Source of the DNA: Sulfitobacter aestuariivivens
GTDB taxonomy: Bacteria > Pseudomonadota > Alphaproteobacteria > Rhodobacterales > Rhodobacteraceae
NCBI RefSeq assembly: GCF_014763045.1
Contig: NZ_JACTAG010000001.1
Span: 1,674,001-1,738,000, forward strand
DNA length: 64,000 bases
Direction: 5' to 3'
Below, one piece after another: positions 1 to 64,000 of this stretch (within the stretch, counting starts at the first letter, position 1; the number at the start of each line of letters is the position of its first letter). The notes beneath the pieces were generated by a model. That model was not told the DNA's origin, ran no database searches, and was given only the letters and a program-made list of their open reading frames with translations. The position numbers and the translations under genes are program-made.

Positions 1-1623
1 CTGGCCACTGACGATTCCGGTCTGGCCAAGGCGGTGACCTCTCTGATCAGCAGCCTGCTGAGCACCGCACGCTCTGACATGACGGGCACCGCAATGCGCG
101 CGGCACGCTATGGGCAACTGGCGGTTGGTGCGCTGGTCCTTGAGGCCATCGGCGCGCTGCAGCGCATCCTTGATACCCTGCGCCCCGGCACCGACCCGCA
201 AGGCCCGGCCTCTTTGCTGGACCGCCTGTCTGCAACAATCCGCTATCAGTTCGAACTGCTGATCGCCTCAGACGACGAAGTGCGCCGGGTCTGGGAAATC
301 GTCGACACCGTGCTGGCGATCGTGCGTGGCGTACTGCGAGAAGGCGTGCTGTTTTCCCCGCAGGGCTTTGATCTGTTGGACAAATATGACTGGCGCGAAT
401 GGCTGTTGTCACATGGCGCGTCACCCGCGACCATCGACAGTGCATTCATCCGCGGCTCTTACGATCTGCTCTTCGCGTTCGAAGACGGCGATGTCGCGCG
501 ACCTCAGCTTGCGGCGGGTCAGGCACTACGCGGTGCGATGCGCATGTTCTTTACCTATCGTGGCGCGCTTTTCTGGAAGATGCAGGCAGGCATGGGCGAT
601 GTCGTTTTTGCCCCCGCCTATGAAGTGCTGGAAAAGCGCGGCGTGAAATTCGAATTCTTCCACCGCCTCGACCACGTGGCCCTCAGCGCCGACAAAAGCC
701 ACGTGGCACGGCTCGATATGTCCGTTCAGGCAGAGGTCAAGCGGGGTGCCGACTACAAGCCGCTTGTTCCGATCAAGGGCCTGCCGTGCTGGCCCAGCTT
801 GCCCCTTTATGACCAACTCAAGGACGGCGCGAAGCTGAAGAAGGCAGGCTGGAACCCCGAACATGGCGCGGACGGTGACCGGGCGGTGAACCGCAAAAAG
901 CTCAAAGTCGGCAAGGATTTCGACTTTGCCGTGCTGGCCGTGGGCTACGGCGCCGTGCCGGACCTCTGCAAGGAACTGATCGCGGTTGATCCCGCGTGGC
1001 AGCGCATGACCCAAAGCGTCAAGACCGTCGCCACACAGGCCTTCCAGGTCTGGATGGACGACACGGTCGAAGATCTGGGTTGGGGCCAGCCCCCGATCAA
1101 CATATCCGGCTATGTCGAACCCTTTGATACCTGGGCCGACATGCGTCAGCTGATCGCCGTTGAAGACTGGAAAACCGACCCCAAGGCGATCGCCTATTTC
1201 TGCTCTGTCCTGCCCGATACCATGACGGGCAAAGACGCCCATGCCCACGTGCGCCAGAATGCGGTGACCTTCCTCAACCGGGATGTCGCGCACTTCTGGC
1301 CGCAGGCGGTGGATGAGAAGGGCTTTCGCTGGGACCTGCTGTCGGGGGGCAAGGGCAAAGGTGAGGCGCGCTTTGACAGCCAGTTCTGGACCGCGAACAC
1401 ATCGCCCACCGAACGCTACGTGCTGTCTCTGCCCGGCACGCTGGAGCACCGCGTCTCGCCGCTTTACAATCGGTTCGACAATTTCACAATTGCAGGTGAC
1501 TGGACAGGATGCGGGCATCAGGCCGGCTGTGTCGAGGCCGCCGTGATGTCCGGTTTGCTGGCCGCAAGCGCGCTTTCGGGCGCACCAAACCTTGGCCATA
1601 TCGTAGGGTATGATCACCCATGA
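1..1623 (+). CDS. FAD-dependent oxidoreductase of the phytoene desaturase / amine oxidase superfamily (5' end outside window)
   Basis: The frame is open from base 1, so the true start and the N-terminal dinucleotide-binding loop lie upstream; at least 540 residues are present. The C-terminal motif TIAGDWTGCGHQAGCVEAAV followed by MSG is the FAD-contacting signature of the carotenoid desaturase, squalene-associated and monoamine oxidase group. An internal motif GMGDVVFAPAYEVLEKRGV is also typical of flavoproteins in this group. The family oxidises or desaturates isoprenoid or amine substrates. The stop overlaps the next start (ATGA), and a polyprenyl synthase lies two genes on, so an isoprenoid substrate is plausible. 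That substrate is inference; the flavoprotein superfamily is well supported. Confidence 0.8.
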   Translation: MATDDSGLAKAVTSLISSLLSTARSDMTGTAMRAARYGQLAVGALVLEAIGALQRILDTLRPGTDPQGPASLLDRLSATIRYQFELLIASDDEVRRVWEIVDTVLAIVRGVLREGVLFSPQGFDLLDKYDWREWLLSHGASPATIDSAFIRGSYDLLFAFEDGDVARPQLAAGQALRGAMRMFFTYRGALFWKMQAGMGDVVFAPAYEVLEKRGVKFEFFHRLDHVALSADKSHVARLDMSVQAEVKRGADYKPLVPIKGLPCWPSLPLYDQLKDGAKLKKAGWNPEHGADGDRAVNRKKLKVGKDFDFAVLAVGYGAVPDLCKELIAVDPAWQRMTQSVKTVATQAFQVWMDDTVEDLGWGQPPINISGYVEPFDTWADMRQLIAVEDWKTDPKAIAYFCSVLPDTMTGKDAHAHVRQNAVTFLNRDVAHFWPQAVDEKGFRWDLLSGGKGKGEARFDSQFWTANTSPTERYVLSLPGTLEHRVSPLYNRFDNFTIAGDWTGCGHQAGCVEAAVMSGLLAASALSGAPNLGHIVGYDHP

Positions 1624-2366
1624 AAAAACCAGCAAATACCGCTGATGCCCCTGCCCGCCTGCGACGCCCCGAACCTGAGCGAACCGAACCAAATCGCGGG
1701 ATACTCGGGGTATTTGGTCAGTCTAGCTGGGGCGCACCGCCACAAGGCAGCCATCCGCTGGGCTTTGACGAAGACACAGGCACCCCGGTTGAGCCGACCG
1801 GCCATGGGTTTCTTGACGACAGCGTTCAGGAAGCCTCCGAACTGGTGGATGCGCATATCCGACAGGGCCTCAAGGAAAGTGCAGGGGCCGACGAAAGCCT
1901 TCTGGGGCGGATGGCGGCCCTCTACGGCAGCGCGCAGGCCAATGATCTGACGGCACTGGCCACGCAATTCACCCGCGTCTACGCCGACATGGCCACCCAG
2001 TGGATCGATATCGCCGGCAGCATCCGGGATCAGCTTGGTAATCTGCGCGGGGCAACGGCCAGCGCCCCGGCGGCGAGCACGGGCATCGCGTCCCCCTCAA
2101 TGGTCCTCCGCGCGTCAAAGCCAGTGGAGACCCGGGTCGACATGTTTCGCGCAGCAGGCAGCCTCAGCGCGCAACCGCTGACATCCGAGGACGCCAATCA
2201 GGACCTTCGCATCACAACCGTCAGCGTCGAGAACGGACAGCTGCGCATCACAATTCCCGCCGACCAACCTGCTGGCACCTATCACGGGCTGCTTGTGGAA
2301 AAGGGCGCAGGCCCGGCCGGAACCGTCACCGTGCGGGTGTTTGAGACATCGGAGGACGGATCGTGA
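1620..2366 (+). CDS. Unrecognised 248-residue protein coupled to oxidoreductase and polyprenyl synthase
   Basis: I do not recognise a family. The first 60 residues are rich in Pro, Arg and Glu and look disordered. Residues about 65-140 look helical and amphipathic (for example GRMAALYGSAQANDLTALA). A low-complexity Ala/Ser stretch follows, and the last 50 residues look beta-rich (LRITTVSVENGQLRITIPAD). No signal peptide or membrane segment is visible. The start overlaps the upstream stop (ATGA) and the stop overlaps the downstream GTG start (GTGA), so translation is coupled on both sides. It may be a scaffold or accessory subunit for its enzyme neighbours, but no function is claimed. Confidence 0.75.
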   Translation: MKKPANTADAPARLRRPEPERTEPNRGILGVFGQSSWGAPPQGSHPLGFDEDTGTPVEPTGHGFLDDSVQEASELVDAHIRQGLKESAGADESLLGRMAALYGSAQANDLTALATQFTRVYADMATQWIDIAGSIRDQLGNLRGATASAPAASTGIASPSMVLRASKPVETRVDMFRAAGSLSAQPLTSEDANQDLRITTVSVENGQLRITIPADQPAGTYHGLLVEKGAGPAGTVTVRVFETSEDGS

Positions 2367-3403
2367 ATATCAACAGCATCGATACTGTCACGCCCGTGCT
2401 GGACGAATATGGCGCGCTGACCCGCAAGGCCATGGCAGAATACCTGCCCAAACGCGAACCGCTGGATTATCTCTACGCCCCGCTGGCCGATTACCCCACG
2501 CGTGGTGGCAAGATGATGCGCCCGTCGCTGTGCATCGCGACCGCCTCTGCCTTTGGCACACCGCCTAAAGAGGCTGCGAAGGCCGCCGCCGCCATCGAAA
2601 TGCTGCACAACGCCCTGCTGATCCATGATGATATCGAGGATGAAAGCGATGAACGGCGCGGCCAGCAGACCCTGCACAAGCTGCACGGCACGCCCATTGC
2701 GCTGAATGCGGGCGACGCACTTGCGATGATGAGCATCAAACCAATGCTCGACAAGGCCAAGGAACTGGGACCGCATCTGGCGATGCACATCCTCAGCGAC
2801 TGGGAGCGCATGGCGCGCGAATCCGCCGAAGGTCAAGCGATGGAACTGGGCTGGCGCGCCAATCCGGCCAAGGTGGTGACACGCAATGATTATCTGGAAA
2901 TGGTCCTGAAAAAGACCTGCTGGCTTGCCGCGATCTTTCCCTGCCGCATCGGCGCGACGCTTGGCACCTCAAACAAGGGGCTAATTGCACCCGACGCCTT
3001 TATCCGCTTTGGCTTTTTCTTCGGGGCTGCGTTTCAGATCCACGACGATGTGCTGAACCTCAAGGGCGACAAGGTTTATGGCAAGGAAAGCTGCGGCGAT
3101 CTTTGGGAGGCCAAGCGTACGCTGATGCTGATTGACGTGGCCGAACGGCTGAAGGGTGACGACAAGAAACGCTATGACGCCTTCATGATGCAATCGCGCG
3201 ACGACCGCTCAGAGGCTGACGTCGCTTGGCTGCTGGATGCCATGAATGAGGTCGGCGCGATTGACCGGGCCTTTCAGTACTCGCAAAGCCTTGCCAGTGC
3301 CGCGATCCACGAATTCTCGCGTGCGTTCAAAGACATACCAGATACGCGCGACACGGTTTTTATTCGCGACCTGATCACCTGGACCTTCCGGCGGGATCAT
3401 TGA
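2363..3403 (+). CDS. Polyprenyl diphosphate synthase (class I isoprenyl synthase)
   Basis: Condenses isopentenyl diphosphate onto an allylic diphosphate to build a linear prenyl chain. Both Asp-rich metal sites are visible: the first, HDDIEDESDERRG, spans residues about 88-100, and the second, FQIHDDVLN, lies near residue 228 with GKE close behind. The substrate-binding GGKMMRP motif is at 48-54. Length (346) is slightly above the usual 290-330. The residues just before the first motif are Ala and Leu rather than aromatic, which in this family tends to permit longer products (C20 or more); that is inference. The GTG start overlaps the upstream stop. It is distinct from the housekeeping farnesyl synthase context, since no dxs or xseB lies nearby. 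Confidence 0.88.
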   Translation: MNINSIDTVTPVLDEYGALTRKAMAEYLPKREPLDYLYAPLADYPTRGGKMMRPSLCIATASAFGTPPKEAAKAAAAIEMLHNALLIHDDIEDESDERRGQQTLHKLHGTPIALNAGDALAMMSIKPMLDKAKELGPHLAMHILSDWERMARESAEGQAMELGWRANPAKVVTRNDYLEMVLKKTCWLAAIFPCRIGATLGTSNKGLIAPDAFIRFGFFFGAAFQIHDDVLNLKGDKVYGKESCGDLWEAKRTLMLIDVAERLKGDDKKRYDAFMMQSRDDRSEADVAWLLDAMNEVGAIDRAFQYSQSLASAAIHEFSRAFKDIPDTRDTVFIRDLITWTFRRDH

Positions 3404-3430
3404 ATTTGAGCGTCTCAGCCAAAGCAATGA

Positions 3431-4459
3431 CGCAGGTCGCTTCGCCTCGACGCGGAGTGCAGGATCATCGCTAGGAAAGAACAGAAACGTGCCCTTGTAC
3501 TGGGCGGTACCGGGCATATCGGGTCTGCGATTGCACGAAAACTGGCCACGGACGGATGGACCGTCACCGCCGCCGGGCGCAGCGCGGAGCCCCGTCCCAA
3601 TCTGGAAGGCACGAAGGTCAAAATCGTCGGTGGCGATGATCATCAACCCGCTGCTGTTGCGGGCTGGATTGCCGACGCAGATCTGGTCGTTGATGCCGCA
3701 ACGCCCTACCCGCTGTGGCTGCATGACCGAGACCGGGTGCGCATCGTGGCAAACGCCGTCACGCGCGCCCGACATCTGACTGCGATGACGGCCAGGTCAG
3801 GCGCGGCATTCGTGCATATCTCTTCTTTCACGACCCTACCCCGCCCCAAAGGGCCGATTGCGCAACTCTCACAGGGTATCCTTCAGGGACTGCACAGCTA
3901 TTTCGACCTCAAGGCCAAGGTCGAAGCGGCGGTGCGCGGCGCGCTGCGCGATGGCCTGCGGGGATGCGTGGTCAATCCAGCGACGTGCTTTGGCCCCTAT
4001 GACCTTAAGCCGATGGAACATGCCTTTATCCCGATGCTGCTGGCCGGCAAGGTTGGCGGGTTGGTGCGCCATGATCTGAACGTTGTGGACGTGCGCGATG
4101 TGGCCGCAGTGGTCAGCGCGGCCTGCGCGCAAGATTTCCCCACATCCCAGATCCCGGTATTTGGTCACACAGTCTCGCTCCCTGAGCTCGCGACCCGTAT
4201 CTGCCAGCTGGGTGGGGTGAACCCGCCGCGCCTGCAGGTGCCATCCCTAATGGGATTGGCCAGTCTCTACTGGGTTGAAACAGCCTATGCTGTGGCGGGG
4301 CGGAAGTCGCCCTGGCCCAGCCTGCCGATGATGCTGGTGCGGGCCAGCTATGCTGCGGCACCCAGCGCGGCCCAGATCAGCCTGGCGGGTCATCCCCGAC
4401 CACTGGCCGACACCCTGCAAGACGCGGTTGCGTGGTATCGCAAGATCAACCGCGTCTGA
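3431..4459 (+). CDS. NAD-dependent epimerase/dehydratase-like protein with no canonical start codon
   Basis: The frame opens after a TGA at 3428 and runs to 4459. It encodes a Rossmann N-terminus (RALVLGGTGHIGSAIARKLA from 3488) typical of extended short-chain dehydrogenases, followed by VDAATPYPLW and FVHISSF, then CFGPYDLKPME in the usual position of the catalytic region. No ATG, GTG or TTG occurs in frame before the GTG at 3737, and starting there would delete the nucleotide-binding loop. A short frame starting TTG at 3406 or ATG at 3427 ends with TAG at 3472, just where the epimerase frame takes over. Either a rare start (ATC at 3464 or 3467) or a frameshift is needed. The coordinates given mark the open frame, not a proven start. 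Confidence 0.6.
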   Translation, partial: RRSLRLDAECRIIARKEQKRALVLGGTGHIGSAIARKLATDGWTVTAAGRSAEPRPNLEGTKVKIVGGDDHQPAAVAGWIADADLVVDAATPYPLWLHDRDRVRIVANAVTRARHLTAMTARSGAAFVHISSFTTLPRPKGPIAQLSQGILQGLHSYFDLKAKVEAAVRGALRDGLRGCVVNPATCFGPYDLKPMEHAFIPMLLAGKVGGLVRHDLNVVDVRDVAAVVSAACAQDFPTSQIPVFGHTVSLPELATRICQLGGVNPPRLQVPSLMGLASLYWVETAYAVAGRKSPWPSLPMMLVRASYAAAPSAAQISLAGHPRPLADTLQDAVAWYRKINRV

Positions 4460-4461
4460 GC

Positions 4462-7400
4462 CTACGATGCCTCGTCCGCGACCTCTTTCGTCATGATCCT
4501 CTTGAGGCGTGCGCGCATTTCCTCGTGCGGCAGGCCGATCGAGCCGTTGGTCACAATAGTGCCGTCAGGTTCCGCTCGTTCAATCCCCTGCATATCCCGC
4601 ATGTTGTATTCGGCGCGTTCGATATAGGTGTAAAAATGGTGGTGAAAATGTTGGTCGAAAGAGTCGTCTTTCATCAGCTTTGTCATCTTTTCACCGATTT
4701 CTCTCAGTGAAGTGACCAGTGCCGCCCAATCAGCGGATGGCACCAGCTTGTCTGCGGAACCTTGACCATTTTCCATCAATTCGTACATGGACCGACGCAT
4801 GTTCTCTTCGCTGACACGGAATGCTGCGGGCAAATGCGCATCGACAAATTCTCTTACGATCTGTTCTGATGCACGCGCCAGACCATCGAAATCTTCGTCG
4901 TTTTCGATCCTCTCGATGACCGCGCGTGTGCTGTCATATGCGGCTTGCTTCTTTTCGTCGTCCAGCATCCCGAACAGACCTTCGGTCAGCGTCGTGACAA
5001 AACCGTCGATGGCCGTTCTTCCGTCGGCACCAGCCGAACTGGCGGGAACCAAGTTATCCGATGTAAGCGCTGCCGGATAGATAAGCGCCAGGATCTGGAC
5101 AGCCGAGTTTAGCTCATACTTAAAGGCCGTCGCCTCGCTTTCCCGCTGGGCCATTGCGCTGAGGTACTGCCGTGTAGTCTGAGGCCAGTAAATGCCTGCG
5201 CGCTCGTGTTCCGGAAAAAGATCAAGTGCGATGCGCTTGGGCACAGATGTCGCGGGCACGCAGAAATCGGGCCGCCCAAATCGCGGCAACTTGGTGCCCT
5301 TGACCACGCCCCAGCCCCGGGACAATACCTTGTCCAGCACGGTTGCGGGGCTGAACCGTTCCATGTTTTCGGCCATGTCTTCCTGTTTGAAACCGGTTTC
5401 CTTATCCTGCATCTGGGCATTCCAGGCGGCGATATCGATGCCCTTGCCGGGATCGAGTTCGTTCAACAGTTTGGGATCACACACCACCGACACGATATCC
5501 TTGAAGTCACGCCGCTTGGCCTTGATATCCTTGGCCTGACCGGTCTGGACGCGGCCCTCAAGAAACGTCTCTTCGAGGTATTTGCGCTTTACCTCCTTGA
5601 ACCGCTTTTCCATGGTGGCGCCGGTCTTGGGATTGGTGGATTCATAGGCCAGCGAAATGTGGGTGCTCCCTTTGACGGCTCTGACCATGTCAGCCACCTC
5701 GCCGCGCGGAATATTGCGCCAGCCGAAAATCTCCTCGGTGATGTCGACGCGGCTCCATTTCTTTTCGTTAATACGCTCGAACAGGGTCACACCGGCCCCG
5801 CGCCGCAGGTCGGCATTCAACGAAAACGGGCGCACGGCCTCGTACACTTTGATCAGGCGATCCGGGCCGGGATAGCTGAACTTGGGCTTCAGGCCCAAAA
5901 TCTTGCTGATCGGCTGTGTCGGATAATCAGTAATGCAGACATGTAGCGGCGCGTCGATCTCTCGGAAGTCGCCGAGCTTCAGAATATGGTGCCGCCGCAG
6001 CACAAGGCCCTGATAGCAGGCATTCTGCGTTTCACTGCTATGGCGGAATTGCTTGAGCGAGAACTGATTCAATGGCAGCATGCCGCCCAGAATCTTAAGC
6101 GCAAAACCCTGCGCCGCACAGATCGCCTGCTTTTGATCCGCTGCTGCCGCGCGGGGATCGACCTGCAAGTCGGAACGGCAATCCTCTTCAATCTTCTCTT
6201 GCAGGTCGTCGGCCAGTACACCAACCCAGCGGTTGACGGCCTCATCTTCTGTCTCCTGCACCGCTGCGTGATGCGGATGGTGCGTCGAGACATCAACAAT
6301 CGTGCGATCCACAGACTGCGCGCCCACGCCAAGTGCCGGCAGCACCGGCGCCTTTAGGGTCAGGATCTCGTGCTGGTCCTGCTCGCGCGTGTAGTCCCGG
6401 CTCAGCCATTCATTTTCGCTGGCGCGAATTGTGGACCCAAGGCTCGGCACGCCAAACACCTCATTGGCGGTGATCGCGGTGCCAACATCATCAACAAACG
6501 TGAACGCGTTCACGAAACCGGTCGTGACCAGCTTTTCCTTGCCGCGTTTGCGGCGCATCTTGGCGTCCTCGTCTTTCTTGCTCGCGCTGTAGTCGAGCGG
6601 ATAATCTTCATCCTTGAACCACTCGTAGCATTTGACCGGGACCAGCAGGCTCAGCTCACGCGCGCGCCGCTTTGCAATCGATGTCGTCTCCGAATTCATC
6701 TGCTTGAAGTCGCTGATCACAAGATAGACAAAATCCCCCCAGGCCTCGAACCGCAGCGCGCCTTTGAAGCGCATATATTCGCCCACGAACTTTTGCAGCG
6801 TTTCCGCATCTGCCTTGAGCGGCAGCACCCTGACCGAAGCATCCGGCACAGAGAACGATCCCCCGATCGCCTCGCTTGCACCGCGCGCCGTGTTGAACGC
6901 GTTCATCGCGCGAATGTAGTCAAACCCCTGCCCATCATCGAGCTCTTTGGGTGGATCATACGCCTGGCTATCTTGCGCGGCACTCTCAGGATCAGCGCCG
7001 GTGGAACGCGGTTGCAGCTCGTCTTCGCCAAAGCTGAAGGTCTTTTCATCCTGCGCACGCTGGGCCTTGCTGGCGGCCTTGATTTTGGTCAGCGTCTCAC
7101 CTTCCTGCCATTCGCCCGACCGTCCGCGCCAGATCAACGTATCGGCCAACCCATACATCATGTCCACGCGCATCCACAGCGGGGCCACAGGTGACAGGGT
7201 CGACACCGTCGTGCCATTCGCCTCGCGCGTCTCCGCGACCTCCAGACCAAGGCTTTCCACGATGGGCAGCCCGGCCAGATGATGGATGTCAATCCTGAAA
7301 CCGCCGTCGATTTGGCCCAGCATCATGTTCTGCGGCCCAAGAAATCCGCCTTCTTTCAACGATGTAACTGGCATCTGCGCGGCAGTCAGGGCTTGATAAC

Positions 7401-8307
7401 ACGTGCCACTCGGATTGGCCGCATCCCGGAATTGCTTGAAGTTTATCGTGTTCGCATACATCCGCGGATAGAGCGACCACAGCGCATCCTTGATTCCTGG
7501 CAGCCATTCCTTTGTATCGCGCCACTTGCCCAGGTTTTCCGGCGACAGCTGATTGCGCAGCGTGCTCAGATCCATCAGATTCGGCAGCATTGCAGAGCCG
7601 GTGATCCGGTCGCTGGCCATGCCCAGAAAGGTTCTGGTCAGATCCGCACCCAGCCGGGTCAACCCGGCGGCGGCGTTCGACATCTGCGACAGCGGCTTGA
7701 CGATCGCATCAAGGCTCGGCGGCACATCCATGAGCCCCGCCGTACGATGCTGAAAGACACTCAGCAAGGGGCGGTAGCTGTTGGTTTCCCCTGCAAAAGC
7801 CTCGCTGGCCCCTTTGGTTGAAACCTGAAATACCCGCCGCGCCCCGTGCGGATCACGCACCCATTCACTGACTGACGGATCAAGCCGCGCCAGCAACTTG
7901 GGCCAGCCGTAAACTTCGCGACCCGTGCTCATCGACAGTTCATTGTCTACAAAGATGAAAGGCGATGAGAACGCCCAATCATGAAAGTGCAGCCCGTCCT
8001 CTTCGGCATTCAGCCACCGCAGCGGCACGCCAAAGGCGACCTCGCGCTGCGAAATCCACCCCATATTGGCCGCCTCGATCGACATGCGGCCATAATCAAG
8101 GATCACCAGATAGACAAATGGCATGAAGGGCTGGAACTGAATCTTGCCCGGCGCCTGATTAAGATAATTGCGGCAGAAGTTCTCCAAAGTGGGCAGACTG
8201 GCCCGCAACGGAAAGACAGACATCGTAACATCACTAAAAGCAAAAGGTGGGGCCATCTGCAGCGAACTTGCTGCACCCCGCGCTGTGTTGAATGGAACAC
8301 CTTGCAT
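4462..8307 (-). CDS. Giant protein with two tandem acetoacetate-decarboxylase-like units
   Basis: About 1281 residues. The start at 8307 was chosen because a G-run sits 9 bases upstream and because the second unit begins with the same phrase: residues 1-11 read MQGVPFNTARG, and near 468 the sequence reads MNAFNTARGA. Unit 1 carries GREVYGWPK at 129-137, the acetoacetate decarboxylase superfamily motif whose Lys forms the Schiff base. Unit 2 has NEVFGVPSL in the same place, so the Lys is lost. Both units later share a block FKQFRD/FKQFRH, a CYQ, and PI-x(4)-LGL. The last 500-600 residues match nothing I know. It has no signal peptide and diverges from the ABC-like gene. The function is unknown. 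Confidence 0.75.
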   Translation of the reverse strand: MQGVPFNTARGAASSLQMAPPFAFSDVTMSVFPLRASLPTLENFCRNYLNQAPGKIQFQPFMPFVYLVILDYGRMSIEAANMGWISQREVAFGVPLRWLNAEEDGLHFHDWAFSSPFIFVDNELSMSTGREVYGWPKLLARLDPSVSEWVRDPHGARRVFQVSTKGASEAFAGETNSYRPLLSVFQHRTAGLMDVPPSLDAIVKPLSQMSNAAAGLTRLGADLTRTFLGMASDRITGSAMLPNLMDLSTLRNQLSPENLGKWRDTKEWLPGIKDALWSLYPRMYANTINFKQFRDAANPSGTCYQALTAAQMPVTSLKEGGFLGPQNMMLGQIDGGFRIDIHHLAGLPIVESLGLEVAETREANGTTVSTLSPVAPLWMRVDMMYGLADTLIWRGRSGEWQEGETLTKIKAASKAQRAQDEKTFSFGEDELQPRSTGADPESAAQDSQAYDPPKELDDGQGFDYIRAMNAFNTARGASEAIGGSFSVPDASVRVLPLKADAETLQKFVGEYMRFKGALRFEAWGDFVYLVISDFKQMNSETTSIAKRRARELSLLVPVKCYEWFKDEDYPLDYSASKKDEDAKMRRKRGKEKLVTTGFVNAFTFVDDVGTAITANEVFGVPSLGSTIRASENEWLSRDYTREQDQHEILTLKAPVLPALGVGAQSVDRTIVDVSTHHPHHAAVQETEDEAVNRWVGVLADDLQEKIEEDCRSDLQVDPRAAAADQKQAICAAQGFALKILGGMLPLNQFSLKQFRHSSETQNACYQGLVLRRHHILKLGDFREIDAPLHVCITDYPTQPISKILGLKPKFSYPGPDRLIKVYEAVRPFSLNADLRRGAGVTLFERINEKKWSRVDITEEIFGWRNIPRGEVADMVRAVKGSTHISLAYESTNPKTGATMEKRFKEVKRKYLEETFLEGRVQTGQAKDIKAKRRDFKDIVSVVCDPKLLNELDPGKGIDIAAWNAQMQDKETGFKQEDMAENMERFSPATVLDKVLSRGWGVVKGTKLPRFGRPDFCVPATSVPKRIALDLFPEHERAGIYWPQTTRQYLSAMAQRESEATAFKYELNSAVQILALIYPAALTSDNLVPASSAGADGRTAIDGFVTTLTEGLFGMLDDEKKQAAYDSTRAVIERIENDEDFDGLARASEQIVREFVDAHLPAAFRVSEENMRRSMYELMENGQGSADKLVPSADWAALVTSLREIGEKMTKLMKDDSFDQHFHHHFYTYIERAEYNMRDMQGIERAEPDGTIVTNGSIGLPHEEMRARLKRIMTKEVADEAS

Positions 8308-8427
8308 TTGGTGACCCCCCCCAAGGAATAAATTTCTTCTATTGGGAAACCTTAGGCACTGTGCCATTTTCGAACAAGCGGGAATGCCAGTTAAAGCCAA
8401 TGAAACAAAGGCTCAACTGCAGGTAGT

Positions 8428-11400
8428 ATGCCCGTAAGTAACGATTTGCGGGGTCGAAATAGACACCCCGTCAGCGGTGATACTATCAGACGCATAAGAC
8501 GGAACGGCACCATCGATACTTCACTTTTTAAATTCATCTGGACCTATTCCAAACGCCAGCAAATCCTCCTGCTCTTGGTCACGATGCTGCTGTTCCCGTT
8601 TCTCTACCTGACACTGGAACTGCCAAAACGCATCATCAACGATGCGATCGGCGCAGCCCAAAACGTTGTCGTGGTCTTTGGCGTCCCGCTTAGCCAGACA
8701 ACGTTCCTGTGGCTGCTTTGCGGATTGTTCCTGTTGTCGGTTCTGGGGCACGGACTGCTTAAGGTGCGCATTAACACCATGAAGGGCGCCCTGTCCGAGC
8801 GGATGCTGCGGCGGTTCCGCTATCTGCTGGTGACCCGGCTTTTCAGGTTCCCCAAACCCTACTTCCAGCGCACCAGCCAGGCCGAGATCGTGTCGATGAT
8901 CACGTCCGAATCCGAACCGATGGGCGGCATGATGGGCGATGCAATTTCCCAGCCCGTGCTGCAGGCAGGTCAGATGGCGACGATCCTGATGTTCCTGTTT
9001 CTGCAAAGCTTCTGGTTCGGGTTGGCCGCGATCGCCCTCATTCCGCTGCAGGCGTGGCTTATCCCCATGCTACAAAGGCGGATAAACGTCCTGAACAAGG
9101 CGCGCATCGGCGAGGTGCGCAAGCTGGCCGCCGAAATCGGAGAGACCGCCGCAGGCACGCCCACACTGCGGACAAGTGGCGCGCATTCCTATCGCTCGGC
9201 CATGGTCACACATCGCCTGGGGCGTTTGTTCTTCATCCGGCTGGATATCTACCGCAAGAAATTCTTCATGAAGTTTCTCAACAACTTCATCACTCAGCTG
9301 ACACCGTTTTTCTTCTTTTCGGTGGGTGGGTATCTGGTCATCCGCGGCAACGTTTCTCTGGGGGCCCTGGTGGCGGCCCTTGCCGCCTACAAGGATCTCT
9401 CGGCACCTTGGAAAGAGCTGCTGACCTACTACACCAGCTTTCACGAAATGTCGCAGCGCTGGACACTGATCACCGACCGCTTCGCCCCGGCAGGGATGAT
9501 GGAAGATGGTCTTTTCGACGACCCTCCCGAAACAATCGGCCGGCTCACAGGGGACATCGTCTTTGACCGGGTCAGCGCCCGTGACGTGGACGGTATCCCA
9601 CTGGTAGAGAACCTGTCCTTCACGATCCCCGGCGGCGGCGTGGCCACCATCAGCTGCGTGACCCCCGAAGAACGGCAGGTGATTTCCGAGCTTCTCACCC
9701 GCGAGATAGTGCCCTCCGAGGGGCGCATCACCATCGGTGGGCGCGACCTGGCCAGCCTGCATCAGGCCGAGATCGGCACGCGAATCGGCTGGGCTGATTC
9801 GGCCCCCTACCTCTTTGCAGGCACCATCGACGACAACATGATGCTCGCGCTCAAGTCGATGGGTCGTGTTGGCGATACCGAATTGCCTGAACTGGCTATG
9901 GAAAGGCTTGAAGCCACCCGGTCGGGCAACAGTACGGTGTTGCTCGAAGACAACTGGATCGATCCTGCGCGGTTGGGGATGCAAAGTCTGAGTGACGTAC
10001 GCGCTTGGTGGCTCGACATCATTGAGGGCATGGGCGCAGATCGCGAACTGGTCCGCCGCGCGCTCGGCCTGCGGATCGCTGCGCAAGAGGCCCCTGAAGT
10101 GGCACAGCACCTTGTCGATCTACGCGATGAAGTGCGCGTGCGGCTGGATGGCGACGGTCTGCTCAGCACCATGCGCCCGTTTGAGCACGAAACCTACAAC
10201 AAGGCAGTCCCCCTGCTGGAAAACCTGCTCTTTGCGGCTCCATCAGAGCCTGTTACCCAGCGCGAGTTGGCCGAACACAACGGCTTTCTGCCGCTGCTTC
10301 GGGCGGTCGATCTGGTGGCCGAAATTGCCGAGGTGGCCCAAGCCGTCACTGACCTTTTGCACGATACTTTCGGCGCAGATGGCACCGATCACCCGCTGTT
10401 CCGGCGGCTGGGTATCGACCAGACAGACTTTGACGCAACCTTGCGCATCTCCAACCGCGCCAAGTCCGACGGCCTGAGCGGCGTCAGTGACGAGGACCTG
10501 GCCCTGCTGCTGGCCCTGCCCTGCCTGCTGGCACCTGATCAGGTCGGCTCTTTCGTGCCCCTGGCCCTGCAGGATCAGGTCGTTGCCGCCCGTCAGGCGG
10601 TGCCGCAGGACCCTGCCAAACGCCTGTCTGAGCTTTACCAGCAACTCGACCCGACCAGCTTTTCTGACGGTTTGTCGGTGGTGGAGAACATGCTGTTTGG
10701 TGTGGTCAATAAGGACGTCGGAAAACGCGTTGATCTTCTTTTCGAGACCATCGCCGCGATCCTGGACGAACAGGGGCTCAAGTCAGAAATCGCCACCCTC
10801 AGCCTGAGCGAGGAAAGCCTGCTGGGTGGCACAAATCTGTCGCCCCGGGTGCGCGAACGCGTTGCCTTTACCCGTGCCGCAATCAAACGCCCCGATGTGC
10901 TGGTGCTGGACAAGGCGCTGGCAAGCTACGAGGCAGAGACCCGCGCGGCAGCCGTGTCGCGCCTGCATCAGGCCCTGCCGGACGCAACGATCGTGTTGCT
11001 CGACAGCAGCTTTGACGAAACGCAGCAGTCTGACGTGTCGATCGAGATTGCACAGGGCCGCCTTGCGCATGAAGGCCGGGATAGTCCCGATCAGGGCAAG
11101 GAAACGACAAGCGGCAGCGCAACCGATCTGGCGACCAAACTTCAGGCCCTGCGACAGTCCGTCTTCTTTTCCGAGCTCGATCAAAAGCAACTTCGCCTGC
11201 TGGCCTTCTCTGCGAAATGGTTCAACATCCCGCATGGCGAGGTCATCTTCAGCCAGGGCGAAGATTCCGCAAGCGGCGTCTATCTGATCCAGAAAGGTGA
11301 GGCCGATTTCATCGCACCGGGCAAGGACGGTAAAGAGGACGTTCTGATCCGCATCGCAGGTCCCGGCAGCCTTGTTGGCGAACTGGGTCTCATACTGGGC

Positions 11401-11568
11401 GTGCCCCGGACGCTGACGATGACCTCGCGCACCGACCTATCGGGCCTTGTGATCGGCGGCGAGGAATTCCTCTCTGTCATGCAACACGATGCGGGCACGA
11501 CATTTAAGCTGATGCAGCTGATCGCCGGTTACTTATCCAAGTCCGCCGCTGAACAGACACAAAAGTAG
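8428..11568 (+). CDS. ABC-exporter-like membrane protein with decayed ATPase domain and C-terminal cyclic-nucleotide-binding domain
   Basis: 1046 residues. Residues about 40-335 form an exporter-type membrane domain with hydrophobic segments near 46-68, 93-113, 180-215 and 290-325. An ABC ATPase fold follows from about 375, but each motif is lost: SCVTPEERQ replaces the Walker A loop, the Q-loop reads GWADSAPYLFAGTI without Gln, the signature reads NLSPRVRERV, Walker B reads LVLDKA with Lys for Glu near 829, and the switch His is absent. About 330 residues separate the Q-loop from the signature, against roughly 55 normally. Residues about 905-1035 form a cNMP-binding domain (GEVIFSQGEDSASGVYLI, GSLVGELGLILGVPRT). 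It probably cannot hydrolyse ATP by itself. Confidence 0.8.
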   Translation: MPVSNDLRGRNRHPVSGDTIRRIRRNGTIDTSLFKFIWTYSKRQQILLLLVTMLLFPFLYLTLELPKRIINDAIGAAQNVVVVFGVPLSQTTFLWLLCGLFLLSVLGHGLLKVRINTMKGALSERMLRRFRYLLVTRLFRFPKPYFQRTSQAEIVSMITSESEPMGGMMGDAISQPVLQAGQMATILMFLFLQSFWFGLAAIALIPLQAWLIPMLQRRINVLNKARIGEVRKLAAEIGETAAGTPTLRTSGAHSYRSAMVTHRLGRLFFIRLDIYRKKFFMKFLNNFITQLTPFFFFSVGGYLVIRGNVSLGALVAALAAYKDLSAPWKELLTYYTSFHEMSQRWTLITDRFAPAGMMEDGLFDDPPETIGRLTGDIVFDRVSARDVDGIPLVENLSFTIPGGGVATISCVTPEERQVISELLTREIVPSEGRITIGGRDLASLHQAEIGTRIGWADSAPYLFAGTIDDNMMLALKSMGRVGDTELPELAMERLEATRSGNSTVLLEDNWIDPARLGMQSLSDVRAWWLDIIEGMGADRELVRRALGLRIAAQEAPEVAQHLVDLRDEVRVRLDGDGLLSTMRPFEHETYNKAVPLLENLLFAAPSEPVTQRELAEHNGFLPLLRAVDLVAEIAEVAQAVTDLLHDTFGADGTDHPLFRRLGIDQTDFDATLRISNRAKSDGLSGVSDEDLALLLALPCLLAPDQVGSFVPLALQDQVVAARQAVPQDPAKRLSELYQQLDPTSFSDGLSVVENMLFGVVNKDVGKRVDLLFETIAAILDEQGLKSEIATLSLSEESLLGGTNLSPRVRERVAFTRAAIKRPDVLVLDKALASYEAETRAAAVSRLHQALPDATIVLLDSSFDETQQSDVSIEIAQGRLAHEGRDSPDQGKETTSGSATDLATKLQALRQSVFFSELDQKQLRLLAFSAKWFNIPHGEVIFSQGEDSASGVYLIQKGEADFIAPGKDGKEDVLIRIAGPGSLVGELGLILGVPRTLTMTSRTDLSGLVIGGEEFLSVMQHDAGTTFKLMQLIAGYLSKSAAEQTQK

Positions 11569-11574
11569 GTCCGC

Positions 11575-12117
11575 TCAGGACGCCCGTTCAAGAAAGGCGT
11601 TCACCTCGCGCACGGCAGTTCCCTGATTGATCCTGCGGAAGGTCAGATCAAGACCGCCTTCAACGAGGGTCCGGTGATATTCCTGGATCTCATAGGCGCC
11701 TTCTTCGGCGATGAACATCGAATAGAGCGACAGCGTATCCCCTTCGAGACGGGCCCAGACAAAGGGCTCCCCCTTGAGCGGATCAAGCGGGATCTGTTTG
11801 CCGAACATGTTGGTCTGCATGGCTGAGCCATAAATGGACTCGCGCTGGCTTGGCGTGAAGTTGATCGTATAGGTCTTTTCCTTTGAGCGGCCATCACTCT
11901 TGTAGGTCACCGAAGTCCAGCTGACGCTGAACCCCTTGTCCTGAGCTTCGATGGTTGTGCTCATGTCCCGCAGCCGTGCTTCGCCTGCCACAATCTCTTC
12001 AGCACTGCCCTCATACCGGCCAAAGAACTGATCAATCTCGGCGGCGACGGCGCTCAACGGTAGGGCCAGAAATACAAGGCCAAGGACGAAACGACGCGTA
12101 AATGAATTATGTGTCAT
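11575..12117 (-). CDS. Small exported protein of unknown function
   Basis: 180 residues with a clear signal peptide: a basic start, RRFVLGLVFLALPLSAVAA, and likely cleavage after AVAA at about residue 25. The mature part is beta-rich and begins EIDQFFGRYEGSAEE, resembling small periplasmic proteins that are also unassigned. It converges on the ABC-like gene, with only 6 bases between the two stops. I cannot say whether it belongs functionally to that cluster. The 137 bases upstream of its start, before the next operon, hold no gene I recognise. Confidence 0.75.
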   Translation of the reverse strand: MTHNSFTRRFVLGLVFLALPLSAVAAEIDQFFGRYEGSAEEIVAGEARLRDMSTTIEAQDKGFSVSWTSVTYKSDGRSKEKTYTINFTPSQRESIYGSAMQTNMFGKQIPLDPLKGEPFVWARLEGDTLSLYSMFIAEEGAYEIQEYHRTLVEGGLDLTFRRINQGTAVREVNAFLERAS

Positions 12118-12254
12118 AGGGTTAAGATAATCCTCCTGCCTGATAATACCACAATAACCGCCACTTGTGATGCTTAATGTGTGCCTGCGCGCTTCGGGAC
12201 CGATGCCGCTTGAGGCGCTACCGCATGATGTTGCGGCCCGACGCGCGGCGCGGG

Positions 12255-13109
12255 CTATTTTCTGGCGTTCGGAAAGAAAAGCGACGCCAATCCAAGGATC
12301 GCCGAAATCACGATCAGCAGCAGCGACACGGCATTCAAAACCGGGGTGGACCCCTGTTTGAGCTTGTCGAACATGGTGATCGTCAAAGGTGAATCCGATC
12401 CCACCAGCATCAACGTGGTGTTGAAGTTCTCAAAGCTCATCAAAATAGACACGATGGCCGAGGCCACGATCGCGGGCATCAGGAACGGCAGCGTGATCTG
12501 CCGGATCGCACCCCATTGACTTGCCCCCAGATTGAGGGCGGCCTCTTCAAGGCTGGGGTCAAACTTTTGCAACCGCGCAGAAATGACAAGCGTGGCAAAG
12601 GTCGTGATAAACGAAAATTGACCGAGAATGACAAGGATCAACCCCGGCCGCAGCCCATCAAACCAAAGACCCGTGGCATCTTCCAGCGTGTTGGCAATAG
12701 CGCTGGAGAAGACAAGGATCGAGATGCCCAGGATCACCCCCGGAATGATCAGCGGCAAAAGCATCAGCATATACAGCAGTGCCTTTCCCCTGAACGTATG
12801 GCGCACGAACAAAAAGGCATTGCAGGTCCCCACCGCAACCGCTAGCGCGGATACCCAAAGGGCCACAAACGTCGAGGTCCCGATGGCGCGCAGGATAGAC
12901 CGCTCGTGAAAGACACCGATGTAGGGCGCCTCAGTGCCGAAAAACCACGCTAGCGTGAACCCTTCCCACGGCGGCGACGGGAAGACACTGTTGTTGAACG
13001 CGAATACGCACACCACGCTCAGCGGTAGCGCAAGGTAGATGAAAAAGGCGGTCACATAGGCGCGGTAACACCATTTGGCAAACGCTGGCTGCGGGACAGT
13101 GGGGATCAT
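12255..13109 (-). CDS. potC: Polyamine-type ABC transporter permease (PotC-like)
   Basis: 284 residues with about six membrane segments, starting with AFFIYLALPLSVVCVFAFNN. The EAALNLGASQWGAIRQITLP loop near residues 180-200 is the EAA motif that docks on the ATPase. This is the second permease of an importer of the spermidine/putrescine family, which brings a cationic or small organic solute across the inner membrane. Its start overlaps the upstream permease stop by 4 bases (ATGA), and it is the last gene of the four-gene operon. The exact substrate cannot be read from sequence. Confidence 0.88.
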   Translation of the reverse strand: MIPTVPQPAFAKWCYRAYVTAFFIYLALPLSVVCVFAFNNSVFPSPPWEGFTLAWFFGTEAPYIGVFHERSILRAIGTSTFVALWVSALAVAVGTCNAFLFVRHTFRGKALLYMLMLLPLIIPGVILGISILVFSSAIANTLEDATGLWFDGLRPGLILVILGQFSFITTFATLVISARLQKFDPSLEEAALNLGASQWGAIRQITLPFLMPAIVASAIVSILMSFENFNTTLMLVGSDSPLTITMFDKLKQGSTPVLNAVSLLLIVISAILGLASLFFPNARK

Positions 13110-13972
13110 GCGCGCCCCATCGTATCAGACAGCGATTGACGGGACAGCTTGAGCCCCAGAAACACAATCCCCGATGACAGCGCCAGCAGCAGAAACCCGA
13201 GGGCTGAGCCAAGCTCCCAGTTAAAGCGGGTGATGAACTGCGTATAGATCATCCCCGTGAACCAAAGACTGTCCTTGCCGCCCAGCAGGATCGGGGTCAG
13301 GTAGTTACCGAGCGACAGCATGAACACGACGATGCCCCCCGATACGATACCCGGCATCGCATGGGGAATGACGATCTCGCGCATGATAGAGGTGCTGGTG
13401 CCACCCAGATCATAGCCCGCTTCGATCAGGCTGTTGTCCAGACTGTCGAGGGTCGTCACCAGCGGCACCACCATGAACAGGATCGACGTGTACACCAGCC
13501 CAACCATAATCGCCGCATCGTTGTACAAAAGCTCAACCGGCCCACTTATCAGCCCAAGGTTCTGCAGTGCGGTCGATATGACTCCGGTTTCCCGCAGCAG
13601 GATCATCCAGCCAAAGGTGCGCACCAGCTCAGAAACCCAGAACGGGATCATGCACATCAAAAAAAGCGTGGTTTTCGTGCGACCCCGGGTCAGCTTGGCA
13701 ATGTAATAGGCAATCGGAAAGCCTAGGATCAGCGTCAGCGCCGTGGCAAGGATCGACATGATCGCGGTCCGCGCGAACGTGCGCCAATACAGCGGCTCAC
13801 CAAAGAACGTGGCGTAGTTGCCAAACCCGGTCTCGAATTCACGTGGGCCGACCTTTTCGCTTATCGACACGATGAATAGGCCGATATGCGGCAGGATGAT
13901 CAGCACAATCAGCCACAGCAGGATCGGCGCCAGCAAAAGATAGAACCCGAGCCTGGATGTGTCAGAGCCCAT
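13106..13972 (-). CDS. potB: Polyamine-type ABC transporter permease (PotB-like)
   Basis: 288 residues and six hydrophobic segments, the first being LLLAPILLWLIVLIILPHIG. The EAA loop reads EAGYDLGGTSTSIMREIVIP near residues 195-215. It pairs with the PotC-like permease to form the membrane channel of the importer. It lies 4 bases after the ATPase gene stop and overlaps the next permease, so the four genes are transcribed and translated together. Within the spermidine/putrescine family the precise substrate is uncertain. Confidence 0.88.
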   Translation of the reverse strand: MGSDTSRLGFYLLLAPILLWLIVLIILPHIGLFIVSISEKVGPREFETGFGNYATFFGEPLYWRTFARTAIMSILATALTLILGFPIAYYIAKLTRGRTKTTLFLMCMIPFWVSELVRTFGWMILLRETGVISTALQNLGLISGPVELLYNDAAIMVGLVYTSILFMVVPLVTTLDSLDNSLIEAGYDLGGTSTSIMREIVIPHAMPGIVSGGIVVFMLSLGNYLTPILLGGKDSLWFTGMIYTQFITRFNWELGSALGFLLLALSSGIVFLGLKLSRQSLSDTMGRA

Positions 13973-13976
13973 CGGC

Positions 13977-15089
13977 TCAGACCTTGCCCGCTGGATAACA
14001 GCGCGCCTGTTGCGGGTCCCAGCAGGTGAACACCGTGTCGCCCGCGCGCAGATGTGCGTGTGTCCCTGTCTGCGGCACGGCCACGTTCATCAAGGTGCCG
14101 CCCGCATCCCGCACAATGACCGAACTGTTCGCACCATTGAACAAAACCGCATTCACCGTACCGGGGCTGACGTTCTGCCCTGCACCGACGTCCTCTTGCG
14201 ATGTAGACAACGTGATGGATTCGGGCCGCAGGAAGACCTGCGCGCCCTGCCCTTCGGACAGATCCGCCCCGCCCGCCTCGACATGCATCTGTGTGCCTCT
14301 TTCCGAGGTCAGCGTCAGCCTGCTGCCATTCACGCCGGTCACTCTGGCCTCGATCCGGTTGGCATCGCCGACGAACCCGGCAACAAAGGCGGTCGCCGGC
14401 TTTTGATACACCTCATCCGGCGGCCCAATCTGCTCGAACCGCCCCTTATTCATCACCGCGATGTTGTCGCTCATCACCAGCGCCTCTGACTGGTCATGCG
14501 TGATGTAAACAAAGGTTGTGTTAAACGCTGCCTGCAGCGACTTCAGCTCAACCTTCATGTGTTCGCGCAGTTTCAGATCAAGCGCGCCCAGCGGTTCATC
14601 CAACAGCAGGACATCCGGTTCCAGCACCATGCAGCGCGCGATGGCGACCCGCTGTTTCTGCCCGCCCGACAGCTGATCGATCCGGCGCGCCGACACCCCC
14701 GGCAGGCCCACGCGCTCCAGCACCGCCTCGACACGGCGGGCAATCTCACCGCGTGCCACGCCCCTTTGGCGCAGGCCGAAGCCCACGTTGTCACCAATGT
14801 TCATCGTCGGAAACAGCGCCAGATGCTGAAACACCATCGACACCGGGCGTTTGTTGGGGGGCACACCGATCATTGATCTGCCCTTGATCAGCAGATCGCC
14901 ACTGGTCGGCGACTGAAACCCCGCAATCATGCGCAAAAGCGTTGTTTTCCCGCACCCTGACGGTCCAAGAATGGAAAAGAACGACCCCTGCGGCACATCA
15001 AAGCTGACATGATCCACAGCGCGAAAGTCATCGAAATCCTTGGTCAGATCACGGCAGATCAGATCAGGGTTGGTGTCGGTCACAGGCAC
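13977..15089 (-). CDS. potA: Polyamine-type ABC transporter ATP-binding protein (PotA/PotG-like)
   Basis: 370 residues. Intact ATPase motifs: Walker A GPSGCGKTTLLR near 43-54, Q-loop VFQHLALFPTMN, signature QLSGGQKQRVAIAR, Walker B VLLLDEPLGALDLKLRE, and a switch His in YITHDQSEA. The C-terminal third is the TOBE-type beta domain (VFLRPESITL) found in importers for polyamines, iron and sulfate. It powers the PotB/PotC channel from the cytoplasmic side. All residues needed for hydrolysis are present, in contrast to the decayed ABC protein at 8428-11568. Confidence 0.9.
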   Translation of the reverse strand: MPVTDTNPDLICRDLTKDFDDFRAVDHVSFDVPQGSFFSILGPSGCGKTTLLRMIAGFQSPTSGDLLIKGRSMIGVPPNKRPVSMVFQHLALFPTMNIGDNVGFGLRQRGVARGEIARRVEAVLERVGLPGVSARRIDQLSGGQKQRVAIARCMVLEPDVLLLDEPLGALDLKLREHMKVELKSLQAAFNTTFVYITHDQSEALVMSDNIAVMNKGRFEQIGPPDEVYQKPATAFVAGFVGDANRIEARVTGVNGSRLTLTSERGTQMHVEAGGADLSEGQGAQVFLRPESITLSTSQEDVGAGQNVSPGTVNAVLFNGANSSVIVRDAGGTLMNVAVPQTGTHAHLRAGDTVFTCWDPQQARCYPAGKV

Positions 15090-15109
15090 TGCCTCACAGC
15101 ATGAAGAGA

Positions 15110-15125
15110 GGCACCATCCGGTGCC
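15110..15125 (-). repeat. Stem-loop between binding-protein and ATPase genes
   Basis: A perfect 6-bp inverted repeat (GGCACC, 4-base loop, GGTGCC) lies between the stop of the solute-binding protein gene and the start of the ATPase gene. Such stems often protect the upstream part of the message, so that more binding protein than ATPase is made. There is no T-run after it, so full termination is unlikely. Confidence 0.5.
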
Positions 15126-15147
15126 CCCCTTCCTTTCTTAGCACAGC

Positions 15148-16209
15148 TCAGTTTGCCGCGTTGATACGGTCAAGCGTCGCCCCTTCGAGCGCTTCGAGAC
15201 CCGCAGGCACCGGCGGATACCACTTGATATTGTCAATCGCCGCCTGGTCAAAGCTGCCCTGATAGCGCGCCTTGAGATCAGCACTGACACCGCCATCCCC
15301 GTCCACGGCGGCGGTAAAGTTACCGGCCGTATTGGTGATCATCGCGGCGATATCGGGCCGCATCACAAAGTTGATCCAGTCATAGGCCGCATCATCCGCA
15401 CGCCCCCGCGCAGGCAGGACAAAGGTATCGATCCAGCCCAGCGCACCCGCTTCGGGTGCAACAAAAGTGATGTCGGGGTTGTCCGCATTCAGCTGCCAGC
15501 CGCCTGTGTCCCACGCCATCGCGGCCACGACCTCACCAGACCGCAGCAGGTTCTTGATCTCGTCACCGCCACCCCAGTAGGTTTTCACGTTGGGCTTGCA
15601 CTCAGTCAGCTTGGCCTCGACCTGATCGAGGATGTCCTGATAGGCCGCCGTGTCGCTGTAGGCGGCAAAGGGATCAAGCCCCATCGAATAGGCGAACCCG
15701 ATCAGCGTTGGCCGCTTGAGGCGATAAGACACCTTGCCTGTTACGGATGCATCACACAGATCTGTATAGTCCTGCACGTTGCCCGCCATCGCGGTGTTCA
15801 CCACCAGCCCGCTGGTGCCCCAGACATGCGGCAGGCCGTAAACCTCACCATCGTATGTCGTGTTCTTGGCAGTTGCGGACAACATGGAGGGGATGAACAA
15901 GGCGGCATTCACCTTCGACATGTCGAGGGGTTTGTAGATGCCAAATTCTTCCTGCGCGCTGGTGATCCGGTCCTGGCTGGGTTGGGCAAGATCAAATCCG
16001 CCGCCATTCGTGGCGCGCAGCTTTGCGATCATCTCTTCATTGTTCGAGGTCGTCACTTCGACCGTATGGCCGGTTTCGGCCTCGAATTTCGCGATGACAT
16101 CTTCCGGCGCGTAACCACCCCACGTGAGCAAGCGCAGTGTGTCAGCCTGAGCCAATGACGCAGAAAGCGCCGTGGCCGCCAGAAGGGACGTAAGGAATGT
16201 GATTTTCAT
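15148..16209 (-). CDS. potD: Periplasmic solute-binding protein, PotD/PotF family
   Basis: About 353 residues. The signal peptide is MKITFLTSLLAATALSASLA with cleavage after AQA. The mature start DTLRLLTWGGYAPEDVIAKF is typical of the spermidine/putrescine and related binding proteins. A GTG three codons earlier is possible, but AGGG sits about 8 bases before the ATG at 16209. As first gene of the operon it delivers substrate to the PotB/PotC channel. An amine is the family expectation, and the neighbouring glutamine-synthetase-like ligase supports this, but amino acids or opines cannot be excluded. Confidence 0.85.
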   Translation of the reverse strand: MKITFLTSLLAATALSASLAQADTLRLLTWGGYAPEDVIAKFEAETGHTVEVTTSNNEEMIAKLRATNGGGFDLAQPSQDRITSAQEEFGIYKPLDMSKVNAALFIPSMLSATAKNTTYDGEVYGLPHVWGTSGLVVNTAMAGNVQDYTDLCDASVTGKVSYRLKRPTLIGFAYSMGLDPFAAYSDTAAYQDILDQVEAKLTECKPNVKTYWGGGDEIKNLLRSGEVVAAMAWDTGGWQLNADNPDITFVAPEAGALGWIDTFVLPARGRADDAAYDWINFVMRPDIAAMITNTAGNFTAAVDGDGGVSADLKARYQGSFDQAAIDNIKWYPPVPAGLEALEGATLDRINAAN

Positions 16210-16333
16210 GATTTTCACCCTGATCAGTATGTCTGCCGGTGCAAGTTACCCGCAGTTCGTTGCAGTATTAAGTCGAAGGCGCCCAATATTGTCCATGCTG
16301 GCGCAGCGGCCCACGGGCGCAATTTCTGAGCCG

Positions 16334-17479
16334 CTAAAGGATTTTCAGAAGAAGCTCCCTCGTGTTGTCGCGGGTCATCTCAATCGGGTTGCCGCCAGTG
16401 CTCGGATCCGCCAAAGCGCCCTCAACTACACGGTCCACGTCCAGGTTTTCGATACCCAGCCCCGACAACGTCCGGGGAATACCCATGCTGGCGTTCAGAT
16501 TGTCGACATAGGCGCAAAAGCCGTCAAACCCGCCCGGGATGCCCAGATAGTTGGCCGCCGTATCGAACCGCTCGACGATCGCGGTGCTGTTGAATTGCAG
16601 GACCGCTGGCATACAAACCGCATTCGTGGTGCCATGGTGCGTATGATAGATCGCCCCGATCGGGTGCGACAGCGCGTGAATGGCCCCCAGACCTTTCTGA
16701 AACGCCGTGGCCCCCATGGCGGCGGCCGACATCATCTGCGCGCGCGCCTCCAGATCGGTGCCATCGGCATAGGCGCGCGGCAGATACTCTTTAACCAGCC
16801 GCATCCCCTCGAGCGCCATGCCCTGAGACATCGGATGATAATGCGGCGACGAATAGGCCTCGACGCAATGGGCAAAGGCATCCAGGCCCGTGCCCGCCGT
16901 GATGAATTTCGGCATGCCAACGGTCAGCTCCGGGTCGCAGATCACCACGCTGGGCAGGAACTTGGGGTGAAAGATGATCTTTTTCTCTGCTGTCTCGGAA
17001 TTGGTGATGACGCTCGCACGTCCAACTTCCGAACCGGTGCCAGCGGTCGTCGGCACGGCCACAATCGGCGCGATGGCATCGGCATCGGCGCGGGTCCACC
17101 AATCTCCGATGTCTTCGAAATCCCAAAGCGGTCGCGTCTGGCCCGCCAGAAAGGCCACCAGCTTGCCCAGATCAAGGCCAGATCCGCCGCCAAAGGCCAC
17201 GACCCCATCATGTCCGCCGTCCTTAAAGGCGCGCACGCCTGCTGCGGCGTTTTTTTCGTTGGGGTTGGGATCGACATCTGAAAAGATCGCGCGCCCCAGA
17301 CCGGCGGCCTCCAGCAGATCAAGCGTTCTTGTCGTAATCTGCATGTCGGCGAGCCCCCGATCAGTGATCAGCAGCGGCCTGGACATGCCTGCCGCGGCAC
17401 AGGCGGATGCAATTTCATCAATGCGACCTGCGCCAAAACGGATGGCCGTCGGATAGGACCAATTTGCGGTTAGCGACAT
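16334..17479 (-). CDS. Iron-containing (group III) alcohol dehydrogenase
   Basis: 381 residues, the usual family length. The N-terminal half has the NAD-binding GGGSGLDLGK and the TTAGTGSEVGRASVI motif. The C-terminal half has metal-site histidines in FAHCVEAY, HALSHPIGAIYHTHHGTTNA and nearby Asp/His positions. It interconverts an alcohol and aldehyde or ketone with NAD(P). It sits between a polyamine-type importer and a glutamine-synthetase-like ligase on the same strand, so it may process an amino-aldehyde or amino-alcohol from the imported compound; that role is inference. Confidence 0.85.
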   Translation of the reverse strand: MSLTANWSYPTAIRFGAGRIDEIASACAAAGMSRPLLITDRGLADMQITTRTLDLLEAAGLGRAIFSDVDPNPNEKNAAAGVRAFKDGGHDGVVAFGGGSGLDLGKLVAFLAGQTRPLWDFEDIGDWWTRADADAIAPIVAVPTTAGTGSEVGRASVITNSETAEKKIIFHPKFLPSVVICDPELTVGMPKFITAGTGLDAFAHCVEAYSSPHYHPMSQGMALEGMRLVKEYLPRAYADGTDLEARAQMMSAAAMGATAFQKGLGAIHALSHPIGAIYHTHHGTTNAVCMPAVLQFNSTAIVERFDTAANYLGIPGGFDGFCAYVDNLNASMGIPRTLSGLGIENLDVDRVVEGALADPSTGGNPIEMTRDNTRELLLKIL

Positions 17480-17577
17480 AGGCGTCAGACCTTCTTTCAG
17501 AGGTGGATATCAAATGCGGGCGACCCGGCCGGATCAATGCAATGGCCCGCGCGGCACTGGCAACAAACGGTCATTCC

Positions 17578-18942
17578 TCAGGCCCTCTCAAAGCCACGGG
17601 CAATTTCCCAGTCGGTCACCACCCGGTCAAATTCTTCCTGCTCCCACTCCGCGGCGCGAACGTAATGATCAACCACCCGGTCCCCAAAGGCAGCGCGCAG
17701 AAACTCCGAGGTGCGCAGGGTTTCGGTCGCCGCGCGCAAGGTCTGTGGAATGTCAGCAGCGCTGCCATCGTCATAGACATCCCCCGAGGTCGGCGGCGCA
17801 AGCGTCATCTTGTCCTCGATCCCTTTGATCCCGGCCGCAAGCATGGCCGCCTGCGCCAGATAGGGGTTCAGATCAGACCCCCCTATGCGGCATTCAACCC
17901 GGATGCCCTTGGTCCCATCGCCACACAACCGGAAGCCTGCGGTGCGGTTGTCCACGGACCAGACCGTCTTGGTCGGCGCGAAAGTGCCCTTGGCAAACCG
18001 TTTGTAGCTGTTCACGTAGGGCGCCAGAAAGAACGTGTAATCAGGGGCATAGGTAATCAGCCCGGCCATGTACTGCGCCATCACCTCAGACATACCCAAC
18101 TCTGCATCGGCGTCGTAGAAGACTGGCGTACCATCGCGCCACAAGGACTGGTGCACGTGGCTGGAACTGCCGATCTTGTCGCGATGCCATTTGGGCAGAA
18201 AGCTTGCCGCATGGCCCTGCTGCCATGCGATTTCCTTGACCGCGTTCTTGGCAATGGTGTGATGATCCGCGCAGTCAAGGGCGGCGGCGTACCTGATATT
18301 CAGCTCTTCCTGACCGGTCTCGGCCTCTCCCTTGGTGTTCTCTACCGGGATCCCAGCGTCGAACAGATGATTGCGGATCGGCCGCATCACGCTTTCTTCT
18401 TTGGTGGTCTGCAGGATGTGATAATCCTCGTTGTATCCGCTGATCGGCGCGAGATCGCGAAACCCCTCCTTGCGGATTTCGTCAAAGCTTTTCTCGAACA
18501 GAAAGAACTCAAGCTCAGTCGCCATCATGGCGTCAAAACCGAGGTCCTGCAGCCGCGCGATCTGCTGCTTGAGCATGGCGCGGGGCGAATGCGGCACCGG
18601 ATCATGGCTGTGATGATCCAGCACGTCGCACAACACCATCGCAGTGCCCTCCAACCACGGCACGCGCCGCAGCGTGGTCAGATCAGGCGCCATGATATAG
18701 TCGCCATACCCCCCCTGCCAGCTTGAGGACGCGTAGCCCGGTGGCGTGGCCATCTCGAGGTCGGTGGCCAGCAGATAATTGCAACAATGGGTTTCCTCAA
18801 ACGAGGTTTCAACAAAGTTCACCGCGTGAAACCGCTTGCCCATCAACCGGCCCTGCATGTCCACAAGGCAGGCCAGCACGGTGTCGATCTCACCCGCTTT
18901 CACGGCGTCTTTCAATGCGTCAAAAGTCAATTGTGCGGCCAC
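17578..18942 (-). CDS. Glutamine-synthetase-family ligase (gamma-glutamylamine synthetase type)
   Basis: About 454 residues. Catalytic-domain motifs are visible: ATELEFFLFEKSF (metal-binding Glu), IGSSSHVHQSLWRDG (ATP-site histidines), WSVDNRTAGFRL, and VECRIGGSDLNPYLA. The start was set at a GTG at 18942, with AAGGA 9 bases upstream; a TTG at 18963 is the longer alternative. Members next to polyamine importers usually join glutamate to putrescine or another amine, protecting the amine for catabolism. The true housekeeping GlnA has a different N-terminal pattern. The gene follows the DctP gene after a strong stem-loop. Confidence 0.82.
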   Translation of the reverse strand: MAAQLTFDALKDAVKAGEIDTVLACLVDMQGRLMGKRFHAVNFVETSFEETHCCNYLLATDLEMATPPGYASSSWQGGYGDYIMAPDLTTLRRVPWLEGTAMVLCDVLDHHSHDPVPHSPRAMLKQQIARLQDLGFDAMMATELEFFLFEKSFDEIRKEGFRDLAPISGYNEDYHILQTTKEESVMRPIRNHLFDAGIPVENTKGEAETGQEELNIRYAAALDCADHHTIAKNAVKEIAWQQGHAASFLPKWHRDKIGSSSHVHQSLWRDGTPVFYDADAELGMSEVMAQYMAGLITYAPDYTFFLAPYVNSYKRFAKGTFAPTKTVWSVDNRTAGFRLCGDGTKGIRVECRIGGSDLNPYLAQAAMLAAGIKGIEDKMTLAPPTSGDVYDDGSAADIPQTLRAATETLRTSEFLRAAFGDRVVDHYVRAAEWEQEEFDRVVTDWEIARGFERA

Positions 18943-18966
18943 GCGTTCGGTCCTTTTTGTCAAATC

Positions 18967-18990
18967 GGCGCCCCCGGGTGCGGGGGCGCC
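18967..18990 (-). terminator. Strong GC stem-loop after the TRAP operon
   Basis: A perfect 9-bp inverted repeat GGCGCCCCC / GGGGGCGCC with a 6-base loop lies between the dctP-like stop and the glutamine-synthetase-like start. It probably ends or attenuates the TRAP transcript. There is no T-run, so it could also act as a message stabiliser. Confidence 0.55.
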
Positions 18991-19008
18991 TGCGGTTGCT
19001 TGCTCAGC

Positions 19009-20046
19009 TTACTCGAAGTTGTAGGGCGCGCCGGCCTGGTTGATGACGCTGTTGTACTCCTTGAAGATGTTCACGATCTTCTGATGCACTTCACCTTCCT
19101 GCGCCACTTCTTCCCAGAACGCCTTGGCCGCGTTCTCGACCTCGGCCCATTCAGAAGCCGGAACAGAGCGCAGCTGCAGTTTGTCGCCATTCGCGCGCAA
19201 CGCCGCTTCGCCGCCCCAGTACCACTGATTGCGATAGGTGTGACCAGCCTCTGTCGCGGCCATGACCACAGACTTGAGGTGATCAGGCAAGTCGGCCCAG
19301 CGCTCTTCGTTAACAAACCACGACCCGATCCAGGCACCTGAGATGTTGTTTGTCAGGAAGTAGTCGGTCACGTCCGCCCAGCCCACGGTGTAATCCTCGG
19401 TAATGCCCGACCATGCCATACCGTCAAGCTCGCCAGTCTGCACCGCAACTTCAGCGTCTTCATATGGAATGTTCACCGGCACCACGCCGAACTGGGCCAG
19501 GAAACGCCCTGCTGTCGGGAAGGTGTATAGCTTCAGACCATCCAGATCAGCGACGCTTGTGATCTCTTTCTTGGTGTTAAAGTTACACGGGTCCTGCCCG
19601 GCCGCCGACAGCCACTTGACCCCGACCTTGGCGTATTCCTCTTCCCAGATTTCCTTGAGACCATATTGGTTGAACAGCACCGGCACGTCGAGGATGTGCT
19701 TGGTCGCAAAGGGAAAGTACCCGCCAAACTGACGCAAAGGTGTAGGCGACGCCATTGAATCGTCGTCCGAATGCACGCCGTCAATAGTGCCGCGCTGCAG
19801 AGCCTGGAACAATTCGCCCGTTGGCACGATCTGGTCGGCATAGAACAGCTCGACCTGCAGTTCCCCGTTTGCATTGGCGTTGATATAGTCGATCACCGGC
19901 TTGGTCACATGCTCGCCCAACGCGCTGCCCGCGTAGGTCTGAAAGCGCCAAGTGATCGCCGACTGCGCCTTGACGATCGCGGGGGAGGCCAGCGTGGCCG
20001 CCGCGCCGATACCGGCAGTGGATAGAAACTTACGTCTTGTCGTCAT
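19009..20046 (-). CDS. dctP: TRAP transporter solute-binding protein (DctP family)
   Basis: About 345 residues. The start at 20046 was chosen because GAGAGG lies 8 bases upstream and because it begins MTTRRKFLSTAGIGAAATLA, a twin-arginine signal. The mature protein begins QSAITWRFQTYAGS. YSQ-free DctP features such as GELDGMAWSGITEDYTVGWA and the Trp-rich C-terminal half fit the TRAP binding proteins that capture carboxylate-type substrates. The Tat signal suggests folding before export. Last gene of its operon; the substrate is unknown. Confidence 0.87.
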   Translation of the reverse strand: MTTRRKFLSTAGIGAAATLASPAIVKAQSAITWRFQTYAGSALGEHVTKPVIDYINANANGELQVELFYADQIVPTGELFQALQRGTIDGVHSDDDSMASPTPLRQFGGYFPFATKHILDVPVLFNQYGLKEIWEEEYAKVGVKWLSAAGQDPCNFNTKKEITSVADLDGLKLYTFPTAGRFLAQFGVVPVNIPYEDAEVAVQTGELDGMAWSGITEDYTVGWADVTDYFLTNNISGAWIGSWFVNEERWADLPDHLKSVVMAATEAGHTYRNQWYWGGEAALRANGDKLQLRSVPASEWAEVENAAKAFWEEVAQEGEVHQKIVNIFKEYNSVINQAGAPYNFE

Positions 20047-20108
20047 TGGTTCGTCCTCTCTGTTGACGCTCTTTCTCAATGTGTCCCGAAGTTAGGGATC
20101 TTTTATTG

Positions 20109-21434
20109 TTAATTTCCATAGACATACCCCGGCAGCCACAAGGCAATTTCGGGGAAGGTCATGATCGTGGCCAGCGCCACCACCATCACCAGTACGAATG
20201 GCAGGATCGACGTATAGATGTCGCGCAACGTGATCTCGGGCGGGGCCATCGCGCGCATCAAAAACAGATTATACCCGAACGGCGGGGTCATATAGGCGAT
20301 CTGCGTCGTGATCGTGTATAGCACACCGTACCAGATCAGATCGAAACCCAGCGCGCCCACCAGCGGCACGTAAAGCGGTGCGACGATCACCAGCATGGCC
20401 GTGTCATCCAGAAACGTGCCCATGAGGATAAAGCTGAGCTGCATCAGAATCAGGATCATCCACGGGCTGAGGCCCAGCTTTTCAGTGAACAGGCTCTCAA
20501 TCGCCTTGACCGCGCCCAACCCGTCGAACACCGCACCAAACGCCAGTGCCGCAAGGATGATCCACATGAACATGCACGAAATGCCCAACGTCTTGACCAC
20601 CGATGTCTCAAAGACCTCGCGGGTCATCCGCCCCTTGAGAACCGCCGCCATAAACGCGGCAATGGCGCCGATGGCCGAACTCTCCACCAGCGATGTCCAG
20701 CCGTTCACGAAAGGCACCATCATCGCAAAGAAGATAAAGAGCGGCAGCAGCCCCGCGCCCAGCAGACGGATTTTCTCAGGCAGGGGTATGTCGCGTTCTT
20801 CGGCCGGCAACACCGGGCCTAATGCCGGATTGATGCGGCAGCGGATCACGATATAGATCATAAACATCGCCGCCATCATCAACCCTGGCAACACCCCGGC
20901 CAGCCAAAGCTGCCCCACCGGCTGACGCGCAATCATCGCGTAAAGCACCAGCACAACAGAGGGCGGCACCAGAATGCCCAACGACGATCCCGCCTGGATC
21001 ACCCCCGTCACCATCCGCTTGTCATAACCGCGTTTCAAAAGCTCCGGCAGCGCAATGGTCGCACCAATCGCCATGCCGGCCACCGACAGCCCGTTCATGG
21101 CCGAGATCAGAACCATCAACGCAATCGTACCCACGGCAAGACCACCCGAAAGCCCCCCCATCCAGACGTGAAACATCCTGTATAGATCGTCTGCAATCTT
21201 GGATTCCGACAACACGTAACCCATGAAAATGAACATTGGCAGCGTCAGCAACGGATACCATTTCATCAGCTTGATCGCGGCGGAAAACCCAAGGTCAAAT
21301 CCCCCCCGATCCCCCCACAGGAAAAACGCGGCGATCACGGCCACGAAACCGATGGCGCCAAAGACGCGCTGCCCGGTCAGAAGCATCAGCATCATCGACG
21401 AAAACATCAAAATGGCGATGACCTCGTGCGACAT
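20109..21434 (-). CDS. dctM: TRAP transporter large permease (DctM family)
   Basis: 441 residues with about a dozen hydrophobic segments. The family motifs GLSVAGMAIGATIALPELLK and GSSLGILVPPSVVLVLYAMI are intact. It is the sodium-driven translocation subunit and works with the small permease and the periplasmic binding protein. The start overlaps the DctQ stop by one base (TGATG), so the two permeases are translationally coupled. The C-terminus ends at the short gap before dctP. Confidence 0.9.
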   Translation of the reverse strand: MSHEVIAILMFSSMMLMLLTGQRVFGAIGFVAVIAAFFLWGDRGGFDLGFSAAIKLMKWYPLLTLPMFIFMGYVLSESKIADDLYRMFHVWMGGLSGGLAVGTIALMVLISAMNGLSVAGMAIGATIALPELLKRGYDKRMVTGVIQAGSSLGILVPPSVVLVLYAMIARQPVGQLWLAGVLPGLMMAAMFMIYIVIRCRINPALGPVLPAEERDIPLPEKIRLLGAGLLPLFIFFAMMVPFVNGWTSLVESSAIGAIAAFMAAVLKGRMTREVFETSVVKTLGISCMFMWIILAALAFGAVFDGLGAVKAIESLFTEKLGLSPWMILILMQLSFILMGTFLDDTAMLVIVAPLYVPLVGALGFDLIWYGVLYTITTQIAYMTPPFGYNLFLMRAMAPPEITLRDIYTSILPFVLVMVVALATIMTFPEIALWLPGYVYGN

Positions 21435-21955
21435 CAGATCTTCTTGCCCATGTCATGACCCCGGATGCGCAAAATGTCCTTGAAAAACTCCGATATCGCC
21501 TGCAGCAACATCAGAAAGATGCCAATCAGCATGATCGCCTTGATCGGCCAGAGATAGGGCCGCCACACCGACGAACTGCGCTCTCCTCCGTAGCTGATAG
21601 AGTACTGGAAACTCTCCCATCCGCCCCATAGCAGAAAGATCAGATAGACGATCAGAAACATCACCGTCATCGCATCGACCTGCGCCTTGCGGCGGTCATC
21701 CCATTCGCCATAAAGCAGATCCATGCGCACATTCGATCCCATCTGGATCGAATAGGGGCCGCCCAGCATGTAATAGGCCACCATCGCGAACTGGGCGACT
21801 TCAAGCGTCCACAGCGACGGCACAAAGAAGGTCTTGCTGACTGACGACCACAGTAAAATCGCCATCATGACAAAGATGCCATACATCACGATGCGCCCAA
21901 TCCGGTAGTTCATCGCATCGACAAAGCGGATGTATTTCAAAACAGCGCTCAGCAT
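21434..21955 (-). CDS. dctQ: TRAP transporter small permease (DctQ family)
   Basis: 173 residues with four hydrophobic segments. It is the small membrane partner of DctM. The segment MLGGPYSIQMGSNVRMDLLY matches the conserved central region of the family. Its start overlaps the end of the N-formylglutamate-amidohydrolase-like gene by 7 bases, making an amidohydrolase-dctQ-dctM-dctP transcription unit. Confidence 0.85.
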   Translation of the reverse strand: MLSAVLKYIRFVDAMNYRIGRIVMYGIFVMMAILLWSSVSKTFFVPSLWTLEVAQFAMVAYYMLGGPYSIQMGSNVRMDLLYGEWDDRRKAQVDAMTVMFLIVYLIFLLWGGWESFQYSISYGGERSSSVWRPYLWPIKAIMLIGIFLMLLQAISEFFKDILRIRGHDMGKKI

Positions 21956-22707
21956 ACGGTGACCTTGAGGTCCGCCAGCGCCGCTTCGATCCAGCCCGCC
22001 AGCATATCGGCCATGGCCGCCTGCGCTTCCGCATCCGCTATCAGGTCATTGCGCACTTCGATCATCACATTGAGAAACCCGCCGGGCAAGGCATGTACCT
22101 TCAACGTATGGGTCACCCCGTCTGCGGGGCCATAGGGCGCATTGCGGCGCACAACATAGGGCGGGTCGCGGCGGGCCAAAAGCGCGTCTGCCAACCGCGC
22201 GTCACTGTCATGCAAGATCCCGATCTCGACCTCGCGGCGCGTGCCATAAAAGACCGGCGTAAAACTGTGAACCGTCACAAGCACAGGGTCTTCGATGCCT
22301 GCAAGTATGCCTGCAACTGCGGCGCGAAACGGTTCATAATAGGTCCTGATACGGTCCGACTTTTGCGCATCGGTCAAATGCGCGTTTCCGGGGACCTCAC
22401 CAACTTCCGTGCGCGCTGGCATCGCGTCCGCCGCATCGGGCGGGCGGTTGCAGTCATAGACCAGCCGCGATGTCTTTGCCGCAACCAGTGTGGCCTGCAG
22501 CCGTGCTGCCAACTGCTCTGCCAGGCCCATGGCACCGGGGTCCCAGACCACATGGCTCAAAAGCGCGTCATCGGCCAATCCAAGGTCGCCCAGCGCCAGC
22601 GGAATGTGCGCGCTTGCATGCTCGCAAACGATGACCATCCGCGACCCGCCCCGGACGGCGCGCAGATCGACGATGGTCTCATCCAAAGGGCCGTCGAGGT
22701 GATTCAT
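21949..22707 (-). CDS. N-formylglutamate amidohydrolase family protein
   Basis: About 252 residues. Family motifs visible are VIVCEHASAHIP near the start, VYDCNRPPDAADA, VTVHSFTPVFYGTRR and MIEVRNDLI. The founding enzyme hydrolyses N-formylglutamate in histidine breakdown, but this branch is also found with TRAP transporters, where it may cleave other N-acyl amino acids. The ATG at 22707 is preferred because GGGAG lies about 6 bases before it and overlaps an upstream in-frame GTG. No hut genes are nearby, so histidine catabolism is not supported by context. Confidence 0.8.
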   Translation of the reverse strand: MNHLDGPLDETIVDLRAVRGGSRMVIVCEHASAHIPLALGDLGLADDALLSHVVWDPGAMGLAEQLAARLQATLVAAKTSRLVYDCNRPPDAADAMPARTEVGEVPGNAHLTDAQKSDRIRTYYEPFRAAVAGILAGIEDPVLVTVHSFTPVFYGTRREVEIGILHDSDARLADALLARRDPPYVVRRNAPYGPADGVTHTLKVHALPGGFLNVMIEVRNDLIADAEAQAAMADMLAGWIEAALADLKVTVC

Positions 22708-22825
22708 TGCAGCTCCCACCTTGGAAAAGTCTTGCCACAGGCGGGTTCTGTCAACACAATTGTGAAAATAATATCACAGACGACACCGCTCTGTTAAATT
22801 TCAGCGCAAAAGCGAGGCATCCCTG

Positions 22826-23698
22826 ATGACCGATGCAAAGCAGACAATCTCGGACCGCATCCAGGAACAGATGGACGCCCTGACCCGCGCTGAGCGTCAA
22901 CTGGCCCTGTCGATCCTCGAAAACTACCCGGCCTCTGGCCTTGGTCCGCTTGCCGCGCTGGCAAAGGGCGCGCATGTCTCGGTTCCAACCGTCGCGCGCA
23001 TGGTCCAGAAACTGGGCTACAAGGGCTACTCTGATTTCCAGGCCGATCTACGCGAAGAGCTGGGCGCCATCGCAAAGGGCCCGATCGCAAAGCACGAAAC
23101 CTGGGCTGGCGCCGCCCCGTCAGAGCATATTCTCAACCGCTTTACCGACGCAGTCATCGACAATATCCGCAACACGCTGGCCCACATTGATCCCGCAGAA
23201 TTCGACGCCGCCAGTGCCCTTGTCGCCGACCCGTCCCGCCATCTCTATATCGTCGGGGGCCGCATCACCCATACGCTTGCCGAATATCTGTTCCTGCATC
23301 TGCAGGTCATCCGCCCCCATGTGACCCACGTCCAATCCACATCCAATACCTGGCCACATTACCTGGTGAACGCGAAACCCGGCGATGTCTTCGTGATTTT
23401 CGACGTCCGCCGCTACGAGAACAACACGCTCAAACTTGCCGAACTGGCAAATGCCCGTGGCGCAAAGATCGTTCTGTTCACCGACCAATGGCGATCACCG
23501 GTCCACCGGATGGCCGATATCAGCCTGACCAGCCAGATCATCGTGCCCTCAGCCTGGGATTCCGCGACCACAACGATGCTGCTTGTGGAAAGCATGATTT
23601 CAGCCGTCCAGACTCTGGACTGGGAAAAGACGAAGGATCGCATGGAAGAGCTGGAAGATATCTTTGACCAGACCCGGCTTTTTCGCAAGTTCACGTAA
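22826..23698 (+). CDS. RpiR/MurR-family transcriptional regulator
   Basis: 290 residues. The N-terminal helix-turn-helix domain (LAALAKGAHVSVPTVARMVQ, residues about 37-60) is followed by a SIS sugar-isomerase fold (YIVGGRITHTLAEYLFLHLQ, about 140-160) that in this family senses phosphorylated sugars or other metabolites. It diverges from the amidohydrolase-TRAP operon, with about 118 bases between starts, and so is the likely regulator of that operon. The ligand is unknown. Confidence 0.88.
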   Translation: MTDAKQTISDRIQEQMDALTRAERQLALSILENYPASGLGPLAALAKGAHVSVPTVARMVQKLGYKGYSDFQADLREELGAIAKGPIAKHETWAGAAPSEHILNRFTDAVIDNIRNTLAHIDPAEFDAASALVADPSRHLYIVGGRITHTLAEYLFLHLQVIRPHVTHVQSTSNTWPHYLVNAKPGDVFVIFDVRRYENNTLKLAELANARGAKIVLFTDQWRSPVHRMADISLTSQIIVPSAWDSATTTMLLVESMISAVQTLDWEKTKDRMEELEDIFDQTRLFRKFT

Positions 23699-23897
23699 GC
23701 CGTCGGCGGTCATCAAGCCTTAACTGTCAATGTGGATCACCACCCGGTCATGACATGCGGCACCGTAATGTGGAACGCTCTTGCCGAAATTGCATGCGTT
23801 CCGCCCAGCGGATCACCATTGCGACGCACCCTAATCCGGTCCGTCAGCCAAATTACTCTTGGATGGCCACCGACGACCGCCTGAGACCCAACAAACC

Positions 23898-24593
23898 TTA
23901 CACCGACACTTCGGACAGCAAATCTTCGCGGCGGATGCCACTCTTGGGAGCATTTCTAATGACCTTCCCGCGCTGCAACACAATGATTTGATCAGCCAGC
24001 GAAAAGGCAAATTCAAAGTATTGTTCGACCAATACAATCGCCATATCTCCCCGGTCGCGCAGCAGTTTGATGACATGTCCGATGTGCTGGATGATGTTGG
24101 GTTGAATGCCCTCCGTCGGCTCGTCAAGAAGAAGCAGCTTGGGTTTTGTAATCAACGCTCTGGCGATGGCCAGTTGCTGTTGTTGGCCGCCTGAGAGATC
24201 ACCACCGCGCCGCGCCTCCATTTCTTTGAGAACCGGAAAAAGCTCGAAAATGTCCGGGGGAATGTGATGGTCGGACTTGGGCAGGCAGGAAAATCCGGTT
24301 TGCAGATTCTCGCGGACGGTAAGCAGCGGAAAGATATCTCGCCCTTGCGGCACATAGCCCACGCCCATCCGCGCCAGGCGGTCAGCGCTCGCGCGGCCAA
24401 TGTCGTTGCCGTCAAAGGCCATGCTGCCTCCCGTGCGCGGGTGCGTTCCGGAGATCGCTCTGAGCAAGCTGGTTTTGCCAACTCCATTCGTGCCCATCAC
24501 GCAGGTCACCTCACCCAATTGGGCGCGCAGGCTGATGTCATAAAGGATTTGCGATTTGCCGTAATGAAGGTTCAGGTTTTTGATGTCCAACAT
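23898..24593 (-). CDS. urtE: Urea ABC transporter ATP-binding protein UrtE
   Basis: 231 residues. Walker A MGTNGVGKTSLLRAI, signature DLSGGQQQQLAIARAL and Walker B LLLLDEPTEGIQPNII are intact; TEGIQPNII is characteristic of UrtE within the LivF group. It is one of two ATPases powering high-affinity urea uptake. It is the last gene of urtABCDE, 3 bases after urtD. The roughly 200 bases downstream, before the RpiR gene, hold nothing I recognise. Confidence 0.93.
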   Translation of the reverse strand: MLDIKNLNLHYGKSQILYDISLRAQLGEVTCVMGTNGVGKTSLLRAISGTHPRTGGSMAFDGNDIGRASADRLARMGVGYVPQGRDIFPLLTVRENLQTGFSCLPKSDHHIPPDIFELFPVLKEMEARRGGDLSGGQQQQLAIARALITKPKLLLLDEPTEGIQPNIIQHIGHVIKLLRDRGDMAIVLVEQYFEFAFSLADQIIVLQRGKVIRNAPKSGIRREDLLSEVSV

Positions 24594-24596
24594 GTC

Positions 24597-25337
24597 TTAG
24601 CGCCCCAGATAGACATCAATGACATCTTGGTTCTTGGTCACGTGATCCAGCGATCCTTCTGCCAGAACCGCGCCTTCGTGCAGTACGGTGACCTTGCAGT
24701 TCAGCCGGCGCACAAATTCCATGTCATGCTCTACCACGACCACCGCACGGGTCTTGGCAGCCTCCACAAGGATCGCCGTTGTCTTTTCCCGCTCTGCCGG
24801 GGTCATCCCGGCGGCAGGTTCATCCACCAGCAACAGCTGGGGTTCCTGCGCCAGTAACATGCCAATCTCCAGCCATTGCTTCTGACCGTGGCTCAACTCA
24901 CCGGAAACCCGTGGCAAAGTGTCTGTCAGACCGATCTGGGCGGCCAATTCAGCAATCCGATCGAGGTCCGCCCTTGATGGTCGGAAAAACAGCACGGCCA
25001 AGGGTCCGCGATCCTTACGCAGGGCCATCAGCAGGTTTTCCTGCACGGTCTGCTCTTCAAACACGGTTGGTTTTTGAAATTTCCGCCCGATCCCAGCCTG
25101 GGCAATCCGGGCCTCTGACATGCCGATCAGCGAGACGCTCTTGTCGCCCCACAGGATCTGTCCGGTGTCAGGCCGCGTCTTGCCGGTCACAATGTCCATG
25201 AAGGTCGTCTTGCCCGCACCATTAGGGCCAATCACCGCCCGCAGTTCTGCTTTGGCGATCTGGAACGAAAGGTTGTTGATCGCCCGAAAACCATCAAAGC
25301 TGACGGTGACACCGGAGACTTCAAGCAGTGTGCTCAC
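24597..25337 (-). CDS. urtD: Urea ABC transporter ATP-binding protein UrtD
   Basis: 246 residues. Walker A IGPNGAGKTTFMDIVTGKTR, a LivG-type insert (RKFQKPTVFEEQTVQENLLM), signature ELSHGQKQWLEIGMLL and Walker B LLLVDEPAAGMTPAE are visible. The SHGQ signature, with QKQWLEIGM, is usual in UrtD. The start overlaps the urtC stop by 4 bases. It works with UrtE on the UrtB/UrtC channel. Confidence 0.93.
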   Translation of the reverse strand: MSTLLEVSGVTVSFDGFRAINNLSFQIAKAELRAVIGPNGAGKTTFMDIVTGKTRPDTGQILWGDKSVSLIGMSEARIAQAGIGRKFQKPTVFEEQTVQENLLMALRKDRGPLAVLFFRPSRADLDRIAELAAQIGLTDTLPRVSGELSHGQKQWLEIGMLLAQEPQLLLVDEPAAGMTPAEREKTTAILVEAAKTRAVVVVEHDMEFVRRLNCKVTVLHEGAVLAEGSLDHVTKNQDVIDVYLGR

Positions 25338-26509
25338 CTGTCTGCCTCCATGGTTTTGCCCGCCAGCTTGTCGACAAAACTGCTAATGCCACCCGGTGCA
25401 TAAAGTGTGACCAGAACAAAGCTGAGCCCCAGAAGAACCAGCCACCAGTCCACCCATTTGATTGCATAAAAGCCGAGGTCGATATCAGGTGCCTGACCGC
25501 CTGTGAACCAGCTGGACACAAGGCTGACAAAGGCCGTGCCGATCACCGCGCCATACAAGCGTCCGCGCCCGCCAATTGCCACCCAAACGGCAAGGTAGAT
25601 CGAAGCAATCGGTGCAACCTCGGCCGGATTAATGATGCCTGCCTGTGGATAGTAAAGCGCCCCTGCGATACCCGAGATGCACGCGGTCAGGGTAAAGACC
25701 GCAAGCTTGTAGGTCTCAACCGAATAGCCCAGAAACCGCACCCGCGCTTCGTTGTCGCGAATGCCGCGAATGACAGAGCCGAACTTGCCTGACACCACCC
25801 AGGCGACCAGCAGGTACCCCAGCCCGAGCGCCAGTGCTGATGCCCAAAAAAACCACAACGAGACCACCGATTGCGGGGCGGTAACGCCCGGAAGGTTCTG
25901 CAGCCCGGACAACCCGTTATTGCCGCGCAGACCGCTCGCGTTCTGGAACAGATACAGCGACAGGCCCAATGTCATGGCTTGGGTCAGGATCGACAGATAA
26001 ACGCCCGTCACGCGGCTGCGAAAGGCCAGCCACCCAAACACCAGCGCGAGAAGCCCCGGAACCAGCACCACGAACGCCAGTTGCAGCACCAAGCTGTCCG
26101 CGAAGGCCCAGATCAGCGGGAAGTCACTGCTGCCCACAACGCCAAAGATCTGATTTCCGATACCTGTGGATATCTCTTCTGGGGTTGGCGGCAGCACACC
26201 CTCAGAAAGGGCATTCTCAACAATTTGGCGCGTACGCTCGTACATCAGCCACATGCCGATCATGTATCCGCCCAGCCCGAAGAACGCGAAATGGCCAAGC
26301 GACAGAATGCCGGCATAGCCCCAGATCAAATCCATCGCGATGGCGATCAGGCACAGGCACAGGGTCTTTCCCAGAACCTTCACAAAACTGGTTGAGAGGA
26401 GGCCGACACCAAAGCCCTCAGACAGGATTGTCACGACAAGCGTGAAGAGGCTCAGCAAGACAAGGAAGATAAGCACTGATGGATTGCGGACGACAAAGGA
26501 CCTGTTCAT
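25334..26509 (-). CDS. urtC: Urea ABC transporter permease UrtC
   Basis: About 391 residues. The start at 26509 (MNRSFVVRNPS) has a GGGGG run about 9 bases upstream, and an earlier in-frame start would overlap urtB. There are around ten membrane segments, with the LivM-family motif ALSLGHFAFFGLGGYMIGMW in the variant WGYAGILSLGHFAFFGLGGY. The loop SVIRGIRDNEARVRFLGYSV is typical of UrtC. It forms the urea channel with UrtB. Confidence 0.93.
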   Translation of the reverse strand: MNRSFVVRNPSVLIFLVLLSLFTLVVTILSEGFGVGLLSTSFVKVLGKTLCLCLIAIAMDLIWGYAGILSLGHFAFFGLGGYMIGMWLMYERTRQIVENALSEGVLPPTPEEISTGIGNQIFGVVGSSDFPLIWAFADSLVLQLAFVVLVPGLLALVFGWLAFRSRVTGVYLSILTQAMTLGLSLYLFQNASGLRGNNGLSGLQNLPGVTAPQSVVSLWFFWASALALGLGYLLVAWVVSGKFGSVIRGIRDNEARVRFLGYSVETYKLAVFTLTACISGIAGALYYPQAGIINPAEVAPIASIYLAVWVAIGGRGRLYGAVIGTAFVSLVSSWFTGGQAPDIDLGFYAIKWVDWWLVLLGLSFVLVTLYAPGGISSFVDKLAGKTMEADR

Positions 26510-26513
26510 TTTC

Positions 26514-28463
26514 TCAATCCCCCGCAGCACGGCCTTTGAGGGCAATGATGCCCCTGGGCCGGAATTGAATGAAGATGATGATAAAGATGATCATGTAAGT
26601 CTGCGCGGCCAGCGTGTTGGAGGGGTTCAGCCATTCGACCCCTTTTTGAAAACCGCCGATCATCGCGGCGCCCGCCAGCGTTCCCCAAATGTTGCCAACA
26701 CCGCCCACAACCACGGTCATGAAGCTTTGCACGATGTAGTCACTGCCCATTTCAGAGGTCACTTTGGCAAACAGTCCTATCGCCACGCCCGCAATCCCCG
26801 CGATGCCCGATCCAAGCCCAAAGGTCAGCATGTTCACCCGGTCCGGGTTGATCCCCATGCTGGCCGCCATGCGTGGGTTTTGCGTCACCGCGCGGGTTTC
26901 CAGCCCCAGCCGGGTGCGTTTCATGATGAACAGGAAAAGTGCAAGAAACAGCAAAGCCAAAATGAAGATCGCAATGCGGATATAGCTGATGGCGACCACG
27001 TCGTTGATGACCCAAGCCCCGTCCAACCATGAGGGCGAGGTCAGCGGACGTGCCTGGGTGCCGAAAATGTTCTTCGCCAGCTGTTGCAGGGCAATCGAGA
27101 CACCAAAGGTCGCCAACAGGGTCTCCAGCGGGCGGTGGTAGAGCCTGCGCACAACAAGGCGTTCCAGTGTGACGCCCGCACCGAAGGTCACCGCAAAGGC
27201 CAATGGGACGGCCAGCAAGATCGAGGCCGTATGATTGGGCACGTACTGCTGTACAACAAACCCAGTATAGGCGCCCATCATGATAAACTCGCCATGCGCC
27301 ATGTTGATCACGCCCATCACGCCAAAGGTGATGGCAAGGCCAATGGCCGCCAGAAAATAGATCGAGGCAAGCGACAGCGCATCCAGACCCAGATCAGCCG
27401 CCTGGCCGAAAGCAACACGGGTCTCAGACGCGGCAAGGGCAGCCTCGGCCGCGCTTGTGACCGCTGGTGAGGGGTCGTCGTAGACATCAAAGAAGCGATA
27501 GCTGGCAAGGCTGGCGTCAATGTCGGTCTGCGTGACCCGGGGCGGGGCCAAACCGCGCGTTACCAGAGCGTCGTACGCCTGATCGCGCACCGCCTCACTG
27601 GACAGTTGCGCCACAGGAAAACCTGCGATGCGGCCCCCGTCGATATGTGCCTCAAGCGTTGTATCGCGCGCGTCCGCAGTGATCTCAACCGGTGCACCCC
27701 CCGCTGCAACCAAAAGCGCATAGGCCGCGCTGTGCGTCAGCGCATCGCTGCCGACGATGACCTCGCGCGCGATGTTTCCGTCCGGCGCGGTCGGCGAGAC
27801 AACCCTTGAAGTGCTGAGAATCGGATTGAGGGTTGCGCGAAAATCAACGCCCAGATCACCCGACATATCGTTGATTGCGGCCACGCGTGATGGCACGTCG
27901 GTGTCGTAGGCCATCGTCATCAGCCGTTCCAGCCGGACCTTACGTGCCAGAATGTCCGGGTCTGTTTCCCCCTCGATTGATGCGCGCAGCGGTGCCAGCA
28001 AAGCCGCCTCGGGATCGCGCGATATGGAATCCAGCGCATCTGCACGTTTCGTGATATCCGTATCGGTCAGTTGAAACCGCACCAGCGCGGTTGCGATCAT
28101 CGCCCGCACCCCGCTGTTGGGTTTAAGCTGTTTGATCTCGGCACTGCTGACGGTCGCTACATCAGCGCCATCCTCAAAATCCTGCAGTATAAATGTTCCG
28201 TCGTCGTTCTTGCGTGCCGCAAAGAAAAACCCATCCCCCTTGCGCTGCCACATTCCCTTGGCTTGCCAGGCCTCCAGCACATTCTGCATCTGTGGCAATC
28301 CACTGGCCACCAGCGCGTCAATCGCCGGGCCGATAGTACGTCGCGAGCTTTTCTCGATCAGCGCACGCTGACTTTGCAGTAGGTCCTGGACAGTTGGGGA
28401 CTGCGCCAATGCCCCATTGGGCAAGGACAGGACAAGGCACATTGCGAGCAGCAAGCTCTTCAT
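26514..28463 (-). CDS. urtB: Urea ABC transporter permease UrtB
   Basis: About 649 residues. The start at 28463 (MKSLLLAMCLVLSLPNGALA) gives a signal peptide and has GGAAG 8 bases upstream. Residues about 20-360 form a periplasmic N-terminal region with HEAT-like helical content, common in UrtB. The last 300 residues are the LivH-type permease (FGVMGVINMAHGEFIMMGAY). It is the larger channel subunit for urea uptake. A longer frame upstream to 28637 overlaps the stem-loop after urtA and is not likely to be translated. Confidence 0.92.
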   Translation of the reverse strand: MKSLLLAMCLVLSLPNGALAQSPTVQDLLQSQRALIEKSSRRTIGPAIDALVASGLPQMQNVLEAWQAKGMWQRKGDGFFFAARKNDDGTFILQDFEDGADVATVSSAEIKQLKPNSGVRAMIATALVRFQLTDTDITKRADALDSISRDPEAALLAPLRASIEGETDPDILARKVRLERLMTMAYDTDVPSRVAAINDMSGDLGVDFRATLNPILSTSRVVSPTAPDGNIAREVIVGSDALTHSAAYALLVAAGGAPVEITADARDTTLEAHIDGGRIAGFPVAQLSSEAVRDQAYDALVTRGLAPPRVTQTDIDASLASYRFFDVYDDPSPAVTSAAEAALAASETRVAFGQAADLGLDALSLASIYFLAAIGLAITFGVMGVINMAHGEFIMMGAYTGFVVQQYVPNHTASILLAVPLAFAVTFGAGVTLERLVVRRLYHRPLETLLATFGVSIALQQLAKNIFGTQARPLTSPSWLDGAWVINDVVAISYIRIAIFILALLFLALFLFIMKRTRLGLETRAVTQNPRMAASMGINPDRVNMLTFGLGSGIAGIAGVAIGLFAKVTSEMGSDYIVQSFMTVVVGGVGNIWGTLAGAAMIGGFQKGVEWLNPSNTLAAQTYMIIFIIIFIQFRPRGIIALKGRAAGD

Positions 28464-28489
28464 TTCATTCTTCCGGGAAATCAGAGGTA

Positions 28490-28513
28490 GAGGGCGCGTC
28501 GCAACGCGCCCTC
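28490..28513 (-). repeat. Perfect stem-loop between urtA and urtB
   Basis: A perfect 10-bp inverted repeat (GAGGGCGCGT / ACGCGCCCTC, 4-base loop) sits between the urtA stop and the urtB start. Stems of this kind after a binding-protein gene usually slow 3' decay, so more binding protein is made than channel. There is no T-run. Confidence 0.6.
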
Positions 28514-28522
28514 GCTGATAGA

Positions 28523-29797
28523 TCAGTAGTTGGACAACGTCTGTACGCAGGACTTCGTCTCGGTGTTGTACATACCGCAACCCAAGTCTTTCCAATCCGA
28601 CATCAGCTTGGAAGATTCGGGCAGGAAATCGGTCCATGCGTCGCCGGGCACTTCACTGGTCTGGCTGATGATATCGAACTGGCCGTCTGCCGTGATCTCG
28701 CCAATCAGAACGGGCTTCGCGAGGTGGTGGTTAGGCAGCATGACAGCCGTGCCGCCGGTCAGGTTCGGAAATTCCTGCCCGTACATCGCGGTGCGGACCG
28801 CATCGACATCCGCACTTTCTGCTGCGGTAACCGCATTTACCCACATGTTAAAGCCGATGTAATGCGCCTCCATCGGGTCGTTGGTCACACGCTCGTCGCC
28901 CATGCGCTCTTTCCATGCCGCGATCCATTCCGCGTTTGCGGGTGTTTCAGCGGACTGGAAATAGTTCCACGCCGCAAGGTGACCAACCAGATTACTTGTA
29001 TCCAGACCCGACAGCTCTTCTTCACCCACCGAGAAAGCCACAACCGGAATGTCATCCGCCGAAATGCCCGCAGCCGCGAGTTCCTTGTAGAACCCGATGT
29101 TTGCGTCCCCGTTGATGGTCGAGATCACACCGACCTTCTTGCCATCCGCGCCAAGGGCCACGACATCGGCAACGATCTTGGACCAGTCGGAATGGCCGAA
29201 GGGCGTGTAGTTCACAAAGATGTCGCTGTCCGCGATACCCTTGGACTGCAGATAAGCTTCAAGAATGTTGTTGGTGGTGCGGGGATAGACATAGTCGGTG
29301 CCCAGCAGGGCAAACTTTTCAATGCCAAGTTCATCAAGGAAATAGTCCGTCGCGGGAATGGCCTGCTGGTTCGGAGCAGCCCCTGTGTAAAACACGTTTC
29401 TCGAGCTTTCCTCACCCTCATATTGGACCGGATAGAACAACAGCCCATTCAGTTCTTCGATGACGGGCAGCACGGATTTGCGGCTGACACTCGTCCAGTT
29501 GCCAAAGATCACATCGACTTCCTGAACCGTCAGTAACTCTCGCGCTTTCTCGGCGAACAATGGCCAGTCAGAGGCCGGATCAACAACAACCGCCTCTAGT
29601 TGACAGCCTAAAACGCCACCCTTGGCGTTTTGCTGGTCGATCAGGGTCAGCATCGTATCTTTCAGCGTGGTTTCCGAAATCGCCATGGTGCCCGACAGGG
29701 AATGCAGCACCCCCACTTTGATTGGGCAATCGGCGGCCATGGCAGGCAGGGCCAGGCCAAATGTAACGGCGGTGGCAAGAGCAGTGGTCGTTTTCAT
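28523..29797 (-). CDS. urtA: Periplasmic urea-binding protein UrtA
   Basis: About 424 residues. The start at 29797 (MKTTTALATAVTFGLALPAM) gives a clean signal peptide cut after AMA and has GGAG 8 bases upstream. The mature sequence DCPIKVGVLHSLSGTMAISE and the later LNGLLFYPVQYEGEESSRNV are hallmarks of the urea/short-chain amide group of Leu/Ile/Val-type binding proteins. It captures urea for UrtBCDE. First gene of the operon; it diverges from ureD, so urea uptake and urea hydrolysis share one control region. Confidence 0.94.
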   Translation of the reverse strand: MKTTTALATAVTFGLALPAMAADCPIKVGVLHSLSGTMAISETTLKDTMLTLIDQQNAKGGVLGCQLEAVVVDPASDWPLFAEKARELLTVQEVDVIFGNWTSVSRKSVLPVIEELNGLLFYPVQYEGEESSRNVFYTGAAPNQQAIPATDYFLDELGIEKFALLGTDYVYPRTTNNILEAYLQSKGIADSDIFVNYTPFGHSDWSKIVADVVALGADGKKVGVISTINGDANIGFYKELAAAGISADDIPVVAFSVGEEELSGLDTSNLVGHLAAWNYFQSAETPANAEWIAAWKERMGDERVTNDPMEAHYIGFNMWVNAVTAAESADVDAVRTAMYGQEFPNLTGGTAVMLPNHHLAKPVLIGEITADGQFDIISQTSEVPGDAWTDFLPESSKLMSDWKDLGCGMYNTETKSCVQTLSNY

Positions 29798-30207
29798 CTG
29801 ATATCTCCATGCAGAGACAGCCACCGCATCTTGCTCTTGCAAGACATGGGCATTAGCTAATCCCTGCAACTTAAGTGTTGCAAACCGTGTGGCGGCTGGT
29901 CTGAGATCCAATTCATCCGGTCGTCACACACCCCATTTCCCGCATTTCACTGCAGTGATCGAGGATGAAGTGACGTTGCTGCATCGCAGCGACGAGGGCA
30001 ATTCTGACCCACAAAAAATCCTTGAATACCACGGCGCTGTTCAAATTTTAGGCAATGACGCTTTTGACTGCCAAATAATTGGTCGCTGCGCCATGCCCCG
30101 GCATTCTTGGCCCGCAAAACCTGCCAACTCTGCATAGTTTGTGATCGAAAGGATGAATAAGCCATCACCTTCGGAGCCGCGCCATCAATCAGTCTGCCGT
30201 CATTGAG
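29798..30207. other. 410-base divergent control region between urtA and ureD
   Basis: No convincing gene is visible. Short frames on both strands lack a family match or a ribosome site. The region must carry promoters for both the urea transporter and the urease operons. Direct TTGCAA-type words occur near 29840 and 29874, but I cannot assign a binding protein. A sigma-54 element with correct GG/GC spacing was looked for and not found. Confidence 0.4.
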
Positions 30208-31026
30208 TTGCGCGACAAAACCGCGCCGCAACCCCGGGCAATCGGTGCGGCAAATCTGTCGGTTTTTGGCGACGACATGGGCCGGACACGCCTGCGAACC
30301 CTGCGCCAATCGGGATCGCTGAAGCTTGTTTTCCCAAAGCGGCACACGCAAGACGTTGAGGCTGTTTTGGTCAACACAGCAGGTGGCATAACCGGAGGCG
30401 ACCGTTTTTCCCTAGATGTAGATATCCGCACCGGCGCTGCCTTGACGATCACCACGCAAGCTGCCGAGCGTGTCTACCGCGCGCAACCCGGCGAGGTTGG
30501 CCACGTGACAACTAGAGTGTCGGTGGCAGATGGTGCCAGTCTGAACTGGTTGCCACAGGAACTGATCCTGTTTGATCGCTGCGCACTGCGCCGTCGGCTG
30601 GAAATTGAGCTTGCCGCAACCGCACGCCTGCTGATGGTCGAACCCGTCGTCTTTGGCCGCGCCACAATGCCGGAAATACTGCGCGACGTGATGTTTCAAG
30701 ACCGTATCAGGATAACGCGTGGCGGCCGCCCGCTCTACATCGATGGTATGGACCTGCAGGGCGATGCGGCGACTCATTTGGCCCGCCCTGCAATCGCAGA
30801 CGGTGCTGGGGCCATGGCAAGCATTGTAGTGGTCAGACCGGACGCTGAGCGGCAGTTGAAACCTGTGCGCGCTATGTTGCCACAAACCGCCGGGGCCACC
30901 ACATTGGCCGACGATATCCTGGTGATCCGCCAGCTTGCCCCTGACAGTTTCGCGCTACGCCGCAACATGATCCCCATTCTCGAGCTTCTTTCTAACGGCA
31001 CCTTGCCCACATCATGGAGGTTATAG
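30208..31026 (+). CDS. ureD: Urease accessory protein UreD
   Basis: 272 residues. UreD family blocks VLVNTAGGITGGDRFSLDVD, TTQAAERVYRA and WLPQELILFDRCALRRRLEI are present. It binds apo-urease and helps UreF and UreG insert nickel. The only start in frame is a TTG at 30208, with a weak ribosome site. A better-looking ATG at 30153 lies in another frame and stops at once, so the start is not certain. It begins ureDABCEFG; urease breaks urea into ammonia and carbon dioxide in the cytoplasm. Confidence 0.88.
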   Translation: MRDKTAPQPRAIGAANLSVFGDDMGRTRLRTLRQSGSLKLVFPKRHTQDVEAVLVNTAGGITGGDRFSLDVDIRTGAALTITTQAAERVYRAQPGEVGHVTTRVSVADGASLNWLPQELILFDRCALRRRLEIELAATARLLMVEPVVFGRATMPEILRDVMFQDRIRITRGGRPLYIDGMDLQGDAATHLARPAIADGAGAMASIVVVRPDAERQLKPVRAMLPQTAGATTLADDILVIRQLAPDSFALRRNMIPILELLSNGTLPTSWRL

Positions 31027-31029
31027 ACC

Positions 31030-31332
31030 ATGCAATTGACACCCCGTGAAAAGGACAAACTCCTGATTTCAATGGCCGCCGAGGTGGCGCGCAAGCGTCT
31101 GGCAAGGGGGGTCAAGCTGAACCACCCTGAGGCCATCGCATTGATCACCGATACGGTTGTTGAAGGGGCACGCGATGGTCGCTCTGTCGCAGATATGATG
31201 GAGGCCGGAGGCCATGTCATCACCCGCGACCAGTGCATGGAGGGCATCGCCGAAATGATCCACGAGGTTCAGGTCGAGGCGACTTTTCCAGACGGCACCA
31301 AACTTGTCACCGTCCACAATCCCATCAGATAG
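31030..31332 (+). CDS. ureA: Urease gamma subunit
   Basis: 100 residues, the standard length. It starts [20 protein letters not shown] and contains [18 protein letters not shown] and the C-terminal [20 protein letters not shown], all conserved in bacterial UreA. It is the smallest structural subunit of the (alpha-beta-gamma)3 enzyme. It starts 3 bases after the ureD stop with GGAGG just before the ATG. Confidence 0.97.
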
Positions 31333-31341
31333 GAGCACACA

Positions 31342-31647
31342 ATGATTCCCGGAGAGATTTTCCCTGCTGATGGAACGCTCACGCTGAATGCAGACGCAAC
31401 GCCGATCACTCTGATCGTGTCCAATACAGGCGACCGCCCCGTTCAGGTCGGCAGCCATTACCATTTCGCGGAGACCAACCCCGCGCTCGAATTTGACCGC
31501 ACAGCATCGCATGGATGTCGTCTTGATATCGCCTCTGGCACGGCAGTGCGTTTTGAACCCGGGCAGCGCCGCGAGGTTCAGCTGATCCCAATTGGCGGCA
31601 AGGGTCGCATCTTTGGCTTCAATGGCCTCGTAATGGGAGACCTCTAG
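31342..31647 (+). CDS. ureB: Urease beta subunit
   Basis: 101 residues. It begins [20 protein letters not shown] and carries the conserved [20 protein letters not shown] block and the [20 protein letters not shown] motif. It is a structural urease subunit lying between gamma and alpha. It is separated from ureA by a 9-base gap holding AGGAG. It ends one base before the ureC start. Confidence 0.97.
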
Positions 31648-31648
31648 T

Positions 31649-33358
31649 ATGCCTCACGAAATCCCCCGCCCCCAATATGCAGCCATGTATGGCCCCACCA
31701 CAGGGGACAGGCTGCGGCTTGCCGATACCGACCTGATCATAGAGGTGGAGCGCGATCTCACAACGTATGGCGAAGAGGTCAAATTTGGCGGCGGCAAAAC
31801 CATCCGCGACGGCATGGGGCAAAGCCAGGTCACCCGTGCAGACGGTGCAGTTGATACCGTGATCACCAACGCGCTGATCGTGGATCACTCCGGCATCTAC
31901 AAAGCTGATGTGGCACTGAAAGACGGGCTGATCCAGGCAATTGGGAAAGCAGGCAATCCCGATACGCAGTCCGGCGTTAACATCATCATCGGCCCGGGCA
32001 CCGAAGTGATCGCGGGCGAAGGGCGCATCCTGACTGCAGGAGGAATGGACAGCCACATCCACTTCATATGCCCACAGCAGATGGAGGATTCCCTGCATTC
32101 GGGTATCACCACCTGTTTTGGGGGCGGTACCGGGCCCGCCCATGGCACGCTTGCCACCACCTGCACGCCGGGGCCCTGGCATATCGGGCGGATGTTGCAA
32201 TCCTTTGATGGCATCCCGATGAACATTGGTCTTTCAGGCAAAGGCAACGCCAGCCAACCCGAAGCCTTGGTCGAAATGGTCAATGGTGGGGCCTGTGCGC
32301 TTAAACTGCATGAGGACTGGGGCACAACACCCGCCGCCATTGATTGTTGTCTCTCCGTGGCTGACGACATGGATGTGCAGGTGATGATTCACACCGACAC
32401 GTTGAATGAATCCGGCTTTGTCGAACACACCGTTGCTGCCATGAAAGGCCGGACAATCCATGCCTTCCATACCGAAGGCGCAGGTGGCGGCCATGCCCCC
32501 GACATCATCAAGATCTGCGGGGATGCCAACGTGCTGCCCTCCTCGACCAACCCGACGCGGCCCTTTACGGTCAACACGCTCGAAGAGCATCTGGATATGC
32601 TCATGGTCTGCCATCACCTGGACAAATCCATTCCTGAAGACATCGCCTTTGCCGAAAGCCGGATCCGGCGCGAAACCATTGCCGCCGAGGACATCCTCCA
32701 TGACATGGGCGCTTTTTCGATCATTGCGTCTGACAGTCAGGCCATGGGGCGTGTGGGCGAGGTGCTGATCCGCACATGGCAAACGGCAGACAAGATGAAA
32801 AAGCAGCGCGGTGCGTTGGCCGAGGAAACCGGCGACAACGACAATATGCGCGTGCGGCGGTATATCGCGAAATACACCATCAATCCGGCAATCGCGCAGG
32901 GGGTCAGCCATGTGCTTGGCGACATCTCTGTCGGGAAACGTGCTGATTTGGTGCTGTGGAGCCCCGCGTTCTTCGGCGTAAAACCCGAAATGGTCTTAAT
33001 GGCGGGCAGCATTGTTGTTGCGCAAATGGGCGATCCAAATGCCTCGATCCCGACGCCGCAGCCGGTTTATACGCGCCCGATGTTCGGCGCATTCGGCAGT
33101 GCGCTGCGCCACGGCTCGGTCAGCTTTGTGTCCCAAGCCGCGCAAGACGCGGGCATTGCTGAAACGCTGGGGTTGTCCAAGCAAACGGTTGCCGTCCGAA
33201 AGACCCGAAACATCGGCAAACAGGACATGATCCTGAATGACGCATTGCCGCAGATCGACGTAGATCCCGAAACCTACGAAGTGCGCGCAGATGGCACCCT
33301 GCTGACCTGCCAGCCCGCCGAAGTGCTGCCCATGGCCCAACGCTATTTCATGTTCTGA
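31649..33358 (+). CDS. ureC: Urease alpha (catalytic) subunit
   Basis: 569 residues, full length. Nickel ligands and catalytic residues are visible: HIHF near 136, the carbamylated Lys in [10 protein letters not shown], His in [10 protein letters not shown] and [16 protein letters not shown], the flap His in [20 protein letters not shown], and the Asp in [12 protein letters not shown]. It hydrolyses urea. All active-site positions I can check are intact, so the enzyme should be functional once nickel is loaded by UreDEFG. Confidence 0.98.
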
Positions 33359-33367
33359 GAGGATCCT

Positions 33368-33841
33368 ATGACCACCCTTCCCATCGCGCAAACTCTGCAC
33401 CGCAAGGGGCATTGGAACGGCACTGCCGAACTTTGTGAACTTGACTATGCTGAACGGTTTCTGCGTCGCAAAAGACTGATCACGACCTCCGGTTCGTCTT
33501 TCATCGTCGATCTTGCCCAGACAACCTCACTGGATGAGGGCGATGCGCTGGAATGCGACAACGGGGATCTGGTCAAGATCGCCGCACGCGTTGAGGCACT
33601 GTGCAAAGTGAGCGGACCGGACCTCGCGCGCCTTGCCTGGCATGTCGGCAACCGTCACACGCCTTGCCAGATCAACGCGGATCATCTGCTCATTCAGGCC
33701 GATCCTGTCATCACCCATATGCTTGAACATCTGGGGGCCATGGTCGAACCCGTCACCGCCCCGTTCACCCCCGAGGGCGGCGCCTATGGCCATGGTCGGA
33801 CGCATTCGCACGCGCATGTGGCGACGGCACATGAACACTGA
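33368..33841 (+). CDS. ureE: Urease nickel-delivery protein UreE
   Basis: 157 residues. The N-terminal peptide-binding domain is followed by the metallochaperone domain with HVGNRHTPCQINADHLLI, in which the conserved metal His is HVGNRH. The C-terminus is His-rich ([16 protein letters not shown]), which in this family binds extra nickel. It hands nickel to UreG. The 3' end overlaps the ureF start by 11 bases. Confidence 0.94.
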   Translation: MTTLPIAQTLHRKGHWNGTAELCELDYAERFLRRKRLITTSGSSFIVDLAQTTSLDEGDALECDNGDLVKIAARVEALCKVSGPDLARLAWHVGNRHTPCQINADHLLIQADPVITHMLEHLGAMVEPVTAPFTPEGGAYGHGRTHSHAHVATAHEH

Positions 33842-34478
33842 GCAAGATATTCTTACGATGGCGCAATGGTTTTCGCCCTCCTTCCCAGTTGGGGCCTTTG
33901 CCTATTCGCACGGGTTGGAGACTGCCATTCAGTCCGGGGCCATCGTCACCGCGTCGGACTTGCAATGTTGGCTTTCGGATGTCTTGATCCACGGCAGTGG
34001 GCGCAACGATTGCATCCTGCTGCGTGCGGCTTATGCCAGCACATCCGATACCGAACGAGCGCTGATCCATGAAACCGCCCTTGCAGTCGCCGCTTCGGCG
34101 GAACGGCTGCTTGAAACTCAGCTGCAGGGCGCCGCATTCTGCGACACGACTGCCAAGGTATGGGACATGGACGGACAGCACCTGTGTTACCCTGTCGCGG
34201 TCGGTGCGGCTGCGGCCCAAATGCAATTCGACGTCGATCTTGTGGCCATGCTGTACCTGCACAGTTTTGCGGGCAATCTTGTTTCTGCCGCCGTCCGGGC
34301 CGTGCCGCTGGGCCAGACCGACGGTCAGTCCGTGCTCGCCGCCCTCACTCCGCTTTGTGATCAGATCGCAGGTGCTTCGCGCTTAGCATCCCTGGACGAT
34401 CTGAACAGCACAGCCTTCCTCTCTGACATTGCCGCGATGAAACATGAAACGCTTCAGCCAAGGATATTCCGGTCATGA
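33831..34478 (+). CDS. ureF: Urease accessory protein UreF
   Basis: About 215 residues from the ATG at 33831 ([20 protein letters not shown]), which overlaps the end of ureE; ATGs at 33792 and 33816 are longer alternatives. The conserved N-terminal [16 protein letters not shown] and the late [20 protein letters not shown] are typical of UreF. It is a helical protein that gates nickel transfer from UreG to urease. Its stop overlaps the ureG start (ATGA). Confidence 0.92.
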
Positions 34479-35095
34479 CCAATCTCAACGGCCCCTTGCG
34501 GGTTGGTATCGGTGGCCCCGTCGGGGCAGGCAAAACCACATTAACTGCCTGCTTGGCCCGCGCCTTGCACCCGAAGGTATCGATCGGCGTGATCACCAAC
34601 GACATTTATACTCAGGAAGACGCCGAAGCGTTGATGCGGATGCAAATTTTGCCCAAGGACCGGATCATCGGCGTTGAAACCGGAGGGTGCCCGCATACCG
34701 CCATCCGCGAAGACGCGTCCATCAATCTGGCAGCAGTGGCTGAGATGCGCGCCCGTCACGCAGATCTCAACATCGTCCTGATCGAGAGTGGCGGCGACAA
34801 TCTGTCAGCAACCTTCAGCCCGGAACTCGCTGATCTGACGATCTATGTCATCGACGTTGCCGCAGGCGAGGATATTCCCAGGAAAGGCGGTCCGGCCCTG
34901 ACCAAGTCTGACGTATTGGTGGTCAACAAATCCGACCTGGCCCCGCATGTCGGTGCATCACTGGAGGTGATGAGGCAAGATTGTGAAAAGATGCGCGCCG
35001 GGCGGCCATTTGTCTTCTGCACGCTGCGTCAGGACGAAGGGTCGGAAGAGGTTCTTGACCACATCCTTGAATTGGGTGGCCTGAGTGCGCGGTAG
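34475..35095 (+). CDS. ureG: Urease GTPase UreG
   Basis: 206 residues. P-loop [18 protein letters not shown] near the N-terminus, the metal-binding [10 protein letters not shown] motif (Cys-Pro-His), the [20 protein letters not shown] block, and the [10 protein letters not shown] guanine-specificity motif are present. It uses GTP to deliver nickel into urease. It is the last gene of the operon. The 60 bases after its stop hold no obvious terminator. Confidence 0.96.
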
Positions 35096-35155
35096 AGTGC
35101 CATCCGATAAGGCGCACTTGAAACGTAAGAGCCCACCTTAACGTGATATTCTTTT

Positions 35156-35335
35156 CTAGATGGCCTGTCCGCCAGTCACAGCTCGAAATCTGTCGACAAG
35201 GAAATCCTCAAGGGCACGGAATTTGGGGGCCAGATGACACCGTACGGCAAACACTACGACAATGCCTGAACTTGGCGGGGCATATGAATATAAGCCTTCC
35301 GGCCAAGGCCATAAGTTCCTAACCAAAGCGGAAAA
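35156..35335 (-). pseudogene. C-terminal remnant of a LysR-family regulator
   Basis: A 60-codon open stretch ends with TAG and reads WPEGLYSYAPPSSGIVVVFA, then RCHLAPKFRALEDFLVDRFR. This is the standard end of the LysR effector domain (HLSPK-x-R-x-F-x-DFL in the family). No start codon or HTH domain exists: a TGA lies just upstream and the tRNA-Ser gene begins about 11 bases further. What remains is roughly one fifth of a regulator, so it is a decayed remnant. It may once have controlled a neighbouring operon. Confidence 0.6.
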
Positions 35336-35346
35336 TCAGCGGCTTG

Positions 35347-35436
35347 TGGCGGAGACGAAGGGATTCGAACCCTCGAGACGATTCCTCGCCTACTCCCTTA
35401 GCAGGGGAGCGCCTTCGACCACTCGGCCACGTCTCC
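35347..35436 (-). tRNA. tRNA-Ser(GCU)
   Basis: Read on the minus strand, the 90 bases begin GGAGACGTGGCCGAGTGGTC and end with CGTCTCC, discriminator G and an encoded CCA. The anticodon stem-loop is CTCCC-CTGCTAA-GGGAG, giving anticodon GCT (codons AGC and AGU). The long variable arm and the TTCGAAT T-loop fit a serine tRNA. The acceptor stem pairs at all 7 positions. Confidence 0.96.
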
Positions 35437-35683
35437 GCTGACCGCTATACAGGGGGGGTTTGGCGACAAACAAGAGCAAAACCGCGCCAGGGGTGAAAAA
35501 ACAATGTGCCCACAACGCGGCACCCCGGCGTCCATAATACCCGGGGGTTTATTTCAACCAACGCACGCGCGGTCCCGTTTACGCACGCAGGGGTGAACAG
35601 ACTTGCTTTGTAAGTGTGCGGGCGATCACCCAGATTGAGGTGAGTAACAACAGCGCCTCCCCCAGGCCCAGAAAGGAACCGAC

Positions 35684-35959
35684 ATGAAACTGACCCTCTC
35701 CACCGCACTTGCGCTTGTGGTCGCAACCGCGGCATCGGCAGGAAACTCAGACCGCTACAATGATCTGCGCTTTGATACGGCGATCGGCCACATTGGCGTG
35801 ACCGGATTTGCCACAGACTTTGCCGCCGACACCGCTGCGGCCCCTGCGCCGATTTCATCCGTGCGCTTTTCCAGCCAGAGCCGCAAATCAAACTCCTCGG
35901 GCAAGGGCTATGCCTACGACAGCCCCTATGGCGTTGGCCCCAACAACGACAGCCGCTGA
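35684..35959 (+). CDS. Small exported protein, tandem paralogue 1
   Basis: 91 residues with signal peptide MKLTLSTALALVVATAASAG. The mature protein starts NSDRYNDLRFDT and ends GKGYAYDSPYGVGPNNDSR. Both ends recur in the next gene, while the centre differs in length and sequence. A GAAAGG sits about 9 bases before the ATG. No family is recognised. The mature part is polar with no Cys and no membrane segment, so it is probably periplasmic or secreted. Confidence 0.7.
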   Translation: MKLTLSTALALVVATAASAGNSDRYNDLRFDTAIGHIGVTGFATDFAADTAAAPAPISSVRFSSQSRKSNSSGKGYAYDSPYGVGPNNDSR

Positions 35960-36170
35960 AACGGCACCGTCCCCTCCCGCGAAACGGACCTGATCCCACA
36001 GGGGTCGGGCCCTTGCTGCGCGGCCTGTATCGGTTTCCCTGACCTCACGAAAACCCCACGATTTCGTGACCATCATTTCAGCAACCTTTCGGCGCCTGCC
36101 GCAGTTGTCCCGTCATACAACGAGCGACGCACTGTTGCTCTGGTAAACCAAAGACCGAAAGGACGACCAA

Positions 36171-36458
36171 ATGAAACTCGTACTCACATCCGCCGCCGCC
36201 GCCCTGATCAGCACCGCAGCTGTGGCTGACGAATCCGACCGCTACAATGACCTGCGCCTCGACACATCCACCAGCGCTGCTGTGGAAGACGTGCGCAGCA
36301 CCGATCTGGACGATGCCCAGCGCGGCCGCGAAGGCCAGTTCAGCACAGCTGACAATGCCACAACCCCAGACGTAACCCTGTCCACCCGCTCAGAAACGCG
36401 CACGAATGGCGAAGGGTACATCTATGGTGGCTTTGGTCCCGGCAACGACAGCCGCTAA
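36171..36458 (+). CDS. Small exported protein, tandem paralogue 2
   Basis: 95 residues. The signal peptide is MKLVLTSAAAALISTAAVA. The mature part begins DESDRYNDLRLDT and ends GEGYIYGGFGPGNDSR, matching paralogue 1 at both ends, with an unrelated acidic Thr/Ser-rich middle. A GAAAGG site lies about 12 bases before the ATG. It is followed by a clear terminator. The two are probably a gene duplication with fast divergence of the centre. The function is unknown. Confidence 0.72.
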   Translation: MKLVLTSAAAALISTAAVADESDRYNDLRLDTSTSAAVEDVRSTDLDDAQRGREGQFSTADNATTPDVTLSTRSETRTNGEGYIYGGFGPGNDSR

Positions 36459-36479
36459 ATCCACACGGATTTAATCAGA

Positions 36480-36509
36480 AAGGCCCGGCAGCAATGCCGG
36501 GCCTTTTTC
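36480..36509 (+). terminator. Rho-independent terminator after the small exported proteins
   Basis: A perfect 10-bp stem (AGGCCCGGCA / TGCCGGGCCT) with the 4-base loop GCAA is followed at once by a T-run. It ends the transcript of the second small exported gene and, being symmetrical with As before it, could also serve the converging RTX gene. Confidence 0.9.
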
Positions 36510-36544
36510 CGTACTCCCCGCAGCACCGCTCAAGGGGGGCAGCA

Positions 36545-37843
36545 TCAGGCGGGAAAGACCGGGTATTCCTCTATAACAAAGACCGACACATCAAGTTCGG
36601 CCATCTGCACCCCATCAAGGAGCACTGTGTTCGAGATGCCATAGCTCAGCACCGCACCGGCACTGGTCTGGCTAAGCAGGTCCGCCACATCCGGGGCAGC
36701 GTCACCCTGCTGATAGAACAGGGTGACTGTGTCCGCGCTGTCGTCAAAGTCAGTAATCGTATCCTGTCCTTCATCCGCAAAACTCAGGAAGATAAAGCGG
36801 TCCGCCCCGGGACCACCGGTGATCAGATCGTTCCCGGCACCTCCCACTATGATGTCGTCCCCTTCCCCACCGTCGACGGTGTCGTGCCCGACGGCATCAG
36901 GGGCGTTAAGCTGGCTGGGCGCAAAGAGAATGTCGTTGCCTGGCCCGCCCATCAGAACCGCAGACGACAGCCCGCTGTCCAGCGAGTCATTCCCCGCGCC
37001 TCCCTCCAACGTGACCGTCTCGCCCGCACCTTGCACCCATAGCCGATCATCGTAATCGGTGCCGATCATATGTTCGATGGAGATAGGCTCAGCCGACGCA
37101 TATTCTTCGAGCATTCCATTGCCGACAAAGAAAGCAAAACCGTCGTCCTCTGAGGGGTGAAAGCCATCTGGCACCTCGCTCAGGAACACAAGGCCTACCA
37201 GTCCTGTGGGTCCGGCTTCGGTGGTCAGCCCGCTGAAGTCTACCAGATCGACACCCAAACCGCCGTCGTAAATATCGAGGCCTGTGCTGGCGATGATCGT
37301 GTCGTCGCCGCCACCCGCATAGATGCGGTCCAGTTGCGGCGTCGTCAGAAAAAGTTCATCCGCCTCGGTGCCGAAAACCTCGGGTTGCCACCACTAAAGT
37401 TGCAAGGACTCCAGTGTGTAGCTGAAGCCATCGATCTGGAAATTTTCTACATTGGTAAAGACATACTCTTCGCCGTTCGCGTGCGTAAAGCTGACCGTGT
37501 TTTCCGCGATGGTCGTCATCGCGTATGCGCCGCGCAGGCCATCGACAATGGCGGTATCCTCTCCTGCGCCGCCATCGATGTGACCCCCGTCCTTGCCGGG
37601 CATCAGCACGTCATCTCCGGCGCCGCCCAACAGGGTATCGACGCCCGCACCGCCTTCCAGCAGGTCGTTGCCCTCGCCCCCCTCCAGCAGGTCGTTGCCT
37701 GCCCCACCGATCAGCGTGTCGTCGCCCAGTCCGCCGAAAAAGGTATCGTCGCGCCCGCGCCCCTGCAGCAGGTTGTCGTGCTTGTTGCCTTTCTTGGTGA
37801 AACCCGCCGGGGGGCCGGTAAATTCTCTGCCCATCCCACGCAT
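36545..37843 (-). pseudogene. RTX-type calcium-binding repeat protein split by one in-frame TAG
   Basis: One continuous frame of 433 codons is broken only by TAG at 37394-37396. The 149 codons before it hold RTX nonapeptides ([20 protein letters not shown] and more) and a beta module ending [16 protein letters not shown]. After the stop the frame continues WWQPEVFGTEADELFL, GGGDDTIIAST, then more repeats (GGEGDDIIVGGAGNDLITGG) and an end domain. No good start follows the TAG; the first is a TTG at 37258. RTX proteins bind calcium outside the cell after type I export. It is either inactivated, read through, or truncated to 149 residues. Confidence 0.7.
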
Positions 37844-38140
37844 GACCTGAACTCCAATAAACTAACTAATAATCTATTAAGTATCGGCGGTGCCGTTGAC
37901 AGGTGTCAACAACCGCAACCGCCGGGCGCACGGAGACCTGTAGGTTAGGATTTCGCAAACGCCGCACCCGCCGCGTTACCGTGGCCTCACACCGCCCTTC
38001 CACCGACGCGATACCGACGGAGCACCGACACGATACCGACGTTGGAAAATGGCGCGGATCGCCCATTAACCTGTTGAAACCACGCAATTCGATGCGGATA
38101 GGGCCATCCCCACCGTCCGCAGGGGTCAGACCCCGTTAAC

Positions 38141-39238
38141 TCAGGTATTGAAGAGAAAGTGCAGCACATCGCCGTCCTTGACGACGTACCCCTTGCCTTC
38201 CGCGCGCATCTTGCCCGCTTCTTTGGCCGGGCCTTCGCCCCCCAGCGTGACGAAATCATCAAACGCAATCGTCTCCGCCCGGATGAACCCCTTTTCGAAA
38301 TCACCATGAATGACGCCCGCCGCCTTGGGCGCCGTTGTGCCAGAAGCGATGGTCCAGGCCCGTGCCTCTTTGGGGCCGACGGTAAAGTATGTCTCCAGGT
38401 GCAGCAGCTCATAGCCCGCCCGGATCAGCCGATCCAGACCCGCCTCCGACAGACCCATTTCCTCAAGAAACATCTGTGCTTCCTCAGGCTCAAGCTGGCT
38501 GATTTCCTCTTCGATCTGAGCCGAGATGATCACATGCGCATTGCCCTGAGCCGCTGCCATCTGGGCAACTTTCGCTGACAAATCATTGCCTTCCGCCGCG
38601 TCGCCTTCGCCCACGTTGCAGACGTAGAGGACCGGCTTGGTGGTCAGCAATTGCAGCATCCGCCAGGCCTTGAGGTCTTCGGCATCCACGTCAACGACGC
38701 GCGCGGGTCTGCCGTCTTCCAGCACCGCCAATGCCATCCTCATCAGGCGTTCCTGCTGCACGGCCTCTTTGTCGCCGCCGCGCACCTTGCGCACGATATT
38801 CTGCAAACGTTTCTCGATGCTTTCGATGTCCGCCAGCATCAGTTCCGTCTCGATGGTTTCCGCATCGGCCACCGGATCCACGCGCCCCTCCACATGGGTC
38901 ACATCCCCATCTTCAAAACAGCGCAGCACGTGGGCGATGGCGTCGACTTCACGGATGTTGGCAAGAAACTGGTTGCCCAGCCCTTCGCCCTTGCTGGCCC
39001 CCTTCACGAGCCCGGCAATGTCCACAAAGGTCATGCGCGTGGGGATGATCTGTTTGGATTGCGCGATGGCGGCCAACTGGTCCAGTCGCGCGTCCGGCAC
39101 AGCGACCTCGCCCACGTTGGGTTCAATCGTACAAAATGGAAAGTTCGCGGCCTGCGCCGCGGCGGTGCGCGTCAACGCATTGAAAAGCGTGGATTTTCCG
39201 ACATTCGGCAATCCAACGATACCCATCTTGAAACCCAT
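38141..39238 (-). CDS. ychF: Redox-regulated ATPase YchF
   Basis: 365 residues, the usual length. P-loop GLPNVGKSTLFNALTRTAAA near residue 8, the switch motif DIAGLVKGASKGEGLGNQFL, and a C-terminal TGS domain (LETYFTVGPKEARAWTIASG) are visible. YchF is an OBG-family P-loop protein that prefers ATP and associates with ribosomes and stress responses. It stands alone here. The 300 bases downstream, before the RTX gene, show no gene; they contain a short direct repeat CGATACCGACG near 38009 and 38031. Confidence 0.96.
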   Translation of the reverse strand: MGFKMGIVGLPNVGKSTLFNALTRTAAAQAANFPFCTIEPNVGEVAVPDARLDQLAAIAQSKQIIPTRMTFVDIAGLVKGASKGEGLGNQFLANIREVDAIAHVLRCFEDGDVTHVEGRVDPVADAETIETELMLADIESIEKRLQNIVRKVRGGDKEAVQQERLMRMALAVLEDGRPARVVDVDAEDLKAWRMLQLLTTKPVLYVCNVGEGDAAEGNDLSAKVAQMAAAQGNAHVIISAQIEEEISQLEPEEAQMFLEEMGLSEAGLDRLIRAGYELLHLETYFTVGPKEARAWTIASGTTAPKAAGVIHGDFEKGFIRAETIAFDDFVTLGGEGPAKEAGKMRAEGKGYVVKDGDVLHFLFNT

Positions 39239-39304
39239 GACCGGCCCTTTCCCAAGAAAACTTGGGTCGTCCTAGGGCGTCACCGGTCCAAGCGCAAGGG
39301 TCGC

Positions 39305-39505
39305 TTAGGATGCGCGACGTTCGCGCCGATCCTCACGGGCCTGAAAGATCAGGATCCAGGCCAGGATGATGAACATCGGATGGGTCAATCCCCCCGAGAA
39401 CACCAGCGCCGGGATCCAGATCAGAAAGGTCAGGATCGCAACAATCGGACGTCCCGTCAGCAGGATCGACAGGGGCGGAAGCAGTATAGCAAGCAAATAG
39501 TTCAT
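39305..39505 (-). CDS. YqaE/Pmp3-family membrane protein
   Basis: About 66 residues from the ATG at 39505. Two hydrophobic helices are seen: MNYLLAILLPPLSILLTGRP and the second, IWIPALVFSGGLTHPMFIIL. LLPPL near the start is the family signature. These small proteolipids sit in the inner membrane and in some organisms affect membrane potential. The charged tail QAREDRRERRAS follows. It is not part of an evident operon and diverges from trpA. Confidence 0.75.
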   Translation of the reverse strand: MNYLLAILLPPLSILLTGRPIVAILTFLIWIPALVFSGGLTHPMFIILAWILIFQAREDRRERRAS

Positions 39506-39627
39506 AGGCTTCAGATAGGCCTCGCCAAAGAAAAATAAAGGGCTGATCCCGCAGGCACACGCATCCTGCATTGCCTTTCCCGCCCGTTTTCGGCATTCCG
39601 GCGCAGACCACGCTGGAAAGGCCCGCC

Positions 39628-40422
39628 ATGACCCGCATCGACGCCAAATTCGCCGACCTCAAAGCCCGGGGGCAGAAAGCCTTTGTGGCCTATGTGATGG
39701 CGGGCGATCCCGACTATGACACCTCGCTTGAAATCGTGCGTGGCTTGCCCGGTGCAGGCGTTGACGTGATCGAACTTGGCCTGCCCTTCACAGATCCCAT
39801 GGCAGATGGCCCGACGATCCAGCTGGCCGGTCAACGCGCACTGGAAGGTGGCATGACGCTCGCCAGAACATTGCAACTGGCCGCGGCATTCCGCGAGGGT
39901 GATGACACGACGCCAATCGTGTTGATGGGGTACTACAACCCGATCTACTCCATGGGGGTTGACGCCTTTCTTGCCGCCGCCAAAGATGCCGGGATCGACG
40001 GGCTGATCATCGTCGATCTGCCCCCCGAGGAAGACAGCGAACTCTGCTTGCCGGCCAATGCAGCAGGCCTCAATTTCATCCGACTTGCCACGCCCACCAC
40101 CGATGATGCCCGCTTGCCACGCGTGGTCGAAAACACGTCCGGCTTTGTCTATTATGTCTCGATCACCGGCATCACCGGCGCGGCAGAGGCTGACGCAGGT
40201 GATGTCGCCCCCGAAGTGGCGCGCATCCAAAAGGCCAGCGGCTTGCCCGTGATCGTCGGTTTCGGCATCAACACACCCGAGAAAAGCCGCGCAATCGCCG
40301 AGGTCGCAGATGGCGTTGTGGTGGGCTCAGCCATTGTCAGCAAAATCGGCAATTGTGACAGCCCGGGCGATGTGCTGGCCTTTGTGAAAACCCTGGCGAA
40401 CGGTGCCCATACCACCGACTAG
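39628..40422 (+). CDS. trpA: Tryptophan synthase alpha subunit
   Basis: About 264 residues from the ATG at 39628, with GGAAAGG just upstream. The family motif [20 protein letters not shown] holds the catalytic Glu and Asp region, and [20 protein letters not shown] is the phosphate-binding end. It cleaves indole-glycerol phosphate to indole for TrpB. It stands alone, 12 kb from trpB, so the pathway genes are dispersed. It converges on a MarR gene. Confidence 0.96.
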
Positions 40423-40434
40423 GCACACCCCATT

Positions 40435-40458
40435 GCTTCATCTTTCCAGTTAAACTCA
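40435..40458 (+). repeat. Dispersed repeat, single arm
   Basis: GCTTCATCTTTCC followed by AGTTAAACTC lies just after trpA. Nearly the same word forms both arms of the stem-loop at 60961-61016. It sits between two converging genes, so it may be the decayed half of a terminator-type repeat shared across the genome. Confidence 0.5.
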
Positions 40459-40499
40459 GTCCCGACCGGCCCCCCTGTCCCGCCGCCGACCGGGCACCG

Positions 40500-40955
40500 C
40501 TACTTGGGATCCCGCGCGGCATCCAGAAAGATGCGCAGTTCTGTCAGCACGGGCTTGATATCCATCAGCTTTTCGCTCTCGAATTCCCGCGTCAGCCTGC
40601 TGAGTTCGGGTGCCAGCGCCGCGATGGTACTGTCACGCAGCATCCGCCCCTTGTCTGTCAGCCAGACCTGCTTTGACCGCCCGTCCTCGGGATTGGGCTT
40701 CAGCACCACATAGCCGCCCTTTTCCAACCCCTTCAGCGTATGCGTCATCGATGTCTTCGGCACCTGGAACGCCCGCGCCATATTGATGGGCAGGGCCCCG
40801 TCACCACGGCGGATCAAATGGTTGAGCACGCTGAAATGCGGCGCGATCAACCCCTCGGGCAGCTGCGCCTCAAGCAAGTCGCGGCTGAGTTGTTCGATGA
40901 TCCCGATCTCGTTGAAGACCTCGAAAAGCAGCATGGGATCGCTGTCATGCGTCAA
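40500..40955 (-). CDS. MarR-family transcriptional regulator
   Basis: 151 residues. The winged helix-turn-helix region reads LPINMARAFQVPKTSMTHTL followed by KGLEKGGYVVLKPNPEDGRS, which is the wing. Family members act as dimers on palindromic sites and are released by phenolic, oxidant or other ligands. The start overlaps the end of the nitroreductase-like gene by 11 bases, so the two are co-expressed. The palindrome at 42072-42101, upstream of that gene and of lldD, is the likely operator. Confidence 0.9.
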   Translation of the reverse strand: MTHDSDPMLLFEVFNEIGIIEQLSRDLLEAQLPEGLIAPHFSVLNHLIRRGDGALPINMARAFQVPKTSMTHTLKGLEKGGYVVLKPNPEDGRSKQVWLTDKGRMLRDSTIAALAPELSRLTREFESEKLMDIKPVLTELRIFLDAARDPK

Positions 40956-42054
40956 TCAGTTTCGCCTCCAACGGCCAGCGCGGGGTGCGCGGAATGCGCG
41001 GACCATAGCCGACCCGCCCCAGCATTTGAACCGTGTGGCCCTCACGCGCAAGCAACGTATGCGCCGCCGCGTAATGCGGTGCCATTTCGGGGTATTCCTG
41101 AAGCACCTGACTGACCGGATGCAGGCTTAGCCCCATGGCCGTGGTCTTGAGGTTCAGCCGCAACCAGCGCCGCCCCGCCTCGATCTGGTCCGCCCGCGTG
41201 TTGCCCGCAGAAGTCAACGCCGCATAGCCCGGCGTCGCATGCAGCATCTCGTGATAGATATCGATGCCCTGCTGATAGCTGATGCTGTCGGGGTCAGACA
41301 GATCCTCGCGGTTCATCATCCCCGCCAACATCAGACCTTCCAGAAATGCGCCGCCCAGATCGATACCGTCCGGGCTGGCGTTGATTTCCGCCTTGCCCAT
41401 GCGCATCAGGTCCACGCTTTCTTTCAGCGTGCGCGGGGTTTCATATTCGACCATCCAGGCTTCCCAGGTCAGCGCCTTGAGCGCCTCGACCATGGCCTTG
41501 TCCGTGTAGATGTCGGCGAACATCTCTAGCTCATTGGCCTGCGCCCCCGTGACCTCCTGCGCGGTAAAGGGCTCTTTGCACGACCGGCGCTCCATCATAT
41601 GCGCGGCCAGCGGGTCCGGCATCCCACCTTCGGCAAAAGTGGCGCGCGCAACTGCGGGTGCATCTTCACCATCGGGGAATAATGTAAGATCAACCGCATA
41701 GCCCGCCGCCCCTGCCGCCAGCACCATCTGTTCCACAAAACAGCCAAAGCCGATCATGATCTGGCGGTCAAACGGGTCGGTTTCAGGCAGGCGTTTGGTC
41801 TTGTCGTGATAAATCGTCAGCGCATCATCGCCGTCCAGCCCGACCTGCCAGGGCTGCAGATTATGCGGATTGGGTGCCAGCAAGCCGTAGCTCAGCGCAT
41901 TCTTGCGCGGATCGCCGTAGGTGCCCGCAAGCGCCCAGGGCTGTTGCGCAACACCCGGCGTGCGCGTCCCGACAAAAGCGGCCCCGGCACCGCTGGCCGC
42001 AAGAATCGTACCGCCGCCAATCAGGGCAAGGGTTTTTCGTCTGGAAAGGGTCAT
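40945..42054 (-). CDS. Acg-type nitroreductase-like oxidoreductase with N-terminal Tat-like signal
   Basis: 369 residues. The N-terminus MTLSRRKTLALIGGGTILAA looks like a twin-arginine signal or membrane anchor. The rest resembles the nitroreductase fold of the Acg group: APNPHNLQPWQVGLDG near 60-75 (flavin-binding Asn/Gln region), RRSCKEPFTAQE, and GRVGYGPRIPRTPRWPLEA at the end. Such proteins bind FMN, though many lack proven activity. It is co-transcribed with the MarR gene and shares an operator region with lldD. Export through Tat would fit a cofactor-loaded enzyme. Confidence 0.8.
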   Translation of the reverse strand: MTLSRRKTLALIGGGTILAASGAGAAFVGTRTPGVAQQPWALAGTYGDPRKNALSYGLLAPNPHNLQPWQVGLDGDDALTIYHDKTKRLPETDPFDRQIMIGFGCFVEQMVLAAGAAGYAVDLTLFPDGEDAPAVARATFAEGGMPDPLAAHMMERRSCKEPFTAQEVTGAQANELEMFADIYTDKAMVEALKALTWEAWMVEYETPRTLKESVDLMRMGKAEINASPDGIDLGGAFLEGLMLAGMMNREDLSDPDSISYQQGIDIYHEMLHATPGYAALTSAGNTRADQIEAGRRWLRLNLKTTAMGLSLHPVSQVLQEYPEMAPHYAAAHTLLAREGHTVQMLGRVGYGPRIPRTPRWPLEAKLIDA

Positions 42055-42071
42055 GTCTCACTCCTATTGTT

Positions 42072-42106
42072 CGATATCGCACTATATATGGTGCGATATC
42101 GCACTA
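42072..42106. promoter_or_regulatory. Palindromic and direct-repeat operator between nitroreductase and lldD-type genes
   Basis: An 11-bp arm CGATATCGCAC (42072-42082) faces GTGCGATATCG (42091-42101) across 8 bases. In addition GATATCGCACTA recurs at 42073-42084 and 42095-42106, a spacing of 22 bp or two helical turns. It lies 18 bases from the nitroreductase start and about 80 from the lldD-type start. A MarR dimer from 40500-40955 is the obvious candidate binder. Confidence 0.75.
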
Positions 42107-42184
42107 GTCAAGCCCTTCCCCGCGTTGATTTCGGATGGCCGGATTGATAGGCAGCATAAACAGTTGCCAGCCAAAGGATTTATC

Positions 42185-43351
42185 ATGCCCGTCATCACCA
42201 ATATTGACGACCTCAAGCAGATATACCGCCGCCGCGTGCCGCGCATGTTCTATGACTATTGCGAATCCGGCAGCTGGACCGAACAGACGTTCCGCGAAAA
42301 CTCATCCGACTTTGACAAGATCAGGCTGCGCCAGCGCGTCGCTGTCGACATGACGGGTCGCAGCACCGCGACACAAATGATCGGCCAGGACGTGGCCATG
42401 CCTGTGGCGCTGGCCCCTGTGGGCCTGACGGGCATGCAGCACGCCGATGGCGAAATCAAAGCGGCCACAGCGGCGCGCGACTTTGGCGTGCCCTTCACCC
42501 TGTCCACGATGTCCATCAATTCTATCGAGGACGTCGCCGAGGCCACCCAGGCCCCTTTCTGGTTTCAGCTCTATACCATGCGCGACGAAGACTACGTACA
42601 CCGCCTGATCCAGCGGGCCAAGGACGCCAAATGTTCCGCGCTGGTGATCACGCTGGACCTGCAAATCATCGGCCAGCGCCACAAGGACCTCAAGAACGGC
42701 CTTTCCGCGCCGCCCAAGCTCACGCTCAGCACCATGGCGAACCTGGCGACAAAATGGGGATGGGGACTGGAAATGCTGCGCGCGAAACGGCGCGAATTCG
42801 GCAATATCGTCGGCCACGTCGAGGGCGTATCCGATGCTGCCGATCTGGGTGCCTGGACGGCAGAACAATTCGATCCCTCGCTCGATTGGGCCAAGGTTGC
42901 CAAGCTCAAGGAACTCTGGGGCGGCAAGGTGATCCTCAAGGGCATTCTGGATGCAGAGGACGCGCGCATGGCGCTGAAGGTCGGCGCGGATGCAATCGTG
43001 GTGTCCAATCATGGCGGCCGCCAGCTGGATGGCGCGCTCAGTTCCATTGCCGCACTGCCGTCGATCCTTGATGCCGTCGGCGCGGATATCGAGGTACACA
43101 TCGACAGCGGGATCCGGTCCGGCCAGGACGTGCTTAAGGCGATGGCGCTGGGGGCCAAGGGCACCTACATCGGGCGCGCCTTTATCTATGGTCTGGGTGC
43201 CATGGGACAGGCCGGTGTCACCAAGGCGCTGGAGGTGATCCACAAAGAGCTCGACGTGTCGATGGCGCTGTGCGGTGAGACATCCGTCAAGGACCTGAGT
43301 AAAGATAACCTGCTGATTCCGAAAGACTTTGGCGGTGTCTGGCAAGATTAA
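42185..43351 (+). CDS. lldD: FMN-dependent alpha-hydroxy acid dehydrogenase (L-lactate dehydrogenase type)
   Basis: 388 residues from the ATG at 42185 (MPVITNIDDLKQIYRRRVPR). Family signatures present: YDYCESGSWTEQTFRENSSD, MPVALAPVGLTGMQHADGE, WFQLYTMRD, KGILDAEDARMALKVGADAI, and the catalytic SNHGGRQLDGA with its His and Arg. It oxidises L-lactate or a related 2-hydroxy acid, feeding electrons to the respiratory chain or oxygen. Another member such as glycolate or mandelate enzyme cannot be ruled out. Its end overlaps the converging MFS gene by 4 bases. Confidence 0.9.
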   Translation: MPVITNIDDLKQIYRRRVPRMFYDYCESGSWTEQTFRENSSDFDKIRLRQRVAVDMTGRSTATQMIGQDVAMPVALAPVGLTGMQHADGEIKAATAARDFGVPFTLSTMSINSIEDVAEATQAPFWFQLYTMRDEDYVHRLIQRAKDAKCSALVITLDLQIIGQRHKDLKNGLSAPPKLTLSTMANLATKWGWGLEMLRAKRREFGNIVGHVEGVSDAADLGAWTAEQFDPSLDWAKVAKLKELWGGKVILKGILDAEDARMALKVGADAIVVSNHGGRQLDGALSSIAALPSILDAVGADIEVHIDSGIRSGQDVLKAMALGAKGTYIGRAFIYGLGAMGQAGVTKALEVIHKELDVSMALCGETSVKDLSKDNLLIPKDFGGVWQD

Positions 43352-44601
43352 CCGGGATCGGAATTTTTCAAAAATTCCGGCCCGATTTCTTTCGAAGAAA
43401 TCGCTCCCGCCTGCCGCGCCATGGCCGGAACAAGGGCCAGCGCGACAAGCGCCAGCAGCACCGCCACCGCGACAAATGCCGCGCGCAAACCGAACCCTTC
43501 GGCGACCAGCCCCATCAGCGGCGGTCCGAAAAAGAACGCGCCGTAGCCCAGCACCGAGGCGCGGCTGATCGCGGCCAGTCGCGCCTGTGGTGGCACGATG
43601 CGGCCGACCAGCGACAGCGCAAGCGGTGCCACGACGGAAATGCCCAGGCCCCCCAGCGAAAACCCAAGCAGGGCCATCGGAATGCTCGTGGCCACCCCCG
43701 CCAGCGCAATGCCCGCCGCCGACACCAGCGTGGCCAGCAATATCAGCGTGGTATCGCGCATCCATCCCACCAGCACATGCCCAAACAGCCGCCCGAACCC
43801 CATCGTCAGCCCCAAAAGCGCAGGCCCCAGCGCCCCTTCGCCCGCACTGCCCCCCAGCGTGCGTTCCAGATGCAGCGCGGACCACCCCTCAGAGGCAGAT
43901 TCAGCCAGGAAACCGGCCATCACCACCAGACCACACAGGATCACGAAGAGATGCGGCATCTGGCCTTTGGCCAGCGTAACGCCCGACTCTTCCAGCGTAG
44001 GCGCGCGGTCGCGCGAAAGCCACGCCAACAGACATATCAAGACAAGAAGCAGCCCAAAAATCAGCACCGTCGGCATCTGGGCCTCGCGCAGAACCCCCGT
44101 CGCCAGCGCCGCCCCCGCATAGGCAAAGCTGTAAAGCGCGTGATTGATGTTCATCAGGCTCTGACCGGTCTCGGCCTCGATCTCGCTGACGCGCGCGTTG
44201 ATCAACACGTCCACAATGCCCGACCCCATCGCCGCCAGCGACATGCCCAGCACCATCACCGCAATGCTTCCGGCCAGTCCGGCCCAGAACATGCCAAACC
44301 CCACCATCAGAATGCCAAGCCCAACGGCGCGCCCGCCCAGCACCCGTCGGCAAAACGGCGCCAGCCACATAGCCGCAATCGACGCCAGCGACGCCACGAA
44401 CATCACCAGACCATAGACACCATCCGACGCGCCCACATTTGCCTTGATATCCGGCATCTGCGCAAAATAGGTGGCCCAGGCCACGCCAATGGCCACAAAG
44501 CCCATCAACGGTCTGCGCGACAGGATGATGTCGTGTTTCCAGCTCATCCCGCAGCCGTCGCACGGGCCCACCGGTTTGCCAAGTGCTGTGTTTGGCATAG
44601 G
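43348..44601 (-). CDS. Major facilitator superfamily transporter
   Basis: About 417 residues with 12 hydrophobic segments. It resembles the fucose/sugar-type and BmBPT-like MFS carriers: MGFVAIGVAWATYFAQMPDI, GVYGLVMFVASLASIAAMWL, and an internal VLGYGAFFFGPPLMGLVAEG. The start is unsure; ATG 44601 and ATG 44550 (MSWKHDIILS) both lack a good ribosome site. The last codons are made of two short palindromes, so the C-terminal tail ISSKEIGPEFLKNSDPG is really repeat sequence. The substrate is unknown. Confidence 0.82.
   Translation of the reverse strand, partial: PMPNTALGKPVGPCDGCGMSWKHDIILSRRPLMGFVAIGVAWATYFAQMPDIKANVGASDGVYGLVMFVASLASIAAMWLAPFCRRVLGGRAVGLGILMVGFGMFWAGLAGSIAVMVLGMSLAAMGSGIVDVLINARVSEIEAETGQSLMNINHALYSFAYAGAALATGVLREAQMPTVLIFGLLLVLICLLAWLSRDRAPTLEESGVTLAKGQMPHLFVILCGLVVMAGFLAESASEGWSALHLERTLGGSAGEGALGPALLGLTMGFGRLFGHVLVGWMRDTTLILLATLVSAAGIALAGVATSIPMALLGFSLGGLGISVVAPLALSLVGRIVPPQARLAAISRASVLGYGAFFFGPPLMGLVAEGFGLRAAFVAVAVLLALVALALVPAMARQAGAISSKEIGPEFLKNSDPG
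43359..43403. terminator. Two back-to-back palindromes at the lldD / MFS junction
   Basis: First stem CGGAATTTTT / AAAAATTCCG (43359-43379, 1-base centre), then CGATTTCTT / AAGAAATCG (43383-43403, 3-base centre). Each is a tight hairpin, and T-runs and A-runs within them allow termination in both directions. They serve both converging genes and lie within the MFS coding frame. The same design recurs at 53503-53570. Confidence 0.65.
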
Positions 44602-44714
44602 GTGATCTGCAAGTCCGGGGACACAAATTTGCAACCCCGCATTGGACCATTCGGAACGGCCGCCATAGACTACCCAAAGCCGCACGCACCCATTTGCAAA
44701 AGGAACATCACACC

Positions 44715-45086
44715 ATGGATCTTGGCGCATTTTCCGTCAGCCTCGCTGTCAAAGACCTGACCGCGTCCGTCGCGTTTTACGAAAAGCTGGGGTTTGAACC
44801 CTTCGGCGGCAATCCAGAGGACAACTGGATCATCCTCAAGAACGGGGATCATATCATCGGGCTCTTTCAGGGCATGTTTGACGGCAACATCCTGACCTTC
44901 AACCCCGGGTGGGACCAAAACGCCCAGCCCACAGAGCACTTTAGTGATGTCCGCGAGATACAGCACACCCTGAACGAACGCGGCATCACGCCGGATTCCG
45001 AAGCCGACACGACCACAACTGGCCCCGAAAGCATTATGCTGACCGACCCCGACGGAAATCAGATCCTCATTGACCAGCACCGATAG
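44715..45086 (+). CDS. VOC-family (glyoxalase/bleomycin-resistance fold) protein
   Basis: About 123 residues from the ATG at 44715, with AAAGGA about 9 bases upstream. VOC pattern: SVSLAVKDLTASVAFYEKLG at the start, a middle GDHIIGLFQGMFDG, and the closing IMLTDPDGNQILIDQH, where metal-type Glu/His positions lie. The fold covers glyoxalases, dioxygenases and resistance proteins; the reaction here is unknown. It diverges from the MFS gene. Confidence 0.82.
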   Translation: MDLGAFSVSLAVKDLTASVAFYEKLGFEPFGGNPEDNWIILKNGDHIIGLFQGMFDGNILTFNPGWDQNAQPTEHFSDVREIQHTLNERGITPDSEADTTTTGPESIMLTDPDGNQILIDQHR

Positions 45087-45222
45087 GGTATTGTCCCTGC
45101 CCCGTCGGCTCTTTGACTGTGCAGATTGACCCTTTTCTTATGACCCAATCGCGTCTATAGGCAGCGCTTCACGCGGGGATACAGCCTTGGAGGATTCCCG
45201 CCCTAACCAATTGGAGACTAAA

Positions 45223-45897
45223 ATGGCCGGAGAGATTCCAGATCTTGAAGCCCAGGTACGGACGGGGACAGGCAAGGGCGCCGCTCGTCAGGCACGCCGT
45301 GATGGCATGGTACCGGGGATTGTTTTCGGGGGCGACACAGACCCGCTGCCGATCAACATCCCGTTCAACAAACTGCTAACCATGCTGCGCAAGGGCCGGT
45401 TCAAATCGACGCTCTTCAACATGAAGGTTGATGGTCACGACGACGTCCGCGTCATCTGCCGGGACGTTCAGCGCCACGTGGTCAAGGACTTGCCGACGCA
45501 TGTCGACTTCATGCGCCTCAAGCGCACCACAAAGGTGAACCTCTACATCGGTGTCGAAGTGGCAGGCGAAGAGGATTGCCCGGGCCTGCGTGCCGGTGGT
45601 GTTCTGACCCTGGTCCGTCCCGAGGTCGAATTGATGGTGACCGCCGCTGATATCCCCGAAAGCATCACCGTGGATATCTCCGGTCTTGAGATCGGCGACA
45701 GTGCAACCATTGCAAACGTCAATCTGCCCGCCGGTTCCAAACCGACCATCGACCGCGATTTTGTCATCGCCCAGATCGCCGCACCTTCGGGTCTGGCGTC
45801 GCAGGATGACGACGAAGACGAAGATGTCGCAGCAGACGAAGTGCCGACCACCGAAATGGGCCCGCCCGACGGTGAAGAAGCCGGCGACGACACATAA
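45223..45897 (+). CDS. rplY: 50S ribosomal protein L25/general stress protein Ctc
   Basis: About 224 residues from the ATG at 45223 ([20 protein letters not shown]), with GGAG about 8 bases upstream. The N-terminal L25 domain (binds 5S rRNA) and C-terminal beta TL5 domain ([20 protein letters not shown]) are both present, giving the long Ctc form. The tail is very acidic ([15 protein letters not shown]), as in other alphaproteobacteria. It precedes pth by 2.3 kb with a Nudix hydrolase and PiT gene between. Confidence 0.95.
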
Positions 45898-45921
45898 ACA
45901 CAGGCTGCACAGCCTTACCGG

Positions 45922-45950
45922 AACGGGGTCGCCTTGGCGGCCCCGTTTCT
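45922..45950 (+). terminator. Rho-independent terminator after rplY
   Basis: A 7-bp stem AACGGGG / CCCCGTT flanks an inner GCC-TT-GGC pairing and is followed by TCTT. It starts about 24 bases after the rplY stop, the normal place for a terminator. Confidence 0.75.
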
Positions 45951-46110
45951 TATTTGAAGGATCCCAAGCGCCCAAACGTCACAGTTCGCGTTAGGCGGGC
46001 GTGGCAGCGGCACATGCAGCCCTGTGACCCGCACCTTGTAATTCTATCCACAACGCGCTATAACCTCCTTTGTTGAAAGAATAAAAAACGATCTATTGAG
46101 TGGTTTCGTA

Positions 46111-46569
46111 ATGAAGAACACGTTAAATGCAGTCTGGGAGTCCTTCCTGGGCCCGATGATGCAACGCCCCAAAAGGTTGCAGATGGCAGCGCTTTGCCAT
46201 CGTGGCGAAGGCGCGGACAGAGAATTTCTGCTTGTCACCAGCCGCGACACAGCGCGCTGGATCATTCCCAAGGGCTGGCCGATCCGGGGGTTGAACTCGC
46301 GGGAAACCGCCTTGCGCGAAGCCTGGGAAGAAGCGGGCGTGAAAAGCCGCAAGATCACGGATCGTCCGGTTGGCAGCTATACCTACCAAAAGCGGCAAAC
46401 GGGCGGCATGGAAGTCCCGGTGGAAACACAGGTCTACTCGGTCGCCGTGGACGAGGTCCTCGCAGAATTTCCCGAGGCCCATGAACGCAAGCGCAAGTGG
46501 GTTGATGCCGAAACGGCAGCGGAGCTTGTGAACGAGACCGAACTGAAGGCAATTTTCCGCAATCAGTGA
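46111..46569 (+). CDS. Nudix hydrolase (diphosphoinositol-polyphosphate phosphatase-like)
   Basis: About 152 residues. The Nudix box reads GLNSRETALREAWEEAGV near residues 66-83, with all key Glu residues. The flanking WIIPKGWPIRG and the KRKWVDAETA end fit the DIPP-like branch that removes pyrophosphate groups from nucleotides or diadenosine polyphosphates. The ATG at 46111 was preferred over a TTG at 46096; ribosome sites are weak for both. The substrate is unknown. Confidence 0.85.
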   Translation: MKNTLNAVWESFLGPMMQRPKRLQMAALCHRGEGADREFLLVTSRDTARWIIPKGWPIRGLNSRETALREAWEEAGVKSRKITDRPVGSYTYQKRQTGGMEVPVETQVYSVAVDEVLAEFPEAHERKRKWVDAETAAELVNETELKAIFRNQ

Positions 46570-46652
46570 CAATCTTTGCGCCATCACTATTCAACATTTG
46601 ATTTCCGGTTCGATTGAGCGGTATGCGTCCCCACCAAACGGGGGGACGAACT

Positions 46653-48137
46653 ATGGCCGACCAACAGGGCGATCTGCGCCATCTTGAAACGCTGGACCGG
46701 GATCTTGCGCGCTATTCGACGCTTGAGATGGCGACGGCCTATGTGTCGCGACCCATGGTGGGGATCGGCATTTCGCTTGTATTTGTCCTGCTTGCAGGTG
46801 CTGCCGCGCTGCTGTTCTTCGGCCAGGACAATAACTCTGCCATTGTGATCATCGCCGCCTGTCTGGGGGCCTACATGGCGCTGAACATCGGTGCCAACGA
46901 TGTGGCCAACAATATGGGGCCGGCGGTGGGGGCGAATGCGCTGTCGATGGGCGGTGCGATTGCAATCGCGGTCGTCTTTGAAAGTGCCGGTGCGCTGATC
47001 GCGGGCGGGGACGTGGTCAAGACGGTGGCCAAGGGTATCATCGCCCCGCAAAGCATGGGCACGCCAGAGATTTTTGTCTGGGCCATGATGGCGGCGCTGA
47101 TGTCGGCAGCCCTTTGGGTCAACCTTGCCACATGGATCGGCGCGCCGGTCTCTACCACCCATTCTGTTGTTGGTGGCGTCATGGGCGCGGGCATCGCGGC
47201 CGCAGGCTTTGGCGCGGTCAACTGGGCCACCATGAGTGGTATTGCCGCAAGCTGGGTCATCTCACCCGTGCTCGGCGGGGCCATTGCGGCCCTGTTCCTG
47301 TGGCTGATCAAATCGCGCATCATCTATCGCGAGGACAAGATCGCGGCGGCCCGCAGATGGGTGCCCGTGCTGGTGGGCATCATGGCGGGCGTCTTTTCCG
47401 CCTATCTTGCGCTGAAGGGTCTCAAGAAGATCATCAAGATCGACATGCCCACGGCCCTGATGATCGGTGCCGCCATCGGGATTCTGGTTTGGATCACGAT
47501 GATGCCCATCATCAAGAAACAATCCGAAGGCCTTGAGAACCGTAACAAGTCTCTCAAGATCCTCTTTGGGGTGCCGCTTGTGGTCTCTGCCGCGCTACTC
47601 AGCTTTGCGCATGGGGCCAACGATGTGGCGAACGCGGTCGGGCCGCTGGCCGCAATCGTGCAGGCCTCGCAATCGGGCAGCTTCACCGAAGCCATCAGCA
47701 TCCCCTTTTGGGTGATGGTGATCGGGGCCTTCGGCATTTCCTTTGGCCTGTTCCTTTTCGGGCCCAAGCTGATCCGTATGGTCGGCGGCCAGATTACCAA
47801 ACTCAACCCCATGCGCGCCTACTGCGTGGCATTGTCGGCGGCCATCACCGTGATCGTTGCAAGCTGGCTTGGCCTGCCCGTCAGTTCCACCCATATCGCT
47901 GTTGGTGCGGTTTTCGGTGTCGGTTTTTTCCGCGAGTGGGACGCCGAGCGGCGGATCAAGAAAGCCCGCCTGGCCATGCCGGACCGCACCAATTTTGCCC
48001 CCGAGGAACGCCGCCGCCGCAAACTCGTGCGCCGCTCGCATTTCATGACAATCATCGCAGCCTGGATCATCACCGTGCCCGCCGCGGCAATCCTGTCGGG
48101 CGTCATCTTTTTCCTGCTCAACGCGGTGGCAGGCTGA
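46653..48137 (+). CDS. pit: Inorganic phosphate transporter, PiT family
   Basis: About 494 residues from the ATG at 46653, with a GGGGGGAC site upstream. The two PiT signature repeats are clear: NIGANDVANNMGPAVGANAL and, in the second half, FAHGANDVANAVGPLAAIVQ. About ten to twelve membrane segments surround a cytoplasmic loop with KKQSEGLENRNKSLK. It imports phosphate with a proton or sodium ion. A 35-residue polar leader precedes the first membrane segment. It is not next to phoU here. Confidence 0.93.
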   Translation: MADQQGDLRHLETLDRDLARYSTLEMATAYVSRPMVGIGISLVFVLLAGAAALLFFGQDNNSAIVIIAACLGAYMALNIGANDVANNMGPAVGANALSMGGAIAIAVVFESAGALIAGGDVVKTVAKGIIAPQSMGTPEIFVWAMMAALMSAALWVNLATWIGAPVSTTHSVVGGVMGAGIAAAGFGAVNWATMSGIAASWVISPVLGGAIAALFLWLIKSRIIYREDKIAAARRWVPVLVGIMAGVFSAYLALKGLKKIIKIDMPTALMIGAAIGILVWITMMPIIKKQSEGLENRNKSLKILFGVPLVVSAALLSFAHGANDVANAVGPLAAIVQASQSGSFTEAISIPFWVMVIGAFGISFGLFLFGPKLIRMVGGQITKLNPMRAYCVALSAAITVIVASWLGLPVSSTHIAVGAVFGVGFFREWDAERRIKKARLAMPDRTNFAPEERRRRKLVRRSHFMTIIAAWIITVPAAAILSGVIFFLLNAVAG

Positions 48138-48209
48138 AACACCCAGCGGAGGCCATTCCCCTTGGTCTGATCTGCCGCTATCATGCCGCAACGCAGCAGG
48201 AGCCGCCCC

Positions 48210-48887
48210 ATGATCCTCATCGCTGGCCTTGGCAACCCGGGCGCGAAATACGCGCGCAACCGCCATAACATCGGCTTCATGGCCGTTGACCGGATCGCCG
48301 AAGACCATGACTTCGCGCCCTGGCGCGGCAAGCATCAGGGCTCTGTCAGCGAAGGGCGGTTCGGATCCACCCGCGCCGTGCTGCTCAAGCCCGAAACCTT
48401 CATGAACAAATCCGGTCAGTCTGTGCAGGCCGCTATGCGGTTCTACAAGCTTGAGCCCGACGACGTGATCGTGATCCATGATGAGATTGACCTCGCCCCC
48501 GGCAAGATGAAATTCAAACAAGGCGGTGGGCACGCGGGCCACAATGGGTTGCGGTCAATCCACGCCCATATCGGTCCAGACTATGGGCGTGTGCGGCTTG
48601 GCGTGGGCCACCCTGGCCACAAAGACGCGGTGCCGGGCTATGTTCTGCGCGACTTCCCAAAAGCGGATGACGATTGGCTTGACGATCTGCTGCGCGGCAT
48701 CAGCGATGGCGCGCCCTATCTGGCGGATGGGGATGCGGCGAAGTTCTCAAATGCCGTTGCGCTGCGGGTGAACCCGCCGCGCGCCAGCACCGGAACACGC
48801 GCACCAGCTGCTGCCAAACCGGAACCGCCTGCGCCGGAACCTGACACCAGATCGCCCCTGCAAAAACTGATGGAGAGATTTCGGTGA
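48210..48887 (+). CDS. pth: Peptidyl-tRNA hydrolase
   Basis: About 225 residues from the ATG at 48210, with AGGAG upstream. It begins MILIAGLGNPGAKYARNRHN, which contains the catalytic His and substrate Asn, and has KPETFMNKSGQSVQAA, VIHDEIDLAPGKMKFKQGGG and GHNGLRSI. It recycles tRNA from prematurely released peptidyl-tRNA. A Pro/Ala-rich C-terminal extension of about 40 residues follows the core. Its stop overlaps the next gene (GTGA). Confidence 0.96.
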   Translation: MILIAGLGNPGAKYARNRHNIGFMAVDRIAEDHDFAPWRGKHQGSVSEGRFGSTRAVLLKPETFMNKSGQSVQAAMRFYKLEPDDVIVIHDEIDLAPGKMKFKQGGGHAGHNGLRSIHAHIGPDYGRVRLGVGHPGHKDAVPGYVLRDFPKADDDWLDDLLRGISDGAPYLADGDAAKFSNAVALRVNPPRASTGTRAPAAAKPEPPAPEPDTRSPLQKLMERFR

Positions 48888-49924
48888 CCCTGGCACAGGC
48901 CTTTGCCGATCAGGCGGAAAGCTGCAGCCAAATGGGGTCCCCTTTCATGGGTCGGCTGTTGCGTATTCTGGCCTCCCAATGGCCCCAGAGCAGTGCACTT
49001 GGACAAAAGTTCGCAGGCTTTGAGGGCGATATCGGCCCGGCGGGCCATTCCCTCCCCCTGCGCATCGCGGGCGGTCTGCATGCTCTTGTTCTCAATGGCA
49101 CCGCACCGGAACTGGCCGCTGTCTATCCGCCAAACAACGCCAGTACAGCCGATCTTGAGACCAACGTTCTGCACGCGTTGCACACCCACGAAAAGTTCTT
49201 GCTGGATTGGACCGACAGTGCCCCCCAAACCAACGAAGTCCGCCGCTCTGCTGCCCTGATCGCCGGTGCGCGGGTCGCAGCACAGCACTTTGATCTGCCC
49301 CTCACCTTGTCCGAGCTGGGCGCCAGCGGCGGGCTGAACCTGATGTGGGATCACTATGCGCTCGACATCCACGGCCACAGGTTTGGCCCGACGGTTCCGG
49401 CGCTGATCCTGACACCGGAATGGAAAGGTGCCCTGCCCCCGGACATCGGCCCCGTGATCGCACAGCGCGCAGGTGTCGATCTCAACCCCCTCGACCCGCA
49501 GGCCGGTGCGGATCTCTTGCGTCTCACCGCCTATCTCTGGCCGGACCAGCCGGACCGGCTGCGCATGACCCGCGCCGCAGCCTCGGTGATGACCGCACCC
49601 CTTGCGCAAGGCGATGCGATTGACTGGCTGGCAACGCGACTGGCAGAGGCACCAAGGGGGCATCTGCACCTCATCCAGCATACCGTAGCCTGGCAATACT
49701 TCCCGGCAGCCGCGCAAGCCCGGGGGCGCGCACTGATTGAGGCTACTGGGGCCAAAGCCACAGCGGACCGCCCCCTTGGCTGGCTGTCGATGGAAAGCGA
49801 TGGTGACACCACGGGCAAGGTGGGTGCCGCGCTGACGCTGCGGCTTTGGCCGGGGGACATCACGCTTGATCTTGGCCGCGCCGACTTTCACGGTCGCTGG
49901 ATCAACTGGACTGCGACACCCTGA
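48884..49924 (+). CDS. DUF2332-family protein
   Basis: 346 residues. The conserved LRIAGGLHALVLNGTAPELA, the ELGASGGLNLMWDHYAL block near 145-162 and the late LGWLSMESDG match the DUF2332 family of uncharacterised bacterial proteins. SELGASGGLNL has the look of a methyltransferase-type SAM loop, so an enzymatic role is possible but unproved. It starts with GTG overlapping the pth stop. Confidence 0.75.
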   Translation: MTLAQAFADQAESCSQMGSPFMGRLLRILASQWPQSSALGQKFAGFEGDIGPAGHSLPLRIAGGLHALVLNGTAPELAAVYPPNNASTADLETNVLHALHTHEKFLLDWTDSAPQTNEVRRSAALIAGARVAAQHFDLPLTLSELGASGGLNLMWDHYALDIHGHRFGPTVPALILTPEWKGALPPDIGPVIAQRAGVDLNPLDPQAGADLLRLTAYLWPDQPDRLRMTRAAASVMTAPLAQGDAIDWLATRLAEAPRGHLHLIQHTVAWQYFPAAAQARGRALIEATGAKATADRPLGWLSMESDGDTTGKVGAALTLRLWPGDITLDLGRADFHGRWINWTATP

Positions 49925-49988
49925 AGTCAGGTAGCACTGGCGCGCCGCAAGGCCATATGATTGGATGCACCCGAACAAGGGAGCACGC

Positions 49989-51152
49989 ATGCGCACATTT
50001 CTAAGATGGCTGGGCCGGGGCCTGCTGGTTTCGGTGATCATCCTGGTCGCACTGGGCCTGTGGAAACGCGAAGAACTTTCGCGGGTCTGGGCCGTTATCA
50101 CGCTCTTTGACGAGGAAAAGATCGTCAGCAATTTCAGCAACATGGATGCCGCCTTTCTGACCACGCCCGTGCCGCGTGGCAACGGCCCCACGGCCGAGCT
50201 GAGCTATGGCGCGGAAACCGAATTGCCGCCGGCGGTTGACGACTGGATAACTGAGCGTGATGTGACGGCACTGGTGGTGCTCAAGGACGGGGCGATCGTC
50301 TATGAGAACTACTTCAAAGGCACCTCTGCCGATGACCTGCGTATCAGCTGGTCGATGGCCAAAAGTTATCTTTCGGCGTTGGTGGGCATCCTGCTGGACG
50401 AAGGCCAGATCGACAGCATCGACGATCCGGTCACGAAATACGCGCCTGAACTGGCAGGTGGCGCGTATGACGGAAGCACCCTGCGGGACGTTCTGCAGAT
50501 GTCCAGCGGCGTTGTCTTTAACGAGGATTATCTCGATTTCTTTTCCGATATCCAGCGTATGGGTCGGGTGCTGGCTTTTGGGCGGGAAATGGATGATTTC
50601 GCGGCCGCTCTGACGGAAACCTACATTGCCCCCGGCACCGAATGGAAATACGTGTCGATCGACACCCATGTCGTTGGCATGGTGGTGCGCGGCGCCACCG
50701 GTCGCTCCGTCACCGATCTGCTGAGCGAGCGGATCATCATACCCTTGGGGGTAGAGTATGCGCCCTACTATGTCACTGACGGTGTCGGTACCGCCTTTGT
50801 CCTTGGCGGGCTGAATTTTACCACGCGCGACTATGCACGCTTTGGTCAAATGTATCTGCAACAAGGGCAATGGCAGGGCCAGCAGATCGTGCCCGCTGAC
50901 TGGGTCGATGCCTCAACCGCGCCAAGTGCGCCAACAGCGCCGGGCAAGATCGGCTATGGCTACCAATGGTGGATCCCGCAAGGCGCTGATCCCGGCACCT
51001 ACATGGCGCGCGGCATCTACGGGCAGTATATTTACGTCGACACGGGCCGCGGTGTCGTGATCGCCACCAATGGCGCTGACCGGAAATTCCGCGAGGACGG
51101 CGTCTCACAACAGAACGTCGATATCTTCCGCACCATCGCAGAAAGTCTTTGA
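49989..51152 (+). CDS. Membrane-anchored serine hydrolase of the beta-lactamase class C fold
   Basis: About 387 residues from the ATG at 49989. The N-terminal FLRWLGRGLLVSVIILVALG is a membrane anchor or uncleaved signal. The catalytic SxxK is SMAKS near residue 125, and the second motif is a Tyr-x-Ser in EWKYVSIDTHVVGM. A C-terminal GYQWWIPQG and ARGIYGQYIYVDTGRGVVIA complete the fold. These proteins act as esterases, peptidases or amidases in the periplasm; the substrate is unknown. Confidence 0.85.
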   Translation: MRTFLRWLGRGLLVSVIILVALGLWKREELSRVWAVITLFDEEKIVSNFSNMDAAFLTTPVPRGNGPTAELSYGAETELPPAVDDWITERDVTALVVLKDGAIVYENYFKGTSADDLRISWSMAKSYLSALVGILLDEGQIDSIDDPVTKYAPELAGGAYDGSTLRDVLQMSSGVVFNEDYLDFFSDIQRMGRVLAFGREMDDFAAALTETYIAPGTEWKYVSIDTHVVGMVVRGATGRSVTDLLSERIIIPLGVEYAPYYVTDGVGTAFVLGGLNFTTRDYARFGQMYLQQGQWQGQQIVPADWVDASTAPSAPTAPGKIGYGYQWWIPQGADPGTYMARGIYGQYIYVDTGRGVVIATNGADRKFREDGVSQQNVDIFRTIAESL

Positions 51153-51155
51153 CCC

Positions 51156-51542
51156 ATGGAACCCGAGGACAGCATCAACGTTCTGGACACGTCCCTGGTG
51201 CTTTGCGGCACCGACCCGGTGACCGGGTTCTTCCGCGATGGCCACTGCAACACCTGCGCGGCGGATCAGGGCAGTCATACGGTCTGTGCTGTCATGACGG
51301 CAGAGTTTCTGGCCTTCTCGAAATACGTCGGCAATGACCTCAGCACCCCGCGCCCGGAATTCGGTTTTGACGGTCTCGACCCCGGCGATGCATGGTGTCT
51401 GTGTGCCAGCCGCTTTCTGCAAGCCGCCGACGAAGGCTGCGCACCGCAGGTACATCTGGAGGCCACCCATAAGCGCGCGCTGGACATCGTCCCGCTTGAG
51501 GTGCTCAAGGCCCATGCGCTGCACGATGGCTCTGAGGAATGA
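51156..51542 (+). CDS. DUF2237-family protein
   Basis: 128 residues. Conserved DUF2237 features: NVLDTSLVLCGTDPVTGFFR near the start, CNTCAADQGSHTVCAVMTAE with its Cys cluster, FLAFSKYVGNDLSTPRPEFG, and DAWCLCASRFLQA. The Cys-rich pattern suggests metal or redox chemistry, but no function is established. It starts 3 bases after the serine hydrolase and overlaps the next gene by 4 bases. Confidence 0.85.
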   Translation: MEPEDSINVLDTSLVLCGTDPVTGFFRDGHCNTCAADQGSHTVCAVMTAEFLAFSKYVGNDLSTPRPEFGFDGLDPGDAWCLCASRFLQAADEGCAPQVHLEATHKRALDIVPLEVLKAHALHDGSEE

Positions 51543-52126
51543 AGAGCGGGTGGGCCATTTTCCTGTTGCTAGCGCTGAGCCTGCCATCAATCGGTTCCGC
51601 CCAAACTACCCTGCGCCCGGACGATGCCGCGCGTCTTGACGGTTTCACGACATCCGCGGGAAATGCGCTGTTACAAGCACTCTCTGGCGGCGACAGCCAG
51701 GATATCGCGGCCCTGACCAAAGCCCTCTCTGGGGCACCACAGATAGCCTTTGATGAAACCCTTTCCGGCGACTGGCGCTGCCGGACAATGAAACTGGGTG
51801 GCATTTCCCCGCTGGTGGTCTACACGCCCTTTGGCTGCCGTATCACGGCAACGGATACCGGATTTGGTTTCGAAAAACTGACCGGCTCGCAGCGCACCAA
51901 AGGCACTATCTTTTTGCGCAATGGCCGCGCCATCTACGCCGGGGTCGGCTATGTGGCGGGCGAAACAGTCCCGGATTACGCCGATCTGCCTGCCGATTTT
52001 ACATCCGATGGCCGGATACAATCCGACGTCGCCGTGTTTGAGCGTATCAGCCCCACCCGCGCGCGCCTGATGTTCCCGTCCCCCGCCGTCGAAAGCGACT
52101 TCGACATTCTGGAACTGACACGCTAG
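51539..52126 (+). CDS. Exported DUF4893-like protein
   Basis: 195 residues. Signal peptide MKSGWAIFLLLALSLPSIGS, cut after GSA. The mature part carries SGDWRCRTMKLGGISPLVVY, FGCRIT and EKLTGSQRTKGTIFL, which fit the uncharacterised DUF4893 family. Two Cys (in WRC and GCR) could form a disulfide. Overlaps the DUF2237 gene by 4 bases and ends near a stem-loop. Confidence 0.75.
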   Translation: MKSGWAIFLLLALSLPSIGSAQTTLRPDDAARLDGFTTSAGNALLQALSGGDSQDIAALTKALSGAPQIAFDETLSGDWRCRTMKLGGISPLVVYTPFGCRITATDTGFGFEKLTGSQRTKGTIFLRNGRAIYAGVGYVAGETVPDYADLPADFTSDGRIQSDVAVFERISPTRARLMFPSPAVESDFDILELTR

Positions 52127-52154
52127 CTTTCTCTCTTCTGGCTGAAAATATCCC

Positions 52155-52180
52155 GGAGGTTTGGAGGCAAACCCTCCAAA
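52155..52180. terminator. Bidirectional stem-loop between exported DUF4893 gene and trpB
   Basis: TTTGGAGG (52160-52167) pairs with CCTCCAAA (52173-52180) across 5 bases, with an alternative register GGAGGTTTG / CAAACCCTCC. It lies between two converging genes and is preceded by GCTGAAAATATCCCGG, a word that often marks gene ends in this bacterial group (established only by general familiarity). It probably ends both transcripts. Confidence 0.6.
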
Positions 52181-52187
52181 TGCGCCG

Positions 52188-53420
52188 TCAGGCGAATTCG
52201 CCCATTTCGAACCCAAGGGCACGGGCCACGGTAAAGATATCCTTGTCGCCACGCCCGCACATGTTCATGCAGATGATATGATCGGCAGGCAACTCCGGCG
52301 CGATCTTCATCACATGGGCCAGCGCGTGACTTGGCTCGAGCGCTGGGATGATACCTTCCTGAAGGCAACACAACTGGAACGCCTCAAGCGCCTCCACGTC
52401 GGTGATCGAGACGTATTTGGCGCGCCCGATCTCGTGCAGCCAGGCATGCTCCGGCCCGATCCCCGGATAGTCCAACCCCGCCGAGATCGAAAACCCTTCC
52501 AGAATTTGCCCGTCATCATCCTGCAGCAGATAGGTTCGGTTGCCATGCAAAACTCCGGGACGTCCGCCGGTCAGTGACGCGCAATGCTCCATCTTCTGAT
52601 TGACGCCTTTCCCCCCGGCTTCCACGCCGATGATCCCGACCTCCTTGTCGTCAAGGAATGGATAGAACAGCCCCATGGCATTTGACCCGCCTCCGATGGC
52701 CGCAATCACCGTGTCGGGCAAGCGCCCTTCGGCTGCGGTCATCTGTTCGCGCACTTCCTTGCCGATGATGGCCTGGAAGTCGCGCACCATGGCCGGATAG
52801 GGGTGCGGGCCTGCGACCGTTCCAATGCAGTAAAAGGTATCGCGCACATTGGTCACCCAATCGCGCAGCGCATCGTTCATGGCGTCCTTAAGCGTGCCGC
52901 GCCCGGATGTGACGGGCACCACCTCTGCGCCCAACAGGCGCATCCGGAACACATTGGGCGCCTGCCGCTCCACGTCATGTGCACCCATATAGACCACGCA
53001 TTTCAGACCAAACTTGGCACATACGGTGGCCGTCGCGACCCCATGCTGACCTGCGCCTGTTTCGGCAATGATACGTTTCTTGCCCATGCGGCGTGCCAGG
53101 ATAATCTGCCCCAGCACGTTGTTGATCTTGTGCGCGCCGGTGTGGTTCAGCTCGTCGCGTTTCATGTAAACCTTGGCGCCGCCCAGATGTTCGGTCAGCC
53201 GTTCGGCGAAATAAAGCGGGCTGGGGCGGCCCACGTAGTGGGTCCACAGATCGTGCATCTCGGCCCAGAAACTGTCGTCTGTCTTGGCCTTTTCATATTG
53301 CGCTTCCAGCTCAAGGATCAGCGGCATCAGCGTTTCGGAGACAAAGCGCCCCCCAAAGTCGCCAAAGCGGCCCTGCTCATCCGGCCCGGTCATGAAGCTG
53401 TTGAAAAGATCGTTTGCCAT
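52188..53420 (-). CDS. trpB: Tryptophan synthase beta subunit
   Basis: 410 residues. The PLP lysine is in [17 protein letters not shown] near residue 95, the phosphate-binding loop is [18 protein letters not shown], and the family start [20 protein letters not shown] is intact. It joins indole and serine to make tryptophan. In related genomes trpF lies next to trpB. Here the nearest upstream minus-strand frame is only a short protein, and trpA is 12 kb away, so pathway genes are scattered. Confidence 0.97.
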
Positions 53421-53502
53421 GCTGGTCTCCCCCGTCGCGGTCAGATCCGTCTAACGCAAGGCGTAGAGGGGGAAAAGAGCGATGTGGTCGCAGGCGACAG
53501 TA

Positions 53503-53570
53503 TCCATTCCTTGGAAGGAATGGACTGAGACCTTTCCAAAGGTCTCAGCCAAATCCTTGCAAGGATTTGG
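53503..53570. repeat. Three consecutive perfect short palindromes
   Basis: Arms TCCATTCCTT / AAGGAATGGA (53503-53524), CTGAGACCTTT / AAAGGTCTCAG (53525-53548) and CCAAATCCTT / AAGGATTTGG (53549-53570), each with a 2-base centre and almost no gap between them. The array lies between the short minus-strand gene and trpB. It resembles the pair at 43359-43403 in design but not in sequence. It may form a terminator that can act in both directions or a REP-like protein-binding site. Confidence 0.75.
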
Positions 53571-53572
53571 CC

Positions 53573-53803
53573 TCACTCGATCAGCCGAAGCCTCTCCGCA
53601 TTGCAAAATACAACGTAGTGCTGCCCGTTCTGGACCGCGCGATAGCCACGTCTGCGCACTTCTGCCTCGAAAGCGCCACTGCCGATGATCCGCTCCACGT
53701 CCCTGACCTTGCGGCGCACCACGCCGCCATCGCGCGCGGATTTGGAAGAAAAAATGTGCCGAATCCAATGTTCAGCATTCATATGGCGGGGCATATTGTC
53801 CAT
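53573..53803 (-). CDS. Short conserved protein upstream of trpB, of unknown function
   Basis: About 76 residues from the ATG at 53803; an ATG at 53833 is an alternative. It reads [20 protein letters not shown] followed by [20 protein letters not shown] and ends [17 protein letters not shown]. Short proteins of this pattern are common in the group and are sometimes labelled phosphoribosylanthranilate isomerase because of their place near trpB. At this length it cannot be the TrpF barrel. The function is unknown. Confidence 0.7.
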
Positions 53804-53872
53804 GATGTCAGCCTGTCGCGTTGTGGTAAACATTCCTTTAACGCGGCTGCTGCTTGCCCTATAGCCTGCGGC

Positions 53873-55243
53873 ATGAGCACAAATCCCCCAGACCTGCGCC
53901 CCGATATCGCGCCCACCGCGCACCTCAGCGAAACCCGTCGTGACGGTCAGCCAATGATCGGCATGGTATCGCTGGGCTGCCCCAAGGCACTGGTGGACAG
54001 CGAACGCATCCTCACGCGTCTGCGCGCCGAGGGCTACGGTGTTTCGCCCGATTACAGTGGCGCAGACGCGGTGATCGTGAACACCTGCGGGTTTCTCGAT
54101 TCAGCCAAGGCGGAATCCCTGGATGCGATCGGCGAGGCGCTTTCCGAGAATGGCCGTGTGATCGTGACAGGCTGTCTGGGGGCAGAGCCGGAATACATCA
54201 CCGGTGTCCACCCGCGCGTTATGGCGGTCACCGGTCCACATCAGTACGAACAGGTGCTCGACGCGGTCCACGCCGCCGTGCCGCCTGCACCCGATCCCTT
54301 TATCGATCTTTTGCCCGCACAGGCGGTCAGCCTGACCCCCCGCCACTACAGCTACCTGAAGATCTCGGAGGGATGTAACCACAAATGCAAGTTCTGCATC
54401 ATCCCCGACATGCGCGGACGCCTCGCGTCGCGCCCTGCGCACGCCGTGATGCGCGAGGCTGAGCGGCTGGTCGACAGTGGCGTCAAGGAACTGCTGGTCA
54501 TCAGTCAGGACACCTCGGCTTACGGTGTGGACATCAAACATACCGAGGCCGACGGACACCGCGCCCATATCACCGATCTGGCCCGCGATCTGGGCAGCCT
54601 GGGCGCATGGGTCCGCCTGCACTACGTCTACCCCTACCCGCATGTCCGCCAGTTGATCCCGTTGATGGCCGACGGGTTGGTGCTGCCCTATCTGGACATC
54701 CCGTTTCAGCACGCGCACCCGGATACGCTCAAACGTATGGCGCGGCCTGCCGCTGCGTCCAAAACTCTCGATGAAATCACCGCATGGCGTGCGGTTTGCC
54801 CGGATATCACCCTGCGCTCGACTTTCATCGTTGGATACCCCGGTGAAACAGAAGCCGAATTTGAAACCTTGCTCGATTGGCTGGATGAGGCGCAGTTGGA
54901 CCGGGTCGGCTGCTTTCAGTACGAGAATGTTGCCGGCGCGCGGTCCAACGCCCTGCCCGACCACGTACCCGAAGAGATCAAACAAGACCGCTGGGATCGG
55001 TTCATGGCACGTGCGCAGGCGATATCAGAAGCAAAGCTGGCCGCAAAGGTAGGCCGACGGATGGAGGTCATCGTGGACGAGGTAGACGCCGAAGCGGCCA
55101 CCTGCCGCACAAAGGCCGACGCGCCGGAAATCGATGGCAATCTTTTCGTGGATGAGGGTTTTGAGGGGCTGTCGGTCGGGGACATCGTGACGGTCGAAGT
55201 GGAGGAAGCCGGGGAATATGACCTGTGGGGGCGGGTTGTATAG
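53873..55243 (+). CDS. rimO: Ribosomal protein S12 methylthiotransferase RimO
   Basis: About 456 residues from the ATG at 53873 ([20 protein letters not shown]). The first Fe-S domain has [26 protein letters not shown] and VTGCLG. The radical-SAM motif is CNHKCKFC near 170. Downstream lie [17 protein letters not shown] and a C-terminal TRAM domain ending YDLWGRVV. It adds a methylthio group to an Asp of S12. The frame is open for another 150 codons upstream, but the protein similarity begins here. Confidence 0.94.
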
Positions 55244-55677
55244 GCTTTGACCACCAAAAACTATTGATCCAACGTTCTTCGTCGACGATCACTTCGCGAA
55301 ACCAAGAGTAACTGTTTGACAATCATCGCATTTTTCCCTCAGAGCGAAGAAGAGGCAAGTGAGGAGCAAATTGCCCCTACAGGGCAATCGCCAAGGAACA
55401 CTAGGTTGATTTTCTGATTACGATCTCGACCCTATTTGCGACCCCGCCAGATGAGCATCCCCTCGAGACGGTTTCCAAAAGCCGGTCAAAACCTCGCAGA
55501 GTGGAGAAAGCCGGCACCGCGGATTTCTAAGATGTCTGAGGCCGTCGCGGAGATTGATCTTGACGGTATTGCCGAGGATATCTCAAATCCAGAATGATCG
55601 CTGCGATGTAGTTTTCAAAGCAACACCCCAGCTGGCTGGCCCGCAGGCAGAACGGGCCAGCCTTTGGGCGCGTCAGA
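55244..55677. other. 434-base stretch without a recognised gene
   Basis: No family is recognisable. A 48-codon frame at 55451-55597 (+) reads MSIPSRRFPKAGQNLAEWRK then ends DGIAEDISNPE; it has no clear ribosome site and may be a remnant. Codon use and base composition look looser than in flanking genes. No tRNA, terminator with T-run or insertion-sequence end was seen. Confidence 0.4.
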
Positions 55678-56037
55678 TCAGCACTTGCCGAACGACTGTT
55701 TCACAACGGTGGCGCCTGCGATTTTCACCGTCACTTCGATGCCTGTGGGAAAGCCCAACGTGGTGCAAATATGCAGGCAGGCCTCAGCTGCGGTGCCATT
55801 AGGCAGCCCCCCCGGGATCGGCAGGCAGACCTTGCCAAACCCCAACGGCAGGCTGAGACAAACTTTGCCGTTCTCCACCGTCACCTTGATACAGCCCCCG
55901 GCCAGCAGCATGTGAGTGTTCGAACTGATGTCTGCGGCCGCGTCCATTTTCGTGGCGCTCTGATCTGAAAAATGATCACGCGCGGCATCCAGCGCTGCGT
56001 TGATCTGTTTTTGGTCAAATTCGTGATACGTAGCCAT
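55678..56037 (-). CDS. Orphan small protein with six cysteines
   Basis: About 119 residues from the ATG at 56037, with AAAGGA about 8 bases upstream. The first half is helical and acidic (FDQKQINAALDAARDHFSDQ). The second half is beta-like and carries six Cys, with an internal repeat GKVCLSLPLG / GKVCLPIPGG, then EACLHIC, and ends SFGKC. It has no signal peptide. I do not recognise a family. It stands alone between a 434-base gene-free stretch and an AT-richer control region. Confidence 0.65.
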   Translation of the reverse strand: MATYHEFDQKQINAALDAARDHFSDQSATKMDAAADISSNTHMLLAGGCIKVTVENGKVCLSLPLGFGKVCLPIPGGLPNGTAAEACLHICTTLGFPTGIEVTVKIAGATVVKQSFGKC

Positions 56038-56127
56038 GTCAAAATTCCTTTCGATGCAATTGTTCAGGTTGGTGTGCACGAAATATGTGCGGGCAAAATG
56101 TACCACGAAAACGCTCTGCGCCCAACG

Positions 56128-56174
56128 ATTCTTTCTACCTGAGATAGAATACTTCCCGTCAAGATAGAATATTT
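56128..56174. promoter_or_regulatory. Direct and inverted repeats upstream of the six-Cys gene
   Basis: AGATAGAATACTT (56142-56154) and AGATAGAATATTT (56162-56174) repeat at a 20-bp period. ATTCTTTCT (56128-56136) is an inverted near-copy, 8 of 9 matching, of AGATAGAAT. The region is AT-richer than its surroundings and lies between two diverging genes (56037 minus, 56319 plus), as expected for a multi-site operator or promoter. The binder is unknown. Confidence 0.5.
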
Positions 56175-56318
56175 GAATTATGTAGTAGATCCGATGTGGG
56201 GCACATCTTGCGTCAGAACGCCCGGAACCTACATCATGTGGGACAGCTGTAAGTGCCTATTGTTTTTGTTCCTGTTTTGTTCCATATTGACGGAAACCTT
56301 CTTGAGAGAACCACGGTC

Positions 56319-56681
56319 ATGACGTATCAGCCCGCCTTCCCCGGCCTCTTTACCCCCGCTCAGGGGGCCACACCTGTGCAGCCGGACCTGCCCCTTTCCC
56401 ATCCTGCGACCGAAAAGCAGATCAGCTTTGCCCGCATCCTTGCAGCACGGACGAAGACCCCTTTGCCAAAGGGGATTGAGGCGGACCGCACCGCCCTGTC
56501 GCAGTGGATTGATCAGCACAACACATCCGCGCCGCAGTCCCGGTTCAGCAATTATCCTTCGTCGAAACAGGTGGCCTTTGCCGAACGCATTGCCCGCTTG
56601 AAGCGCCGCGAAGTGCCGCAGGAGTGTTTTCGGGATCGCCGCCTCATGTCGCGCTGGATCGACAGCAACAAGCCGCGCTAA
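56319..56681 (+). CDS. Small protein with two tandem helical repeats (unrecognised)
   Basis: About 120 residues from the ATG at 56319. Two copies of a unit of nearly 40 residues are visible: ATEKQISFARILAARTKTPL ending LSQWIDQ, and SSKQVAFAERIARLKRREVP ending MSRWIDSN. Shared positions are KQ-x-x-FA, R, P, R, and WID. The polar, basic units could bind nucleic acid, but this is not shown. A weak GAGAG precedes the start. Confidence 0.7.
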   Translation: MTYQPAFPGLFTPAQGATPVQPDLPLSHPATEKQISFARILAARTKTPLPKGIEADRTALSQWIDQHNTSAPQSRFSNYPSSKQVAFAERIARLKRREVPQECFRDRRLMSRWIDSNKPR

Positions 56682-56717
56682 GGCTTGTTATTCTGCCGCG
56701 CGCCCTAGGTACAGGGC

Positions 56718-57101
56718 ATGGCTGATACAGAAGTTCTTTATAATGACAGCTGCCCCGTCTGCCGGCGCGAGGTGCACCACTATGCCCGGCTGAGCACCGC
56801 CGCTGGCCTGCCCATCGCCTACGATGATCTGGGCAATCCGGACCGGTTGCAGCAATGGGGGCTGACACCGGATGAGGCCGCGCGACGTCTGCATGTGCGC
56901 AAAGACGCAAAGACCTACGCAGGCATTCCGGCCTTTATCGTGCTGTGGCGCGAAATACCTCGGTATCGCTGGCTTGCGCGCCTCGTGAACACGCCAGGCA
57001 TCCGGCAGCTTGCCATCTTGACCTATGATCATGTACTGGCCCCGTTGCTGTTTCACTGGCACAAACGGCGGCAGGCCCGGCAAAAATCCGGCAGAGAATG
57101 A
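56718..57101 (+). CDS. DCC-family thiol-disulfide oxidoreductase-like protein (DUF393)
   Basis: 127 residues. The family motif YNDSCPVCRREVHHY near residues 8-22 contains the D-x-x-CPxC signature of thioredoxin-like DCC proteins. A later TYAGIPAFIVLWREIPRYRW is also typical. The role is probably thiol-disulfide exchange, but no substrate is known. The basic tail ends KRRQARQKSGRE. It lies 36 bases after the repeat-protein gene. Confidence 0.83.
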   Translation: MADTEVLYNDSCPVCRREVHHYARLSTAAGLPIAYDDLGNPDRLQQWGLTPDEAARRLHVRKDAKTYAGIPAFIVLWREIPRYRWLARLVNTPGIRQLAILTYDHVLAPLLFHWHKRRQARQKSGRE

Positions 57102-57149
57102 CCTGCGGTTAACCACACTTTCTTCATATTACTCTGCTAAATACCGCTT

Positions 57150-57785
57150 ATGGCCTATCCGACCTCCAGACCTGAGACCCTTGCAGATGGCGTTGTTCAT
57201 CTGACCGGGCTTTTGGTGTTGGGGCCTGCGTCGATCTATCTGTTGATGGTTGCACCGGTGGACACAAGCGTCTGGTCTGCGACGGCACTTTATGTAGCAA
57301 CCCTGATCTTCGCTCTCGCGGCCTCGGCGCTCTATCACATGCTGCCTTTTGACGGCACGCGCGCCACACTCGGCCGGATCGATCACGCCTCAATCTATTT
57401 CAAGATCGCGGGCACCTATACGCCCCTTGTGGTGTTGATCGGGAGCGGATTTGCCTATGGCGTTCTGGGTCTGGTTTGGGCGTTGGCCTTTATCGGCGCT
57501 TTTGCAAAGCTGTGGTTCTGGCGCACGGACAGTAAAGGATCGCTGGCGCTCTATTTGGGAATGGGGTGGTTGGCGCTCCTGCTGATTTGGCCGATGTGGA
57601 AACACCTGCCGGGCGCGACGCTGGGGCTGGTTGCTCTGGGCGGGGTGATCTATTCACTCGGAACGATCTTTTACGCCCATCCAGGCATGCGGTATCAAAA
57701 TGCTGTCTGGCATGTCTTTGTCCTGATCGCCTCTGCCTGTCTGCTGGGGGCGATCGCCATCGGGGTTCAGGCACCCGGCATCTGA
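57150..57785 (+). CDS. Hemolysin III/YqfA-family membrane protein
   Basis: 211 residues and seven hydrophobic segments. The HlyIII/PAQR pattern ASALYHMLPF, then GRIDHASIYFKIAGTYTPLV near 80-100, and the C-terminal YQNAVWHVFVLIASAC hold the conserved His/Asp residues of a metal site. The family name comes from a Bacillus haemolysin, but most members are membrane hydrolases or of unknown function. Its end overlaps the converging YigZ-like gene by 19 bases. Confidence 0.88.
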   Translation: MAYPTSRPETLADGVVHLTGLLVLGPASIYLLMVAPVDTSVWSATALYVATLIFALAASALYHMLPFDGTRATLGRIDHASIYFKIAGTYTPLVVLIGSGFAYGVLGLVWALAFIGAFAKLWFWRTDSKGSLALYLGMGWLALLLIWPMWKHLPGATLGLVALGGVIYSLGTIFYAHPGMRYQNAVWHVFVLIASACLLGAIAIGVQAPGI

Positions 57786-58135
57786 TCAAGATACTGCCGA
57801 ACGCAAGCCTGAACATGGCGAAACCGGTCTCCGCCAAGGTGCTTGCCACCATACCAGCGTGTCACCACGATCAGATGGTCGCGCACCACGTCCCGTTCCA
57901 GCATCCGCAGAATGACCATCCCCGCGCCCTTTTCCCCGTCGTCAGCCTTGACCGCCCCCTCAGATGACAGCACCGCCGCCCATGTATTGTGGGTAGCCTT
58001 TGCATAGGCCTTATCTTGTTTGAGGACCGCAAGCGCTGTGTCGATCTCGACACGACTGGTGACGCGGCAGCCTGACACGGCATACCGCGATCCACGATCG
58101 GTCAGCACTCGGCCCAGGATGATCCATTGCGTCAC
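57767..58135 (-). CDS. YigZ/IMPACT-family protein (UPF0029)
   Basis: 122 residues, shorter than the usual 200 and lacking the C-terminal domain. The core reads KATHNTWAAVLSSEGAVKAD then DDGEKGAGMVILRMLE and VTRWYGGKHLGGDRF, which are the UPF0029 signatures. In eukaryotic IMPACT the domain affects translation control; the bacterial role is not settled. It shares 19 bases of 3' end with the HlyIII gene. Confidence 0.85.
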   Translation of the reverse strand: MTQWIILGRVLTDRGSRYAVSGCRVTSRVEIDTALAVLKQDKAYAKATHNTWAAVLSSEGAVKADDGEKGAGMVILRMLERDVVRDHLIVVTRWYGGKHLGGDRFRHVQACVRQYLDQMPGA

Positions 58136-58139
58136 ACCG

Positions 58140-58499
58140 CTACTGCCGGATCAGCCGCTCCAGCGCGGTGCCATCGTTCCATGTGCCATGCAGGTCGCCT
58201 GATGGCATCACGACATAGACCACCGGCAGCGGCTGGCCCCAGTTCACGACCAGAACCCTTCCATCCAGAATGCCGCTGCCCACATAGGTCTCGTTACTGA
58301 TGGTCCAATTGATCTGCACCGCATTGCCTTGTTGTCCGATCACGACCGTGCCGGAATACGCGGACCCATTTGGGTTGCGCCCCTCGGCCCGGTAGCTGCC
58401 GGTCAGGTTCGGGGTCTGCGCGGCGACCGGTTGCGCCAGTGCCACCGTCAGCAGGCCAATCAGCGTGCCGCGGCGCGTGATGTGAGAGACAGAAATCAT
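58140..58499 (-). CDS. Small exported protein of unknown function
   Basis: About 119 residues from the ATG at 58499. The signal ITRRGTLIGLLTVALAQPVA is cut after VAA. The mature part TPNLTGSYRAEGRNPNGSAY continues as a small beta-rich domain (GTVVIGQQGNAVQINWTISN) ending TWNDGTALERLIRQ. It resembles lipocalin-like periplasmic domains in pattern, but I cannot assign a family. It starts 4 bases before the YigZ-like gene, in the same direction. Confidence 0.75.
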   Translation of the reverse strand: MISVSHITRRGTLIGLLTVALAQPVAAQTPNLTGSYRAEGRNPNGSAYSGTVVIGQQGNAVQINWTISNETYVGSGILDGRVLVVNWGQPLPVVYVVMPSGDLHGTWNDGTALERLIRQ

Positions 58500-58654
58500 A
58501 AGCAAATCCCATTATCGGAACCAAAATGTACAGCCTGCGCAAAAGCCGCAAATTCAACGCAGGGTAAGGAATACCTCAATTGGCCGCTCAACGCCAAGAC
58601 GCTAGCGTCGGGGTATTGAACGCACCAAATATTTTTCAAAACCGGAATTCATCC

Positions 58655-58927
58655 ATGACCTTCATTTCTGTGCCACCACTCATATTCGAAATCATAGGCG
58701 TCGCCGGGTTTGCGATCTACGTGATCAGCTATTCACTGCTGACGCTGCGGGTCCTGCCCGGCCCATGTCTGGCGTATTTTCTGCTTAACCTGCTGGCATC
58801 CACCTGTGTCCTGATCGGCCTGTCAGCCAGCTTCAATCTGGCCTCGGCGCTGATCCAGCTGTTCTGGGTTGCGATGTCACTTGTCGGAATCACGATGCAG
58901 GTGATCCGCCCACGTCGCCTGACATAG
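58655..58927 (+). CDS. CBU_0592-family small membrane protein
   Basis: About 90 residues from the ATG at 58655 with three hydrophobic segments (EIIGVAGFAIYVISYSLLTL, then CLAYFLLNLLASTCVLIGLS). The length, three helices and GPCLAYFLLNLLAST match the CBU_0592 family of uncharacterised membrane proteins. It is not in an operon. The next gene ends 20 bases further on, on the other strand. Confidence 0.78.
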   Translation: MTFISVPPLIFEIIGVAGFAIYVISYSLLTLRVLPGPCLAYFLLNLLASTCVLIGLSASFNLASALIQLFWVAMSLVGITMQVIRPRRLT

Positions 58928-58947
58928 CCGTCCGGCGGGGTCCGACG

Positions 58948-59661
58948 TCAAAGACCCGCCATGGTCTCGCGCACAATGTCGATCCGCGCGGCATTGGGTG
59001 GATGAGTGCCAAGGAACTTGTCGCCGGGATCTGGAATGCGGGTGAAAAACTCTGCACCGCGCACGGGATCATAGCCGGCGCGGTGTGTGATGATGGTGCC
59101 CAGCGCGTCGGCTTCCAGCTCGAACTCTTTTGAGTAGGTGCGCGCGCCAACCTCCGCGCCCAGCCGCTCGGCTGAGCGTATCGCCTCCGCATCGCCGCCC
59201 CTGAGTGTGGCAAGGCCCGCGAAGATTACCGCGCCAGCCACGGCATTTTGCTGCTGACGCCCGATATGCCCTGCAATGTGGTGCGCAGCCTCGTGGCCCA
59301 TGACAAAGGCCAACTCATCAAGATTGCGCACATCCTCGATCAGCGCGAGGGTGAAGAAAATCACCGGCCGGTTCTGGCGATCGACAGTCTGGAAGGCATT
59401 TGCGGGCTGGCCCGGTCGATCATCGACCGCGATATTGAAGTCGCAGCTGATGCCCGTGGTGCGCGCCCTGCATTCACGCTCCGCAACAGGTTCCACGGTG
59501 CGGACGACATCAACAAAGTTTCGCGCGGCCTGAGTTCTGCTGAATGCCTCCACCTCGGGGCGCATCTCAACAGGTGGTGTGGCGTCCGGCGGCGCTGGCA
59601 GCACGGTGCAGCCAGCCAAAGCGCCCAGCACTGTCAGCAGTGCAAGCCCGTATCTGATCAT
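58948..59661 (-). CDS. M48-family zinc metallopeptidase, predicted lipoprotein
   Basis: About 237 residues from the ATG at 59661, which has GAGGA 7 bases upstream; ATGs at 59676 and 59688 are longer options. Lipobox LGALAGC near residue 18 marks a lipoprotein. The zinc site is HEAAHH (HExxH) near 125, and the third ligand is in EFELEADALG. These enzymes are usually periplasmic and clear misfolded envelope proteins. GTHPPNAARIDIVRETMAGL closes the protein as in the YcaL/YfgC group. Confidence 0.87.
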   Translation of the reverse strand: MIRYGLALLTVLGALAGCTVLPAPPDATPPVEMRPEVEAFSRTQAARNFVDVVRTVEPVAERECRARTTGISCDFNIAVDDRPGQPANAFQTVDRQNRPVIFFTLALIEDVRNLDELAFVMGHEAAHHIAGHIGRQQQNAVAGAVIFAGLATLRGGDAEAIRSAERLGAEVGARTYSKEFELEADALGTIITHRAGYDPVRGAEFFTRIPDPGDKFLGTHPPNAARIDIVRETMAGL

Positions 59662-59796
59662 CTGTTGCGTCCTCATGGTGTCCGCCATGATGTGGCTTCT
59701 ACCATGCAGATTTCCAGTGGCCACCCCGATCACAGGCAATTGACGCCGCGGTGCAGCCCGCTTGCAATGATCCGCCGAATTTCACAAGGTCGCCCC

Positions 59797-60027
59797 ATGT
59801 TTACCATCGAGCACGAATTTGACGCCACTGTGATCACGCTTGTCGACGAAGGCGATGCGCCCCTGCGCGAGGATGTAACCGTGTCTGCCTTTGCAGCCGA
59901 GATCACATTCGAGCAATGGGACCCCCGCACGGACCGCGTCAGCAAGATCACCCTGTCCCCTGAACAGCTGCGCGACCTGACCGCGGCGTTGAACCTGCCC
60001 GAAGGCATTTATCGCAGCGCACCCTGA
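59797..60027 (+). CDS. Short conserved-looking cytoplasmic protein, unrecognised
   Basis: 76 residues from the ATG at 59797 with AAGG about 9 bases upstream. It reads MFTIEHEFDATVITLVDEGD, has EITFEQWDPRTDRV in the middle, and ends LTAALNLPEGIYRSAP. It looks like a small beta-alpha fold. It sits 15 bases before ilvE and may be co-transcribed. No family was recognised. Confidence 0.65.
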   Translation: MFTIEHEFDATVITLVDEGDAPLREDVTVSAFAAEITFEQWDPRTDRVSKITLSPEQLRDLTAALNLPEGIYRSAP

Positions 60028-60042
60028 CCAAAAGGAACCGTC

Positions 60043-60918
60043 ATGGCCACCGGAACCAACATCCGCACCTATTTCGAAGGCACCTGGCACGAGGGGGATG
60101 CCAAGATCATGAACGCCGCCGACCACGGATCCTGGCTGGGAACGACCGTTTTTGATGGTGCGCGCTATTTCGAAGGTCTCGCCCCGGATCTTGAGGCGCA
60201 TTGTGCGCGCGTCAACCGATCTGCCGCAGCACTGATGATCACCCCGACCATCAGCACGCAGGACATGGTCGCCATCGCGCGCGAGGGTCTGGCACACTAC
60301 AGCGCCGATGCGGCAGTCTATGTTCGGCCCATGTACTGGGCGCTGAACGGCGGGCATCTGGGTGTTATTCCCGAACCGGACGCCACTGGCTTCGCGCTGT
60401 GCCTCGAAGAAATCCCCATGGCACCACCAGAGACCGCCAGCACGCTGACGCGCACCCGGTTTCGCCGACCCGTGCTGGAAGATGCCGTGGTCAACGCGAA
60501 GGCGGGCTGCCTGTATCCCAACAACGCGCGGATGCTCGCCGAAGCGCGGCAGAAAGGCTTTGGCAACGCACTGGTGGCCGATGCCACCGGAAACGTCGCG
60601 GAAACCGCCACCGCAAACATCTTCATGGTCAAGGATGGCGAAGTCTTTACCCCCATCCCCAACGGTACGTTTCTTGCAGGCATCACGCGTGCGCGGCACA
60701 TCAAGCATATGCATCAGGACGGCATGAAAGTGCACGAGGCCGTTTTGACATTTGAAGATTTCCATGCAGCAGATGAGGTATTCATGTCCGGCAACATGAT
60801 GAAGGTCACCCCTATCTCAGGCTTTGACGAGACACGTTATGGTGTCGGTCCCAATGAAAACCCCGTCACGCGACGCGTGCGCGAGATGTATTGGGACTGG
60901 GCCCATTCCGAAAACTGA
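60043..60918 (+). CDS. ilvE: Branched-chain amino acid aminotransferase (class IV)
   Basis: 291 residues. Class IV signatures: HGSWLGTTVFDGARYFEGLA near the start, the PLP lysine in VVNAKAGCLYPNNARMLAEA, and ADEVFMSGNMMKVTPI, followed by NVAETATANIFMV, the cofactor phosphate loop. It transfers amino groups between glutamate and branched-chain keto acids. A close alternative is a D-amino acid transaminase or aminodeoxychorismate lyase, but the length and motifs favour BCAT. Confidence 0.88.
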   Translation: MATGTNIRTYFEGTWHEGDAKIMNAADHGSWLGTTVFDGARYFEGLAPDLEAHCARVNRSAAALMITPTISTQDMVAIAREGLAHYSADAAVYVRPMYWALNGGHLGVIPEPDATGFALCLEEIPMAPPETASTLTRTRFRRPVLEDAVVNAKAGCLYPNNARMLAEARQKGFGNALVADATGNVAETATANIFMVKDGEVFTPIPNGTFLAGITRARHIKHMHQDGMKVHEAVLTFEDFHAADEVFMSGNMMKVTPISGFDETRYGVGPNENPVTRRVREMYWDWAHSEN

Positions 60919-60960
60919 TGCGCACAACGCCAGCCCTGCGCACCTGGCAGCGCTGGATTT

Positions 60961-61016
60961 GAGTTTAGGGGAAAGATGAAGCAGGAGACCTTTCTTCATC
61001 TTTCCACCTAAACTCA
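60961..61016. terminator. Long stem-loop after ilvE (dispersed repeat)
   Basis: GAGTTTAGG with GGAAAGATGAAG on the left pairs with CTTCATCTTTCC and CCTAAACTC on the right, with one bulged base and a loop of about 12 bases. The right arm is nearly the same as the single copy at 40435-40458. It comes about 40 bases after the ilvE stop and is placed to end its transcript. Confidence 0.7.
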
Positions 61017-61136
61017 TAGCCGACCACGGCTCCGGGCAAGGCGGTTTGGTTTGTAGGACCCGCCCGATAGTATATGCATATAGCGATTGCTCTGCCGCGC
61101 CTTGCGCGCCATGATGACCGCCCAAGGGAGACCAAG

Positions 61137-61595
61137 ATGCGCAAGTTCCTCGTGGTGCTGGACGACAGCCAAGAATGCCTTAATGCCATGCGGTTTGCAG
61201 CGCTGCGTGCCGCCCATACCGGTGGCGGCGTTGCGGTGCTATCCGTGATCCCGCCGGATGAGTTCAATCACTGGATCGGCGTCGGCGACATCATGCGCGA
61301 AGAAGCCCGCGAACGCATCGAGGTGCATTTCGAGGTCTTTGCCAAATGGATGCGCGACAAACAGGGCGTCGAGCCCGAATTGGTCATTCGCGAAGGTGTT
61401 GCCGTTGATGAGATCATCCAGCAGATCGCCGAGGATGAAGAGATCGGTGTGCTGGTGCTGGGCGCAAGTTCTGACAAGAAACAGGGCCCAGGCCCGCTGG
61501 TCACAGCCATGTCACGCAGTGCGGGCACCCTGCCTGTGCCGATCACCATTGTGCCGGGTGATCTAAGCAAGGAACGGCTTGAGGCGATCACCTGA
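61137..61595 (+). CDS. Universal stress protein (UspA family)
   Basis: About 152 residues from the ATG at 61137, with GGGAGA upstream. The Usp start FLVVLDDSQECLNAMRFAAL and the later IGVLVLGASSDKKQGPGPLV, which replaces the usual G-x2-G-x9-G ATP loop, are visible; the loop is only partly kept. USPs help cells survive growth arrest and stress. It lies 90 bases before nfuA and may be expressed alone. Confidence 0.85.
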   Translation: MRKFLVVLDDSQECLNAMRFAALRAAHTGGGVAVLSVIPPDEFNHWIGVGDIMREEARERIEVHFEVFAKWMRDKQGVEPELVIREGVAVDEIIQQIAEDEEIGVLVLGASSDKKQGPGPLVTAMSRSAGTLPVPITIVPGDLSKERLEAIT

Positions 61596-61684
61596 GGGGA
61601 CCGCCAGCAATTTAGAATCGTTCCAAACCTTGACTTGGGCAGCACCGCTCCGCATATCGGGGGGGCGCCATCCGAGGAAAGCCA

Positions 61685-62245
61685 ATGTTCATCCAGACAG
61701 AATCCACGCCGAACCCCGCCACCCTGAAGTTCCTGCCCGGGCAGTCCGTGCTTGAGATGGGTACGGCGGATTTTCCTACATCTGACAGCGCTGGTGGCTC
61801 ACCGCTGGCCACGCGGCTCTTTGCGGTTGACGGCGTGTCCGGCGTTTTCTTTGGCACCGATTTCGTCACCGTTACCAAATCCGACGACGTGGCGTGGGAT
61901 CACATCAAGCCGTCTCTGCTGGGCGCCATCATGGAGCACTACCAGTCCGGTGAATCGGTCATGGCATCGGATCATGCGCCAACCTCTGGTCATGCGGACC
62001 ATGACGGTGAGGATGGCGAGGTCGTCGGCCAGATCAAGGAATTGCTCGACAGCCGCGTGCGTCCGGCAGTGGCTCAGGACGGGGGCGATATCACCTTTCA
62101 CGGGTTTGATCGCGGCGTCGTCTATTTGCACATGCAGGGCGCCTGCGCGGGTTGCCCGTCGTCCACACTCACGCTGAAGATGGGCATCGAAAACCTGCTG
62201 CGCCACTATATCCCCGAAGTCACCGAAGTCCGTCCGGTCGCCTGA
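61685..62245 (+). CDS. nfuA: NfuA/NifU-type iron-sulfur scaffold protein
   Basis: 186 residues. The N-terminal Nfu domain (MFIQTESTPNPATLKFLPGQ) matches mitochondrial and alphaproteobacterial Nfu. The C-terminal NifU domain has the cluster-binding CxxC in GACAGCPSSTLTLKMGIENL. It carries a 4Fe-4S cluster to target enzymes. There is a short acidic linker (SGHADHDGEDGEVVGQ). The GFA-family gene follows after 5 bases. Confidence 0.93.
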   Translation: MFIQTESTPNPATLKFLPGQSVLEMGTADFPTSDSAGGSPLATRLFAVDGVSGVFFGTDFVTVTKSDDVAWDHIKPSLLGAIMEHYQSGESVMASDHAPTSGHADHDGEDGEVVGQIKELLDSRVRPAVAQDGGDITFHGFDRGVVYLHMQGACAGCPSSTLTLKMGIENLLRHYIPEVTEVRPVA

Positions 62246-62250
62246 CCGTC

Positions 62251-62667
62251 ATGCCGGTCACGGGGCAGTGCTATTGTGGGGCCGTGCGCTTTGCGACGGC
62301 GGAAGACCCGCAAACGGTGGCCTATTGCCATTGCGCCGACTGCCGCCGCTGGACAGGTGCGCCGATGCCCGCCTTTGCAGCCTTTGCTATTGAAGATCTG
62401 AGGCTCAACGCAGATGTGACCGAAATCACGCACGCGTCCGGCGTTGCGCGTCGCAACTGTCCGGCGTGCGGTTCTCCACTGACGGCGCGGTTTCCCTATC
62501 TGCCAGACCAGATCTACGTGCCGGTCGGCCTGCTTGACGATGCGAAAGACCACCCGCCAGTGGTCCATTGTCATGTCGACGCCGCCTTGCCATGGGTGCA
62601 CACAGACGATGATCTGCTGAATGAAAATGGTAGTGCGCGCGATACGCTAGGCCTCAGCCGCAAATGA
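62251..62667 (+). CDS. GFA-family (glutathione-dependent formaldehyde-activating-like) protein
   Basis: 138 residues from the ATG at 62251. The Cys motifs CYCGAVRFA near residue 7, CHCADCRRWTGAPMPAF near 26 and CPACGSPL near 75 are zinc sites of the Gfa family. The family includes an enzyme linked with S-hydroxymethylglutathione formation, but most members have no known reaction. It is spaced 5 bases from nfuA and 13 from tsaB. Confidence 0.85.
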   Translation: MPVTGQCYCGAVRFATAEDPQTVAYCHCADCRRWTGAPMPAFAAFAIEDLRLNADVTEITHASGVARRNCPACGSPLTARFPYLPDQIYVPVGLLDDAKDHPPVVHCHVDAALPWVHTDDDLLNENGSARDTLGLSRK

Positions 62668-62680
62668 AGAACCTGCCGTC

Positions 62681-63319
62681 ATGATCCTCGGTTTCAGTAC
62701 ATCGGGCCCCTATTGCGGGGCAGCGCTATACGCAGATGGCGATGTGATTGCCGGCCTGCACGAAGAACTGGCCAAAGGGCAGGCAGAACGCCTGATGCCT
62801 ATGATTGAAGAGGTCCTGGCCGATGCCGGTGCCTCTTACGCGGACCTCGATGCGATCGGCGTCGGTGCAGGTCCGGGCAATTTCACTGGCATCCGCATCG
62901 CGGTCTCGGCGGCGCGCGGATTGGCGCTGGGGCTTGGTATCCCGGCGGTGGGCGTTTCCATGCTGGAAGCGCTGGCTTTGGGTCATTCCGGCCCTGCCCT
63001 GACCAGCATCGCGGCAGGCCGCGACCAGCTTTACCTCCAGCGATTTGCACCCGGTGCGGCGCGCGGACCGGAACTGGTGCCCTTCGATGCCATTGAGGGA
63101 TGGCACCTGCCCGACCTGACGTGCATCGGCAACCGGGCGGCAGATATTGCGGCCCGTCTTGAGGTGGCGGATGGCCCCGCGCCGTTCTATCCAGCCTCCG
63201 CCGTGGCGCGCATTGCCGCGTCCCGCTGGCAGGACGATCCGCCCCGACCTGCACCAATCTACCTGCGCCCTGCAGATGCAGCACCGCCCCGCGATGCACC
63301 ACCCAAGATCCTGCCGTGA
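62681..63319 (+). CDS. tsaB: tRNA threonylcarbamoyladenosine synthesis protein TsaB
   Basis: 212 residues. It starts MILGFSTSGPYCGAALYADG and has the ASKHA-fold motif GVGAGPGNFTGIRIAVSAAR then GLALGLGIPAVGVSMLEALA. It lacks the metal-binding His of TsaD, as expected. With TsaD and TsaE it makes t6A37 on tRNAs that read ANN codons. The C-terminal third is variable. It overlaps rimI by 4 bases (GTGA). Confidence 0.93.
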   Translation: MILGFSTSGPYCGAALYADGDVIAGLHEELAKGQAERLMPMIEEVLADAGASYADLDAIGVGAGPGNFTGIRIAVSAARGLALGLGIPAVGVSMLEALALGHSGPALTSIAAGRDQLYLQRFAPGAARGPELVPFDAIEGWHLPDLTCIGNRAADIAARLEVADGPAPFYPASAVARIAASRWQDDPPRPAPIYLRPADAAPPRDAPPKILP

Positions 63320-63753
63320 CACCACGGGCGCTTGCCAGTCTCCACCGTGCGGCGTTTACCGTCGATCGGGCCTGGTCCGAGCGCGAGTTTGCAGAGCTTT
63401 TGGACGCCCCGCACGTCGCACTGCACCCGCATTCCCACGGATTTGCCCTGTCGCGCACCGTTGCGGGCGAAAGCGAGCTTTTGACCCTCGCCGTCGATCC
63501 GGCCTGCCAGCGGCAGGGAATCGCGTGGGAGCTGCTAAAAGACTGGTTGGCCAGTGCCACGCCGCATGCCGACACGGCTTTCCTTGAAGTCGCGGCAGAT
63601 AACGGCCCGGCGATTGCACTCTACCTGCAGGCAGGCTTTGCCGAGATCGCCAGACGCCCGTCGTATTACCACCGTCAAATGGGCGAAAAGGTGGATGCGT
63701 TGATCTTTCAACGGGCGCTGACCCGTGGTCACAGCCCTGAAACCGTGTTCTGA
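63316..63753 (+). CDS. rimI: Ribosomal-protein-S18-alanine N-acetyltransferase (RimI-like)
   Basis: 145 residues, GNAT fold. Acetyl-CoA loop LAVDPACQRQGIAWELLKDW near 58-77, followed by ADNGPAIALYLQAGFAEIAR and an active Tyr in RRPSYYHRQM. The GTG start overlaps the tsaB stop, the usual tsaB-rimI pairing. It acetylates the N-terminal Ala of S18 in the best-known cases; another GNAT substrate is possible. Confidence 0.88.
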   Translation: MTPRALASLHRAAFTVDRAWSEREFAELLDAPHVALHPHSHGFALSRTVAGESELLTLAVDPACQRQGIAWELLKDWLASATPHADTAFLEVAADNGPAIALYLQAGFAEIARRPSYYHRQMGEKVDALIFQRALTRGHSPETVF

Positions 63754-63871
63754 GACCATAAAAGCGGTTGACCCTCCCCCCCGGCTACGCCCTAAATTGG
63801 GGCAGATCATTTGATCCTGGGCAAAAGGCCGCTGCTGGCCCTGCCCCAACATGAAAACCTGGGAGTTACCT

Positions 63872-64000
63872 ATGACCCTTATGACCAAATTTTTGGGCGC
63901 TGTTGCTGGCGTTGCGCTCAGCGCAGGTGCTGCACTGGCCGAACCCGCGCTGATCTTCGACCTTGGCGGCAAGTTTGACAAATCCTTCAACGAGGCGGCC
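63872..64000 (+). CDS. BMP-family (Med/BmpA) substrate-binding protein, 3' end outside window
   Basis: The first 43 codons are seen. GGGAG lies 7 bases before the ATG. The signal peptide FLGAVAGVALSAGAALA is followed by EPALIFDLGGKFDKSFNEAA, which is the start of the BMP family of nucleoside or simple-sugar binding proteins of ABC importers. The remainder runs off the end, so the transporter partners are not visible. Confidence 0.85.
   Translation, partial: MTLMTKFLGAVAGVALSAGAALAEPALIFDLGGKFDKSFNEAA

Follow-up and report, generated by a model that had tools for sequence, protein, structure and literature searches.

Five genes of Sulfitobacter aestuariivivens, encoding a flavoprotein (FLA), a small protein (SML), a prenyl synthase (PPS), an epimerase-like protein (EPI) and a giant acetoacetate decarboxylase (ADC)-like protein, make up a cluster that is conserved, has a patchy distribution and recurs in distant bacterial phyla. 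We read them, with a probability of roughly 0.7, as a cluster at the level of a pathway, spread by horizontal transfer, for making or remodelling a lipid-like molecule derived from isoprenoids. On the best reading, PPS would make a chain that is then edited by a flavin enzyme and a lysine enzyme, in a pathway for isoprenoid modification that has yet to be described, the specific chemistry being what we infer. Literature searches on the gene combination gave, among the titles listed, no paper on this cluster; their matches included encapsulin and Pyr4 papers.

The window, i.e., the whole stretch of 64,000 nucleotides that was analysed, contains the cluster as locus L002 (Table 1). The genes and coordinates given in an earlier sequence-only reading were confirmed, and the extension upstream of base 1 that it proposed was run: the complete FLA gene (709 aa, L002:17494-19623) begins 507 bases before the window.

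Table 1 Features of the cluster and its neighbours in the window. Positions are those of the window.
Feature	Position	Strand	Description
FLA	1..1623	+	C-terminal 540 of 709 residues of an FAD amine-oxidase-superfamily protein
SML	1620..2366	+	248 aa, no family match; predicted helical hairpin and C-terminal beta domain
PPS	2363..3403	+	trans-prenyl diphosphate synthase; three further ones in the genome
EPI	3431..4459	+	epimerase/3beta-HSD-like oxidoreductase; frame open, canonical start absent at the expected place
Giant ADC-like protein	4462..8400	-	1312-aa frame; two ADC-fold copies and a C-terminal region
Invariant lysine codon	7897..7899	-	K168 of the 1312-aa frame, GWPK of giant copy 1
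Giant/ABC intergenic region	8308..8427		120 bases separating the giant from the divergent ABC gene
Pseudo-ABC protein	8428..11568	+	C-terminal cNMP-binding domain; neighbour, outside the cluster
180-aa protein	11575..12117	-	no family match; neighbour, outside the cluster

To assess linkage, one genome per species was scanned for the flavoprotein with exact short peptide patterns, and the resulting 47 FLA loci are therefore a lower bound. PPS lies within 10 kb of FLA in 36 of these 47 loci, where loci cut by a contig end are scored as without the gene and L036, a near copy of L008, is included in both figures. As the S. aestuariivivens genome has four prenyl synthases in 4.19 Mb, about 0.02 are expected per 20 kb, and the linkage is thus far above chance. 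The association of a prenyl synthase with a desaturase-like flavoprotein, first noticed in the window, is accordingly seen in relatives across several phyla. Among the 36 PPS-bearing loci, SML is found in 35, EPI in 31, a match to the giant in 22 (partial in L046, split in L029) and a cyclase or kinase/AAA/TPR regulator, which is not part of the window set, in 30; the profiles for these six-frame counts were derived from the very loci counted. The full five-gene complement occurs in 17 loci from Pseudomonadota, Myxococcota, Gemmatimonadota, Acidobacteriota and Binatota. The gene order of the window is repeated in L006, L007, L008, L010 and L036 and, in another phylum, in L024; in these loci the regulator sits before EPI, with L006 as the exception.

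That genes of separate pathways were gathered here accidentally by horizontal transfer would agree with the patchy distribution (the giant is matched in 2/244 Rhodobacterales genomes) and with a gene order that varies outside Roseobacteraceae, but it is very improbable given the linkage counts, the same partners across phyla, the order FLA-SML-PPS in 31/47 loci (under a loose adjacency rule), the correlation between FLA and PPS distances (r = 0.79, 35 loci; 0 of 1000 permutations equally high), FLA-ADC fusions (see below) and gene overlaps. The latter measure four bases each, at 1620-1623 (FLA/SML) and 2363-2366 (SML/PPS), and bear out the description of coupled plus-strand genes for these pairs; coupling of the fourth gene, EPI, is less certain, since no ATG, GTG or TTG precedes the nucleotide-binding motif in its frame, which is open over 3431-4456. 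This irregular start might signal a failing gene. As to mobile elements, a phage origin was rejected: apart from one at E = 0.095, the PHROG matches all fell in general ABC and epimerase/reductase families, and a pattern scan with PPS alone found no relatives of it among viral contigs. A plasmid-borne giant was likewise rejected (no match among 72,556 plasmids); FLA relatives are present on 11 plasmids, each at <60% identity. No clean empty site was found in the fetched stretches of genomes G002, G036 and G844, and flanking genes are rearranged in G002.

The sequence-only reading had treated seven genes as one unit, and a check on joint occurrence shows that the association holds for five families, not for seven. 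The ABC family is matched in 70 of the 244 Rhodobacterales genomes, as against two for the giant; of 21 genomes from this genus, the present one counted, 11 match the 180-aa gene, one of them weakly. Because of these distributions both genes are excluded from the cluster, and a seven-gene unit was rejected. The idea of a cluster for a prenyl-derived product survives in part, in the linkage of PPS and flavoprotein and in the lack of fit to any known cluster tested, without the seven-gene unit. Other statements on this flank proved right. With the likely start of the giant at the ATG at 8307 (~1281 aa), the 120-base region shared with the ABC gene is recovered; no sigma-70-like promoter was matched in it, and the total of the promoter/terminator scan was near chance. 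The ABC protein, earlier called dead, indeed lacks the Walker A P-loop and carries a lysine in place of the expected Walker B glutamate; the P-loop is absent from all 20 aligned relatives, which argues against an active ABC exporter. The 180-aa protein has no Pfam, NCBIfam or PHROG match and, judged from its N-terminus, is probably exported.

PPS is a Class I prenyl synthase (PF00348, 174 bits, cut-off 27), with aspartate-rich motifs D89, D90, D93 and D228, D229 invariant in 18/18 aligned sequences and Thermus GGPP synthase as nearest solved structure (1wmw, 262 bits). Five positions ahead of the first motif stands a small, near-invariant residue (A84), which would fit a product of C20 or longer. 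PPS also matches the model of the polyprenyl-transferase cargo of encapsulins (5e-47), and the set could thus be an encapsulin terpenoid operon with PPS as cargo of a Family 2B (cNMP-binding) shell; operons of this kind with epimerases and dehydrogenases are described in PMC8346489. We give this little credence, however, as the match reaches 160.8 bits against a cut-off of 450 and PPS scores higher (170) on the methanogen IdsA model. The S. aestuariivivens genome has no shell gene above cut-off, its weak matches to a cNMP-type shell (about 30 bits or less) being of the same kind as in 9/14 control genomes, so that encapsulin cargo is close to refuted for this genome as assembled. Shell genes were found in 5/12 genomes, these five being all myxobacterial; in Archangium (G247) and Minicystis (G248), each one very large contig, the shell lies >1 Mb from the cluster.

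FLA has invariant motifs near its N-terminus (GGG) and C-terminus (GDW) in 24 aligned sequences, and its likeness to known enzymes is weak (PF01593 at 2.7e-6 for the window part; best PDB match at E = 8e-4). It shares sequence with HpnE and with carotenoid desaturases, the full-length protein scoring 69.1 bits on the HpnE model (4.4e-19; equivalog cut-off 283.05) and 44.5 bits on the carotenoid desaturase equivalog (cut-off 622). EPI matches the models for HpnA (6.1e-35, 120.6 bits; cut-off 367.65), SdmB (1.6e-17) and OleD (3.7e-6). With HpnE and HpnA/SdmB as best curated models, a variant hopanoid- or sterol-type pathway is conceivable, in which FLA would be an HpnE-like hydroxysqualene dehydroxylase and EPI HpnA/SdmB-like, acting on triterpenoids made elsewhere. 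It is unlikely: both scores fall far short, PPS resembles GGPP synthases, and neither a squalene/phytoene synthase nor a squalene-hopene cyclase is present among the seven proteins scanned. Membership in the hpn genes (on the HpnA score and the missing squalene-hopene cyclase) and in the crt genes (on the desaturase score and the missing phytoene synthase) was rejected. The statements that no described cluster fits and that no cyclase is visible hold up for the clusters tested, in that the scores on the models of HpnE, HpnA, the carotenoid desaturase and encapsulin cargo stay far under the cut-offs in every case and no cyclase was found among the seven proteins scanned.

The giant scores below the cut-off of the Pfam ADC model (PF06314, 8.9e-6, 25.8 bits, cut-off 29.8). 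Structure was modelled with AF2 for the 1193-aa relative from Heliomarina in place of the window protein (mean pLDDT 67.8), and Foldseek against the PDB gave 15 matches at E<=0.001, every one of them ADC-fold; on this model, the giant holds two copies of the ADC beta fold. In an alignment of 21 of 25 sequences (omitting L029, split; L036, near copy; L046, short; and L047), the Schiff-base-type lysine of copy 1 is invariant (21/21), whereas copy 2 has a lysine at that position in 0/21. K168 aligns with the first lysine of the PKK motif of an ADC-family aldolase-dehydratase (HMMER alignment, 4zbo/6eej), an activity that the title of 6eej places within the ADC superfamily. The giant is therefore predicted to be a Schiff-base lysine enzyme, with decarboxylation as a candidate activity. 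It is missing from 14 of the 36 PPS-bearing loci, and 11 have no ADC-like gene in reach. Whole-genome searches of 12 genomes of these 14 loci gave no match in eight, a giant on other contigs in G831 (L009), a 270-bit relative in G824 (L021) and matches confined to FLA-ADC fusion proteins in two; a mostly myxobacterial lineage thus manages without the giant.

ADC is a natural partner of FLA in fusions. The two are joined in a single protein, in either order, in nine loci elsewhere; these are found examples and not a frequency, four coming from 13 loci of a set that sampled FLA neighbourhoods and five from a second set of seven, five of which were picked because they had a long frame or such a frame matched ADC. 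The Pfam ADC model is above cut-off in 2/4 fusions tested. On annotated plasmids of Catenovulum and Azospirillum, FLA-type genes adjoin an 'acetoacetate decarboxylase family protein', and an ADC-like gene is present in 7/11 PPS-less loci of the 47-locus scan, of which L030 looks like a contig-cut example, and L050 like a decayed one, of this cluster. Sampled FLA loci with no ADC-like match in reach include L102, L104, L106, L107, L108, L110 and L111. All three Bacteroidota loci of the scan have a single-domain ADC relative and a Pyr4-type terpene cyclase that adjoins FLA, which gives an isoprenoid setting in the absence of PPS; on a Rufibacter (Bacteroidota) plasmid, a cyclase gene accompanies FLA but the annotation shows no terpene cyclase. 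The Pyr4-type transmembrane cyclase (PF25129) is matched in 3/16 genomes searched, that of S. aestuariivivens not among them, so that membership in the Pyr4-type meroterpenoid clusters is not borne out.

SML has no match in Pfam, NCBIfam or PHROG. Its AF2 model (mean pLDDT 75.4, pTM 0.42) gave no fold match in the PDB at E<=0.001, and its best profile match to PDB sequences is at E = 0.0012 over 44 positions.

A cyclase/AAA family match lies beside FLA in 34/47 loci and in 7/12 further PPS-less FLA loci (L102, L103, L104, L107, L108, L110, L114). The cyclase domain of this regulator is similar to Pycsar cyclases, and a myxobacterial version has a kinase similar to defence kinases, so that FLA, ADC and the cyclase/AAA/TPR protein might form a sensing or defence module to which PPS, SML and EPI were added later. 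We consider this improbable, since no PADLOC match at 0.001 was obtained for FLA, SML, PPS, EPI, the giant or the FLA-ADC fusion of L103, on which ground a defence island was rejected. Moreover, the regulator family is common, with two near-full-length relatives elsewhere in the S. aestuariivivens genome and none in the window set, and its closest NCBIfam model, that of TOMM kinase/cyclase proteins, gives the Heliomarina regulator 446 bits, under the cut-off of 706. This recurrent regulator, the two-copy ADC architecture and the FLA-ADC fusions had escaped the sequence-only reading.

In the proposed isoprenoid-modifying pathway, PPS would supply a roughly C20 prenyl diphosphate, FLA would act on the prenyl chain by desaturation, dehydroxylation or hydration, and EPI would oxidise or reduce a hydroxyl, with a carbonyl as the outcome. 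The lysine of the giant could form a Schiff base with that carbonyl, followed by decarboxylation, cleavage or condensation, with lysine-less copy 2 as a scaffold or lid. SML may keep the enzymes together as a small protein that serves as scaffold or sits on a lipid surface, and the cyclase/AAA/TPR regulator joins the set in most relatives. A bolder version, tentative and rather doubtful, holds that FLA and the ADC-like domain work as a single machine in two steps: the flavin part would create a carbonyl or unsaturation on a prenyl chain, and the lysine part would make or break the adjacent C-C bond, to yield chain-shortened or rearranged isoprenoids of an undescribed class. Copy 2 would then have a fixed role in the structure, SML would be a scaffold devoted to the lipid surface, and sensing would be the dedicated task of the cyclase/AAA protein; the module, either on its own or together with PPS or a Pyr4-type cyclase, would be reused on different substrates in many phyla. 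Counting against the proposed pathway are FLA-ADC pairs without PPS, the sampled FLA loci that lack an ADC-like match in reach, the Rufibacter plasmid, giant-less clusters, the non-specific regulator family, the irregular start of EPI and the weak likeness of FLA to known enzymes.

A biosynthetic-type cluster common to Roseobacters, myxobacteria, Gemmatimonadota, Acidobacteriota and Binatota, with no described product in the searches made, points to unrecognised isoprenoid chemistry. With the FLA-ADC fusions, a compact enzyme is at hand that can be tested directly, and the double ADC protein is plainly a duplication, in which one copy has the lysine and the other lacks it. If the reading is true, a Schiff-base step would be added to isoprenoid tailoring, and such clusters could be recognised by genome miners.

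Compared with known systems, EPI is a weak model match to the short-chain reductases HpnA, SdmB and OleD, but it stays under all listed cut-offs and has different gene neighbours. FLA resembles HpnE hydroxysqualene dehydroxylase and carotenoid desaturases, its best curated-model matches, in FAD-binding N- and C-terminal motifs; it differs in length (709 aa against models of 430-474), in scores far under the cut-offs, in being partnered with an ADC-like protein and in that the seven proteins scanned include no squalene or phytoene synthase. The cyclase family of bacterial Pyr4-like terpene cyclase clusters (PMC13307353) is found beside FLA in Bacteroidota, whereas S. aestuariivivens has no such match; the main text of that paper contains neither 'Bacteroid' nor 'decarboxylase'. 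The Heliomarina regulator comes closest to TOMM kinase/cyclase regulators, but it has a SAM domain and no kinase and belongs to a family missing from the window set. PPS has both aspartate-rich motifs of Thermus/archaeal-type GGPP synthases (1wmw, 1wy0, 5jfq), its best PDB matches, and differs from them by sitting inside the five-gene cluster. The giant shares its fold and lysine position with the ADC superfamily (ADC, aldolase-dehydratase 4zbo/6eej, MppR), in which it stands apart by two copies per chain (roughly 800-1400 aa as called), a copy 2 without the lysine, replacement of the second PKK lysine in the window protein, a usual extra C-terminal region and its isoprenoid context.

The window (G000:C1:1674001-1738000) covers 64 kb of the 4.19-Mb genome, and the genes described in the sequence-only reading are present in it as described. 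Extension upstream of base 1, which that reading had proposed, carries the flavoprotein gene (FLA) 507 bases further, to a total of 709 aa; the genes beyond we take to be kynurenine and 3-hydroxyanthranilate genes. FLA shares four bases with the gene for a small 248-aa protein (SML), which in turn shares four with the prenyl synthase gene (PPS); the epimerase-like oxidoreductase gene (EPI) follows next, and EPI converges with the gene for a large protein related to acetoacetate decarboxylase (ADC), here called the giant. With the giant's probable ATG at 8307, the 120-base region between it and the ABC-like gene is borne out. GC content in 2-kb blocks did not distinguish the cluster (0.58-0.62 vs. 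0.56-0.64 in the remaining window). Both here and in Sulfitobacter mediterraneus, EPI lacks an ATG, GTG or TTG start ahead of its nucleotide-binding motif, which could reflect decay, a frameshift or the use of a rare AUU/AUC start.

Coordinates of features in the window and at compared loci
Feature	Locus	Position	Strand
EPI, stretch without start codon	window	3404-3500	
Giant ADC-like gene	window	4462-8400	-
ABC-like gene	window	8428-11568	+
180-aa gene	window	11575-12117	-
EPI, stretch without start codon	L010 (S. mediterraneus)	17110-17280	
FLA reduced to 97-aa frame	L050 (Rhizobiaceae bin)	9998-10291	
Giant ADC gene, retained	L050	11570-14851	
Long FLA gene, then adenylate/guanylate cyclase gene, Crp/Fnr-type regulator gene	L103	9516-16405	
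Long FLA gene, then the same two genes	L132 (Qingshengfaniella plasmid)	5917-12631	
FLA-type gene, outer-membrane transport protein, ADC-family gene, NAD(P)-binding protein, AAA ATPase	L134 (Azospirillum plasmid, mobilizable)	7917-17863	

The sequence-only reading had proposed testing whether seven families occur together and in order; five recur together, and the ABC-like and 180-aa genes do not. A pattern scan of a one-genome-per-species collection with a two-sequence FLA alignment gave 47 FLA loci, at which gene presence was scored by six-frame profile searches. PPS was found at 36 of them, accompanied by SML (35/36), EPI (31/36), a regulator gene of the cyclase/AAA/TPR family (30/36) and a giant match (22/36); all five window families stood together at 17 of these 36. 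Under a loose adjacency rule the order FLA-SML-PPS was kept at 31/47 loci, and the window gene order recurs at L006, L007, L008 (Heliomarina baculiformis), its near copy L036, L010 and L024 (Gemmatimonadota), with the regulator between PPS and EPI at all except L006. Pairwise distances of FLA and PPS were correlated (r=0.79, 35 loci; 0/1000 permutations equally high), and the FLA tree needs five changes for Pseudomonadota and six for Myxococcota, at least three each forced by well supported branches. These results suggest horizontal spread of the cluster, although many of the taxon labels are those of metagenome bins. FLA relatives above 200 bits occurred in 5/398 sampled Pseudomonadota genomes and in 23/195 of the Archangium phylum, eight of the latter above 1000 bits. 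The cluster at L050 is likely decaying.

The giant was matched in 2/244 sampled genomes of the order (its own and that of H. baculiformis), and in none of the 11 congeneric genomes of that draw, whereas the insert of the ABC-like protein, some 300 residues splitting the nucleotide-binding domain, was matched in 70/244 (often two a genome, a few weak) and has a second copy elsewhere in the own genome. The ABC-like gene is thus dropped from the cluster, as is the 180-aa gene, matched in 11/21 genomes of the genus, own included. Since G002, a genome of the genus without giant match, holds a full-length ABC-like copy (40% identical) about 4.6 kb from a 3-hydroxyanthranilate dioxygenase gene, the ABC-like gene is probably chromosomal background. 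The Walker A loop is absent from the window protein and from 20/20 aligned homologues, in which a different conserved stretch occupies its position, and the window protein ends in a cyclic-nucleotide-binding domain; this ABC-exporter-like family (Rhodobacterales; also L054-L072 and L128) is possibly a sensor or scaffold, not a pump.

PPS matched PF00348 (174 bits), with aspartate motifs invariant in 18 aligned sequences and Thermus GGPP synthase as closest solved structure; the genome has three further genes of this kind. For full-length FLA, the models matched were those of HpnE (4.4e-19) and of zeta-carotene desaturase (1e-11), both far under cut-off, and its best PDB match was phytoene desaturase (8e-4). 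EPI resembles HpnA, SdmB and OleD, every score under cut-off. SML had no family match; its AF2 model (mean pLDDT 75.4) is a helical hairpin plus beta domain, with no PDB match at E<=0.001. The giant was modelled through its 1193-aa Heliomarina relative (mean pLDDT 67.8, pTM 0.70), whose 15 PDB matches at E<=0.001 were all ADC-fold. In copy 1, the first of two ADC-fold parts, the GWPK lysine is invariant in 21/21 aligned sequences and lines up with the 4zbo lysine that comes first in PKK, the Schiff-base lysine of the family; copy 2 has a lysine there in 0/21.

FLA and ADC domains share a single open frame at nine loci, FLA-first at L103, L109, L114, L121, L122, L123, L124 and L127 and ADC-first at L113. 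These are examples, because they were found in FLA-neighbourhood sampling (4/13 loci) or in a set sought via long frame or ADC match (5/7). The Pfam ADC model scored above cut-off in two of four tested fusions and below in two; oleate-hydratase-family (MCRA) matches, weak, were seen in 3/4 fusion relatives. The long FLA gene of L132 has a length fitting such a fusion, as in L103. On Catenovulum and Azospirillum plasmids FLA-type genes adjoin genes annotated as acetoacetate decarboxylase family; the Azospirillum gene also adjoins an 'outer membrane protein transport protein', a name of the FadL type, which hints at a lipid substrate. The NAD(P)-binding protein of L134 probably fills the second FLA place of that record, and the set adjoins ethanolamine ammonia-lyase and phage tail genes. 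At all three Bacteroidota loci of the scan FLA is accompanied by a transmembrane terpene cyclase of the Pyr4 type and by an ADC relative with one domain; no such cyclase is annotated on a Rufibacter plasmid. Myxobacterial L102 and L107 carry tandem FLA-type pairs, with a very long regulator-family gene alongside.

Linkage, motifs, folds and fusions are established, and we put at about two in three the chance of an isoprenoid pathway with FLA and ADC at its core. Judging by enzyme families, PPS would build a prenyl diphosphate, FLA would modify the chain, EPI would interconvert alcohol and carbonyl, and the giant's lysine would act on the resulting carbonyl. A more concrete version, drawing on the kinship of EPI with SdmB and OleD, is rather unlikely: EPI would oxidise a beta-hydroxy acid and the giant would then decarboxylate it, by analogy with carbon removal from sterols.

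Searches of open-access papers, for the combination and for individual parts, turned up no description of the cluster; with subscription papers largely, and databases of natural-product clusters, beyond their reach, this is no proof of novelty. Tests for the defining features of crt and hpn clusters came out negative, in line with the sequence-only reading, as did those for Family 2B encapsulin and Pyr4-type clusters. Polyprenyl transferase operons are described, in the encapsulin paper PMC8346489, as almost exclusively actinobacterial. Family 2B shell genes, at least two each over cut-off, were present in 5/12 cluster-bearing genomes searched, all myxobacterial (L073-L076), and are separated from the cluster by more than 1 Mb in the two genomes that consist of one very large contig.
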